Positions 1-46,339 of a stretch of 46,339 bases of DNA are shown here, piece by piece. The position numbers and the translations under genes were made by a program. The notes beneath the pieces were generated by a model, which saw nothing but the letters and a program-made list of their open reading frames with translations, was not told the origin of the DNA and ran no database searches. Numbering within the stretch: the stretch's first letter is position 1; the number at the start of each line of letters is the position of its first letter. Source of the stretch: Spirochaetota bacterium (GTDB taxonomy: Bacteria > Spirochaetota > UBA12135 > COTS27 > JAFLEE01); assembly GCA_017302015.1 (NCBI GenBank), contig JAFLEE010000036.1, positions 1 through 46,339 of the forward strand. Direction: 5' to 3'.

Positions 1-69
1 GATGGCGTTCTTTTCGAAAGCCACGAAATCCAGTGGTTCCTTGTCAGATTTAGTCATAGTCTGATCCAT
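1..69 (-). CDS. N-terminus of an unknown protein (partial)
   Basis: Only the first 23 codons are in the window; the gene runs leftward off its start. The ATG on the minus strand begins at 69. It is preceded by a strong Shine-Dalgarno AAGGAGG (positions 76-82, 6 nt spacing), the best ribosome binding site near this end, so the start is credible. The visible peptide begins MDQTMTKSDKEPLDF, is hydrophilic, and has no signal peptide. I do not recognise the family. It is transcribed divergently from the receiver-PP2C gene at 208. Confidence 0.6.
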   Translation of the reverse strand, partial: MDQTMTKSDKEPLDFVAFEKNAI

Positions 70-207
70 TTCCTACCTCCTTATTGTAGGCAATTGGTGG
101 CTATGACACACTTAGGCTAACAGACCCGGATATATTTACAATGCAGATACGCTACAGTTTTTTTTCCCCGTTTTGAATTTCCCCCCGCCATCGGTTAGAC
201 TATCCCC
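70..207. promoter_or_regulatory. Divergent intergenic region
   Basis: This AT-rich gap lies between two divergent genes and must hold both promoters. It includes TGTAAATATAT-like sequence on the minus strand around 131-141 and a run of eight T at about 157-164. I could not choose a convincing -35/-10 pair for either direction. Confidence 0.35.
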
Positions 208-1413
208 GTGACGCCCCTGGCCGTGCCCGAACCTTCCCCCGCCCGTGCGGTCCTCCCCCAAGGCGGCGCGCGCATCCTGGTGGCGGACGACCACGCCGAG
301 AACCGCGAACTCCTGCGCCTGCGCCTGGCGGGCAAGGGGCACGAGGTCACCATGGCCGTCGACGGGGCCGAGGCCCTCGACCTGGTCCGAAGCGGCGGCT
401 TCGACCTCCTGCTCCTGGATGTGCTCATGCCGGTGATGAACGGGATGCAGGTCCTCGAGCGCATCAAGGCCGACCCCGACCTGAAAGACCTGCCGGTCAT
501 CATGATCTCGGCCCATGACGAACTCGAGAGCGTGGTGCACGCCGTGAAGGCCGGCGCCGAAGACTACCTGCCCAAGCCCTTCGAGCCCACCCTGCTCTTC
601 GCCCGCATCGCCGCCTGCCTGGGAAAGAAGCGCGCCCTCGACCGGGAGCGCGAGACCTTCCAGGCCCTCATCGAGAGCCAGCGGGCCCTGGCCAAGGAAT
701 TGGGCGAGGCCGCCGAGTACGTGCGCTCCCTCATGCCCGCGCGCCTCGACGCCCCCGTCGCCACCGATTGGCGCTACCTCCCCTCCACTCAATTGGGGGG
801 CGATGCCCTGGGCTACCAGTGGCTCGACGACGACCATTTCGCCTTCCATGTGCTCGACGTCTGCGGCCACGGCGTGGGCTCGGCGCTGCATTCCATCTCG
901 GTGGTGAATATCCTGAGGGCGCGCTTCCTCCCCGATACCGATTTCCGACATCCGGGCGAGGTGCTGGCCGCCCTCAACCGCCAATTCCCCATGGAACGCC
1001 ATAACGGCCTGTATTTCACCCTGTGGTACGGCGTCTACCACCGGCCCACGCGGCGCCTGCGCTGGGCCAATGGCGGCCATCCCTCCCCCGTCCTCTTCTC
1101 CCCCGCGGGCCGAAAAGCCGAGAGCCTGCTATGGCCCGGCACCCCCGTGGGCATCGGGGGCGAACTCTCGTGGTCGTGCGGCGAGCGCGTCCTCGAGCCC
1201 GGCCAGTCCCTCACTCTCTTCAGCGACGGGCTCTACGAGATCAAGGACCTCCCCGGCGGCGTGCCCACCTACGAAGAGTTCGTCGAGATCCTCTCGGGCC
1301 TCTCCCCCGCCGGCGCGCCCCAACTCGATCCCATCCTGAAGACCATGCGGGGCCTCTCGCCCACGGCGAACCTCGACGACGACGTGACGCTCTTGTCGCT
1401 GACCTTTCCCTGA
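208..1413 (+). CDS. Response-regulator receiver fused to PP2C (RsbU/SpoIIE-type) serine phosphatase
   Basis: This cytoplasmic signalling protein has 401 aa. Residues 21-135 form a receiver domain with the acidic pair D27/D28, phospho-acceptor D71 in LLLLDVLMP, S101, and K123 in the YLPKPF motif. A short helical linker (about 140-172) leads to a PP2C/SpoIIE phosphatase domain (about 175-401). The metal-binding acidic motifs GGDALG, DVCGHGVG, FSDGLYE and NLDDDVTLL are all present. Such proteins receive a phosphoryl signal and dephosphorylate an anti-sigma-antagonist or similar target, but no STAS or anti-sigma partner lies in the window. The start is a GTG at 208 without a clear ribosome binding site; GTG at 223 is an alternative. 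The AraC gene begins 11 nt downstream, so co-transcription is likely. Confidence 0.9.
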   Translation: MTPLAVPEPSPARAVLPQGGARILVADDHAENRELLRLRLAGKGHEVTMAVDGAEALDLVRSGGFDLLLLDVLMPVMNGMQVLERIKADPDLKDLPVIMISAHDELESVVHAVKAGAEDYLPKPFEPTLLFARIAACLGKKRALDRERETFQALIESQRALAKELGEAAEYVRSLMPARLDAPVATDWRYLPSTQLGGDALGYQWLDDDHFAFHVLDVCGHGVGSALHSISVVNILRARFLPDTDFRHPGEVLAALNRQFPMERHNGLYFTLWYGVYHRPTRRLRWANGGHPSPVLFSPAGRKAESLLWPGTPVGIGGELSWSCGERVLEPGQSLTLFSDGLYEIKDLPGGVPTYEEFVEILSGLSPAGAPQLDPILKTMRGLSPTANLDDDVTLLSLTFP

Positions 1414-1424
1414 GCGGGGGGCCC

Positions 1425-2324
1425 ATGAAGCCCGCCCTTCCCCCGCCGCGCCTGGGAAAACGAACCATCCTCTACCATCGCGAGTTCCGCCAGGCCTTCC
1501 CCATCCACGTCCAGGCGCAGGAGCAGGGCGAGTCCGCCTTTGAGCACGACCATAATTTCTTCGAATGGGTGTACGTCAAGAGGGGCCAGGGACTCCACCG
1601 GTTTCGGGGAAGCCAAACGGCCATCTTCGCGGGCGATTTCTGGGTGATCCCCCGGGGCGAGCGACACGCCTACCTTTCCGGGAGCCGCCTCGAGATCGTG
1701 AACGTCTACATCCACCCCGACCTCTTCGACTGGTTGCCCAGGCCCCTAGCGGGGCTCGAACCGGGGAGTCGGCTCTTCCCCGAAACCGGCGCGAAGGCCT
1801 TTCCCCTCCGGGCCAATTTCCGCCAAGACCGGAGGGCCCGGCTCGAGGCGACGCTTGCGGCGCTCGGTGGCGAAGCCTCGGCCCACGGGAGCGGCTACGA
1901 GACGAAGCTCTTGGGCCTGTTCCTCAGCCTGACGGCCGACCTCCATCGATTCCTCGCGGACCGCACCGCGGTCGCGGTCGATGCCAGGGGCGGCCAAGAC
2001 GATCCCGTGGGCCGGACCATCGCCTACTTGGAGGCCCATCTGGCCTCCCCCATCAAACTCGGCGAACTCGCCGAGCGCATCCCCATGGACGCGAGCCGCT
2101 TCAGCCGGGTCTTCCGGCTCCGGACCGGCATGCGCCCCAGCGAGTACCTCCAAAAATCCCGCGTCGACCAAGCCTGCGCCTTCCTTCGGGAGGGGTCGCG
2201 GCCCATCGCCTGGATCGCCCGAGACTGCGGGTTCCAGGACCAGGGCCATTTCGCCCGTGTCTTCAAGAAGGAGACGGGGTCGACCCCGCGCGCCTTCCGG
2301 GACGCGCACAAAGCATCCCAATAA
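1425..2324 (+). CDS. AraC-family transcriptional regulator
   Basis: This 299-aa regulator has an N-terminal cupin-like sensing domain (about 25-130, with FEHDHNFFEWVYVKRG and a WVIPRGERHAY segment typical of AraC sugar sensors). The C-terminal double helix-turn-helix (about 200-295) includes LGELAERIPMDASRFSRVF and IAWIARDCGFQDQGHFARVFKK. The ATG at 1425 follows a G-rich stretch 11 nt after the phosphatase stop. The open frame continues upstream, but those codons overlap the phosphatase and are not needed. It sits just upstream of the esterase-sulfatase-esterase operon and probably controls it in response to a saccharide. Confidence 0.9.
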   Translation: MKPALPPPRLGKRTILYHREFRQAFPIHVQAQEQGESAFEHDHNFFEWVYVKRGQGLHRFRGSQTAIFAGDFWVIPRGERHAYLSGSRLEIVNVYIHPDLFDWLPRPLAGLEPGSRLFPETGAKAFPLRANFRQDRRARLEATLAALGGEASAHGSGYETKLLGLFLSLTADLHRFLADRTAVAVDARGGQDDPVGRTIAYLEAHLASPIKLGELAERIPMDASRFSRVFRLRTGMRPSEYLQKSRVDQACAFLREGSRPIAWIARDCGFQDQGHFARVFKKETGSTPRAFRDAHKASQ

Positions 2325-2414
2325 AAGTCCAATCTGTCCCAATCCGGGAACCCCGCGACGACTACGCTTTCCCCGATGGCGCGGACCCGAACGCCGCCCC
2401 GCCGGGGAGTCTCC

Positions 2415-3284
2415 ATGGCCACAAGATTGACGCGACTCGCTTGCATCCTCCCCTTAATGGCCGCCGTCCACGCCGCGGGGGAGGCCCCCACGCGATCCGA
2501 TCTCGCCTATGGACCCGATGCGCGAAACGTGCTGGATTTCTGGAAGGCGCCCGCCGCCGGGCTCACGCCGGTCCTCATCTATTTCCACGGGGGCGGTTTC
2601 GTCCAGGGCGATAAGGCCGAGTTCCGCGACCACCGGCTCCTGCGCGCCTGCCTCGCCAGCGGCATCTCGGTGGTCGCCGCCAATTACCGCTTCGTCACCA
2701 CCGCGCCCTTTCCGGCCCCGCTGCTGGACGGGGCCCGGGTCTTGGCGTTCGTGCGCGAGCGCGCCCGGGAGTCCGGCCTCGACGCGTCCCGCATCGCCCT
2801 CTCGGGCGGCTCGGCGGGCGGAACCCTGGCCCTGGCGGTCGGTTTCCATGGGAAGGGGGCCGCCGGGGTCCGCTGCCTGGTGTGCTTCGATCCCCCGACC
2901 TCGGTGAACCCGACCGTGATGCGGCGATTCATCTACGACGGCCAGACCCTCCCCGCCTTTACCTGGAAGATCTTCGGCCTGCCCGATGCCACCGGCTTGG
3001 GCAGCGACCGGGTTCTCGCCCTGGCCGAACAGAGTTCTCCCCTGGCCCTCGCCAGTCCGCAGGCGCCGCCGGTCTATCTCGAGTACGCCGGGTCGCTTAC
3101 GCCGACGCCGCTGCACGAGGGAACGCCCCAAGGGGTCTTCCTCCACCATCCCCGCTGGGGCGAACTCCTCACGGCGCGTTTGGCGGAACTGGGCGTGCCC
3201 TGCCAATTCGCGCACGGGGGGAACCCGCCGCCCCCGGGCGCCGCCCTCGCCTTCCTGAAGAAGCAATTCGGGATGGAGCCGTGA
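2415..3284 (+). CDS. Secreted alpha/beta-hydrolase (esterase, BD-FAE/lipase-like)
   Basis: The 289-aa protein has an N-terminal signal peptide (about residues 1-21, ending VHAAG). An oxyanion-hole motif HGGG (58-61) and a nucleophile elbow GGSAGG (Ser133) place it in the HSL/BD-FAE esterase group. That group often removes acetyl or feruloyl esters from plant or algal polysaccharides. The catalytic Asp and His are not obvious: the C-terminal FAHGGNPPPPG may carry the His, but the usual HGF motif is absent. The ATG at 2415 has GGGGAG at 2404-2409, a better start than an ATG 39 nt upstream that would precede the signal peptide. It is the first gene of an operon; the sulfatase start overlaps its stop codon. 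Confidence 0.85.
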   Translation: MATRLTRLACILPLMAAVHAAGEAPTRSDLAYGPDARNVLDFWKAPAAGLTPVLIYFHGGGFVQGDKAEFRDHRLLRACLASGISVVAANYRFVTTAPFPAPLLDGARVLAFVRERARESGLDASRIALSGGSAGGTLALAVGFHGKGAAGVRCLVCFDPPTSVNPTVMRRFIYDGQTLPAFTWKIFGLPDATGLGSDRVLALAEQSSPLALASPQAPPVYLEYAGSLTPTPLHEGTPQGVFLHHPRWGELLTARLAELGVPCQFAHGGNPPPPGAALAFLKKQFGMEP

Positions 3285-5125
3285 GCGAATCCGGGCGCCG
3301 GAATGCCCTCCTCATCATGGTCGACCAATGGAACGCCGGCTGCTTTTCCTACGCCGGCCACCCCGATGTGCGCACGCCCGCCATCGATGCCTTGGCCGCC
3401 GATGGCCTCGTGTTCGCCGACGCCTTCTGCCAGAGCCCCGTCTGCCTCCCGTCCCGGGTGAGCCTCCTCAGCGGCCAGTATCCCCACCACCACCGCCAGT
3501 ACGGGTTCGAGGGCATGCAGGGCGGCGAACTCCCCCTCCTTCCCCGGGCCTTCTCGGCCGCGGGCTACGGCGTCGCCCTCATCGGCAAACTCCACGTGGC
3601 GAGCCTGCCCGCGGATCTCGGCGCGGATTTCGTGGCGACGACCCTCGCCGAAGACGCATGGCGCGCTTCCCATCCCGGGGCGACGTACGGGCATTTCGCG
3701 GCCTCCCACGGCTACGATTTCCCCACCGATCAGATCCACGGCGCCCCCGCGTCGCCACGCCGCGCCCTCGATCCCCTCGCCTTCGGGACTTCGGAGATCG
3801 CCCTCGAGCATTCCGTGGAGCGCTGGGTCGCGGACCAGGCCCTCGCCTACCTCGACCGCGACGACGCGGGAATACGGCCCTTCTTCCTCTGGATGAGTTT
3901 CGATCGTCCCCACCACCCCTGGACGCCCTCGGCCCCCTACGACCGCCTTTACGATCCGCGCAAGCTCTCCCTCTCCCCCGTCGCCACGGGCGACCAGATC
4001 CGCTTGAAGCCCTCCACCTATTTCCGGGACCTCGCCGTCTCCCACGCCAAGGACCCCGCGGCGTTCCGCAAGCTCCTCTCCCATTATTACGGCGTCATGG
4101 CGCAAGTGGACGGGGAAATCGGCCGCGTGGTGGCGCGGCTTAAGGAGAAGGGCCTCTACGAGTCCACCGACATCGTCTTCTGCGCCGACCACGGGGATGG
4201 CGGCGGCGTCGCCGGGCAATTCGAGAAGGCCAGCGGCGTCTCCTCCGTCCAAGTCACGCGCGTACCGCTCGTCTTTAAGCCCGCCGGTGTGGCAGCCCCC
4301 CGGCGCGCCCCCGCGAGGGAAATCGTGGAATTGGTGGATCTCGCCCCGACCCTGCTCGCGCTCCATGGCCTCCCTCCCCTGGCGGGCCCGCAAGATGGGA
4401 GGGACCTCTCGCCGATCCTGGGCGGCGCCCCCGGGGATCCCGCGCGGCTGGCGATGTGCGAAGGATGGGAAGCCAAGGCGATCTACTCCTCGCGCTACGC
4501 CCTCGTGTGGCACGCGCAGCTGTCCTTCGGGGAACTCTATGACCGTCTCCAGGATCCCGAGGAGCGCCAGAACCGGTACACCGATGCGTCCCTCGCGCCG
4601 GTGCGACGCGTCCTCAAATTGGAACTCGCCAAGAAACTCTCCCCCCCGTGGAACGGCGACGACGAGGCGCTCATCGACGGGAGCGTGCTCGGCCACCCCG
4701 TGCGCCACCGCAAATGGAGCCCCCGCTCGCCCCTTCCCGGGGAACGCTTCGGCGTCATCCAAGGCCGGGGCCTCGCCATGGTCAACTCCACGGAATACCA
4801 GGCCTTCATTCGCCTCGATGGACGGGCTTCCCGCATCTACCGATTGCCGGCCGTGAACCTGGAGGGCGCCCAAGACCCCCGCATCGAGATCGCTGACGCG
4901 GACGGCGCGATCTATGAGGCCTTCCTCGACGGGTTCTTGGGTTGGCTCTTTCGGCGCATCCCCCCCATCGACATCGTGGAGAACGGGTTAGTCCCCACCG
5001 GACTTCCCGCCACGCCGCCCGCCGACGCCGTGGCGCGTTTCGTCGCCGATCCGAAAGGGTACCCGACCCGCCACCGATTCTACCAGCGCGTGGCGGCGGA
5101 TGAATTGTTCGCCAAGGAGAGTTGA
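3281..5125 (+). CDS. Sulfatase (arylsulfatase/alkaline-phosphatase superfamily) with C-terminal extension
   Basis: This 614-aa type I sulfatase starts with the early metal-binding segment LLIMVDQWN (Asp15). The signature C-L-P-S-R (Cys55, the residue converted to formylglycine) is followed by LLSGQYPHHH. Later come DRPHHPW (about 205) and the second metal site CADHGDGGG (about 305). The GTG start overlaps the upstream esterase stop; the alternative ATG at 3317 would remove part of the first strand. There is no signal peptide, so it acts in the cytoplasm or uses another route. About 150 C-terminal residues (roughly 460-614) lie beyond the normal sulfatase fold and are unlike the second sulfatase in this window. 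No formylglycine-generating enzyme or anaerobic maturase gene is nearby. It probably desulfates a glycan or its oligomers. Confidence 0.9.
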   Translation: MSESGRRNALLIMVDQWNAGCFSYAGHPDVRTPAIDALAADGLVFADAFCQSPVCLPSRVSLLSGQYPHHHRQYGFEGMQGGELPLLPRAFSAAGYGVALIGKLHVASLPADLGADFVATTLAEDAWRASHPGATYGHFAASHGYDFPTDQIHGAPASPRRALDPLAFGTSEIALEHSVERWVADQALAYLDRDDAGIRPFFLWMSFDRPHHPWTPSAPYDRLYDPRKLSLSPVATGDQIRLKPSTYFRDLAVSHAKDPAAFRKLLSHYYGVMAQVDGEIGRVVARLKEKGLYESTDIVFCADHGDGGGVAGQFEKASGVSSVQVTRVPLVFKPAGVAAPRRAPAREIVELVDLAPTLLALHGLPPLAGPQDGRDLSPILGGAPGDPARLAMCEGWEAKAIYSSRYALVWHAQLSFGELYDRLQDPEERQNRYTDASLAPVRRVLKLELAKKLSPPWNGDDEALIDGSVLGHPVRHRKWSPRSPLPGERFGVIQGRGLAMVNSTEYQAFIRLDGRASRIYRLPAVNLEGAQDPRIEIADADGAIYEAFLDGFLGWLFRRIPPIDIVENGLVPTGLPATPPADAVARFVADPKGYPTRHRFYQRVAADELFAKES

Positions 5126-5127
5126 CC

Positions 5128-6039
5128 ATGCGCGGGATCCATCCACGACTAGCCGCTTCCCTTCCCCCGGCGTTCGCGCTGGCCCTCGGCCTTGTGCTCG
5201 CCGGTTGCGGCTACCTCGATGTGGCGGTGGATCACAACATCGTCTACGCCATCCGCGGGAAGGAGAAACTCGCCCTCGACGTCATCCGGCCCCGCAGTCT
5301 GTCGACCGCCCCCCCGACGGGTCCGGCGGTCATCCTCGTCCACGGCGGGGCCTGGAAGCAGGACGACAAGGGGAACCAGGCCCCGCTCGCCCAGGAACTC
5401 GCCCATCGCCAGGGCCTCGTCTGTTTCTCCATCAATTACCGCCTCGCGACCAACGATGCCAATCGGCACCCCGCCGCCTTCGACGATGTACAGCGGGCCG
5501 TGCGGTGGGTGCGCGCCAACGGCGCGCGCTACGGCGCCGACACGACGCGCCTCGCCCTCCTGGGCGGATCCGCCGGGGCCCATCTCGCCCTCCTCGCCGC
5601 CTTCGCGACGGAAACCCGGGACCCCGGCAGCGATGAACTCTCGGCCCTCTCCAGCGGCGTGAAGGCGGTGGTGGACATGTGGGGCCCCAGCGATCTGGCG
5701 GCCCCATGGGATGGCAACCCCGCCGGCGACCCGGAGGAAGGCAAGGCCTTCATCGAGAATTACCTGGGCACCCGCTTCGCGGCCGATCCGGGCCTCTTCA
5801 GCAACGCGTCCCCGGTGCACCGGGCGACGGCCGCCTCTCCGCCCGTGCTCATCTTCCACGGGAGCGAGGACACGACCGTACCCCCCGACCAATCGCGGCG
5901 CTTGAAAGAGAGGCTGGTGGCCCTGGGCGTACCGGTTTTCCACTTCCTCCTGCCGGGAGAAAAGCACGGGATCGCCCAGAAGGCGAATTGGGAGAAGGCC
6001 TATACGGAAATAGATGCGTTCTTCAAACGATACCTCTAA
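5128..6039 (+). CDS. Lipoprotein alpha/beta-hydrolase (BD-FAE-like esterase)
   Basis: The 303-aa protein carries a lipoprotein signal with lipobox LAGC (Cys27), so it is probably anchored to a membrane facing the periplasm or surface. The hydrolase core shows HGGAW (72-76, oxyanion hole), GGSAGA (Ser148 nucleophile), an Asp in HGSEDTTVP and a His in GEKHG, giving a complete triad. This matches the BD-FAE/acetylxylan-esterase-like group. The ATG at 5128 has AAGGAGA at 5114-5120; the in-frame TTG at 5122 overlaps the sulfatase stop and is less likely. Only 2 nt separate it from the sulfatase. Two esterases flanking a sulfatase suggest an acetylated or feruloylated, sulfated polysaccharide as substrate. 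Confidence 0.88.
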   Translation: MRGIHPRLAASLPPAFALALGLVLAGCGYLDVAVDHNIVYAIRGKEKLALDVIRPRSLSTAPPTGPAVILVHGGAWKQDDKGNQAPLAQELAHRQGLVCFSINYRLATNDANRHPAAFDDVQRAVRWVRANGARYGADTTRLALLGGSAGAHLALLAAFATETRDPGSDELSALSSGVKAVVDMWGPSDLAAPWDGNPAGDPEEGKAFIENYLGTRFAADPGLFSNASPVHRATAASPPVLIFHGSEDTTVPPDQSRRLKERLVALGVPVFHFLLPGEKHGIAQKANWEKAYTEIDAFFKRYL

Positions 6040-6041
6040 TG

Positions 6042-6056
6042 CCGGGGCAGCCCCGG
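6042..6056. terminator. Hairpin between convergent genes
   Basis: CCGGGG-CAG-CCCCGG forms a perfect 6-bp stem with a 3-nt loop, 3 nt after the esterase stop and 20 nt beyond the end of the leftward transporter gene. It could stop transcripts from both sides, but neither side has a T-run. Confidence 0.3.
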
Positions 6057-6075
6057 AATGCCCGGCGCAAGGCGC

Positions 6076-6972
6076 TCACGCCCACTTCACCGCCACCACT
6101 CCGGCCATGATGCACCCGATGGCGGCCCATTTGGGCGGACGCACCCGCTCCTTGAGGAGGCGCGCGCTGGCCACCAGGGTCATGGGCAGGGAGAGTTGGC
6201 GCAGCGCGAGGACCACCGCGGGATTCGGCAGGAAGAGCATCGCCATGAGGACGAGGCCGTAGGCGCCCTGCATCCCCGCGCCGACGAAGAGGGCGTCTTT
6301 CCATCCCCAGGATTCGGCCTTTACGGGAACCCGGCCCAGTCGCCCCGCCACCCACGGGATGCAGAGGAGGAGCGAGGTGAGGATGGCCACGAGGAAGAGA
6401 TAATCGAGGGCGAGGAAGACCGCCGGGATCTCCCCGCCCCGGGGGAGCTTCCCGATAGCCGCGGCGTCGCAAAGGGTGTAGCCCGTCGTTCCGATTCCCG
6501 CGAAGGTCAGCCACATCCAGGGTAGGCGTCGGGGAACTCCCGTGGATCCGCCGGGGGCCCGAAACGAGACGAGGAAGATCCCCAGGCTGATGGCGATGAG
6601 GCCCGGAAGATAGAAGCCGAGGCGAACCACCGACCCCGCGTAGAGCCAAGAAACGAGCCCCACCAAGAGTACGGGGAGCCCCTTCGCCACCGGATACGCC
6701 GCCGAAAGTTCTCCCGCGCGATAGGCCCGGGCGAGGCTCGCATAATAGAGCGCCTCGAACCCGACGCTGGCGAGCAGGAAGGGGGCCGATTCCCGCGTCG
6801 GCAAAACGCGGATCGCCCCCGTGGCCACCAGCACGGGCAGCAGGAGAAGCGCGCCCAGGGTGTTGGCGGCGAGGAAGAAGGCCGCGGTCGGGACGGCCTG
6901 CTTCGCCCTCAGGTTCCAGGCGGTATGGGCGAGGGCGGAGAAAACGACGAGGGCGACGCCGAGGGCCGTCAT
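6076..6972 (-). CDS. EamA/DMT-superfamily membrane transporter
   Basis: This 298-aa inner-membrane protein has about ten hydrophobic segments in two EamA halves (about 3-135 and 150-293). Residues such as AAYPVAKGLPVLLVG and the C-terminal LRQLSLPMTLVASARLLKERVRPPKW match the drug/metabolite transporter superfamily. The ATG at 6972 overlaps the TGA of the upstream PHP gene (ATGA), so the two are translationally coupled. The substrate is unknown; pairing with a PHP hydrolase suggests export or import of a small metabolite related to that enzyme. The longer open frame reading into 7302 is an overlap with the PHP gene. Confidence 0.88.
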   Translation of the reverse strand: MTALGVALVVFSALAHTAWNLRAKQAVPTAAFFLAANTLGALLLLPVLVATGAIRVLPTRESAPFLLASVGFEALYYASLARAYRAGELSAAYPVAKGLPVLLVGLVSWLYAGSVVRLGFYLPGLIAISLGIFLVSFRAPGGSTGVPRRLPWMWLTFAGIGTTGYTLCDAAAIGKLPRGGEIPAVFLALDYLFLVAILTSLLLCIPWVAGRLGRVPVKAESWGWKDALFVGAGMQGAYGLVLMAMLFLPNPAVVLALRQLSLPMTLVASARLLKERVRPPKWAAIGCIMAGVVAVKWA

Positions 6973-7871
6973 GGGAAGACGGGCTGCGTCCAAGCGCGCT
7001 CGCCGTCGGAGGACAGCACCACCGCGCGCAGGTAGCCCTCGCCCGCGGGGAGTTCGCACGCGTCCTCGAACGCCTCCGTTTCCCGGATCACCCGGCCGTG
7101 GGTGGTGATCCACCGGATGGTATAGACCTGGCGTCCCAAGGGGAGGACCTTGAGGGAAAGTCTCCCCGAGCCCCGTTCGAGGCGTTCCAGGTCGACCCCG
7201 GTGGAGGCGTAGAACGCGCCGGAGAAGAGCCCCGCCATCAGGTTCCCCGCGCTGGCATCGGGGGCGTCGACGCAGACCCAAGCCCCGCCGGCGATATCCC
7301 AAATGCGGCCCTTCGGCGGCAGGGCGTACTGGTGCGCGTCATCGGTCGCCACGCCCCAGAGGCGACGCCCCCGGCTTAAAAGCCGGTCCCAAAGGGCCTC
7401 CACCGAGGGCCGCCCTCGGCCGCCCAGATTATTGCAGGCGCGGCTGGCGTTCCAGATCTCGAGGGCATGGGCCTGGTCTTCCCCGTCGAAATCCTCCGGC
7501 GCCAGGGCCCAGAGCCAATTGGGATGGTTGATCATGGTGAACGAGCCCGCCCCTCGGGCCTGGCGGGTGAGCCCCGCGAGTACTTGGCGGGCGCCGCCCT
7601 CGTAGTCCGAGGTCTCTTTATCCACCGTCCCCCCGATGCCGATGACATGCACCGACCCGTGGCCGCCCGTCGAGTTGTATTCGATGCCGGGGAGGGCCGT
7701 GAAATCCGCCGCGAGATCGGCGGGGAGCGCGGCCGCCGTGGCGGTGCGGTGGTCGGTGATGGCCGCGAAATGCCAGCCGGCGTCGCGATACCAGCGCCAG
7801 ACCCCTTCCGGGGGGAGGGCGCCGTCGGAGCGGGTGGAATGGCAGTGGAGGGCGCCTTTGAAGAAGGGCAT
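6969..7871 (-). CDS. PHP-domain metal-dependent phosphoesterase
   Basis: This 300-aa soluble protein shows the PHP metal motifs in order: HCHS (His9, His11), Asp16, ITDH (Asp40, His41), GIEYN (Glu64), GHGSVH, INHPNW and ATDDAHQY. This is the RNase AM/YciV-like arrangement, in which three metals support phosphomonoester or 3'-5' nucleotide hydrolysis. The C-terminal 90 residues form a beta-rich tail (GAFYASTGVDLE...), common in PHP proteins annotated as CehA/McbA-type. The ATG at 7871 is chosen because the first metal motif begins eight residues later; upstream codons extend to 7961 without homology. It overlaps the downstream EamA gene and is divergent from the TrmB-like regulator. Confidence 0.87.
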   Translation of the reverse strand: MPFFKGALHCHSTRSDGALPPEGVWRWYRDAGWHFAAITDHRTATAAALPADLAADFTALPGIEYNSTGGHGSVHVIGIGGTVDKETSDYEGGARQVLAGLTRQARGAGSFTMINHPNWLWALAPEDFDGEDQAHALEIWNASRACNNLGGRGRPSVEALWDRLLSRGRRLWGVATDDAHQYALPPKGRIWDIAGGAWVCVDAPDASAGNLMAGLFSGAFYASTGVDLERLERGSGRLSLKVLPLGRQVYTIRWITTHGRVIRETEAFEDACELPAGEGYLRAVVLSSDGERAWTQPVFP

Positions 7872-8033
7872 GGGGACTCCTGGTAACCTCGCCGGGCAAC
7901 GCGATGGATTCGCGGTCCCCACTCGGGGCCGGCTCCCGCCGCCCCTCCAGTATGGGCGCAAGGCGCGAAGAGGTCAACGGTCCGGGGGGAGCCGAACACC
8001 GACTTGCGCCGCGCCGAGGGCCCCTGGATCTTT
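7872..8033. promoter_or_regulatory. Divergent promoter region, PHP and TrmB-like genes
   Basis: This is the gap between the leftward PHP gene and the rightward TrmB-like regulator. It must carry both promoters. AGGAG on the minus strand near 7879-7883 is the probable ribosome binding site of the PHP gene. No clear -35/-10 pair was picked. Confidence 0.3.
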
Positions 8034-8051
8034 TGTCGGATTAATCCGACA
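8034..8051. promoter_or_regulatory. Perfect 18-bp palindrome, probable operator
   Basis: TGTCGGATTAATCCGACA is an exact inverted repeat ending 7 bp before the ATG of the TrmB-like gene. Its position fits an autoregulatory operator covering the transcription start or ribosome entry site. Half of it (AATCCGACA) recurs exactly at 33299-33307 and 33405-33413, and TTTGTCGG(A/G)TTAAT recurs at 33452-33465, all upstream of the giant surface-protein gene. Confidence 0.65.
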
Positions 8052-8058
8052 CTTTTTC

Positions 8059-8829
8059 ATGGACGCCCGCCTTTTTACCGAACTCGGCTTCTCCGACAAT
8101 CGCCGCGCCGTCTACCTCGCCCTGCTCGATTTGGGCGAATGCGCCGCGGCCGCGGTGGCCCGGCGCTCTGGCCTCAAGCGCACCACGGTCTACGAACTGC
8201 TCGAGGGCCTCGTCGCCGACGGCCTCGCCCACGAGGGCCGCCGCGGCAGCCGCAGGAGTTTCAGCCCCGCCGACCCCCGGGCCCTCCACGGCCTCCTGCG
8301 ACGGCGCGAGAAGGCCCTCGGCGAACTCCTCCCCCTGCTGCTCGCCCGGGGCGCGGGGGCCTCGGCGAAGCCCCGCCTCCAATATTTCGCCGGCCTCGAG
8401 GGCGTGCGCCGGGTCAACGAGATGCTGCTCGAGGGGGGCGTGCGCGAGTACCGCTATTTCGGCTCGGTGCGCGAGATGGTCGACCTCCTCGGCGAATCCT
8501 GGCTGCGCCAATTCGTGCGCCGCCGGGTGGCCCTGGGCATCCGCAGCCGCGCCATCCGGGCGCGCAGCCGCGAGGTCGCCGGCCTCCCCTGGATGAAGGA
8601 GGGCGCGCGCTACCTGCGGGAGGTGCGCACCCTGCCCCGGCCGGTAGTGGGCGAACTCGCGAGCCTCTACCTGCTCCCCGACCGCATCCTCGTCAGCGCG
8701 GGGCGCAAGGAATGCTACGGGATGGTCGTCGAGAGCCGCGACTTGGCGGGCATCCTAGGGCTCCTCTGGGATTCGATCTGGGCGACGCTCCCGGCGAAGC
8801 CGGGCGCCCCGCCCCGCCCTACCGCTTGA
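8059..8829 (+). CDS. TrmB-family winged-helix transcriptional regulator
   Basis: This 256-aa protein begins with an N-terminal winged helix (about 1-75: LGFSDNRRAVYLALLDLG, VARRSGLKRTTVYELLEGLVADGLA), diagnostic of TrmB/sugar-specific regulators. It is followed by a TrmB regulator-like C-terminal domain (about 115-245) with KPRLQYFAGLEGVRRV. Bacterial members sense sugars or other ligands. The ATG at 8059 is preceded by T-rich sequence, not a Shine-Dalgarno, and by a perfect palindrome. The frame is open upstream to 7636, but those residues cover the palindrome and the PHP gene. Its 3' end overlaps the convergent CsgG-domain gene by 11 bp. Confidence 0.88.
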   Translation: MDARLFTELGFSDNRRAVYLALLDLGECAAAAVARRSGLKRTTVYELLEGLVADGLAHEGRRGSRRSFSPADPRALHGLLRRREKALGELLPLLLARGAGASAKPRLQYFAGLEGVRRVNEMLLEGGVREYRYFGSVREMVDLLGESWLRQFVRRRVALGIRSRAIRARSREVAGLPWMKEGARYLREVRTLPRPVVGELASLYLLPDRILVSAGRKECYGMVVESRDLAGILGLLWDSIWATLPAKPGAPPRPTA

Positions 8830-10840
8830 AAATCCCGTTGCCCGAGAGGGTGAAGAAGAGCACCGATTCGGGGTAGACCGCGTTGTCGAGGGTGTGGGCG
8901 ACCCGGTAGCGGTAGGTGTAGTTCGCGTCGAGTTCCAGGAAGCCCTTGAAGAGGCGCAGGGAAAGCCCGCCCACGCCCCCGTAGCCGAACCGGGTCGAGC
9001 CCAATTTGAACAGCGCGCCCTCGACGCCGACGCGCAGCGACAGCCAATCGGTGAACCAGTGCTCGAGGGCCGGCAGGAGGCGCACGCTGAAATAGGGGCT
9101 GCTCAGGTAGAACTCGTTCATCTGCTTGACGATCAGGAAGGATTTCCGCTCGTTGAAGTTCCAGGTGAGGTTCTCCTCGAGGAGGATGGGCACCAAGAGC
9201 GGAAGCATATCGTCTTCGAAGTACTTGCCGGTGTGGACGGTGGTGGCATACGACGTCGAATACTCCCGGAGCGGGCCCGGAACGTAGCGCGGGGTCTTCT
9301 CGCCGTAATAGGAGGCGAGCAGGTCGAAGAAGATCGTCTGGTCCGCGTTCTTGAAGAGGAGACCGAATTGCCCGCCGAGGGCGAGGCCGGCGTAGGTGGA
9401 GAAGGCGGCGTTGAAGTCCTGGGGCGGCATTCCGTTGGTCGAAAGGGGGGAATTGTACTTGTCCCACCAGTAATAGCGCGAGGAAATATTGCCGAGGATG
9501 AAGCCGAACCCGATGCCCACATGCTTCCCGAGATCGAAGCCGAGGTTCAGGATCCCCTGCTGGAAACGATTCTCCGACTTGGCGGCTTCCTTCAGGCTCC
9601 CGTAGAGGGCCGAGGTGGCTGCGTCGAGGTGGAAATTCGCGATGTAGGAGTCGTTATACGTGGACCCGGTATATTCCAGCCCGATCCCGAACCCCTTGAC
9701 GATGGGAATCTGGTAGCCCGCCTTGAGGAGGGAGAAGGTCTCGGTGACCGCGCTCTCGTCCCGCACGATGATCGAAACCCCCCGCGACGCGTTGCCCGGC
9801 TTCGTGGTGTCCTCGAGGGTCTCCCCGTCGGGCAATTTGAAGGCGTAGGAGACGAAAAGGCGGTCTTTCGCGGCGGAGCCGAGGTAGGCGGGGTTGCCGT
9901 AGGACATATAGCGTTCGGGCTGGACCTTGAACTTGGCCGTGCCGGAACTCAGCCGGTTGAGGAAACTTTCCACCACCTTGTTCTGCGGGTCGAGTTTCCG
10001 GGCTTCGGCGAGTTCCCGCTTGGCCGCCTCCACATCCCGGCGGTCGTAGGCGTCGATGCCCTTCGACAGGCGCGTCACCGCCGTGGCGTTCATGGCCTTC
10101 TTGTCGCGCAGGGCCGCATCGATGCTCGCGTCGACCTTGAGGCCGAGTCGGGTGAGGATGCCCTTGGCGAAATAGGCGCTGATGTAGGGGTAGTTCTTTC
10201 CGGGGGCCTTGAGTTGCTGGGTCCAGAGGACCTCGCTGGTGCTCACCCGGGTCAACCGCGCGCTCACCAGCAGGTCGTCGCCCATATCGGTGATGCTGCC
10301 GAAGACGATGTAGTCGCAGGCGAGGAGCTTCCCCAATTTCCCCGCATCCTTATTCTCCACCAGGCCGCTCTCCACGAGCGCCGCCTCTTTCAGGAGATCC
10401 TTGCGCTTGTCGCGGTCGACGAGTTGGAGGCGGGGCGCCTTCTTGACCTCGAAGGAAATGAGCTCCGAGAAGCCCTTGCCGAGGTAGCGGTGGTCGGGGT
10501 TGTCCGAGTTCACCCCGAAATCGTTGATGGAGATGGCGCCGCCGGTCCCGGGCACGGGGGCCGAAGCGCCCTCGCCCGCGAGGCCGCTGCCCGCGAAGGC
10601 CTGTTCCGCGCCGATGGCCCGATTCGACTCCGGCCCGCCCACGTTCGCCACCGCGCCGGGGGCGACCCGGAGGGTGCCCAAGAGGGCGCTATCGAGGCGG
10701 ACCGTAGCGCCCTCGTTGGTGAACGCCGCATGGAGCACATCCCCGTTGGTCAGGGTGATCGTCTGGATCTCCGCGGGGAAAAGGGTCGCCAAAAGGGGAA
10801 CCACGACGAGGAAAGAACGAAATAGTACGGAAATGGACAT
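8819..10840 (-). CDS. CsgG-domain protein fused to an outer-membrane beta-barrel
   Basis: This 673-aa exported protein has a signal peptide at 1-23 (PLLATLFPAE). A CsgG/FlgO-like domain spans about 105-235 (ISINDFG, LVDRDKRKDLLKEA, CDYIVFGSITDMGDDLLVSARLTRVSTSEVLW). A helical TPR-like stretch covers about 250-305. The remaining residues, about 330-673, alternate aromatic and polar residues and end in VLFFTLSGNGIFKR, typical of an outer-membrane barrel ending in an aromatic strand. CsgG domains act in curli secretion or as outer-membrane assembly platforms. The role here is unknown, and no curli genes are present. A minus-strand -10 box lies upstream. It overlaps the convergent regulator by 11 bp. 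Confidence 0.8.
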   Translation of the reverse strand: MSISVLFRSFLVVVPLLATLFPAEIQTITLTNGDVLHAAFTNEGATVRLDSALLGTLRVAPGAVANVGGPESNRAIGAEQAFAGSGLAGEGASAPVPGTGGAISINDFGVNSDNPDHRYLGKGFSELISFEVKKAPRLQLVDRDKRKDLLKEAALVESGLVENKDAGKLGKLLACDYIVFGSITDMGDDLLVSARLTRVSTSEVLWTQQLKAPGKNYPYISAYFAKGILTRLGLKVDASIDAALRDKKAMNATAVTRLSKGIDAYDRRDVEAAKRELAEARKLDPQNKVVESFLNRLSSGTAKFKVQPERYMSYGNPAYLGSAAKDRLFVSYAFKLPDGETLEDTTKPGNASRGVSIIVRDESAVTETFSLLKAGYQIPIVKGFGIGLEYTGSTYNDSYIANFHLDAATSALYGSLKEAAKSENRFQQGILNLGFDLGKHVGIGFGFILGNISSRYYWWDKYNSPLSTNGMPPQDFNAAFSTYAGLALGGQFGLLFKNADQTIFFDLLASYYGEKTPRYVPGPLREYSTSYATTVHTGKYFEDDMLPLLVPILLEENLTWNFNERKSFLIVKQMNEFYLSSPYFSVRLLPALEHWFTDWLSLRVGVEGALFKLGSTRFGYGGVGGLSLRLFKGFLELDANYTYRYRVAHTLDNAVYPESVLFFTLSGNGIFKR

Positions 10841-11119
10841 GATGCCCCCCGGCGAAAGTAATCAGATGAATCGCATATTATATATTTGGGATGGAATTTT
10901 ACCAGTGCGCCGAGGCCGCGGGCGGGGTCCATGCGTTCGACGAGGGGTCACGGGCTGGGTTTTGCCGGTTTTTCGGCCGGCGGGGCCGCCCCGCGTCGCG
11001 TGCGGCCATCCCCAATAGCGATGCGTCTCCCCTCCGGCGCCAAGAATGTGCCTCGGGCGCCGGTGGTGGCGCGTTCCCAGAACAGGATCGTCGGTGGCCC
11101 GAGGATCGCCGCGAGCCGT
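10841..11119. promoter_or_regulatory. Intergenic region with CsgG-gene promoter
   Basis: On the minus strand a perfect -10 box TATAAT lies at 10882-10877 in an AT-rich patch, about 37 nt upstream of the ATG at 10840. A good -35 is not visible at 16-18 nt. The rest (10910-11119) is GC-rich, contains inverted repeats around 10963-10981 (GCCGG...CCGGC), and shows no supported gene. Confidence 0.4.
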
Positions 11120-13282
11120 TTAAGGAGCGTCCTCGAGGCCGCATTGATGGAAATAAGCGCAGGCTCGGTACCCCGGGACTATGGGTTGACCGTCGAGGGC
11201 CAGCACGTTGAAGATGGGGGCGGGTTTGAACGATCGGGCGCAAGTCACCGTAATGTTCGAGGAGTTCGCCACCGAGATCATGCTCTTCTGACCTGAAAGA
11301 CGAACATTTCCGCTCATGTTATAGATGGAAATGCTTTCGGATCCACTGATCTTCAGGACCGGCGTTTGCGTATCATGCTTCCCCAGCATCGCGGCCTCCG
11401 ACTTGTAGTAATAGATCGACACATTCTTCGCGTCGAGGATTTCCGCCTGACAATCCGCCTTGATGCGCTCGGTATTCAGCGAATAGAGGGCCAGGGGCTC
11501 GGTGGTGCCTTTGACCAATAGTTTGCGGTAATCCGGGTGGCCGGTGTGCTTCGTGGAGGTCGCCTCATCCGGATTGAAGGCGTACCAGCGCCCGCCCCCC
11601 GATCCGGTGATCAGGTAGGTATAGAACAATTTTCCGCCGCGCTCCCTCGCGTCCCAGCCGACGAGGCCCGAAAACACGTTCCGGACGATCGAATTCCGGC
11701 CGGCCCGCCAGTGCAATGAGCAGAACTCTTCGCCCGTGTCGGGGCTGCTGATGGCGAGGTCGGACAGGCTGGTGCGGGCCCCCGCGTCGTCCACGGTGGC
11801 GATGATCGGCGTATTGGCCCCGCCCCAGCCGGCGGCGGCCCGGATTTCGCTGGTGAGCCGGGAGCCCCCGAAAAGCGCTGTCCGGGCCGAGAGGACCAGC
11901 GTGTCCGAAACGACGTAGATGCCTCGCGGGACGAATAGTTTCGGGTGCTGGAGCAGCGCGGCCCGGAAGACGGCCGTTTCATCGGTCTTGCCGTCGCCCT
12001 TCGCGCCGAGGTCCTTGATATTGACCGCATCCGCGTCCTCGAAGAACGGGAAGGTCTTATCGTCCCACAGGTGCTTGGCCTTGATCGAATCCCAAGCGGG
12101 AGCCGCGGGGACCTTGGACAGGACCCGCAGCGTCTTGTCCGTGGCCGCGCCGCCGTACCAGGACAAGCTGTTCCGGTTGCACCGCGCGTATCGCCGCACC
12201 CAGGACCATTCATCGGCCCGATCCAACGGTTCGCCCTGGACGATGGTTTCCACATTTCGGCAGAAGACGTTTTCCAGAACCAGGTTTTCGTCCTGGGCCG
12301 TGGCGAAGATCCGACCGCCGGGACGCTGGTACGAGAGGATCCCATCCACCAAGGTCGTGCCCGTCCCCGCCCGATTGCCCACGAGCGACACCGCGCATTC
12401 GGGATTCCCCTCGAAATGGAACCCGACGACCAGCAGCGGGGTGACGAGGCCCGCGTGGTAGACGAACGCCTTCTTCTGGCCCCGGCACTCCAGACCCGCG
12501 AGCATCGGGAATCGCGCTCCCTCGTCCGCCCACAGACCGTAGTCCCCGCCCAGGACCTCGATGTTGTAGGCTCCGCCGCCCTGTCCCGGGCAATTGATCA
12601 TCCCGGAGAACGCCCCGTCCGCATGGATCTTCACGTCGGAAAGGCTGCAACCCTGCGAACCGGTGTGCTTGATGCCGGCGGCTCCGGGGAACCCGCGGAT
12701 ATCGAGGTCGATCCCCTGGAAGACCTGGTTGAAGGAGATGTTGGGCTGTTCCTTCCCCCACGCGGGCTCTTGCGTCCCGGGGACATCGTCGCGGGACTGC
12801 GCCCATACCCACACGAGGGGCATGGGCCGGTCCTTGTCCCGGAACTGGGCGGTCTCTGGATTGATCTTCAGGAGCGGCCGGCCGCCTTTTTTGGACCCGA
12901 CGAGGACGGTCGGGCGGGTCCGGTCCCCCCAGAAATGCTGGGTGCCCCCGTCGTGCGCCGACGGGGTCTCGCGACGATAGACGGCCTGTTCGCAGGAGAT
13001 CGTATTCGAGACCAGATACACCCCCTTCGGAAAGAAGCAGACGTACTGGAAATCGCGGGCGTCATGGATCGCCTTCTGGATCGCCAGGGTCGAATCCCGC
13101 TTGCCCAGGGGGTCGGCGAAATACGGTTTGCGGGTGACGTCTAGATAACCGAGCTTGGCGAGCGTATCGGAGGCGTCCACGCCGGGCGGGAACTGGTCCA
13201 GGCGCGCCTGGAAATCGGGGCCCTGCGGGAAAAGGAGCCCTCCGAGCAGAATCGCGAGGGTCAAGGCGGCCCGTGCATCCAT
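11120..13282 (-). CDS. Secreted double beta-helix protein (pectate-lyase-3/GH55-like), copy 1
   Basis: This 720-aa protein has a signal peptide (about 1-20). It holds two copies of the pectate-lyase-3 start motif: DSTLAIQKAIHD...FFPKGVYLVSNTI (about 63-95) and VNIKDLGAKGDGKTDETAVF...LFVPRGIYVVSDTL (about 423-465). Each is followed by beta-helix-like coils, giving a tandem double helix as in GH55 exo-beta-1,3-glucanases and related lyases. The C-terminal half has GGGRWYAF. It is a paralogue of the protein at 14835-17102 with matching block order. AGGAGG just before the ATG marks the start. The substrate is not known; neighbouring sulfatase and mutarotase genes point to a sulfated polysaccharide. 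Confidence 0.8.
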   Translation of the reverse strand: MDARAALTLAILLGGLLFPQGPDFQARLDQFPPGVDASDTLAKLGYLDVTRKPYFADPLGKRDSTLAIQKAIHDARDFQYVCFFPKGVYLVSNTISCEQAVYRRETPSAHDGGTQHFWGDRTRPTVLVGSKKGGRPLLKINPETAQFRDKDRPMPLVWVWAQSRDDVPGTQEPAWGKEQPNISFNQVFQGIDLDIRGFPGAAGIKHTGSQGCSLSDVKIHADGAFSGMINCPGQGGGAYNIEVLGGDYGLWADEGARFPMLAGLECRGQKKAFVYHAGLVTPLLVVGFHFEGNPECAVSLVGNRAGTGTTLVDGILSYQRPGGRIFATAQDENLVLENVFCRNVETIVQGEPLDRADEWSWVRRYARCNRNSLSWYGGAATDKTLRVLSKVPAAPAWDSIKAKHLWDDKTFPFFEDADAVNIKDLGAKGDGKTDETAVFRAALLQHPKLFVPRGIYVVSDTLVLSARTALFGGSRLTSEIRAAAGWGGANTPIIATVDDAGARTSLSDLAISSPDTGEEFCSLHWRAGRNSIVRNVFSGLVGWDARERGGKLFYTYLITGSGGGRWYAFNPDEATSTKHTGHPDYRKLLVKGTTEPLALYSLNTERIKADCQAEILDAKNVSIYYYKSEAAMLGKHDTQTPVLKISGSESISIYNMSGNVRLSGQKSMISVANSSNITVTCARSFKPAPIFNVLALDGQPIVPGYRACAYFHQCGLEDAP

Positions 13283-13380
13283 CTTTCCTCCTCAGGAACG
13301 TTTTAAGCGAACGAAGCAGGCCGCGCAAGATCCCTCCCGCGCGCCCTATTGCAGACAGGCTCTCGGTGGCGATCAGTCAA

Positions 13381-14838
13381 TCAGGCCTCCCCGAACGCCA
13401 GGCCCGGGCCCATGGGCGCATGGGCGACCATGATGTAGCGATTGACGCAGGTATCCTGGTTCTCGTGGGCGAAAGTCCACAGACGCTTGGAACAAGCCTT
13501 GATCACGGGTGCGCAGGCGGGATCCCGGGCGAGGTTGCGGCACTCCCCGGGGTCCGCCTCGAGATCGTAGAGTTCGTCTTCATCAAACCCATTATAGACA
13601 TAGCGCCACTTCTCCGTGGTCACGGTGCGCTGGATGCCGTAGAGCTCGTTGCCGTTGGATTGGGTGAACCAAGCATCGCGCCAGCGCGGGCTCGGACGGC
13701 CCTCCAGGAACGGCACGAGACTTTCCCCCGCGAAGCGCCGGGCGCGGGGAAGGTCCGCGAGTTCCAGGATCGTCGGGGCGAAATCGGCCAATGAGACGAA
13801 GCGGTCCACGACCCTCCCCGGATCCCGGATCTTCCCGGGATGGCGGAGGAGCGCAGGGATGTGATAGGCGGAGCGGAACGACGGCAGGCCCTTGCACCAG
13901 AGGCCGTGCTCGGCCATATAGTCGCCGTGGTCCGAGAGGTAGAGCACGACGGTCTCCTCCTCCTGCCCGCTCTCCGCCAGGGCGCGGAGGACCTCCCCGA
14001 ATAAGTGGTCTTCGTAGGCGCAGAAGGCGAGATAATGGCGGATCGCTTCGCGGTGCTCCCGGGGCGTGAGTTGGTCGAAGCGCGACCGCGTCTTGCGGTA
14101 GAGGGCGGGCTTGTCGGCCATGGCGTCGGCGAAGGAGGCGGGGAGTTCGATGGACTTGGGGTCGATGAGGTCGAGGAAGCGCGGCGGGACGAAATAGGGA
14201 TCATGGGGGCCGACGGGCCCGATGAATTGGCACCAGGGATCCCCGCCCTTTTTCCGCTCCCTCAAGACGGAGGCGCCGTCGGCCACCACTTCCTCGTCGC
14301 CGAAGGGGTTCTCCCTTTCGCCATAATGGGTATAGGTGCCGTACCCCGGGCGCAGGATCTCGCCGTCGCCGCGCGTGCGGGGGGTCGGGGGCAGCTTCTC
14401 GTATTGCTTCCATTCGAAAGGCCGCGGGCGACCGGCTTCCTCCCGCGTCATCACCGGCTTCGGGGGGCGGGTCATGCGCCAACCCCGGTCCACGGGCGTC
14501 TCCAAGGCGCTCACATGCCATTTGCCGCTATAGTGCAGGTCGTACCCCGCGTCCCGCAGGTCTTCGCTGAAGAGGCGCACGCCGTCATAGAGACCGCGCG
14601 AGAGGGCGTTCCCCACATCCACATTATTCCAGACCCCGTGCTCCGACGGGAAGAGCCCCGAAAAAAAACTCGCCCGGGAAGGGCAGCAATGGGGCGAGGG
14701 GCAATAGGCGCGGGAGAACGCGATCCCTTCCCCGGCGAAGCGCGCCAGATTGGGCGCGGGCGCGCGCAGGACCGGCGGGGCCGTATCCCCCCGCTGCTGA
14801 TCGGTCATAAAGATGAGGAAATTGGGCGGACGGCTCAT
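13381..14838 (-). CDS. Sulfatase (arylsulfatase family)
   Basis: This 485-aa protein is normal length for a type I sulfatase. FLIFMTDQQRGD (Asp13) gives the first metal ligand. The C-C-P-S-R signature (Cys51 is the formylglycine residue) is followed by FFSGLFPSEHG. HDPYFVPP (about 210) and LSDHGDYMAEHGLW (about 308) provide later active-site residues. No signal peptide is visible. The ATG at 14838 overlaps the TGA of the upstream beta-helix gene (ATGA), fixing the start and showing translational coupling. It resembles choline-sulfatase/heparan-type S1 members in general layout, but the subfamily cannot be assigned by eye. No maturation enzyme is encoded nearby. Confidence 0.92.
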   Translation of the reverse strand: MSRPPNFLIFMTDQQRGDTAPPVLRAPAPNLARFAGEGIAFSRAYCPSPHCCPSRASFFSGLFPSEHGVWNNVDVGNALSRGLYDGVRLFSEDLRDAGYDLHYSGKWHVSALETPVDRGWRMTRPPKPVMTREEAGRPRPFEWKQYEKLPPTPRTRGDGEILRPGYGTYTHYGERENPFGDEEVVADGASVLRERKKGGDPWCQFIGPVGPHDPYFVPPRFLDLIDPKSIELPASFADAMADKPALYRKTRSRFDQLTPREHREAIRHYLAFCAYEDHLFGEVLRALAESGQEEETVVLYLSDHGDYMAEHGLWCKGLPSFRSAYHIPALLRHPGKIRDPGRVVDRFVSLADFAPTILELADLPRARRFAGESLVPFLEGRPSPRWRDAWFTQSNGNELYGIQRTVTTEKWRYVYNGFDEDELYDLEADPGECRNLARDPACAPVIKACSKRLWTFAHENQDTCVNRYIMVAHAPMGPGLAFGEA

Positions 14839-17102
14839 GGGTTCCCCCTCTGATAGAGCACCGGGCGATCCAGAGGTTCGACCCCCGACGATGCGCCTTT
14901 GCGCGTTTCGGAGACGAGGGTCCACGCGGTGGGGTCCTGCGTCATCGAGAGGCCCAATAGTTTTTGCCCCGCCCGGGCGGGCCGGGGACAGGCGTTGGCC
15001 AAGAGCCAATCCTCGCAATCCTCGAAGCGGAAGAGTTCGCCCCCGGCGAGGGCCGTGGCGTTTCCTCCATAGCCGAAGATGCGCAGCGCCCTCGAGGCGC
15101 GCGCCAACACCACGGGGTGGTTCCCCTCGCTTTTGAGCCCGAAGATGTCGACGTTCTGCGCGCCATCGATTTCGAGGCGCGCTTCGCTCTCCGAGCCCTC
15201 GAGGTTGAGTTGGTAGAAGCGAAGGGGTTCCCGGGTGCCGCGGATCGCCATGGCCCGGAAGCGCGGATCCTGCTCCGACTTCCCCCACACGAGCCCGTGG
15301 GATTCCTCGTGCCAATTGTACCAGCGCCCCCCGCCGTGGCCGGAGAGGAGCACGAGGGTGCCGGTATATTCCTCCCGGCTGTCCTGCCTCCCGGAATAGC
15401 CATAACCGACCGCCGGCACCATATGCGCCGTCGCGCTGCGCACCTGCGACTCGCCCCCGCTGCGCCAATGGAGGAAGGTGAACCCCAGGCATTCCGTCGG
15501 GGCGTAGAGCCCCAGGAAGGAGAGGGAGGTCGCCGCCTGGGAAGAGTCGGATGTCTCCAGGATGGGCTTGCGCGCCTCGCCGTCGGAAAAGAAGGTCTCA
15601 TCCCTCCGGATCGCGATGATCGAGAGGTTCTGGGCTACCCCGAAGAGTTTCGTCAGCGGCCTTAGCGAAAGCGTCCGCCTGACCCGGTAGACGCCCTTGG
15701 GGAGGAAGACCTTCTCGTTCCCGTCGATCGCGCGCTGCAGGGCATCGGTATCGTCGGCCACCCCGTCGCCCACGGCGTTCCACGGGGCCTCCTTCACGTT
15801 CGCCGCACCGCTGGATTCGAAGCTGGGCGTTTCGCGGAACCGGTGGCGCGCGAGGAGATCCGCGGGGGGTTCGCCCGGGGACGCATCCACGATCGTCGTG
15901 CTCCGCTTCCCGTCCACGTAGGGCGCCGTGCGGTACTGCCGCTCGAGGTAGGCCGCGGGGTCGATCCCGAGGGCGATGCGGTCCACCCGCGTCCACGGCC
16001 CCGGCGCGGCGGCGAGTTCCTCCCCCGGGGCCTTGACGATCACCGAGGCGTTCTTCAAGAAGACCCGGCTCAAGTGGATGCTGCGGGAAGTTTCGATCGC
16101 CAGATTTTTTCCCGGGCCATCGAAGGCCAGCACCGAATCGATGAGGGTGATGAGCCCTTCGCTGGGGACGTGATTCTTGGGTTTCCCGACGAGGAGGGGG
16201 CCGGGCCCCGGGCCCTCCATGCGGCAGCCCACCAGGCAGAGGGTCTCCATGCCGCTATAGACGAGGGCGTGCTTGCGCTGGCCGCGCAGGGTGAAACCGC
16301 TTAAGGTCGGGGCGGGCTGGGCCTCCGTGAGGTCGGCCCCGATTTCGCCGCCGAGGATGGTCACCCCATGGTGGGAGCCCCCGCTTCCGGCGCCGCCCTC
16401 CAGTCCCTTGAGGCCATGGGTGGCGTCGATGGTGCAGTCCTGGATGCTCGATCCCTGGGCCGCGCGGTGGCGGATGGCGATGGCGCCCGGGTTCCCCTCG
16501 CCGAGGACCAGGTCGATCCCGACGAAGAGTTGGTTGAACGACACGTTCCCCGACGGCGGGTGCTCGACGCCGTTCTTGCTGTCGACCCGCGACCAGAAAT
16601 GGATGAGGATCTTCGGCCTCTGTGGCTCGTCGAAGCCCGGACTCCTGGGGGCCAGGCGGATCGTGGCCCGGCGGGCCGAATCCGCGGTGGAGCCGACGAG
16701 GATGCACGGGAACATCTTGGCCGAGGATAGCTTCCCGTTCTGGCGGCGGTAGAGGGGCTCGGCGCATGTGATCGTATCGGAGACCCGGTAGGTTCCCGGC
16801 GGGAAGAAACAGGCCAGCTGGTTCGTGCACGCGTATTCCACGGCCGCCTGGATGGCGCGCGTGGCGTCCTTCGCGCCCGTCGCATCCGCCCGAAACGGCG
16901 CCGCCGTCACATCGACGTAACCCATGGCCGCGAGTTTCCGGTTCCCGAGCCCCTCCACCCCGGTGCCGAGGCGCACCATGTCCATCATCGGCGCACGGAC
17001 CGTATCCATGATGTGCTCGGGGGGAATGGCCTCCTGGGCGGGGGCGGCGCCGAGGACCAGGGCGGACATAAGGCCGATTTTAAGGAGCGGGGATGGGAAC
17101 AT
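14835..17102 (-). CDS. Secreted double beta-helix protein (pectate-lyase-3/GH55-like), copy 2
   Basis: This 755-aa protein has a signal peptide (about 1-22, LVLGAAPAQ). It carries two pectate-lyase-3 start motifs: ATRAIQAAVEYA...FFPPGTYRVSDTI (about 82-115) and NAVGDGVADDTDALQRAID...VFLPKGVYRVRRTL (about 450-490). The C-terminal half has HWRSGGESQVRSAT and GGGRWYNWHEE, mirroring copy 1 (HWRAGRNSIVRNVF, GGGRWYAF). The ATG at 17102 lies inside the last codons of the upstream ankyrin-mutarotase gene (23-bp overlap), and its TGA overlaps the sulfatase ATG. Likely role: an extracellular or periplasmic glycan hydrolase or lyase. Confidence 0.8.
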   Translation of the reverse strand: MFPSPLLKIGLMSALVLGAAPAQEAIPPEHIMDTVRAPMMDMVRLGTGVEGLGNRKLAAMGYVDVTAAPFRADATGAKDATRAIQAAVEYACTNQLACFFPPGTYRVSDTITCAEPLYRRQNGKLSSAKMFPCILVGSTADSARRATIRLAPRSPGFDEPQRPKILIHFWSRVDSKNGVEHPPSGNVSFNQLFVGIDLVLGEGNPGAIAIRHRAAQGSSIQDCTIDATHGLKGLEGGAGSGGSHHGVTILGGEIGADLTEAQPAPTLSGFTLRGQRKHALVYSGMETLCLVGCRMEGPGPGPLLVGKPKNHVPSEGLITLIDSVLAFDGPGKNLAIETSRSIHLSRVFLKNASVIVKAPGEELAAAPGPWTRVDRIALGIDPAAYLERQYRTAPYVDGKRSTTIVDASPGEPPADLLARHRFRETPSFESSGAANVKEAPWNAVGDGVADDTDALQRAIDGNEKVFLPKGVYRVRRTLSLRPLTKLFGVAQNLSIIAIRRDETFFSDGEARKPILETSDSSQAATSLSFLGLYAPTECLGFTFLHWRSGGESQVRSATAHMVPAVGYGYSGRQDSREEYTGTLVLLSGHGGGRWYNWHEESHGLVWGKSEQDPRFRAMAIRGTREPLRFYQLNLEGSESEARLEIDGAQNVDIFGLKSEGNHPVVLARASRALRIFGYGGNATALAGGELFRFEDCEDWLLANACPRPARAGQKLLGLSMTQDPTAWTLVSETRKGASSGVEPLDRPVLYQRGNP

Positions 17103-18822
17103 GGGGCGACTCCTGGGAGGGATGGGGCGCGGCCTGCCCGGAAGGGGTTGAAGCGATTCGGTATTCCACCCAGCCGGCGATGCTTTCCCCCGGGGGGATA
17201 TTCCAAAGGCCCGCCTCATCGAGGAAGCCTCGCGCCGTGAGGCGATGGGCGTCGGGGGCGCTGGATTGGTGCTCGACGCAAAGGGCGCCGGCCCCGGGCC
17301 GGTAGAGCACGAGGTAGGCTTGGGAGGGATCGGCCGAGAGGTCGAGGCCCATGGCGGGCGCATCGAGCCAGGCCAAATGCGCCGTGGCCCCGGACCCGAA
17401 GAGGAAGGTGGTGCCCGAGGGCCACTCCAAGGCGGTCCGGCCTTCCCGGAAATCCGTTCCTCCCGAAACCGGGGCGAGGGCCCGGCGCTGGCCATCGAAG
17501 TTCGCCGAGTTTCCGTGCGTCGCCGTGAGGCGGAAAAGTCCCGAGTCGCCCACGGCCCAATAGGGGTGCACCCCGAATCCAACGGGAAGCCTTCGGCGAT
17601 CGACATTGCTCGCGACGTATTCGATGCGCAAGCCCGCCCCGCTGAGCCGGTAGGTCACCCGAAGCGAATTGGACCTCGGAAATGCCGCCCAGCGCGGGGA
17701 ACGCCCATCGTGGTCGAGGCGAAGAATCACGCTGGCCCCATCCGCCTGGGCACGGGGAGCCTCCCAGGAAAAGAGCGCGTCGATGGCATACCCGTGCATG
17801 CTCGAAGGCCGCGGTTGGTCGGACCCCCTCATGAGGTTCGTCCTTCCATCCAGGATGAGCCGGGCGTCTTTCACCGTGCTGGGGGTGGGATAGAGGAGCG
17901 GAATCCCCCCGGCGCGTTCCCCATCCGTCGGCTCCAGGGGCTTAAGAAGTTCCCGCGCGCCGACGCGCCAGGAGACCACACGGCCGCCGCTGGCGGGATC
18001 CACGAGTGCTTCCATCGCCGCAGCCGCCCCTTCCCCATGGCGGGAAAGACGCACGAGGCGCCGGCCACCCGAGAGGGTCCATCCCGCCTGATAGGCCCCG
18101 TGGGTTCGCTGGGCATCGAGGCCTTCACGATCCTGCGCGGCGCCGCCGAAAACTTCGATGAGGTCGGGCCAAGGCCCCATCCGGGCGAAGTCCAGCGGGG
18201 AGAAGCCGCCGACCGTCATCGCCGTGGTGCGGGCCCCATGATCGCAGAGCTTCCGGGCGATGGAAACGCGGCCGTAGCGCGCCGCGACATGGAGCGCGCG
18301 GTAGCCATCCACCGTCGCCGCCTCCACCGAGGGGCCCTTGAGAAGGAGGCGATCCACGACGCGCTCAAAGCCCCGGTAAGCCGCTAGGTGGAGCGCATTC
18401 CAGCCCCAGGCATTGGTGAGCCCCGCGTCGGCGCCCCGGGCCAGGAGAATAAGCGCCGCGTCATCCCGACCGCGGATGAGGGCCTTCATGAGGGCCGTCT
18501 CGCCCATCCCCAGGTATTCCTCCCGCGCATCCAGCTGCTTCGCGCCGCTCGAAAGCGCTTCCACAAGGTTCGGATTCCCCACGGCGGCGGCCAGCATGAG
18601 CGCGGTGGTGCGGGTGGACGCGCTGACCAGGCTGTCCCCGCCGAAACCCTCCCGAAGGTGTTGGTTCACGGAGGCCAGATCCCCCGCGCGGATCGCTTTC
18701 GCCAGGGTCGAAGGACTGAGGGGGGCGGGCGCTTCGCCCCATGCGCAAATTAATAGGAAGAGACCCAGTAGGGCGAGGCGCCAAACATCGCCTAAGGGCT
18801 GGCCATGCCGTTTGCTCGTCAT
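17080..18822 (-). CDS. Secreted ankyrin-repeat protein fused to an aldose-1-epimerase (mutarotase) domain
   Basis: This 580-aa protein has an N-terminal membrane or signal segment (about 13-30). About five ankyrin repeats span 36-228, shown by motifs such as TTALMLAAAVGNPNLVEAL, NALHLAAYRGFERVVDRLL and RALHVAARYGRVSIARKL. Residues 255-565 match galactose mutarotases: SSMHGYA (His343), GVHPYW (His419) and CVEHQSSAPDAH (Glu517) correspond to the catalytic His, His and Glu of GalM. It could convert anomers of released sugars, or bind sugars, in the envelope. It is first in the beta-helix/sulfatase operon and divergent from an AraC gene. The ankyrin-mutarotase combination is unusual. Confidence 0.85.
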   Translation of the reverse strand: MTSKRHGQPLGDVWRLALLGLFLLICAWGEAPAPLSPSTLAKAIRAGDLASVNQHLREGFGGDSLVSASTRTTALMLAAAVGNPNLVEALSSGAKQLDAREEYLGMGETALMKALIRGRDDAALILLARGADAGLTNAWGWNALHLAAYRGFERVVDRLLLKGPSVEAATVDGYRALHVAARYGRVSIARKLCDHGARTTAMTVGGFSPLDFARMGPWPDLIEVFGGAAQDREGLDAQRTHGAYQAGWTLSGGRRLVRLSRHGEGAAAAMEALVDPASGGRVVSWRVGARELLKPLEPTDGERAGGIPLLYPTPSTVKDARLILDGRTNLMRGSDQPRPSSMHGYAIDALFSWEAPRAQADGASVILRLDHDGRSPRWAAFPRSNSLRVTYRLSGAGLRIEYVASNVDRRRLPVGFGVHPYWAVGDSGLFRLTATHGNSANFDGQRRALAPVSGGTDFREGRTALEWPSGTTFLFGSGATAHLAWLDAPAMGLDLSADPSQAYLVLYRPGAGALCVEHQSSAPDAHRLTARGFLDEAGLWNIPPGESIAGWVEYRIASTPSGQAAPHPSQESPHVPIPAP

Positions 18823-18892
18823 CCCCTGATTCTAGACCTCCCCGGCGCCGCCGGCAATGGAAATCTTGATCTTTGAATAGGACAATTTGAGC
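18823..18892. promoter_or_regulatory. Divergent intergenic region, AraC gene and glycan operon
   Basis: Only 70 bp separate the ankyrin-mutarotase start (18822, minus) from the AraC start (18893, plus). Both promoters and any AraC operator must be here or inside the flanking genes. TAGAAT on the minus strand near 18832 lies too close to the ATG to be a normal -10. No operator repeat was found by eye. Confidence 0.3.
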
Positions 18893-19795
18893 ATGGGAAT
18901 TTCCCGCGCGCCTCGCGACCTAACGAAGAACGGCTATCGAGAGACCAAGGCACCGGCGCAAATCCTCTTCGCCAGCCCCTCCCCCCTCGCCGCGGCATTC
19001 GGGCTGAGCGTACTCGGCTTCGGGTTCCACGCGACGAAGCAGAAACGGACCTTCGACGCCATGAAGCCCTGGTCCCTCCCGTTCTGGTCGATCAATTGGG
19101 TCTCGAAGGGCGGCGGGTGGTTCGAAAACGGTCCCATCGGCAGGCGGCGCGTGCGCCGCGGCGAGGCCCTCGTGAGGTTCCCCCATGAACCCTGCCGATA
19201 CGGCCACTCCCCCGGCGGCGCCTGGGAGGAGTATTGGATTCTTTTCGACGGGAACCTCCCCGCACGGTTGGTGGAAGCGGGCCTCCTCGACGCGCATTCG
19301 CCGATCTTACGCCCCAGGGGGATCGATTTCACCCCGCGCTTCGAAGAAGCCCGCAAGGCCAGCCTCGTCCGCCGACCCCCGATGGCGATCTTCACCCGGC
19401 TCCTCATCGATCTCTTTTCCCACGGCCTCCCCGCCCCCGGCCGCCCGGAAAAGCCGGATCGACCTGAGACCGACGCCCTGAAACAATTCTACGAACTCCT
19501 CCATGCCCGCGCGGAAGAACCCCTGGAAGGCCTCCCCGGCCTCGCGGCCCCCTTCGGCAATTACCATAGCTTGCGGCGCGCCTTCCAGAAACGCTATGGC
19601 CGCGCGCCCCACCAAGTGCTCCTCGAGTCCAAACTCCTTCGGGCAAGGCAACGGCTCCTGACGACCCGGGGAACGCTCGCGCAAATCGCCCACCACGTCG
19701 GCATCGAGGATGTTTCCTATTTCATCCGCCTCTTCCGAAAGCGCTTCGGCCTCTCGCCCGTGCGGTTCCGCCGAGGGGTGGAGGCGGGGCCCTAG
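18893..19795 (+). CDS. AraC-family transcriptional regulator
   Basis: This 300-aa regulator has an N-terminal AraC-type sensing domain (about 60-170, with WSINWVSKGGGWFEN and GEALVRFPHEPCRYGHSP). A C-terminal double helix-turn-helix (about 205-297) includes YHSLRRAFQKRYGRAPHQVLLESKL and LAQIAHHVGIEDVSYFIRLFRKRFGLSPVRFR. The ATG at 18893 is preferred over the TTG two codons upstream; neither has a strong ribosome binding site. The first 55 residues look unlike a domain, so the true start may be further in, for example ATG 19061. It is divergent from the beta-helix/sulfatase operon, which it probably regulates. Confidence 0.87.
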   Translation: MGISRAPRDLTKNGYRETKAPAQILFASPSPLAAAFGLSVLGFGFHATKQKRTFDAMKPWSLPFWSINWVSKGGGWFENGPIGRRRVRRGEALVRFPHEPCRYGHSPGGAWEEYWILFDGNLPARLVEAGLLDAHSPILRPRGIDFTPRFEEARKASLVRRPPMAIFTRLLIDLFSHGLPAPGRPEKPDRPETDALKQFYELLHARAEEPLEGLPGLAAPFGNYHSLRRAFQKRYGRAPHQVLLESKLLRARQRLLTTRGTLAQIAHHVGIEDVSYFIRLFRKRFGLSPVRFRRGVEAGP

Positions 19796-19796
19796 G

Positions 19797-19867
19797 AGCC
19801 CGTCGGGCTGAAACAGGGGATTTTAGAAACCCTGACCTCGCCGGGGCCTTCCTTTCTCCCGCGGGAG
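19797..19867. terminator. Inverted repeats between convergent genes
   Basis: Three repeats sit between the AraC stop and the M28 gene end: AGCCCG-T-CGGGCT (19797-19809), CAGGG...CCCTG (19814-19834) and the palindrome CTCCCGCGGGAG (19856-19867). They may end transcription from both sides. None has a clear T-run, so the call is tentative. Confidence 0.28.
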
Positions 19868-19878
19868 GTGGGAATCCA

Positions 19879-21567
19879 TTAATCAGGCTTCTCGACCCGT
19901 TTCAGGTAATGCACCGACCCCGCATAGCGTTCGTAGCCGAGTTTTTCATACACCTTCTGCGCCGCCGTATCGTGGGTCAGGGTCGAGACGGTGCGCTTGA
20001 CGAACCCCTCCTCGTCCATACGCCGGGAGATCTCGGCCTGCATTGCCTTGCCGATGCCCTTCCCCTGATAGTCGGGATGCACGGCGTTATTGCCGATCTC
20101 CGCGAGTTCCTTGCCGGGATACGCATGCCAGGTGGCGTAGCCGACGACCCGCCCTTCCTTCTCGGCGACCACCGCGCGGTAGAGATCTCGCTTTAATTGG
20201 GCGCGCACTTCCGGACCCTTGAACGCGTGCCAATCCTTGCCGCCGGGCTTTTCTCCGAAGAAGGCCTCTTGCATGCGCGCGAGGCTCACCTCGCCGAAGG
20301 CCAGGCGGGTCACCTCCTCCACCGCGTCCAGATCCTCGAAGCGCGCCGGGCGCACGAGGAGGTCCCCGGAGACGGGATGGGGAAAAAAAGGCTTACAAGC
20401 GGCGAGGGCCCCGATCGTCTTCTCGATATCGGGCACGAAGGCCGCCACGCGGTCTAAATCCAGCGCGGTGCGGTCGTCGGCCGGGGTGTGGTAATAGGGC
20501 CGGTTGGCATTGTCGTAGTACCACACGTAGGGCACCCCGTACTGGTAGGCGCCCCCGTTATCGCCGCCGCCCGAGACATCGAGGCGATGGAGCAGATGGC
20601 AGCGGTCTTGGGGGATGGCGCCGAGCTTGTCGATGAAGGGCTTCGGGCCCGCGGCGTAGCGCGTGGCGGTGCCGAGGCGGTTGCCGATATCGTCGATGTC
20701 CACTAGGGCGATCGCCTCTGCCAAATGCGCGCGCCGTTTCGAGAAGAACGCCAGGGACCCGCGTCCGGTGAGGTCCTCTCCCCCGAACTCTTCGCTCCCC
20801 GTGGCGACGAGATAGATCGTGGCGGGGAAGTTTCGGACCTTCAGGCGCCGGGCGATGGCGAGGAGCGCGGCCACCGCGGCCCCGTTATCGGTGGCCCCGG
20901 GCGCCTGCGCCGCCGAATCGTAATGGGCGAAGACCGCCATCCAATGGGGCCCGCTCCCGGGCAACTCGGCCACGACATTCTGGGAGACGCCCAGGCGAGT
21001 CGGCTCGCCGTGCACGTGCACAGTCGCCACTTTTCCCTCGTGAGTTTTCAAGTGGAGCGCGTCGGCGTAGGAAAGCGTGATCACCGGCATCCGCGTGAGG
21101 GTGGGATCCCGCACGATCTTGGTGTTCACGTGATCGTTCAGGGGGCTCACCACGACCACCGCGGCGAGCCCCTCCGCCTCGAGCCGGCGCAAGAGCGCCT
21201 GGCGGGTGAAGAGATCGGCCATGGGCATGAGGATGCCGATGGCCCCGACGGGCACGGGGACCCGCGCGGCCTCCTCCTCGTTGCCGAGGAACACGAGGGG
21301 GCCGTGGGCGCGGCCGACCGGCGAGAATTGGAGGGGCCAAACGCGCCAGGAGACGCCGCCGATTTTCAATTCGGCGGATTCGGACCCGTCCTCGGGGGAG
21401 GGGAAATCTTCCGTCCAGGCCTTGAGTCCCGCATCCTGGAAGCGGGCTTCGATCCACGCGGCGGCTTTCTTTTCCGCCCCGCTTCCCGGGGCGCGGGGGC
21501 CGATGACGCGCACCAGGCCGTCCAGGGTGGCGTCGAGTTCCTCGCGAAGCGCGTGATCCGTCAGCAT
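19879..21567 (-). CDS. M28-family metallopeptidase fused to a GNAT acetyltransferase
   Basis: This 562-aa protein has no signal peptide, so it is probably cytoplasmic. Residues 1-395 form an M28 aminopeptidase with a PA-like insert (about 85-190). The di-zinc ligands are visible: HYDS (His215), ATDNGA (Asp227), SEEF (Glu259/Glu260), an Asp near 290, and YYHTPADD (His360). Residues 401-556 form a GNAT domain with GRVVGYATWHAY and the acetyl-CoA loop VHPDYQGKGIGKAMQ (496-510). One polypeptide could thus release an N-terminal amino acid and acetylate an amine. GGAGGGAG precedes the ATG at 21567. It is the last gene of the leftward D-amino-acid/peptide cluster, 24 nt after the M55 gene. Confidence 0.88.
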   Translation of the reverse strand: MLTDHALREELDATLDGLVRVIGPRAPGSGAEKKAAAWIEARFQDAGLKAWTEDFPSPEDGSESAELKIGGVSWRVWPLQFSPVGRAHGPLVFLGNEEEAARVPVPVGAIGILMPMADLFTRQALLRRLEAEGLAAVVVVSPLNDHVNTKIVRDPTLTRMPVITLSYADALHLKTHEGKVATVHVHGEPTRLGVSQNVVAELPGSGPHWMAVFAHYDSAAQAPGATDNGAAVAALLAIARRLKVRNFPATIYLVATGSEEFGGEDLTGRGSLAFFSKRRAHLAEAIALVDIDDIGNRLGTATRYAAGPKPFIDKLGAIPQDRCHLLHRLDVSGGGDNGGAYQYGVPYVWYYDNANRPYYHTPADDRTALDLDRVAAFVPDIEKTIGALAACKPFFPHPVSGDLLVRPARFEDLDAVEEVTRLAFGEVSLARMQEAFFGEKPGGKDWHAFKGPEVRAQLKRDLYRAVVAEKEGRVVGYATWHAYPGKELAEIGNNAVHPDYQGKGIGKAMQAEISRRMDEEGFVKRTVSTLTHDTAAQKVYEKLGYERYAGSVHYLKRVEKPD

Positions 21568-21591
21568 GCTCCCTCCATCCCCCCGCGGGGT

Positions 21592-22395
21592 TCAGTCCAC
21601 GCCGTAATGCTCTCCCGTCAGACGGTACTCGGGCCAGCCGCGGGTATAGCCCAACTCGCGCTTCAGGTAGCGCCGGTAGGCGGAGAGGAACTCGGGCCCC
21701 TCGTCATGGTAGGCCTTCTCGGGGCCGTTCTCCCCCGGGATCGAGAAACGATAGGGCGGGGGGAGGCGGTACGGGGGGATGCGTTTGCGGCGTTTCACGC
21801 CCCGGCGGGCGGCCTCGCCCAAGAGCCGGGCGCTGCGGGCCGGGGTGATGCATTTGGCCAGGGTGGGCCCGATGGCCTCCTTGGTGACGACGAACTCCGC
21901 GCCGCCGATGAGGTCGGCGACCTCGCGCTCCACGGCGCTGTCCCCCGAGATCAGCGCGACCGGGACCCCGCGGGACCCGCATTGGAGGATGAACATGCCC
22001 ACTTCGCCGTAATCGCGCCCATTGACCGTCACCCGCGTGTGGGGGGTGACCGCGCCCGGCGTACCGGTCATCGCATGGCCGCCGATGTACATCCCGACGT
22101 CCGTCCCCTCGAAGAACGGGAGCCAGGGCCCCCGTGGATAATCGCCGGTGATGAGCTGGGCCCGTTCGGTGAGTTCCTCCACGAGGAGCGTATTGCCTTG
22201 GCCGTGGGAATCCCAGATGACGACCTCGTCGGCCCCGGCGGCGAAGGCCCCGTCGGCCGCCGCGGAGACTTCCGCCGTGGCGATTTTCATGAGGCGGCGG
22301 GTGCGCTCCAGATTCACGGGGATATTGCGGTCTTGATCGTCGCGGATGACGAAGCCCGCGATCCCCTCGAAATCGAATTGGATGTAGACCTTCAT
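21592..22395 (-). CDS. M55 D-aminopeptidase (DppA family)
   Basis: This 267-aa soluble protein matches the family length. It begins with the DppA metal motif FDFEG (Asp8, Glu10), followed by WDSHG (His64), YIGGHAM (His107), TPHTRVTVNG (His119 and Asn125) and GEVG (Glu131), the expected zinc and catalytic residues. DppA releases N-terminal D-amino acids such as D-Ala from short peptides and forms decamers. The ATG overlaps the TGA of the nitrilase gene (ATGA). Next to an enolase-superfamily enzyme, an M19-like protein and a D-amino-acid PLP enzyme, it supports use of D-residue-containing peptides, for example from peptidoglycan. Confidence 0.92.
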   Translation of the reverse strand: MKVYIQFDFEGIAGFVIRDDQDRNIPVNLERTRRLMKIATAEVSAAADGAFAAGADEVVIWDSHGQGNTLLVEELTERAQLITGDYPRGPWLPFFEGTDVGMYIGGHAMTGTPGAVTPHTRVTVNGRDYGEVGMFILQCGSRGVPVALISGDSAVEREVADLIGGAEFVVTKEAIGPTLAKCITPARSARLLGEAARRGVKRRKRIPPYRLPPPYRFSIPGENGPEKAYHDEGPEFLSAYRRYLKRELGYTRGWPEYRLTGEHYGVD

Positions 22396-23312
22396 GCCGT
22401 CCCCCCCCGTTTTCCGTCGTTGGCCGCGGTCGAGCGTTCGAGATAGGCGTCGAGGGTCTCGAGGCCGAACTCGCGCACCAGGTCGGCGGCGCTGCGCTTG
22501 TCGCTGCGGCTGGTGATGAGGGCGGGACCCACGTTCGCCGGGATATCCACCGTGACCTCGCGGCCGTACTTGCGCTCGATGTCGGGGAATTTCTCCCGGT
22601 TGAAGTCGAGGTGCACCATGACGCGGTCGAGGTCGACCGTGGCCCGGGCGATCGGGCTATAGCAATCGGTCACCTTCACCTCGCGGCCGAAGGGATCGAG
22701 GATGCCCCCGCCGTCGAAGGGGAGCGCGGCGGCGAAGAAGGCGCGGGTCTGGTAGGCGAAGACCTGCTGCATGAGCCCGCCGTGGTACATGCTGGGGAAG
22801 GCGAGGATATCGGGCTTGAGCCGCCGGTAACCGTCGAGCACGTTCTGGAAATTGAGGTCGAAGCAGACGAGGCCCCCGAGGCGGCCGAGGGCGCTCTCCA
22901 CCACCACCGCGCCGGCGCCGGGGCTGAGGCCCCCGTTGCGCTCGCCATCGGTGAGGTTCACCTTGTCGTACACCCCGAGGACTTCGCCTCGGGGGTCGAG
23001 GAACACCACGCTATTGAAGCATTTCCCCCCGCGCTCGGTCTTCATGGACGCCGCCACATGGCAGCCCTCCGCGGTGGCGAGGCGCCGGTAGGCCGCGAGC
23101 ATCGGGCCGCCGCGCTGGACGTTCTCGGCGGTCTCAGGCGTCTGCGCGTAGGCCTCGACGCCCTCGCAGAAGACCACCAATTGGTCGCGGTAGCCTGCGA
23201 GCCGCCGGAAGACGCCCTCGAGTTCCTCGAGGATGATCTTTTGGGAATCGCTGGCGCCGCGCACGGCCCGCGTGGCGAATTGGACGCAGGCGATCTGTAC
23301 GGGGCGGCTCAT
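22392..23312 (-). CDS. Carbon-nitrogen hydrolase (nitrilase superfamily)
   Basis: This 306-aa enzyme has the full nitrilase-superfamily triad: Glu50 (VVFCEGVEAY), Lys117 (GVYDKVNLTDGE) and Cys150 (GGLVCFDLNFQ). It should hydrolyse an amide or carbamoyl bond, releasing ammonia or an amine from an amino-acid derivative; it is closer to amidase/carbamoylase-type members than true nitrilases. The ATG at 23312 overlaps the TGA of the oxidoreductase gene, and its own TGA overlaps the M55 ATG. This tight coupling with a D-aminopeptidase suggests a substrate such as an N-carbamoyl or amidated amino acid from the same pathway. Confidence 0.9.
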   Translation of the reverse strand: MSRPVQIACVQFATRAVRGASDSQKIILEELEGVFRRLAGYRDQLVVFCEGVEAYAQTPETAENVQRGGPMLAAYRRLATAEGCHVAASMKTERGGKCFNSVVFLDPRGEVLGVYDKVNLTDGERNGGLSPGAGAVVVESALGRLGGLVCFDLNFQNVLDGYRRLKPDILAFPSMYHGGLMQQVFAYQTRAFFAAALPFDGGGILDPFGREVKVTDCYSPIARATVDLDRVMVHLDFNREKFPDIERKYGREVTVDIPANVGPALITSRSDKRSAADLVREFGLETLDAYLERSTAANDGKRGGTA

Positions 23313-24247
23313 GCGTAGAGCTTCCCGGCCGCGGCCGCGTAGGACTTGGCGAAGGCCGCCCCGTCGAAGCCCGGGTCGCCGGGGGGGATGTCGGCGAGGC
23401 GCACCTCGCCGCCTCCGCGCTCCCGGGAGAGCCTTCCGGCGAGCATGAGGCGCACGGATTCGGTGAGGTCGGCGATGGGCGCGAGGTTCGGCTCCCCCTT
23501 CTCCATGGCGTCGCAGATGCGGTCGAGGAGCGCGCCGTAGATCTTGGCGGTATCGACGCGGAATTGGAAGGTCGATTTCGTGGTGGTGATGACGAACTCG
23601 AAGGGCTGCCACACCCCGTGGGTCACCGCGAAGGTGGCCGCGACGCCGCCCTGGAACCGGGCGAAATAAGTCTCCTGGGTCTTCCCCTCTACGCTCGAAG
23701 CCCCCATGAAACTCGCCGAGAGCGCCCCGGCACCCAAGAGCCCGCCGAGGCCCTCGGCCACGTGCACGGCGTAATTGAACTCGTCCACCCCGGCGGTGGC
23801 GAAGACGCCGAGGATCTTCCCGCGTTCGCTCTCTGGCTTGGCGGCGAAGGCGACGATCTCGTGGGCGAAGCGCAGCGAGGAACTGCCGAAGATCCGCAGG
23901 CCCCGGGCCGAGAGCGCTTCGAGTTCCCGGCAATCGGCCGCGTTCCCGACGATGGGCTTGTCGATGAAGACGGGCTTGCCGCGCTCGAGGAAGGGCCGGG
24001 CGCATTCGAGGTGGCGGTCCCAATCGCAGCCCTGGATGAAGCCGATATCGGTGGCATCCGCCAGGTCCGCGAGGCTGCGGCTGCGCTCCTGGATGCCGGC
24101 CTTGCGCATGAAGCCCTCCACCTCGTCGTCGCCGCGGAACCCGTCGTTGTAGATCCCGGTATAGGCGGCGCGCCCCTTGCCCGCCAAGTACTCGGCGAAG
24201 GCCTTGGGATGGGAGGTATCGATGTTGACGACGCCGATGCGGATCAT
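23309..24247 (-). CDS. Gfo/Idh/MocA-family oxidoreductase
   Basis: This 312-aa protein resembles NAD(P)-dependent dehydrogenases of the Gfo/Idh/MocA family. The N-terminal Rossmann part (about 1-125) contains FIDKPIVGNAADCREL, the counterpart of the EKP motif, with the usual Glu replaced by Asp. The beginning reads IGVVNIDTSH instead of a standard GxGxxG loop, so cofactor binding may differ. The C-terminal alpha/beta domain includes DEFNYAVHVAEGLGGLLG. The ATG at 24247 starts the conserved domain; codons up to 24316 are upstream leader. It is coupled to the nitrilase by ATGA. It may oxidise a sugar or amino-sugar moiety, for example of muropeptides, but this is inferred. Confidence 0.82.
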   Translation of the reverse strand: MIRIGVVNIDTSHPKAFAEYLAGKGRAAYTGIYNDGFRGDDEVEGFMRKAGIQERSRSLADLADATDIGFIQGCDWDRHLECARPFLERGKPVFIDKPIVGNAADCRELEALSARGLRIFGSSSLRFAHEIVAFAAKPESERGKILGVFATAGVDEFNYAVHVAEGLGGLLGAGALSASFMGASSVEGKTQETYFARFQGGVAATFAVTHGVWQPFEFVITTTKSTFQFRVDTAKIYGALLDRICDAMEKGEPNLAPIADLTESVRLMLAGRLSRERGGGEVRLADIPPGDPGFDGAAFAKSYAAAAGKLYA

Positions 24248-24287
24248 GGGTTCTCCTTGAGAAAGTTCCGAACGATCGATGAAGGGC

Positions 24288-24356
24288 TCATATCGCCACG
24301 GTGGGGAAGCCGCCATTCGTGCGGTGCGCCACGAAAGGCACGCGGAGGACGCTCAT
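24288..24356 (-). CDS. Possible 22-aa peptide coupled to the enolase-superfamily gene
   Basis: A 22-codon frame (MSVLRVPFVAHRTNGGFPTVAI) begins at an ATG that overlaps the TGA of the enolase-superfamily gene by ATGA, the same arrangement used by proven gene pairs in this cluster. It ends at 24288, 40 bp before the oxidoreductase ATG. It may be a leader peptide, a remnant of a decayed gene, or chance. Confidence 0.2.
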   Translation of the reverse strand: MSVLRVPFVAHRTNGGFPTVAI

Positions 24357-25621
24357 TGTTTTTCGTCCAGGAGGATCCCGCCGCTTTGGGCGTAAAAATC
24401 GGCGTCGAGGGCGAAGATGCCGCGCTGGGGTTTCGTCCACGATTTTCCGGCGCAGGGGTGCCGGGCGGCCATCGCATCCCAATCCCGGTAATTCTGGAAA
24501 CCGTTGGTCTCGACGATGCCCGCCTTCATGCCGGGGAAGAGCGGCAGCCGCGCGGCCACGTTCTTGTTCCACTCCACGAGGATCGGGTTGACCGTGAGGT
24601 CGGCGCAGAAGCAGGGGATGCCCTTCTCCGCCGCCACGGCGAGCATGCGCAGCGTCATGGAGAGGGTCTTGGCGATGGGCTTGAGGGCCAAGGCCCGGTA
24701 GCCCAAGTCGATGCGTTCCCGCACGTCGGCCTCGCCATGGGCGCTCTCGTCCGCCGCCACGCGCACGCCCAGGTCCCCGACGCGCTGGTGGTTCTCTTCG
24801 GCGAAGGGCTCCTCCAGGATGAGGATATCGCCCAGGGCGCCCAGGGCCTTGGCGTGGTCGAGGAAACGCGCGAGGAAATCGGTGGAGGGATAGCGCCCGT
24901 TGGCATCGAGGTAATAGGCGATGCGGCCCGAGGCGGTATGGGGCGTCTCGAAACCCCGTGCGATCTGGTGGATCTCGGCGAGGCGCGCCTGGTCCCAGGC
25001 GAGCATCTTCTCGGGGTCTCCATCGCCCTCGGGATCCGACCCGATCTTGATCTTGAGGAGGGGATGGCCGGCCTCGAGCACCGCTCGGATCCCCTCGGCC
25101 TTCACGCCATAGGAAAGCAGCGGCACGAGGGCCAGCGCCCCGTGGCGCGCGCCGAGGGCTTTGCGGTAGGGCTCGGGCACCATGGCATCGAAACCGCCCA
25201 CGCCAAGGCGGCGCGCATAGAGCACCCACGCCGCGTTGTCGAGGGCGACGAGGGCGTTGAGGATGAAGGTGAGGCGCAGGTCGGGGCGGCCGGTGACCGT
25301 TTTGCCGTAGGCCACGAGTTCGGGGAGGATCTTCGCCTGCAGGTCCAGCGGCGTCTCCCACGGGACCTCTTTCGCCATTTGGGCCGCGCGCGAAGTGATG
25401 AGGAACATCATGGCGTTGCCGGCCGCCTCGGGGTTGCCCGTGAATACGGCGCCGTCGGACCACAGCACGCTTTGGGTCCCCAGGCCGCTGGCGCGCAGGC
25501 CCCCCTCGTCTTCGAGGCTCACGCGGGCCTGCCAGAGTTCGGAGAGGTAGCCGCCCTTGAACCCGAAGGGGGCCAAGAGGGGCTCGCGCTTGAAATCGCA
25601 TTGGGCGTTCTTGATTTTCAT
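24353..25621 (-). CDS. Enolase-superfamily enzyme (MLE/dipeptide-epimerase-like)
   Basis: This 422-aa protein has an MLE-type N-terminal cap followed by a barrel. The signature residues are the K-x-K pair (Lys190, Lys192), metal ligands Asp239 (LDANG), Glu270/271 (LEEP) and Asp291 (AADES), and the opposing Lys314 (LALKPI). Lysines on both faces are typical of racemases/epimerases and MLE-like enzymes, such as L-Ala-D/L-Glu epimerase. The exact reaction cannot be read from sequence; o-succinylbenzoate synthase or galactonate dehydratase are less likely in this context. The ATG at 25621 is 29 nt downstream of the regulator stop at 25651, so both may form one operon. Confidence 0.83.
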   Translation of the reverse strand: MKIKNAQCDFKREPLLAPFGFKGGYLSELWQARVSLEDEGGLRASGLGTQSVLWSDGAVFTGNPEAAGNAMMFLITSRAAQMAKEVPWETPLDLQAKILPELVAYGKTVTGRPDLRLTFILNALVALDNAAWVLYARRLGVGGFDAMVPEPYRKALGARHGALALVPLLSYGVKAEGIRAVLEAGHPLLKIKIGSDPEGDGDPEKMLAWDQARLAEIHQIARGFETPHTASGRIAYYLDANGRYPSTDFLARFLDHAKALGALGDILILEEPFAEENHQRVGDLGVRVAADESAHGEADVRERIDLGYRALALKPIAKTLSMTLRMLAVAAEKGIPCFCADLTVNPILVEWNKNVAARLPLFPGMKAGIVETNGFQNYRDWDAMAARHPCAGKSWTKPQRGIFALDADFYAQSGGILLDEKQ

Positions 25622-25650
25622 TTGGGGACCTTGGGGGGGATGGGAGCGCG

Positions 25651-26661
25651 CTACCCGAGCAGGCGGCCCGGGAGATAGATTCGACGCGGCAAAATACCCG
25701 GGTTCTCGATGCGCTCGACGCACTCTTCCACCGCGAAGCGGCCGGCCGCCTGCCAATCGACGCTCACCACCGGGCCGGGCTCGAAGCCGGGGTCGATGCG
25801 GTTCTTGCCGTCGAAGCCGAGGAGGCTGGCCTTCGAGGCGAGGGCGTGGCCGTGGGTTTCGCGGTAGCGCATGGCCCAGACCTGCATGGCGCCCCCGCTG
25901 GTGAAGAGGATGCCGCCCTTGGGCTTCGCCGGCGGCGGCTCGTCATGGCCGACGAGGGTGCCTTGCCCGCCGTGGCGGGCCCAGGCATCGAGGAAAAGCC
26001 GGGCGCGATTCTCGAAGGTCGGGGCCGCGTGGCCGACGACGGTGACTTCCTTCACGCGGTGGGCCTGGAAATGGGCGACGGCGAGGGAGGCCGCCTCGAA
26101 CGGATCCATGTCGATGATTGTCAGGCGACCGCCATCGCTATCGTGGACGCAGACCCCCACGAGGGGCCGGGTCGGCGCGAGCTTCTTGTAGAGTTCACCG
26201 TGCTCCTCCGCGCCGAGGAGCACCGCGCCCTCCGCGCCCGCAAGGAGTTCGTCGAGTTCGGCCAATTTCATTTTTTCGTAATTGAAGTGCAGGACCAGCG
26301 AAGCGCCGAGCTCGGCGGCCGCCGATTGCATCCCCAATAGGACGGTCGAAAAAATGCCCGTCACCAGGTTCTGGCCCCCGAGGAAAACGGCCACCCGGCG
26401 GCCCAAGGGCTCTTCGGTCCTTCGGGAAGCTTCCCGCACATAGGTGCCGCTGCCATGGCGCTTTTCCAGCACTCCCTGGCGGCAGAGCTGGTCCACCGCC
26501 CCCCGCACGGCCCCCGCCGGCAATTGGAAGCGCTCCATGAGTTCCCGAAGGGAAGGGATGCAGAATCCGGGGGGATATTGGCCCGAATGGACCTTCTCGA
26601 GGATGAAATCGGTGAGCCCCCGCACGGTGGACGGGGTCGGATGGGAAGCGCGCTCAGACAT
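25651..26661 (-). CDS. GntR-type HTH fused to a LacI-like ligand-binding domain (regulator)
   Basis: This 336-aa regulator has an N-terminal GntR winged helix (about 12-80: LTDFILEKVHSGQYPPG, LRELMERFQLPAGAVRGAVDQLCRQGVLEKRHGSGTYV). A periplasmic-binding-like sensor of the LacI/GalR type (about 90-330) follows. This AraR-like layout usually binds sugars, but the ligand here could be a peptide or amino-acid derivative from the neighbouring pathway. The ATG at 26661 is supported by a sigma70 promoter at 26682-26710; the upstream ATG at 26700 would lie inside it. The enolase gene follows after 29 nt. Confidence 0.88.
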   Translation of the reverse strand: MSERASHPTPSTVRGLTDFILEKVHSGQYPPGFCIPSLRELMERFQLPAGAVRGAVDQLCRQGVLEKRHGSGTYVREASRRTEEPLGRRVAVFLGGQNLVTGIFSTVLLGMQSAAAELGASLVLHFNYEKMKLAELDELLAGAEGAVLLGAEEHGELYKKLAPTRPLVGVCVHDSDGGRLTIIDMDPFEAASLAVAHFQAHRVKEVTVVGHAAPTFENRARLFLDAWARHGGQGTLVGHDEPPPAKPKGGILFTSGGAMQVWAMRYRETHGHALASKASLLGFDGKNRIDPGFEPGPVVSVDWQAAGRFAVEECVERIENPGILPRRIYLPGRLLG

Positions 26662-26681
26662 GGGGGACCACTGTTCAAGAA

Positions 26682-26710
26682 ATACTACACACTTTAACAC
26701 TGTTTGTCAA
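26682..26710 (-). promoter_or_regulatory. Sigma70-type promoter with repeat operator for the GntR-LacI gene
   Basis: On the minus strand, -35 TTGACA (26710-26705) and -10 TAGTAT (26687-26682) are separated by exactly 17 nt. Within the spacer AGTGT is repeated 8 nt apart (26701-26697 and 26693-26689), giving AGTGTTAAAGTGT, a plausible operator for the gene product itself. Confidence 0.7.
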
Positions 26711-26994
26711 TACGGCGCTTTGCCTCCCCCGAAATCTATCCGAAACGAGGCCGTTAAATCACATAAGAAAGCGCCCCGAAATCCCCCCCCATCAGGAATA
26801 CCTATGGGGTCGTCTAAAATTTCGGGCATGGCACTCAATATTCTGGAACGCCGTGCGAATGATCTCTACCCGGGGAGTACGATGGAAATTCCCTTGGACC
26901 CAGATCTTAAGAGAAAACTCCGGGAGCCTACCGCAGTCTCTTGGCCGGGTTCACGCCCCGGTTGCCGGCCTCATGGGTAACGCTTTGGACCGAT
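26711..26994. other. Unassigned AT-richer spacer
   Basis: This stretch lies between the PLP-enzyme gene end (26995) and the regulator promoter. It is lower in G+C than its neighbours. It holds a 50-codon rightward frame (26828-26980) without a clear ribosome binding site, and no RNA gene I recognise. A leftward terminator for the upstream operon may be here but has no obvious hairpin with T-run. Confidence 0.35.
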
Positions 26995-28149
26995 CTATTG
27001 GCCCAATCCGCGCAGATCAATTTCCCAGGCATCCACCACCGTATCTCCTTGGGTCACCCACAGTAGGTCGTGCAGGTTGATGGTGGGGTCGCAGTGGGGA
27101 AGGATCAGTTCGACTCGCTCTCCCAAGGCCGGCCGGGCCCCACCGGGCGGCGGGAACAAGCGGCCGTGCTCATCGCCGAACCACTCGTAGCGCCAGGTGC
27201 CGGGCCGACCGATGGGCAGGGGCGGTGCGTCGGGGGTGAAATAGAGTTGCTTGAGGCCCGCATCGATGGTGACGAAGTCGGCATGGTTGGCGCTGATGAC
27301 GGTGGATAGGAGCGTGAGCGCCGGTTGGAAGCGATCGAAGCGCCGACCGTCTGCGCCCCCCAATTTGAGGTATTCCGCATCCATCACGCAATAGGAACCC
27401 ACCTGGAGATCGCTGAGATCCGGGATTCCCAAGTCGGCCTCGGCGGTGCCGGTGCCCGCCCCGGTGAGGAGATCGATGGGCAGGCCCGAGGCCCGTAACC
27501 GGCGAAAAACTTCGGCGGCCCGGCCCAGCAAGGCCCGCGAACGCGAGGCCCGCTCTTCGGCGTTTTCGATGTGCTGCAAATGCCCGGCGTAGCACTGCAA
27601 GCCCCGCAGCCTGAGGCCGTCCTGGACAGCCACCCATTGGGCAAAATCCGCCGCCGCCGCGAAGGAGACGCCCGTGCGCCCCATCTCGGGATCCACATCC
27701 ACGAGGACCTCGAGGGTGATGCCCGCCTGCCGGGCCGCCGACGCCAGCGCCAGCGCGTTCTCCCGGGCATCCACCACCACCCTGAGGCCGGGGAAGCGGG
27801 CGGCCAAGGCGACGAGCCGCGCCACCCGGGCCGCGGCCACCACCGGCGAGGTGATGAGCACTTCGGGGATGCCTGCCTCGAGCAGTACCTCGGCCTCGGC
27901 CAATTTGGCGGCGCAGATCCCCACGCACCCGCCGGTGGCCCATTGGCGCGCGGCGAGGCGCGAGCACTTGTGGGTCTTGGCGTGGGGGCGCAGCATTTTC
28001 CCGGCGCCCCGGGCCAGATCCCGCATCAATGCCAAGTTGCGATCCAGTCGGTCAAGATCGAGCACCAGGCAGGGAGTGTCGAGTCCATCCCGGTGGCGGC
28101 CCCGCATGTCGGTCACCCCTCCGTCAGACGACAAGTTTCCGTTCATCAT
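26995..28149 (-). CDS. D-threonine aldolase / D-serine dehydratase-like PLP enzyme
   Basis: This 384-aa fold-type III PLP enzyme has an alanine-racemase-like N-terminal barrel with Schiff-base Lys58 in RPHAKTHK. Phosphate-binding GAGTGTAE and the QVGSYCVMDAEY segment follow. A D-serine-dehydratase-like C-terminal domain has the metal motif PHCDPTINLHD. These are hallmarks of the DSD1/D-threonine aldolase family, which degrades D-hydroxy-amino acids. The ATG at 28149 overlaps the TGA of the M19 gene. This enzyme, the M55 D-aminopeptidase and the dipeptidase point to D-amino-acid catabolism. Confidence 0.9.
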   Translation of the reverse strand: MMNGNLSSDGGVTDMRGRHRDGLDTPCLVLDLDRLDRNLALMRDLARGAGKMLRPHAKTHKCSRLAARQWATGGCVGICAAKLAEAEVLLEAGIPEVLITSPVVAAARVARLVALAARFPGLRVVVDARENALALASAARQAGITLEVLVDVDPEMGRTGVSFAAAADFAQWVAVQDGLRLRGLQCYAGHLQHIENAEERASRSRALLGRAAEVFRRLRASGLPIDLLTGAGTGTAEADLGIPDLSDLQVGSYCVMDAEYLKLGGADGRRFDRFQPALTLLSTVISANHADFVTIDAGLKQLYFTPDAPPLPIGRPGTWRYEWFGDEHGRLFPPPGGARPALGERVELILPHCDPTINLHDLLWVTQGDTVVDAWEIDLRGLGQ

Positions 28150-29375
28150 GGGGCCGCCGGGGCGGGCGCAACGATGCCCTCGAGGGCGGCGCGGGCCACG
28201 CGCAGCACATTGCCGCCCAGCACTTGTCGGATGGCCGCCTCGCTGTGCCCGCGCTGCACGAGGCCCACCGTGAACAGGGGCCAATTGGTCCAGGCCAGGC
28301 TGGGGTCATCGGCGCCGGGGAGGGTACCCTCGGGCCAATAGGATTCGAAGATCGCGCGCGCCTTGGGCCAGGCGCCCTGCAGCTTCGCCCACTCCTGTTC
28401 GTCGCGCGCCGCGCTGTGGGCCTTATCGGTGCCGATGGCCACGTGCTCGGCGCCGAAGCGCCTCATCAGGTAGTCCAGGTGGTCGAGGAAGCGGCTTAAA
28501 TCGCCGGCGCCCCCGAGGAAGCCGGAGACGCAGCAAACCCCGACGTAGCCGCCCGTGTCGGCGATGGCCTTGATGACCCCGTCGGGTTTCGCCCGGGGAT
28601 GGGCGTGGAGCGCGGCGCAGGTGGTGTGGCTGGCCACCATGGGGCGCCGGGAAAGCTGCGCGGCCTCCAGCGAGGTCTGCCAGCCGCTATGGGCCACGTC
28701 GCAGACGAGACCGCAGCGGTTTAGTTCGGCGATGGCGAGGCGGCCGAAATCGCTTAGGCCCCCATTGGCCGCTTCCATGCAGCCATCGCCCAGGAGGTTA
28801 CGGCGATTGTAGGTGAGGTGCATCATGCGGCAGCCCATCTGGAAAAAGAGCGGCAAGTAGGCCAATTCCTCTTCCGCGCTGCGCCACTGCTGGGCTAGCG
28901 GCACCCCGTTGGTGGTGAGGTAGAGGCAATGCTTGCCGGCGCGCTTGGCGGCCTCCACATCCTCGGGCAAGGTGGCCCGCACCAGGTGGCCGCGCAGCAA
29001 GTCGCCGTTTTGCGTGTGGCGGGCGAAGCGCTTTAAGTGCTGCAGGGGCGCCTGGCATTCCTCGCCCGCGTTCTGGAACACGCAGGTCACCCCCGCGGCC
29101 TCCCAGGCCTCCGCCGCCTCGGAGCGGGCCTGGAGATCCCGTACCTGTCCGCTCATGATCTGGTGCTCCCGCAGGTCCTTGAGTTCCTCTTGGGAGGCGC
29201 CTTCTCCGGCGGCCTGGCGCAACGCATCCCCGTCCATGGGGGCCAGGGGCGCGAAGCCGTAGGCGTCGAAGACCAGGGCCTCGCGGTGAAGACGCAGCCC
29301 GACCTCGAGGTCGCGGGCCGAGGGCTTGAGGTTCGCCAGGCCGTGCGCGTACGCTTCGGTGATGCGGGGGTCCAT
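28146..29375 (-). CDS. M19-family (renal dipeptidase-like) protein with altered metal site
   Basis: This 409-aa protein resembles membrane/renal dipeptidases, which cleave dipeptides including L-D forms. DVAHSGWQT and VASHTTCAALHAHPRAK keep the two later metal His residues, and VAIGTDKAH keeps the late Asp. The N-terminal H-x-D motif reads FDAYGFAP, and the usual bridging Glu (IEG) region reads LTTNGVP. Some metal ligands therefore differ, and activity may be altered or need other residues. No signal peptide is present. AAGGAG precedes the ATG at 29375. It is coupled by ATGA to the PLP enzyme. Confidence 0.83.
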   Translation of the reverse strand: MDPRITEAYAHGLANLKPSARDLEVGLRLHREALVFDAYGFAPLAPMDGDALRQAAGEGASQEELKDLREHQIMSGQVRDLQARSEAAEAWEAAGVTCVFQNAGEECQAPLQHLKRFARHTQNGDLLRGHLVRATLPEDVEAAKRAGKHCLYLTTNGVPLAQQWRSAEEELAYLPLFFQMGCRMMHLTYNRRNLLGDGCMEAANGGLSDFGRLAIAELNRCGLVCDVAHSGWQTSLEAAQLSRRPMVASHTTCAALHAHPRAKPDGVIKAIADTGGYVGVCCVSGFLGGAGDLSRFLDHLDYLMRRFGAEHVAIGTDKAHSAARDEQEWAKLQGAWPKARAIFESYWPEGTLPGADDPSLAWTNWPLFTVGLVQRGHSEAAIRQVLGGNVLRVARAALEGIVAPAPAAP

Positions 29376-29574
29376 GATGGCTCCTTAAGGCGCTTCGCGC
29401 AGGAAGTGGACGGATCGCCCATGATCGGGTCGCCCCGAGCAGACTTCTGGGATGTTGCCATGGAGGGGAAAGGCCCGAAAGTTCACCCCATCCGCCGCGC
29501 CCCCGGTTGGCGACGCCGCATCCAAACGCTTCCGGAACGATGGAACCCGAAACGCGCCATTCGCCGGACGGCAG

Positions 29575-31803
29575 CTATCCGGCGATGGCCGGATTCTCCG
29601 GATGCTTCAGCGTGCGCTCGCGGTCCCGGATGGCTTGGGCGATGTCCGCTGCGCGATCGAGGGCGCGCAATTGCGCCACCAGCGTGCCGTCCCCCATGAG
29701 GCGAGCCACGCGGGAGAGGAGCCCGAGGTAGACCTGATGCCGAGCTTCCGGGGCGCCGAGGAGCAGGATGACATGCACGGGCTTCCCATCGGCGGCCCCC
29801 CAATCCACCCCGGGTTTCGAGACGGCCAGGGCCATGAAGACTTCCTTGACCGCGGAGGAACGGACATGGGGGATGGCGAGCCCCCCGCCGATTCCGGTAT
29901 TCGCGATGGCTTCTCGTTCGAGGATGCGGTGGTAGAGTTCGTCCCGGTTCCCGAGGCGCCCGCCATGGGCTAGCTTCCCGAGGATCTCCCGGAGGGCGTC
30001 ATCCTTCTTGCGGGCCTCCAGGGGCACGATCACATGGGAAGGCGGGAGAAGCAGCCCCACGGAATCCCGCGCGCGCATCTTCTCGCCGACCCCGACTTCG
30101 TCCAGGAACTCATACAGGCTCTGCCGCAAATCCGCCCGTTTACGGGCCGAAAGCGACGCCTTGCCGCGGCCCTCCCGGGAAATGGCTTCGGCCAAGGCCA
30201 CGCCAACTTCGGCTTCGCCCGCCGCCACCAGGGTGGCCCCGGCTTTTTTGATGCGGGCGGCCTCATTGAGGTTGCTGCATCGGACGAAAACCCGAATGTG
30301 GGGATTGCGAATTTTGGCTTGGCGGATGATTTCGGGGGCATCCTCCAAGTCGGTGCTCAGGATCAGGGTGCCGGCGGTGGCCACCCCCGCTTCTTCGAGG
30401 AGTTCGGGGCGGAGCGCGTCGCCGTAGATGGCCGGATAGCCGTGCTTGCGCAGTTCGCGGACCGTCCGCAGATCCAGGTCGACAATGGTGGTTTCCGCCA
30501 TCTGTTCGGCGAGGAGCTGGTGGACGATCTTTCCCACGGGCCCGTATCCGACCAGGATGCACTTGTCCTTCTGGATGCTCGCCGCTTGCGCGGCGGGCCC
30601 CGTGGCCGGGTGTTTGCCCCTCGCTTCCCGTTGACGGGCCGTGCGACGGGCCAGCCCATAGATGACCGGATTGAGCGCGATGGAAATCATGGAGGCGCCC
30701 ACGAGGGCATTCCATCCGGCGGGGTCGAGGAGCCCCAGGCTGAGGGCGACGGTGCCCAGGATGAAACTGAACTCGCCGATCTGGGAGAAGGCCGCCCCGA
30801 TGGGGAGCGCCAACGCCATGGGCTTCCCCAGTAGGCGCACCACCAGGAGCGTGGCGAGGGGTTTCACCCACATCACGACCAGGAGCACCGCCAGGAGGAC
30901 GAGGGGCGTCTGAACCAGGGCCTTCGGGTTGACGAGCATCCCCACCGAAACGAAAAACAGAATGGAAAAGACATCTTTGAGGGGAAGGGCATCCCCGGCG
31001 GCGCGGGAGGCGAAATCGGAGCGGCCCACCGCGATGCCCGCCAGGAAGGCGCCCAGGGCCATGGAGACCCCGAAAAGCGATGCCGAGGCGACGGAGATCC
31101 CCAGGGCCGTCACCAGCACGGTCAGGGTGAAGAGTTCCCGGGAACGGGTCTTTTCGATCTGCTCGAAGAGGCGCGGGATGGCCCACTTCGCCAGCACGAA
31201 GACCGCCGCCCCGAGGGCCAGCATCTTCGCCAGGGCGAGGGCCACGGCCTTGGCGGTTTCCCCAGGGGAAAGTTGGGCGTGCTGCCCTCCGAAAAGAATG
31301 GGGAGCAGCAGGAGGAGCAGGACGGTCATGAGGTCTTCCACCACCGTCCACCCGATGGCCAGATGGCCGATGGGGCCATGCATGTCGTGGTGGGACGTCA
31401 GAACGAGGGCCATGACCACCGTGCTGGCCACCGAGATAGCCATGCCCAGGATGATCCCGGAGACCCAGGGCCAACCGAAGAGGGTCATGAGGGCGGCGGT
31501 GGCCAGGGTGGAGAGGGCGCTCTGGAGGACGGCCCCGGGGAGGGCGTAGCGCCAGACCGCCAAAAGTTCCTTGACGTGGAAACGCAAACCCACGACGAAG
31601 AGCAGAAGGATCACCCCGATCTCAGCGAATTGCTCGGTGACCTTTTGATCGGCGACGAAACCCGGGGTGAAGGGGCCGATGGCCAATCCGGCGGCCAGAT
31701 AGCCCACGATGGGAGAAATAGAGAGCCGATTGGCAAGGTAACCGAGGACCAAAGCGCCGATAAGGCCCGCCACCAACGTGACGATGATGTTGAGATCGTG
31801 CAT
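29575..31803 (-). CDS. Kef-type cation/proton antiporter fused to TrkA-N and PTS EIIA-like domains
   Basis: This 742-aa inner-membrane protein has about 12-13 hydrophobic segments (about 5-395) matching CPA2 Kef/YbaL antiporters (LSISPIVGYLAAG, GEFSFILGTVA). A TrkA-N nucleotide-binding domain (about 425-545) contains ILVGYGPVGKIVHQLL and IYGDALRPELLEEAGV. The C-terminal 140 residues match a fructose-type PTS EIIA domain, with His646 in GGGLAIPHVR at the phosphorylation position. The ATG at 31803 begins the first membrane helix. Likely function: potassium or sodium efflux gated by nucleotide and perhaps phosphorylation. No other PTS gene is nearby. Confidence 0.9.
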   Translation of the reverse strand: MHDLNIIVTLVAGLIGALVLGYLANRLSISPIVGYLAAGLAIGPFTPGFVADQKVTEQFAEIGVILLLFVVGLRFHVKELLAVWRYALPGAVLQSALSTLATAALMTLFGWPWVSGIILGMAISVASTVVMALVLTSHHDMHGPIGHLAIGWTVVEDLMTVLLLLLLPILFGGQHAQLSPGETAKAVALALAKMLALGAAVFVLAKWAIPRLFEQIEKTRSRELFTLTVLVTALGISVASASLFGVSMALGAFLAGIAVGRSDFASRAAGDALPLKDVFSILFFVSVGMLVNPKALVQTPLVLLAVLLVVMWVKPLATLLVVRLLGKPMALALPIGAAFSQIGEFSFILGTVALSLGLLDPAGWNALVGASMISIALNPVIYGLARRTARQREARGKHPATGPAAQAASIQKDKCILVGYGPVGKIVHQLLAEQMAETTIVDLDLRTVRELRKHGYPAIYGDALRPELLEEAGVATAGTLILSTDLEDAPEIIRQAKIRNPHIRVFVRCSNLNEAARIKKAGATLVAAGEAEVGVALAEAISREGRGKASLSARKRADLRQSLYEFLDEVGVGEKMRARDSVGLLLPPSHVIVPLEARKKDDALREILGKLAHGGRLGNRDELYHRILEREAIANTGIGGGLAIPHVRSSAVKEVFMALAVSKPGVDWGAADGKPVHVILLLGAPEARHQVYLGLLSRVARLMGDGTLVAQLRALDRAADIAQAIRDRERTLKHPENPAIAG

Positions 31804-32245
31804 TCGTGTGCTCGGTGAAGCTCGCTCGGGGATGCGCCGAGGGACGGTTGGGAGACAACTCAGCAGTGGCGAACCGGAAACCCCAGGGAGGAACCTGAGC
31901 CAATCCGGATCCACAGAATGGGCGTATCTTGGCGTGAAAACAATGAAAACTCAATTTCACGATGGGAGGCGTCCCTACGAGCGGCCTTCAATAGGAAGCG
32001 GGGGACGGTCCGGTCGACGGGAAAGTTCCCATTCCAGTCTATATCCGCCTGGATCGCCTCGCGCATCGACCGAGTGAAGGGGGCAGCTCGCCCGACCCGT
32101 GGAAGCGGTCGCCGGTTCCGTCCCCCCTTTTTAGCGAGAGGGAGATGGTATTGGGGTGCGGATCGCTATTGCCACCCCAAAATCCTCTTCCCGGGGACCC
32201 CGATGCTAGACTCGGGGAACCCCTTTCACGACCCTGGAGGTCCCC
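31804..32245. promoter_or_regulatory. Divergent intergenic region with several inverted repeats
   Basis: This 442-bp gap between the Kef gene (minus) and the substrate-binding-protein gene (plus) holds no supported gene. It has three clear inverted repeats: CGTGAAA (31933-31939) with TTTCACG (31955-31961); TTGGGGTG (32151-32158) with CACCCCAA (32173-32180); and CCCCGA (32198-32203) with TCGGGG (32212-32217). The last two lie just upstream of the rightward gene and may form RNA hairpins or operators. A GGAGG ribosome binding site lies at about 32235-32239. Confidence 0.4.
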
Positions 32246-33208
32246 ATGTTCCGGCTTCCCCGCATCCCGAGCCTGCTCCTCGCCCTCGCGATCCTGCCGA
32301 CGGCCTTCGCCGACAAGGTGAAAATCGGCATCCTGCGCCAGGTCGAAATCAAGTCCCTCGTCGACGCCGAAGAAGGCGTGAAGGCGGGCTTCGCCGCCGC
32401 CGGCTACGACGCCGCGAAGGTCGAGTTCGTCTGCGTCGACGCGAAGAACGACATGGGCCAGGTCGCCCCGACCCTCGAGCGCTTCCGCAAGGAGAAGGTC
32501 GCCGTCGTCGTCACGGTGGGCACCAAGGCGTCCATCGAGGCGCTCAAGCTCGAGAAGGCGCTGCCCCTGGTCTTCACCGGCGTCGCCTACCGCGAGCCGG
32601 TGCTGAAGGCGGCGAAGGACAACGGCAACGCCAACGTCACCGGCGCTTGTTATGGCAATTCAATCGAATCCGCGCTCTCCGCAGCCCTTAAAATAAGGGT
32701 CGGCGCGAAATCCGTCGGCATGCTCGTCAATAGCCTCGAACCCAATACGCGCATGGACGGCGACGGCCTCGAGGCCGCCGGGAAGAAGCTGGGCCTCAAG
32801 GTGGTGTTGCTCCCCTACGCGGGCGAGGCCGAACTCGCGGCCGCCCTCCCCAAACTCCTCGCCCAGGCGCCCGATTGCGTGCTCTTCCCCAAGGACACGG
32901 CGCAGATCAAGAACGCCCCTGAACTCGCCAAGACCATCGCCGCGAAGAAGCTCCTCGCCCTCGGCCTCGATCCCGCCTACGCCGCGAAGAAGGCCGCCGT
33001 GCTCAGCGTCACCACCCCCGCGGGGAAGATCGGCGAACTCAGCGCGCGCAAGGCCATCGAGATCCTGAAGGGAAAGACGCCCGCCTCCCTCCCGGTCGAA
33101 GCGCCGCAGGAGTTCGAGATCACCGTGAACAAGAAGGCCGCCGCCGAGGCCGGTGTCGTCCTTCCCGCGGAGGTGCTGAAGAGCGCCACGATCGTCCTGG
33201 AAGATTGA
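32246..33208 (+). CDS. ABC-transporter substrate-binding protein (TrpX-like, PF04392 type)
   Basis: This 320-aa exported protein has a signal peptide (about 1-22, ending AFA). The mature part shows the two-lobed ABC_sub_bind layout: KVKIGILRQ at the start, VVVTVGTKASIEAL, PLVFTGVAYREPV, NANVTGACYGNSIES, VGMLVNSLEPNT and DCVLFPKDT. Family members bind tryptophan or tyrosine or other small ligands and normally sit beside permease and ATPase genes; neither is present here. The ATG at 32246 has a GGAGG site 6 nt before it. Confidence 0.87.
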   Translation: MFRLPRIPSLLLALAILPTAFADKVKIGILRQVEIKSLVDAEEGVKAGFAAAGYDAAKVEFVCVDAKNDMGQVAPTLERFRKEKVAVVVTVGTKASIEALKLEKALPLVFTGVAYREPVLKAAKDNGNANVTGACYGNSIESALSAALKIRVGAKSVGMLVNSLEPNTRMDGDGLEAAGKKLGLKVVLLPYAGEAELAAALPKLLAQAPDCVLFPKDTAQIKNAPELAKTIAAKKLLALGLDPAYAAKKAAVLSVTTPAGKIGELSARKAIEILKGKTPASLPVEAPQEFEITVNKKAAAEAGVVLPAEVLKSATIVLED

Positions 33209-33298
33209 GCCCAGTAGGCTAAAGGCGCGGGGGTGGCGAGCCCCCCGCCCCATCACTCCTCCTACTCCTCTCTCCTCCAGCTCACTCGTCCCCGCCCG
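33209..33298 (+). terminator. Hairpin after the substrate-binding-protein gene
   Basis: GCGGGGG (33227-33233) pairs with CCCCCGC (33242-33248) 19 nt after the stop. The stem is strong, but no T-run follows, so it is a weak or factor-dependent terminator candidate. Confidence 0.35.
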
Positions 33299-33466
33299 AA
33301 TCCGACAAATCGCTGAATTTTTTCGGCTCCCCTTCCATCCCAAACCCTTCCCGAATTTCCACCCCTGGTGGCGAAATTTGCCCCGAATCGGTATGTTTTG
33401 GGGAAATCCGACAAGATCCCTGTGCGACATCATTTTAACCGAGCAACCCGATTTGTCGGGTTAATT
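33299..33466. promoter_or_regulatory. Cluster of half-sites matching the TrmB-gene palindrome
   Basis: AATCCGACA occurs exactly at 33299-33307 and 33405-33413, and TTTGTCGGGTTAAT at 33452-33465 differs by one base from the left part of the 8034-8051 palindrome. The last also forms an inverted repeat with AACCCGA (33445-33451). These may be binding sites for the TrmB-like regulator. Confidence 0.45.
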
Positions 33467-33868
33467 GATCTCAAAAGACCAATTGGGGAATATTTTCGAT
33501 TTTGATATTGCTTTCTTTCCAAACCTCCAATTCATGATCGATTCGTTGACTCGTTTTTAAATAATTTCAAAATTTGATGATCCTTTTATTGCACATAATA
33601 CAACCAAAGTATAAGGCATATTCCAGGTGAAATAAAAATCGTTCAACCGTAAAAATCGCCCAATTCCTCGTAGAATTGCCGGGGAAAATGATTTTTTGAC
33701 GCCTTACAATTTTTCAGATGTCAAGGGTTTTGACGGTAAAATATTACTCACTAAACTGTAAATTATCTTTCCTTTCACCACGATACTTTAATTACTATAA
33801 GGGGGCAGGAAAAAGACCTGAAGGCCCCAGGACCGCCCCGAGACCCCAAGAAGGAGCTTTAAGACCGT
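33467..33868 (+). promoter_or_regulatory. AT-rich promoter island upstream of the giant surface-protein gene
   Basis: From about 33,467 to 33,810 the base composition falls far below that of the genes around it. It holds two TTGACG boxes (33696-33701 and 33730-33735); the second has TAAACT at 33752-33757 with 16-nt spacing, a plausible promoter. TAAAAATCG is repeated at 33633-33641 and 33650-33658. CAATTC/GAATTG form an inverted repeat at 33661-33678. A ribosome binding site AAGAAGGAG lies at 33848-33856. Confidence 0.5.
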
Positions 33869-36800
33869 ATGCCGCTCGCCGCCGTTGGAAACCTTTTCGA
33901 TTGCCCGAAGCCCGCCCGCCAGAGTGGCCGCTTCGCGCGCGGGTTCCTCGTGGCGATGTTGGCCTGGCTCTTCGCCCTCGCGCTCGGGCTCCACGCCGAT
34001 GGCTCGATTTCGATCAGCGCGGGAACGAGCAATACGACCTTGACCAATCTGCTCGATTTGGGCCCCACGAAAGAACTCCTGCTCCTTACGATCGTCGTGT
34101 CGACCAACGAAAATGTCCTCGTCAACGGGATCAATTTCCACGCCTCGGGCACGGGCGACGATAGCGCCGACGTGTCCTCCGTGCGCCTCTACCAAGACAC
34201 GGGCGATGGCATCTGGGGCGGCGGAGAGGCGCCCATCGGCACGGCCCAAGTCTGGTCCCTCGACGATGGCGAGGTCGATTTCCTATCGATCAACCAGACG
34301 CTCCTGGCCGGCTCGACGAATTATTGGCTGCTCGTCTGCGATTGGAACCCCTCGGCGCAATTAGGCAAGAGTTTCCGCGCCTACGTGAATGCCTCCGACA
34401 TCGAGGCCTATAGCACCTCCACCAATACGGGCGCGGCGGTCAGCGGCGGCCCGGTCTACGGAGGCACGGTCAACATCACCTCCAACTGGGCGCCCCCCCG
34501 CCTCACCCCCGGCTACACCTTCAGCACCCCCGAGTATCCCACCACCAGCGCCCTCACCCTCACGATCAACGCCGACAAGGCGCTCTCGGGCGGGGGCTAC
34601 GTGCACCAGGATGCCTACGATTTCTCGGGGGGGTCGTTCAACACCACGAACTCCTACTCCGGGTCGAATTTAGCGATCCTCTCCCCGGCGATTCGTGCGG
34701 GAAACCCGGTGATTGTTCAAGGCGTTTACAGCAACCAACGGTACGAGACCGTCATCGAGAATACGAGTGTATTCAACGGGCCTGGCTTTGTAACCGGGCT
34801 CTCGTATTACGTGCAGCAGAGCACCAGCTCCCCCACCATCACCCTTAAAATCTACACGGAGGCCACGAACGTCTCGAACATCGTTTCATCTTCCTCAGCG
34901 GCTGTCAGCATCGCCAACGCGGGTTCAAACTACATCGGTTACGCGCCCGGGACAATCCCCGTGTCTAATGATGGGTATCGCATGGGCACCTACATTTCCC
35001 GCACCGCGGCTCGAAACAATCTTCATTTCGCCGCCGGCGCGGGCTCAGGCTATTTCCTGAACACGAGCGACGGCACCGGGACCAATATCACCTCCTATCG
35101 GGTCGTCGATAACCTCTACTCGATGCAGGCCATTGGTTACGCCACGGCCACCTACGATTCCCGTATCCTGGACAGCGGGAGCCCCACGGTGGCCTACCAG
35201 CAGGTTTTCTGGAATGAGTGGCTCAACGGAGGAACGAACGAGGTCTATATGCGGGCCTCAAATAGCACCGTGGACATCGCCAACGCCCCCTGGTACCCGG
35301 CGACCAACGGCCTCGCGCCCCACCGGGCCCTCACCAACCAGCAATTCGTCCAGTATCGCGTCGTGATGACCGCCGCCACGAATGCGACCAACGCCCCGAT
35401 CTTCGCCAATATGCGCATCGTCTTCAACACGAATGCCCGCCCCTACGTCTACGTGCAGCAGGCGGGAAGCACGACAAGCAATGCCGCCACGTGGGCCTCA
35501 GGCACCGGGTCCGGGCCCTTCGTCTACAATTACACCCCCAGCGCCGGCTTCGACGGGGTGGCCTCGGTCTACGCCAGCGGCTGGGACCTCCTCGGCAACG
35601 GCGTGCCCACCAACGAACTGGTGGGCACCTTCATCATCGACAGCCAGACCAACCAGATTACCAATATCCTCTGCTGGCGGGAGCCCGAGCATATCCAGTC
35701 CATCTCCAACGGGGTGGCGAGTTTCCGGGAGATCGTCTCGTATTCCTGGCTGCTCTCCAACGTGCCCAGCCCCTCGGGGGTCTCGTATTACTACGTGCTC
35801 GACACCAATTGGAACTCCGATAGCGTCACCAACACCAATTTCAGCCTGACCACGAACCTGGCCTACGATAATGTCCGCCTGCCGAACCTCACCAATTATT
35901 TCCACGTGCGCCCCCGCTCGGGCGCCGGCAATTGGGGCCGAGAACTCGTCTTCACCAATATCGTGTATATCCCCCCCTACGTGGTCGACTTGGGGCCCCA
36001 GACGCCCGCGGACGCCTATGTGGAGCGCGACGCCACCAATGTGGTGGCCTTCCAGATCGAGATCTCGGCCAATTCGGGCGATGTGACCCTTACCAACGCC
36101 ACCTTCCGGGCTACCGGCCTCTCCAACGAGAACGGCAACGACCTCACCGAGATCAAGACGGGCAGCCTGCGCCTTTTCATTGATAATAACACCAATGGGC
36201 TCCTCGATGGGGGCGACACCCTCCTCCAGGGAAACAAGAGTTTCAGCGCCGATAACGGCCTGGTCACCTTCACCGGCTTCTCCAATCTGGTCGTCTCCAA
36301 CGCCAAGAAGTACTGGATCCTCGTCTACGACCTCGCCGGCACCGCCGCCGACGACCAGACCTTCATCGTGAGCCTCCTCAGCAACGCCGACATCCTGGAG
36401 AAATCGGGATCCACCGCCGTGGGGGCCCCGCTCTTGGGCGCCCGCATGACGACGGCCACCAAGGGCACCCTCGCCCTCGCCACCGGCCCCCAGAACCCGA
36501 CCTCCTCCTCCATCGCCAGCAACGCCAATAACGTGCCCATGCTCCAATTCCAGGTGACCGCGGGCGCCAGCGAGGATGTGCGCATCACCTCCTTCGCCTT
36601 CCACGCCGGCGGCAGCGGCAACGACCTCCTCGACATCGCCACGGGGGGGGTCAAGCTCTACCTCGACAATAACGCCGATGGCCATGTCGACGGCGGCGAT
36701 ACCCTCATCACCGGGGGCCAGAGCTACGCCTTCGATAACGGCACGGCGACCTTCTCGGGGCTCAATTTCGTCGTTCCCGCGGGAACCACGCGCACCCTCC

Positions 36801-39800
36801 TGCTCGCCACGAGCTTCAACGGGAACGCCGTAAATGGGGCCTCGTTCAGCGCCAGCATGACCACCTACGCCGATCTCACCGCGATCGGCGACAAGACGGG
36901 CCTTGCGATCGTGCCCACGGGATCGCTCCCCAGCGGGGGCGCCAAGAGCGTGGGCGGCGACCAGGCCCCCCCCGTGTTCCAGCAGGGAAGCCCCTTCGTG
37001 GCCGCTTCGCCGGCCACCTTCACCAACGTCACCATCAAGATCCGCGCCGATGAGGCCGCCTACTCCTCGGGGCAATCCTTCAGCTACCCCGACTTCACCG
37101 GAGGATATTCCAACACCTCCAATATCACCATCGGCACCTACTTGACGATCCCCTCCCCCAAGATCTGGATCGGCAACGAATCCAACGCCTCCATGACGTT
37201 CACGGGCACCAGCACGGTCCACGATCGCAATACCACCATCGACAATCTGCAGAAAAACACCGCCCCCGGCGTGCTGACCCGGTTCATCACCATCTTGAAA
37301 CGCGCTGCGAATCCCGCCTCCATGAAAATGAAGGTCTTCCAGACGAACGCCGGCCAGGCGTACGGCTTCGTCGACCAGCAAAGTTTCCCGGCGACCTCCG
37401 CCGGATACAAGACGAACACCATCAGCCCGACCATCTCCCTCACCAATACCAATTACATGCTTGCTATCTATATTGGCAATAATAACGGCAGGCTTTTGGT
37501 CGCCAACGCGGTCCAAGCGAACGGGGCGTTCACCCGTGCCGTCGATGACATCACGGGCACCGGGTACTCGGTGGACAATAACCGCTACGCCATTTACGCC
37601 GACGGCTACGCGGTCTCCACCTACACCACCCCGGTCTCCGATTCGGGCTCCGGGGGCACCGTCTATTCGGCCGTCGAGTGGGATGAAATTTTAAACGGCG
37701 GCGCCGTCTACGCCTGGATCCGCGCGGGCGCCGATATAAACACGACGACGAACGCGGCCTGGACGGCCACGGGCAATGGCGACATCCTCTCCGGCGTCTC
37801 CAACCGCTATTTCCAGGTGCGCTTCCAATTGGAGGCCGCCCCCACCCTCGCCGGGGCGCCCATCGTGAGCAATCTGGTGCTCTATTACGGCTTCACCAAT
37901 AACCCCGCCGTGCAGGTCCGCCAGGGGGGCACCAAGTACAACGCCACCTTCGTCTCCAATAGCGGCCTGGAATACACCTATTCCTACTCCAACCGCTCGG
38001 TCAACGGCACCGCCGACGTCCTCGTCACCGGGTTCGATATCTACCGCAACGCGACCAATTCGATGTACGTGGGGAGCTACCTGGTGGACGGCACCACGCC
38101 GACCCTCTCCAACCTCAAATGCTGGCAGAACACGATGTACACCCAGGAGATCCTCAGCGGCGCCGTGAATTACGACGACACGGTGAGTTTCAATTGGACC
38201 GACCCGGCCTCCCCCTCGGGCACCGTTTTCTACTATAGATACGACTCGACCAACGCCCTCACCATCCAGAGCAACACGAATTGGCTCACCACCACCACCA
38301 ACGCCTGGTGGAACGACCAGCCCCTGGTGCCGGGCACCAATTATTTCCATCTCCAGGCGCGCAACGGGGCGGGCACCTGGGGAAACGAGCTCCTCTTCAC
38401 CAACGTCTACATCGTCATGCCCTTCACGGTGGCCTCGTTCATCTCCCCGGCCGCCGCCTCCATCCTCAATAGCGCCACCAATGTCCATCTCCTCTCGCTG
38501 AAATTGACCACGGGAACCAATTACGGGGTCACGATCAGCAATTTCGCCCTCGACAGCTCGGGCACGGGCAACGATTCCAACGCCATCGGCTGGGTGCGCC
38601 TCTACGAGGACAACGCCAACGGGAGCCTCGACGGGGGCGATACCCTGCTGGCCTCCAACCTCATCGTCAGCGACGACGGGAAGGTGACCTTCACCAACCT
38701 GAACTACGCCATCAACGCCAGCGACGCCCGCTATTGGCTGGTGCTCGCCGATTTCGCGGGCACCGCCCTCCCCGGCGACACCTTCAGCCTGGGCATCTCC
38801 TCCAACAGCAACCTCACCATGTTCCAGCAGGGCACGAACGTCCCCCTGGGGGCCGTGGGGCTTCCGATCCCCGGGCCGGTCATGACGATCATCGCCCCCT
38901 CCGGCCTCTCCATCGCCCCCGGGGCGAGCAATATGTCCGCACGGGTCATCTCCAACGACGCCCTCAACGTGCCCATGCTGCAGCTCGCCCTCAGCGTCTC
39001 CGGCACCGAGAACCTGCGGCTGACGAACCTCGTGGTGAGCGCTTCGGGCACGGGGAACGACCTCGTGAACATCGCCAATGGCGGGGTGAAACTCTACCTC
39101 GACCAGAACGGCAACGGCGCCTGGAACGCCGGCGAGCCCCAATTGGGTTCCGGGGCCACCTTCAATAGCAACGACGGCACCCTCCAATTCACCAACCTCT
39201 CCCTCACCCTCCTCACGGGCACCACCACCAACCTGCTGGTCTTCGCCAATTTTAACGGCACCGGTTCCAATAGCAATTCCTTCCGGGTCGCGGTGGTGCA
39301 GAACGCCGACGTGATGGCCTACGGCGTTTCGTCGCTCTCGCCCGCCGTGGTCAGCAATGCCCCCGTCTACGGGAGTTACATGAGCATCGGCGTCGACATC
39401 ACGCCGCCCTTCTTCTCGCCCTTCGGCCCCATCGTCGATTTCGACCCCGTGTCGACCAACGTGCCCTTCTCCATCTACCTCCAGGCCGATGAGCCGATCC
39501 GCAGCACCAACGGCACGACGACCAACCTCTACCCCCGCGTGACCGTGGTGCAGGGCAACGTGACGAACGTCGCCACCTGGGTCTCGGGCACCAACGCCGG
39601 CCCCTTCACCTTCGACCTGACGCTCACCAACACCAATAACGTCGTGGCCGAGGTCTGGGCCTACGGGTTCGACTACTCCTCGCCGGCCCCCAACCGCACC
39701 AACCAATTGGTGGGCACCTTCGTCGTCGACACGATCCCGCCCCGGTCGTTCATCACCAATTACACCAATTTCAGCAAGGTCGCCTACACGAACATCATCG

Positions 39801-40408
39801 TGGAGGGCTACAGCACCGAGACGAACATCGATGTCTCCATCTGCGTGGCGACCAATTCGAACATGAGCGGGATCTTCTCCTACATCTCCAACGTCTCCTT
39901 CGAAGGGAGCAATTGGGCTTTCACCAATTTGACGCTCAGCAATAAGATCGGCTACACCAATTGGGTCTTCGTCTGGGCTGTCGATGCGGCGGGGAACGAA
40001 TCGAACTCATTGGCCTTCGCCATCATCCCCACCAACGCCATCGCCGACCCCGACATCATGATCTTCCGCTCCAATACCCTCTACTCCCCCCTCACCGGCT
40101 ATTCCACCCTCACCAATATCCTGCTGCCGGGGACCATCGTGGAGTTCTTCATCGCCTATACCAACGCCGGGGGAGGGGCCGCCACCAATTTCACCGTGGA
40201 AAGCGCCATCCCCACCAATTTCTGCGGGTTCCTGACCAATTCCATGGTCGGGCCCGGGGCGAGCTTCGCCTACGCCACCAATGGCGTCTACACGGGCTAT
40301 GTACCTTCTTCCACGGTCGATTACGCCATCGACCGCGTGAAGTTCTTCATCGGCTTTGTCGCGTCGGCGGCGAGCGGTGTGCTGAGATACAGGGTGTGCG
40401 TCAGATGA
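33869..40408 (+). CDS. Giant secreted repeat protein (surface protein or adhesin)
   Basis: This 2,179-aa protein has a signal peptide (about 20-43) and is rich in Asn, Thr and Gly, with little Lys or Cys. Five modules of about 150 aa each carry an EF-hand/dockerin-like loop of the form LYxDxNxNGxxDGGDT at residues 107, 769, 930, 1578 and 1742. Between them lie two large related units (about 208-710 and 1033-1515) and a third short copy (about 1845-1960). The protein is therefore a super-repeat of about 810-825 residues. The last 120 residues (about 2055-2179) resemble a DUF11-type domain and match the end of the next protein. It is probably surface-exposed and calcium-stabilised. No catalytic motif was seen. 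Confidence 0.85.
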   Translation: MPLAAVGNLFDCPKPARQSGRFARGFLVAMLAWLFALALGLHADGSISISAGTSNTTLTNLLDLGPTKELLLLTIVVSTNENVLVNGINFHASGTGDDSADVSSVRLYQDTGDGIWGGGEAPIGTAQVWSLDDGEVDFLSINQTLLAGSTNYWLLVCDWNPSAQLGKSFRAYVNASDIEAYSTSTNTGAAVSGGPVYGGTVNITSNWAPPRLTPGYTFSTPEYPTTSALTLTINADKALSGGGYVHQDAYDFSGGSFNTTNSYSGSNLAILSPAIRAGNPVIVQGVYSNQRYETVIENTSVFNGPGFVTGLSYYVQQSTSSPTITLKIYTEATNVSNIVSSSSAAVSIANAGSNYIGYAPGTIPVSNDGYRMGTYISRTAARNNLHFAAGAGSGYFLNTSDGTGTNITSYRVVDNLYSMQAIGYATATYDSRILDSGSPTVAYQQVFWNEWLNGGTNEVYMRASNSTVDIANAPWYPATNGLAPHRALTNQQFVQYRVVMTAATNATNAPIFANMRIVFNTNARPYVYVQQAGSTTSNAATWASGTGSGPFVYNYTPSAGFDGVASVYASGWDLLGNGVPTNELVGTFIIDSQTNQITNILCWREPEHIQSISNGVASFREIVSYSWLLSNVPSPSGVSYYYVLDTNWNSDSVTNTNFSLTTNLAYDNVRLPNLTNYFHVRPRSGAGNWGRELVFTNIVYIPPYVVDLGPQTPADAYVERDATNVVAFQIEISANSGDVTLTNATFRATGLSNENGNDLTEIKTGSLRLFIDNNTNGLLDGGDTLLQGNKSFSADNGLVTFTGFSNLVVSNAKKYWILVYDLAGTAADDQTFIVSLLSNADILEKSGSTAVGAPLLGARMTTATKGTLALATGPQNPTSSSIASNANNVPMLQFQVTAGASEDVRITSFAFHAGGSGNDLLDIATGGVKLYLDNNADGHVDGGDTLITGGQSYAFDNGTATFSGLNFVVPAGTTRTLLLATSFNGNAVNGASFSASMTTYADLTAIGDKTGLAIVPTGSLPSGGAKSVGGDQAPPVFQQGSPFVAASPATFTNVTIKIRADEAAYSSGQSFSYPDFTGGYSNTSNITIGTYLTIPSPKIWIGNESNASMTFTGTSTVHDRNTTIDNLQKNTAPGVLTRFITILKRAANPASMKMKVFQTNAGQAYGFVDQQSFPATSAGYKTNTISPTISLTNTNYMLAIYIGNNNGRLLVANAVQANGAFTRAVDDITGTGYSVDNNRYAIYADGYAVSTYTTPVSDSGSGGTVYSAVEWDEILNGGAVYAWIRAGADINTTTNAAWTATGNGDILSGVSNRYFQVRFQLEAAPTLAGAPIVSNLVLYYGFTNNPAVQVRQGGTKYNATFVSNSGLEYTYSYSNRSVNGTADVLVTGFDIYRNATNSMYVGSYLVDGTTPTLSNLKCWQNTMYTQEILSGAVNYDDTVSFNWTDPASPSGTVFYYRYDSTNALTIQSNTNWLTTTTNAWWNDQPLVPGTNYFHLQARNGAGTWGNELLFTNVYIVMPFTVASFISPAAASILNSATNVHLLSLKLTTGTNYGVTISNFALDSSGTGNDSNAIGWVRLYEDNANGSLDGGDTLLASNLIVSDDGKVTFTNLNYAINASDARYWLVLADFAGTALPGDTFSLGISSNSNLTMFQQGTNVPLGAVGLPIPGPVMTIIAPSGLSIAPGASNMSARVISNDALNVPMLQLALSVSGTENLRLTNLVVSASGTGNDLVNIANGGVKLYLDQNGNGAWNAGEPQLGSGATFNSNDGTLQFTNLSLTLLTGTTTNLLVFANFNGTGSNSNSFRVAVVQNADVMAYGVSSLSPAVVSNAPVYGSYMSIGVDITPPFFSPFGPIVDFDPVSTNVPFSIYLQADEPIRSTNGTTTNLYPRVTVVQGNVTNVATWVSGTNAGPFTFDLTLTNTNNVVAEVWAYGFDYSSPAPNRTNQLVGTFVVDTIPPRSFITNYTNFSKVAYTNIIVEGYSTETNIDVSICVATNSNMSGIFSYISNVSFEGSNWAFTNLTLSNKIGYTNWVFVWAVDAAGNESNSLAFAIIPTNAIADPDIMIFRSNTLYSPLTGYSTLTNILLPGTIVEFFIAYTNAGGGAATNFTVESAIPTNFCGFLTNSMVGPGASFAYATNGVYTGYVPSSTVDYAIDRVKFFIGFVASAASGVLRYRVCVR

Positions 40409-40578
40409 GACTGCGCAGGCCCCCCTCAAATACAGAGCACATCCGAACGGAGGTGTCATATGGACTAAGGATCGGGTTGGACCCGGAGCGGAAACAAGCA
40501 CGCCAGTCATGGCGCAAACAACCGGACCCCGGTCGCCGAACGGCCGGAAAAACATCTTGCAGACTAGGAGTAGTCACC
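40409..40578 (+). promoter_or_regulatory. Structured leader upstream of the 337-aa secreted protein
   Basis: Several small perfect hairpins follow each other: CGCCA/TGGCG (40501-40514), ACCGG/CCGGT (40521-40533) and GCCG/CGGC (40535-40544). Finally GACTA-GGAG-TAGTC (40562-40575) has the Shine-Dalgarno in its loop, 3 nt before the ATG. This could control translation. No known riboswitch class was recognised. Confidence 0.4.
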
Positions 40579-41592
40579 ATGAAAACGTTCAATTTCCTGA
40601 AAAAAGGGATGCTCATCGGCATCCTCGCGCTGGCCATGTCCAGCCTCGGCCTCTTCGCGAAGGGCACCCCGGCGGGCACGTGGATCATCTCCACGAACAC
40701 CTGGGCGACCTACAGCAACACCGGCCTCACGGCGGGTTGGTCGACCAACAACACGAACACGGGCCTCAGCAACCTCGTGCTCGCGGTGCACGGCTTCTCC
40801 AACTACACCGCGCAGTACGCGACGAACACCAACTCGGTGCTCGCCGGTTCCACCTATTACTACCCGATCTGGGTCAGCAACCACGGCAACTTCAGCAATA
40901 ACCTGCTGGTGAGCGCCGGGTCCAACTATAACGGCGTCGCCCACGGCGCGGATTGGCTCCTCTCCTATGTGGACACCAATTCCAACGCCCTCGCGTCGAA
41001 CCCCACCAATATCGCGGCGGATGAAGCCTTCCGCTATATGGTCAAGGTGGTCATCGACCCCGCCGCTCAGGACGGATCGCTCCTGCGCATTGTCGTGACG
41101 AACCAGATGCTGGCCGGCACGATCTTCGGCTACGCGTCCCCGAGCAACGGCCAGGTGTTCTACGGCGGTACCAACTTCGAGACGAACACCATCAACCTGC
41201 TCGTCGGCGGGCCGAAACTGATCCTCAACAAGGTGTACACGGTGCTGGATCCCACGGGCGGCAGCCAGGTCATCCCCGGCGCCATCATCACGTTCACCGT
41301 CGCCTTCACCAACATCGGCAGCGGCATCGCGAGCAATGTCGTGATCAACGACTACATCGACAACGCCTACCTGCACTACCTCGTCAATAGCACCAACACC
41401 ATCACGGGCGCCACGGTCGCCTATGACCACAATAACGGCGGCACTTTCGGCATCGCCGACGCCACCGCCAATACCGCCACGGCCGGTTGGGGTTCTGCCA
41501 ACACCAACCTCACGGGCCTCCGCTACACGATCCCCAGCCTCGCGGGCAACTCCACGGGCGGCGTGATCGTCTACAAGGCCGTCGTCCGCTAA
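40579..41592 (+). CDS. Secreted protein with DUF11-like C-terminal domain
   Basis: This 337-aa protein has a clear signal peptide (about 1-28, LALAMSSLGLFAKG). The mature part is Asn/Thr-rich like the giant protein. Residues about 213-337 form a DUF11-type domain (GGSQVIPGAIITFTVAFTNIGSGIASNVVINDYI) that ends GGVIVYKAVVR, closely matching the giant protein's last domain and its GVLRYRVCVR end. The ATG at 40579 has AGGAG at 40566-40570. It is probably a small surface or secreted companion of the giant protein, perhaps abundant given its compact form. Exact function is unknown. Confidence 0.82.
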   Translation: MKTFNFLKKGMLIGILALAMSSLGLFAKGTPAGTWIISTNTWATYSNTGLTAGWSTNNTNTGLSNLVLAVHGFSNYTAQYATNTNSVLAGSTYYYPIWVSNHGNFSNNLLVSAGSNYNGVAHGADWLLSYVDTNSNALASNPTNIAADEAFRYMVKVVIDPAAQDGSLLRIVVTNQMLAGTIFGYASPSNGQVFYGGTNFETNTINLLVGGPKLILNKVYTVLDPTGGSQVIPGAIITFTVAFTNIGSGIASNVVINDYIDNAYLHYLVNSTNTITGATVAYDHNNGGTFGIADATANTATAGWGSANTNLTGLRYTIPSLAGNSTGGVIVYKAVVR

Positions 41593-41931
41593 CCACGGGG
41601 CACCCCTCGCCCGCCTAGGCGGCGGCGAGCGCAAGATATACACGGGCGCGCCCAAGTGCGCGCGACCTGATTTTCCGCAGGGCCCCGCGAGGGACCCACA
41701 GACCCGCATGGCCTTTTGCATGGCGGGACGGGCGGAACACGGTCACTGGCCCGAAAAGTGGGGCCGGGGCCGCAAGGGTGCCGGGTATATCGGTCGGAAA
41801 CGGGGTCACGGGACCTTCGTCGACGACGTACGCTCAAGACGTAAGCCTAGGGGACGGAACAAGGGATGCGCCGTGCGTTCGATCGCACGCGAAGTGACAG
41901 GAACCGACTCCACCATGGAGACCGGACGGTC
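41593..41931 (+). ncRNA. Unexplained GC-rich structured leader or RNA
   Basis: This 339-bp gap holds no supported gene. A strong stem CTCGCC-CGCC/GGCG-GGCGAG (41606-41629) follows the previous stop after 13 nt without a T-run. Further stems include a long CCCGC-ATG/CAT-GGCGGG pair around 41704-41733 and GTGCG/CGCAC (41873-41888). The density of pairing suggests a 5' leader or small RNA, but I could not match it to a known class. Confidence 0.3.
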
Positions 41932-43830
41932 ATGAAATTTTTAGGCGGGATCCTCATCCTGCTGATGGCGCTGCTGGCGCCGTGGTCCTTCGGGGTGAAC
42001 TACGCCATCCCGCAGTCGAACGCCACGGCGACCTACGAGAACAGCGCGGTGTACACGTTCTCCACGAACACCGTGAACACCAACATCGGGGCCTGGGAAC
42101 GGCCCTTCAGCCATTTCGTGCTGTCCACCAACGGTTCCCCGATCTACGCCGGATCCAACTTCAGTCTCACGATCCGCGCGGTCGACTCCAACGGCTACCA
42201 CGTGACGTTCACCAACGCCACGAAAATCTCGATCGCTTCGCTCGACAGCAATTCGACCCCGGCTGTCTGGGTGCCGACGCTCACCAATCTCAGCGTCACG
42301 AACCTCAACTTCCTGTCAGTCACTACTCCTGACTACAACGGTGTCACCTTGGCGCAAGCCTACCCGGTTCCGGGATACATCTTCGTGTCGGTCGTCCAAA
42401 CCAACGCGACGAACTTCCTGGACCCGGGACTGCTTGCCGTCATGCCGGCTCCCGGGCCGGGCACGGTCGCCTTCGACCGCGCCCGGTACCTGGGGTACGG
42501 ATCGACCGGCGTGGTCACCCTGGTGGACGGCGATCGCAATTCCAACTTCAGCGCGATCGATACGGTCACCGTGCGGCTCTACTCGACGACCGACCCGACA
42601 GGAAAAACCCTCGTGCTCTACGAAACGGGGATCAACACCGGCATCTTCACCAACGGCCTGGCCTTCGAGGCGGCCGCCAGTGCGAACCCGGGCAAGGTCC
42701 TCGCGGCGAACAATTCCCAAATCTACGCGGAGTATACCGATGCGCCACCGACCAACGCATTCACCACCAACGCGCTCTTCAGCACCGTGCAGACCGTGCT
42801 GGTCACCAACCCCTATTTCCTGCCGGCCTCCCGGACCACCAACGTGCGCCTCTGGGGCGTCTCGGCCGACGGGTTCACTAACGAGATCACCTCGGAGTAC
42901 CGCCTGGCCGCCAGCGGCGAAGCGGGCACCACGGGCGCCATCATGATCGCCGCCTCGAACGAGGTGCGCACCCTGGCCGCCGGCCTCGGCAACGCCCTGC
43001 TCATCAACGACGCCACGCCGAGCCTCTCGAGGAGTTCGGTGTTCCTCGTCACGGTGCTCCCCTCCGACGCCGCGGTCCTCACCAACGACCGCCTCGACCT
43101 GTCCGTGGCCGCGGGCAGTATGCCCCAGGAACTCTGGCTCAACGCGCGCCACACGACGAATTGGATCCAGGTCTACGCGGTCTCCGACCAGACCTCGGCG
43201 GTGAACCAGGCCAACGGGGCCCTCGTCGGGAACGCCGCGCTGCTTCCCGGCACGATCCAGCAGGTCACCGCGGTCGACGCCACCCTTGCGGAGACGAGCG
43301 CGCCCTTCGCCGCGCCGGTCCAGGTCACGCTGCGCTACGCCGACGCCGACCTGACCAACGGCAACGTCCGCTACGCCGAGTCGAGCCTGCGCGTGGTGCG
43401 CCTGGAAGGCGGCCTGTGGAAGGAAGTCCCCCACGACGCCCAGGACACGACGAATAACTTCTTCCGGTTCAAGGCCCTCTCGGCCGGCGTCTACGGGCTA
43501 TTGAGCACCTCCAGCAAGCAGCCCACCAACGTCTCGGCGGTCGCGCTCTACCCGAACCCGTTCGACATGCGCAAAGACACCGAGATGTACATCCTCAACC
43601 TCCCGCCCGACGTGGCGACCGTGAAGATCTACGCCGCCGACTCGACGCTCACGAAGATCCTCACCGCGCCCAACGACATCGGCTACAAGGAGATCGACGG
43701 CAAGGTCTTCCGCGCCGCCCGTTGGGACGGCACCGGACGCGATGGCCGCGCGGTCAAGATGGGCCTCTATTTCATCGAGATCAGCTCCAAGACCGGCACC
43801 GTCGTGAAGAAACTCATGTTCACCCGTTAA
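41932..43830 (+). CDS. Secreted protein with FlgD-Ig / T9SS-like C-terminal sorting domain
   Basis: This 632-aa protein has a signal peptide (about 1-21). The body is beta-rich, with segments such as GYGSTGVVTLVDGDRNSN that resemble repeated Ig-like surface domains. The C-terminal domain from YPNPF (540-544) to the end contains TVKIYAADSTLTKI, WDGTGRDGRAVKMGLYFIEI and ends KKLMFTR. This pattern matches FlgD-Ig and type IX secretion C-terminal domains. The ATG at 41932 begins the signal peptide; the longer frame from 41866 is not needed. It lies 4 nt before a PorV/UPF0164-like gene, consistent with outer-membrane export. Confidence 0.83.
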   Translation: MKFLGGILILLMALLAPWSFGVNYAIPQSNATATYENSAVYTFSTNTVNTNIGAWERPFSHFVLSTNGSPIYAGSNFSLTIRAVDSNGYHVTFTNATKISIASLDSNSTPAVWVPTLTNLSVTNLNFLSVTTPDYNGVTLAQAYPVPGYIFVSVVQTNATNFLDPGLLAVMPAPGPGTVAFDRARYLGYGSTGVVTLVDGDRNSNFSAIDTVTVRLYSTTDPTGKTLVLYETGINTGIFTNGLAFEAAASANPGKVLAANNSQIYAEYTDAPPTNAFTTNALFSTVQTVLVTNPYFLPASRTTNVRLWGVSADGFTNEITSEYRLAASGEAGTTGAIMIAASNEVRTLAAGLGNALLINDATPSLSRSSVFLVTVLPSDAAVLTNDRLDLSVAAGSMPQELWLNARHTTNWIQVYAVSDQTSAVNQANGALVGNAALLPGTIQQVTAVDATLAETSAPFAAPVQVTLRYADADLTNGNVRYAESSLRVVRLEGGLWKEVPHDAQDTTNNFFRFKALSAGVYGLLSTSSKQPTNVSAVALYPNPFDMRKDTEMYILNLPPDVATVKIYAADSTLTKILTAPNDIGYKEIDGKVFRAARWDGTGRDGRAVKMGLYFIEISSKTGTVVKKLMFTR

Positions 43831-43834
43831 TCGC

Positions 43835-45121
43835 ATGGACGCCACGATTTTTCCCCCTTTCCCGATTTTCCAGGCCCGCGGCGTCGGCCGCCGCGTGGCG
43901 CTTCTCCTGGCCGCCCTCCTCTTGGCCCTGGCGCTCCCCCTGCCCGCCCAGGACGCCTCCACGATTTCCCCCTTCCCCCGCGGCCAGGCCATGTCCGAGG
44001 CCTATAGCGTCTTCGCCGAGGACGCCGAGGCCATCTTCTACAATCCCGCCCTCACCGTCTACGGGATGAAGAATAATTTCTACCTGAACTACACCAGTTG
44101 GATCGAGGGCACGAGCCTCCTCTCCCTCGCCTACCGCAACCGCCTCGCCCGCAATTTCGCCGTCGGCTTCCTCTCCACCCTCTTCGTCGCCGACGGCATC
44201 GAGACCACGGCGGCCCCGGGCACGGCCCCCTTCGTGCTCAATAGCGACGGCATCTGGGTGCCCATCACCGGCGCCGCCTCGTTCGTCGAGTTCAATTTCG
44301 CGGCCAACGCCTCCTACCTCCTGCCCATCAAGGGGATGCTCTTCCCCCTGGGGGCCAACCTCAAGTTCGGGAAGTACGCCTTCAACGGCGAGGGCAAGAC
44401 CCGCCTCACCCTCGACCTGGGCACCCTGTTCCTCATCCACGATAGTTTCCGCCTCGAGACGCGCATCCCCAATAGTCTCGTGCGCGGGCTCATCCCCTCG
44501 CGCTTCGCCTTCACCGTAAGGAACTTCGGCTTCGAGGCGGGGAGCGTGGCGAGCCTCGCCACCGACTTCAACAATCCCGACCTCACCGTCGGCCTCGGCT
44601 TCAACCACTTCAGCACGGCCGCCTTCCACCCCAAGGACCGCTTCTCCTACGCCGTCCTCTCCGAGTTCGATCTCTCCACGCGCCAGGGCTTCGGCTGGGG
44701 GCTCATCAACCGCTTCACCCTCGGGGAGATCCGCCCCGACCTCCAATTCGGCGTGAACTATAACGGCGACACCGCCCGGCTCTCCGCCGGCGTGCACACC
44801 GCCTTCCGCATCAAGGGGATGGATTATTACGTCAGCTATGCCGTGCGCTGGCTCGCCGGGCTTTCCGCCGCCCATAATTTCGCCGTGGGGGTCAACCTCG
44901 ATTTCGACCTCTTCGGGCCCGAGGGGAAGAACAAGGCGCGGGAAGCCCGATTCCGCAAGGCCCTGGGCGAGGCCCAACTCCTCCTCCTGGAGGGGAATTA
45001 CTCCGAGGCCCTCTTCCTGATCAAGGGCCTCCGCGAGAAATACCCCGATAGCCAGGAAATCCGCGAACTCTACGACAAAGTGAAGGATTTCGACAAGAAG
45101 CGGGATACCTTCTTCCAGTGA
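43835..45121 (+). CDS. PorV/UPF0164-like outer-membrane beta-barrel with TPR-like tail
   Basis: This 428-aa protein has a signal peptide (about 1-38). The mature start RGQAMSEAYSVFAEDAEAIFYNPA matches the conserved opening of PorV/PorQ, FadL-like and spirochaetal UPF0164 proteins. Alternating beta strands (about 60-365) form the barrel. The last 60 residues (about 370-428) are helical and TPR-like (EAQLLLLEGNYSEALFLIKGLREKYPDSQEIREL). In type IX secretion PorV shuttles substrates with sorting C-terminal domains, and the upstream gene encodes such a protein. No PorU sortase is in the window. It starts 4 nt after the upstream stop, so it is in the same operon. Confidence 0.82.
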   Translation: MDATIFPPFPIFQARGVGRRVALLLAALLLALALPLPAQDASTISPFPRGQAMSEAYSVFAEDAEAIFYNPALTVYGMKNNFYLNYTSWIEGTSLLSLAYRNRLARNFAVGFLSTLFVADGIETTAAPGTAPFVLNSDGIWVPITGAASFVEFNFAANASYLLPIKGMLFPLGANLKFGKYAFNGEGKTRLTLDLGTLFLIHDSFRLETRIPNSLVRGLIPSRFAFTVRNFGFEAGSVASLATDFNNPDLTVGLGFNHFSTAAFHPKDRFSYAVLSEFDLSTRQGFGWGLINRFTLGEIRPDLQFGVNYNGDTARLSAGVHTAFRIKGMDYYVSYAVRWLAGLSAAHNFAVGVNLDFDLFGPEGKNKAREARFRKALGEAQLLLLEGNYSEALFLIKGLREKYPDSQEIRELYDKVKDFDKKRDTFFQ

Positions 45122-45171
45122 GGCCCCGCCACCCCATCCTCCACGGGAGATTGAGCATTTTTTCACCCGGC

Positions 45172-45211
45172 GGCCGTCCCCTTTTAATAGAGGGGAACGC
45201 GGCCTTTTATT
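45172..45211 (+). terminator. Intrinsic (Rho-independent) terminator
   Basis: GGCCG (45172-45176) and CCCCT (45178-45182) pair with AGGGG (45191-45195) and CGGCC (45200-45204), closing an AT-rich loop. TTTTATT follows at 45205-45211. The structure lies 50 nt after the PorV-like stop and ends the surface-protein operon. Confidence 0.75.
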
Positions 45212-45248
45212 CCGAAAATGGGAAGGCGCAGGACCGTCTCGGGTCCTG

Positions 45249-46339
45249 ATGACGCCATCCGCCGTGGGCCAGACAACCCCTTTCCCCCCCCAGACCCGGC
45301 CGCTCAAGGCCCGGCCTCGGCAGGCCAATCGCCCGCCCGGGCACCTATTCGCCCTCCTCCTCGGGCTTCTGGTGTCCGCCCTCGCCGCGGCCCCCGCGGC
45401 CAATCCCACGCTGAATGATTTCTTCGACCTGCGCGATGAGATCGACCTGGGCTTCTCCCACCTGCTCACCAACCAGCACGGGGCCGCTTTCGCCGTGTTC
45501 TCCCACGTGGGGAGCAATCTGGGCCAATTGAGGGCCCGCATCGCCGCACAGCCCGATCGGCCCCTGGGCGACCTCTCCAAGGTCACCAATAAATTCCCGG
45601 TCCTCCTGCCCGGCGACAATCCGGTGGTCTCCTGCCGCAAGGAACTCTCCATCGCCGCCAACGCCTACCTGGCGGGCCTCCACGGGCTGAGCGCCCGCTC
45701 CCTTTCCAACGTGGGCCTGAAGGTGGAGGAAGCCCGGGACTACACAGCCTCCCAGCTCTTCCAGAAGCAGAAGCCCGAGTTCGGCGAACTCCGGGAACTC
45801 CTCTCCCGCCTCAGCAACGACCTCCAGGCCCTCCAGGCCGGGAACCGCGCCGCGCCCGCCGTCCACCCCGCCGAACCCGATACGAACCTCGCCCTCCTGA
45901 TCCTCGGGGTATCCAACGAGGCCTCGCGGAACGCCCTGATGCTCCAGAAGATCGCCCGGGAACTCACCGAGGTCGATACGCGGCTGCTGCGCCTCTCCAA
46001 TTCCATCACCGTCGCCCGCATGCCCTCGGGCCTCTTGTCGAACCTATTGGTGAGTTCCTTCCAGAACCTCCGCAGCGAGGAGTCCTCCAACCAGGCGCTC
46101 CTCGACAACCTGCGGGAACTGGTGTCCCGCCAGCAGGCCCAGATCGAGGAACTCGGCCGCCGTCCCCCGCCCGCCCCGGCGGCGCCCGTGGATGCCGATG
46201 CGCCTCTGCGCCAGCGCCAGATCGAGCATCAATTCCTCGAACTCCAGGCCAAGATCCAGATCCTCATCCGCCAGATGGAGATCCAGATGGAGCGCGGAAC
46301 GCCGCGGGGACCCGCCGCGCCCGCCGAACGCGCACCCCC
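45249..46339 (+). CDS. Exported coiled-coil protein (partial, runs off the end)
   Basis: The frame stays open from an ATG at 45249 to the window end (363 codons) with no stop. A hydrophobic segment (about residues 34-48, FALLLGLLVSALAA) follows a proline-rich N-terminus and looks like a signal peptide. The mature part is helical, with heptad-like segments such as NLGQLRARIAAQ, FGELRELLSRLSNDLQALQ and HQFLELQAKIQILIRQMEIQ. No enzyme motif is seen. The start has no clear ribosome binding site; GTG at 45264 is an alternative. Base composition and third-position bias match the neighbours, supporting coding. It follows the intrinsic terminator, so it begins a separate transcript. Confidence 0.75.
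   Translation, partial: MTPSAVGQTTPFPPQTRPLKARPRQANRPPGHLFALLLGLLVSALAAAPAANPTLNDFFDLRDEIDLGFSHLLTNQHGAAFAVFSHVGSNLGQLRARIAAQPDRPLGDLSKVTNKFPVLLPGDNPVVSCRKELSIAANAYLAGLHGLSARSLSNVGLKVEEARDYTASQLFQKQKPEFGELRELLSRLSNDLQALQAGNRAAPAVHPAEPDTNLALLILGVSNEASRNALMLQKIARELTEVDTRLLRLSNSITVARMPSGLLSNLLVSSFQNLRSEESSNQALLDNLRELVSRQQAQIEELGRRPPPAPAAPVDADAPLRQRQIEHQFLELQAKIQILIRQMEIQMERGTPRGPAAPAERAP

Follow-up and report, generated by a model that had tools for sequence, protein, structure and literature searches.

Five enzyme genes in the 46,339-nt stretch of DNA analyzed here (the window) were found to belong to a set that recurs in other genomes, and a functional link among them is very probable. These are A (M28-GNAT fusion), B (M55 family), C (carbon-nitrogen hydrolase), D (Gfo/Idh-fold protein) and E (enolase-superfamily enzyme), located next to a putative regulator gene, F. 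As a group that is so far uncharacterized, the five enzymes probably cleave amide bonds in, invert or rearrange an amino-acid-like or aminosugar-like compound. We tentatively propose a regulated catabolic operon, F-E-D-C-B-A, that is built around the recurrent enzyme set and acts on an amide-bearing carboxylate. No paper on this gene set was found in a literature search.

Gene order and predicted transcription units

Eight genes are found at positions 19879–29375, all on the minus strand, in the order H, G, F, E, D, C, B, A from upstream to downstream. They are present as listed in the first-pass annotation of this DNA. Seven of the eight score above the curated Pfam cut-off; the exception is D, whose assignment comes from the fold of its structure model. 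Third-position GC (0.79–0.88) gives coding support for seven frames. C did not pass this filter with an over-long frame, and homology supports it as a coding sequence. The ATGA overlaps that had been described earlier are found at D/C (23309–23312) and C/B (22392–22395). H/G is a third one only if G starts at 28149, and 28107 is the better-looking G start. No matches were obtained when the window was scanned for Rfam families and tRNAs, and there is no transporter gene in the cluster.

G and F are separated by a gap of approximately 300 bases. Among the promoter-like matches of the region, the best one, TTGACA-17-TAGTAT (26682..26710, minus strand, a consensus match at 10 of 12 positions), is located directly upstream of F. 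Two promoter-like matches were found in the region against 1.4 expected from shuffled sequences, a count not above chance; it is the position of the site alone that is suggestive. Given this site directly upstream of F after the gap from G, F-E-D-C-B-A is likely to be one unit and H-G a separate one. A single eight-gene operon was not supported, due to the same gap and promoter-like site. Two copies of AACAGTG around the promoter-like site may be an operator. F (25651..26661, minus strand) carries a GntR DNA-binding domain (Pfam, 3.4e-10). Its C-terminal part reads as LacI-like in the sequence and had no Pfam match. F probably regulates E to A.

Recurrence of the enzyme set in other genomes

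The phylum sample consisted of 296 genomes (that of the window and 295 others). Close relatives of C and of D are found in the same four of them: the window's own genome, G035, G146 and G162. The hypergeometric probability of co-occurrence in the same three of 295 other genomes is 2e-7, although these genomes are not fully independent because G146 and G162 are members of a single family. In G162, an operon encodes a Gfo/Idh protein, D (61% identity), an enolase-superfamily protein (E'), the full-length A fusion (46%) and C (53%). In G146, C (56%) follows B (72%), and the contig that carries them also has D (59%) together with E' at a distance of approximately 43 kb. The E' proteins of both genomes are divergent from E. 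By reading of the sequence, that of G162 keeps the KxK and metal residues; with only about 23% identity, it is not assured that E and E' catalyze the same step. G035 has its relatives of E, D and C spread over three contigs (the E contig is locus L026 of the scan described below). The Lentisphaerae genome G297 has C (57%) directly next to E (58%); in this genome, the closest M55 protein (68% to B) is encoded beside a GNAT gene that resembles the GNAT half of A, and a weaker M55 gene is found near a 51% relative of G.

It was concluded that the locus is coherent, since the set recurs in other arrangements and relatives of C and D share the same three of 295 genomes. With this recurrence, chance adjacency of the genes A to E was rejected. 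The first-pass annotation had described all eight genes as one coherent locus and had named a lack of joint conservation in other genomes as a refuting result. The search of other genomes bore out the claim for A to E in G162, G146 and the Lentisphaerae genome, and the M19 gene (H) dropped out, as it is not linked to the others elsewhere. M55 and M28-GNAT genes are linked to the enzyme set in a few genomes only.

When GTDB contigs were scanned with an E alignment, at least 185 stretches encoding a relative were detected, and 80 loci were kept. E has D next to it or nearby in about 15 of the 80 loci, C in nine and the GNAT part of A in two. In locus L010, C (57% identity) adjoins E. About a dozen Bacillota loci contain D-E, and six contain D-E-C. 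The richest loci are L061 and L065 (Cohnella and Paenibacillus). On one strand they encode an IclR regulator, an SDR protein, an ArgE/DapE-type deacylase, a D-threonine-aldolase relative and a GntR-SBP regulator (RidA is found in this gene group in L061). The other strand encodes E, D, a solute-binding protein, two sugar-type permeases, C and two Gfo/Idh proteins. GntR regulators flank E in Paenibacillaceae. By Pfam tally, Gfo/Idh is the commonest domain among E neighbors (14 of 82 and 17 of 91 neighbor proteins). Sugar-type (CUT1) importers (SBP_bac_1 and BPD_transp_1) occur in the vicinity of E loci that carry D or C; around the remaining ones, mostly in Bacteroidota, the neighbors include xylose-isomerase-like barrels. 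Peptidases are rare among the neighbors in the 80 loci: no M55 gene was found near E and no M19 gene within 10 kb of it, and both were rejected as conserved partners of E. In a quick tree of E, many D-bearing loci group together, with several gains or losses of D.

H-G and F-E-D-C-B-A may even be unrelated units that happen to adjoin, a possibility that we take seriously and that is compatible with any explanation of F to A. It agrees with the G-F gap and the promoter-like site, and with G146 and G162, which carry the rest of the set and lack H and G. Relatives of G, however, are located within 10 kb of E in 4 of the 80 loci (L011, L061, L065 and L084, three of them Paenibacillaceae) against 0.5 expected from a rough assumed density, which argues against unrelated units.

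Predicted properties of the enzymes

E (24353..25621, minus strand, 422 aa) matches MR_MLE_C by Pfam (2.5e-9). Its AlphaFold model (pLDDT 94.6) has an MLE-type capping domain and a (beta/alpha)7-beta barrel. The top PDB matches of the model are dipeptide epimerases (3r0u, Z 34.5, rmsd 2.8, 346 residues); a chloromuconate cycloisomerase is within 1 Z and N-acylamino-acid racemases are within about 2 Z of the top. A single-sequence search against the PDB found no match and a profile search found weak matches. Profile alignment of E to YcjG of E. coli (hhalign, 92.6% probability) pairs K190/K192 (KxK), D239, E270/E271, D291 and the second Lys K318 with YcjG residues. The KxK, metal-ligand and second-Lys residues are invariant among 45 relatives, and by these alignments E has an intact MLE-type two-base active site. 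In dipeptide epimerases, strand 8 ends with a DxD motif. Where YcjG has DLDG, E has E371-T-N373-G (ExN), with E371 and N373 invariant in the family; the motif was placed by adjacency because hhalign stops two to three residues short of it. The catalytic lysines of E should correspond to K162 and K268, the two bases of YkfB (PMC5808125). With the two-lysine set and the metal ligands kept, alpha-proton chemistry on a carboxylate can be expected for E, with one mark of dipeptide epimerases (DxD) missing. The earlier description of E as dipeptide-epimerase-like agrees with its closest structures and its lysines and fails at the ExN motif. E is part of a wide enolase-superfamily branch in which no characterized member was found, with no close solved structure and weak Pfam coverage.

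D (23309..24247, minus strand, 312 aa) scores 23.3 bits, just under the Pfam Gfo/Idh cut-off of 24. Its AlphaFold model has the Gfo/Idh fold (6nor, Z 28.5, rmsd 2.7, 279 residues), and the nearest folds are inositol, aminoglycoside and levoglucosan dehydrogenases. The GxGxxG NAD loop is absent, unlike in the canonical Gfo/Idh neighbors, and is shortened to G-V-V-N-I-D-T-S-H-P with the Asp, Ser and His invariant. D retains the Lys of (E/D)KP and the active-site His. Its earlier assignment as a Gfo/Idh oxidoreductase holds for the fold; with the glycine loop lost, D may not bind NAD at all. C (22392..23312, minus strand, 306 aa) matches CN_hydrolase (Pfam, 2.4e-15), and the alignment points to a candidate Glu-Lys-Cys triad (CEGVE, YDKVN and VCFDLN).

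B (21592..22395, minus strand, 267 aa) is an M55 family protein (Pfam, 3.9e-53). The metal and active-site residues of DppA are D8, E10, H60, H104, H115 and E133. All six are matched by B in the alignment to DppA (1hi9) and are conserved in its orthologues, in line with the M55 identity first given to it. B scores 107 bits against the NCBIfam equivalog DppA (cut-off 430), which rules out a DppA equivalog and not membership of the M55 family. A (19879..21567, minus strand, 562 aa) consists of an M28 domain (residues 197–376, 1.6e-22) and a GNAT acyltransferase domain (residues 448–545, 1.7e-16) by Pfam. Its nearest solved structures are M28 aminopeptidases.

G (26995..28107, minus strand) is a fold-III PLP enzyme of the D-threonine aldolase/3-hydroxy-D-aspartate aldolase family. 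It has both Pfam domains expected from its label as D-threonine-aldolase/D-serine-dehydratase-like (Ala_racemase_N, 9.6e-22; D-ser_dehydrat, 1.4e-14), and its relatives recur beside E in other phyla. The best PDB match is D-threonine aldolase 4v15 (1.6e-66), and hydroxyaspartate aldolase is also among the closest. The PLP Lys (RPHAKTHK) and the C-terminal metal HxD (HCD) are both present. These features resemble BhcC and D-threonine aldolase; G differs from BhcC in scoring 251 bits against the NCBIfam cut-off of 690, and no other gene of the BhcC cycle was seen near G.

H (28146..29375, minus strand) matches M19 by Pfam (1.6e-57). At the canonical M19 HxD position, H and eight close relatives have YGF after Asp/Glu, and they have Asn in place of the bridging Glu of the (V/I/L)EG motif. 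The later active-site His, His, Arg and Asp are all retained. A canonical M19 dipeptidase was ruled out by the missing HxD and bridging-Glu metal ligands. The best PDB match is the Pseudomonas M19-like protein 2i5g (1.7e-36); it covers only residues 139–395 of H. The role in splitting L-D dipeptides that had been proposed for the M19 protein is not supported by these substitutions and by a gene that is unlinked to the module elsewhere. We infer that H is an accessory gene or a mere neighbor, with a non-canonical metal site.

Possible pathways and comparison with known systems

In the proposed pathway, the substrate would be a carboxylate with an amide-linked amino group, either a D-amino acid in N-acyl or peptidyl form or an aminosugar acid that carries one. 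Cleavage of the amide bonds would be the task of B, C and the M28 domain of A. E would take the alpha-proton from the carboxylate and epimerize (or beta-eliminate) the residue, and the intermediate on which D works would be the same one or the one that follows. A free amine would be acylated by the GNAT domain of A, either to make the substrate of E or to detoxify a released D-amino acid. G could cleave or dehydrate a 3-hydroxy-D-amino acid; the product, glycine or a keto acid, would lead towards central metabolites. F would sense either the substrate itself or a compound derived from it. Our first guess is an amide or N-acyl amino group because the amide hydrolases vary among loci (C, M55, M28 and ArgE/DapE-type) and E is constant. 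Points against this pathway are the few peptidases near E, the Gfo/Idh proteins as its usual partners and the lack of a transporter in the cluster.

Nearly as likely, given the strong Gfo/Idh and sugar-importer context elsewhere, is a non-peptide pathway for a sugar acid or amino sugar. D would then handle an oxidized sugar, E would epimerize or beta-eliminate alpha to the carboxylate and the amidases would remove N-acyl or uronamide groups. The neighbors of E fit such a pathway, as Gfo/Idh proteins are the most common, sugar-type importers and xylose-isomerase-like barrels are found in subsets of loci, and the Gfo/Idh enzymes in relatives are canonical. The dehydrogenase folds nearest to D are also consistent with it. 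In G297, the GNAT-M55 pair adjoins a GH20 family protein and a GlmS-type glutaminase domain. Amino acids are indicated instead by the D-threonine-aldolase relatives, RidA and ArgE/DapE-type deacylase that recur near E, and by M55 and M28 in the nearest gene sets.

The first-pass annotation favored breakdown of muropeptides or other D-peptides. In B. subtilis, the dpp-ykf operon encodes the M55 peptidase DppA and the L-Ala-D/L-Glu epimerase YkfB. By analogy, the M19 protein would split L-D dipeptides, E would epimerize them and M55 would cut D-residues. An M55 peptidase and an MLE-type enzyme with two catalytic lysines are indeed encoded in one operon in both systems, B has the DppA metal residues and E is structurally closest to dipeptide epimerases. 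H lacks HxD and the bridging Glu, however, and E lacks DxD. The locus has no YkfA, YkfC (whose gene adjoins that of YkfB; PMC5808125) or Dpp ABC importer, and it contains an additional Gfo/Idh-like protein, CN hydrolase, M28-GNAT fusion and D-threonine-aldolase relative. No LD-carboxypeptidase, NlpC/P60 endopeptidase or oligopeptide ABC importer was found among the ten proteins scanned (18887–31914), and relatives of E are accompanied by CUT1 importers and Gfo/Idh proteins. A dpp-ykf-like route is thus unlikely, and the muropeptide or D-peptide substrate was not upheld, as nothing identifies the substrate as murein or a D-peptide. Digestion of bacterial cell-wall D-peptides is possible and only partly supported.

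The N-succinylamino acid racemase pathway, reportedly described by Sakai et al. in 2006, is said to consist of a GNAT acyltransferase, an enolase-superfamily racemase and an M20 deacylase. The locus resembles it in that one operon encodes a GNAT domain, an MLE-type enzyme and a zinc amide hydrolase, and a related Paenibacillaceae cluster contains an ArgE/DapE-type deacylase. It differs in that GNAT is fused to M28, E and the racemase are not closely related, and CN hydrolase, D and M55 are additional. This pathway is the closest parallel for the GNAT part, and among known systems the M55 peptidase and dipeptide epimerase pair of B. subtilis comes nearest to the locus; neither fits fully.

The recurrent partners of E (D without the NAD loop, CN hydrolase, M55 and M28-GNAT) provide concrete, testable constraints on function. 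If E handles D-residues, an acylation-linked route would be added to the known systems of D-amino acid and murein-peptide recycling. A more specific version, which we consider improbable, makes A a bifunctional acylase/deacylase: its GNAT half would acylate the D-residue released by M55, E would invert it and the M28 half would free the L-form. If true, this would be a new one-operon route of D-to-L conversion with a new enolase-superfamily racemase.

Variant NAD loop and relatives of the enolase-superfamily enzyme

Gene D (23309-24247), which encodes a Gfo/Idh-fold protein, differs from that family in the NAD-binding region. In the alignment, D and its relatives carry an invariant D-x-S-H motif where Gfo/Idh has the NAD glycine loop, and the subfamily with this motif is found at about 15 loci from several phyla. 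Relatives of gene E, the MLE-type enolase-superfamily enzyme, have twin-arginine or lipoprotein-like signal sequences at the N-terminal start in Bacteroidota (L070:1582-2958 and other loci), and therefore may be exported. Next to the E loci of Paenibacillaceae, a repeated type of regulator joins a GntR domain to a solute-binding protein of the sugar type (L061:8344-9858, L065:8340-9758 and L084:3669-5195); a domain check in L061 assigned the solute-binding part to SBP_bac_8/SBP_bac_1.

M55 and M19-like genes at other loci

The window's own genome carries a second M55 gene (L008:10417-11085, G000:C80) with 36-38% identity to B, the M55 gene of the locus. A distant D relative (28%) lies about 3 kb from it, followed by a GntR-like gene. 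In Lentisphaerae GWF2_44_16, genes for a GH20 family protein, a GlmS-type glutaminase domain, a GNAT and an M55 protein are consecutive (L161:8873-14548). L129, L130, L131, L132, L133, L134, L135 and L136 carry a distinct M19-like subfamily lacking HxD, to which the same genome has five matches. By sequence reading, these genes lie near GntR-like regulators and genes resembling those for URO-D and sugar enzymes, among others.

Genes flanking the locus

Immediately upstream of the M19-like gene H, and like it on the minus strand, is a gene (29575-31914) for a fusion protein that combines a CPA2-type cation/proton antiporter with TrkA_N and PTS EIIA (type 2) domains (Pfam). The eight-gene locus is also adjoined by genes on its own strand (13381-18822) for proteins resembling sulfatases and pectate lyases, and for one that has ankyrin repeats and an aldose-epimerase-like part. 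These were assigned from sequence reading only. The plus strand encodes a repetitive Asn/Ser/Thr-rich protein of 2179 residues (33869-40408).
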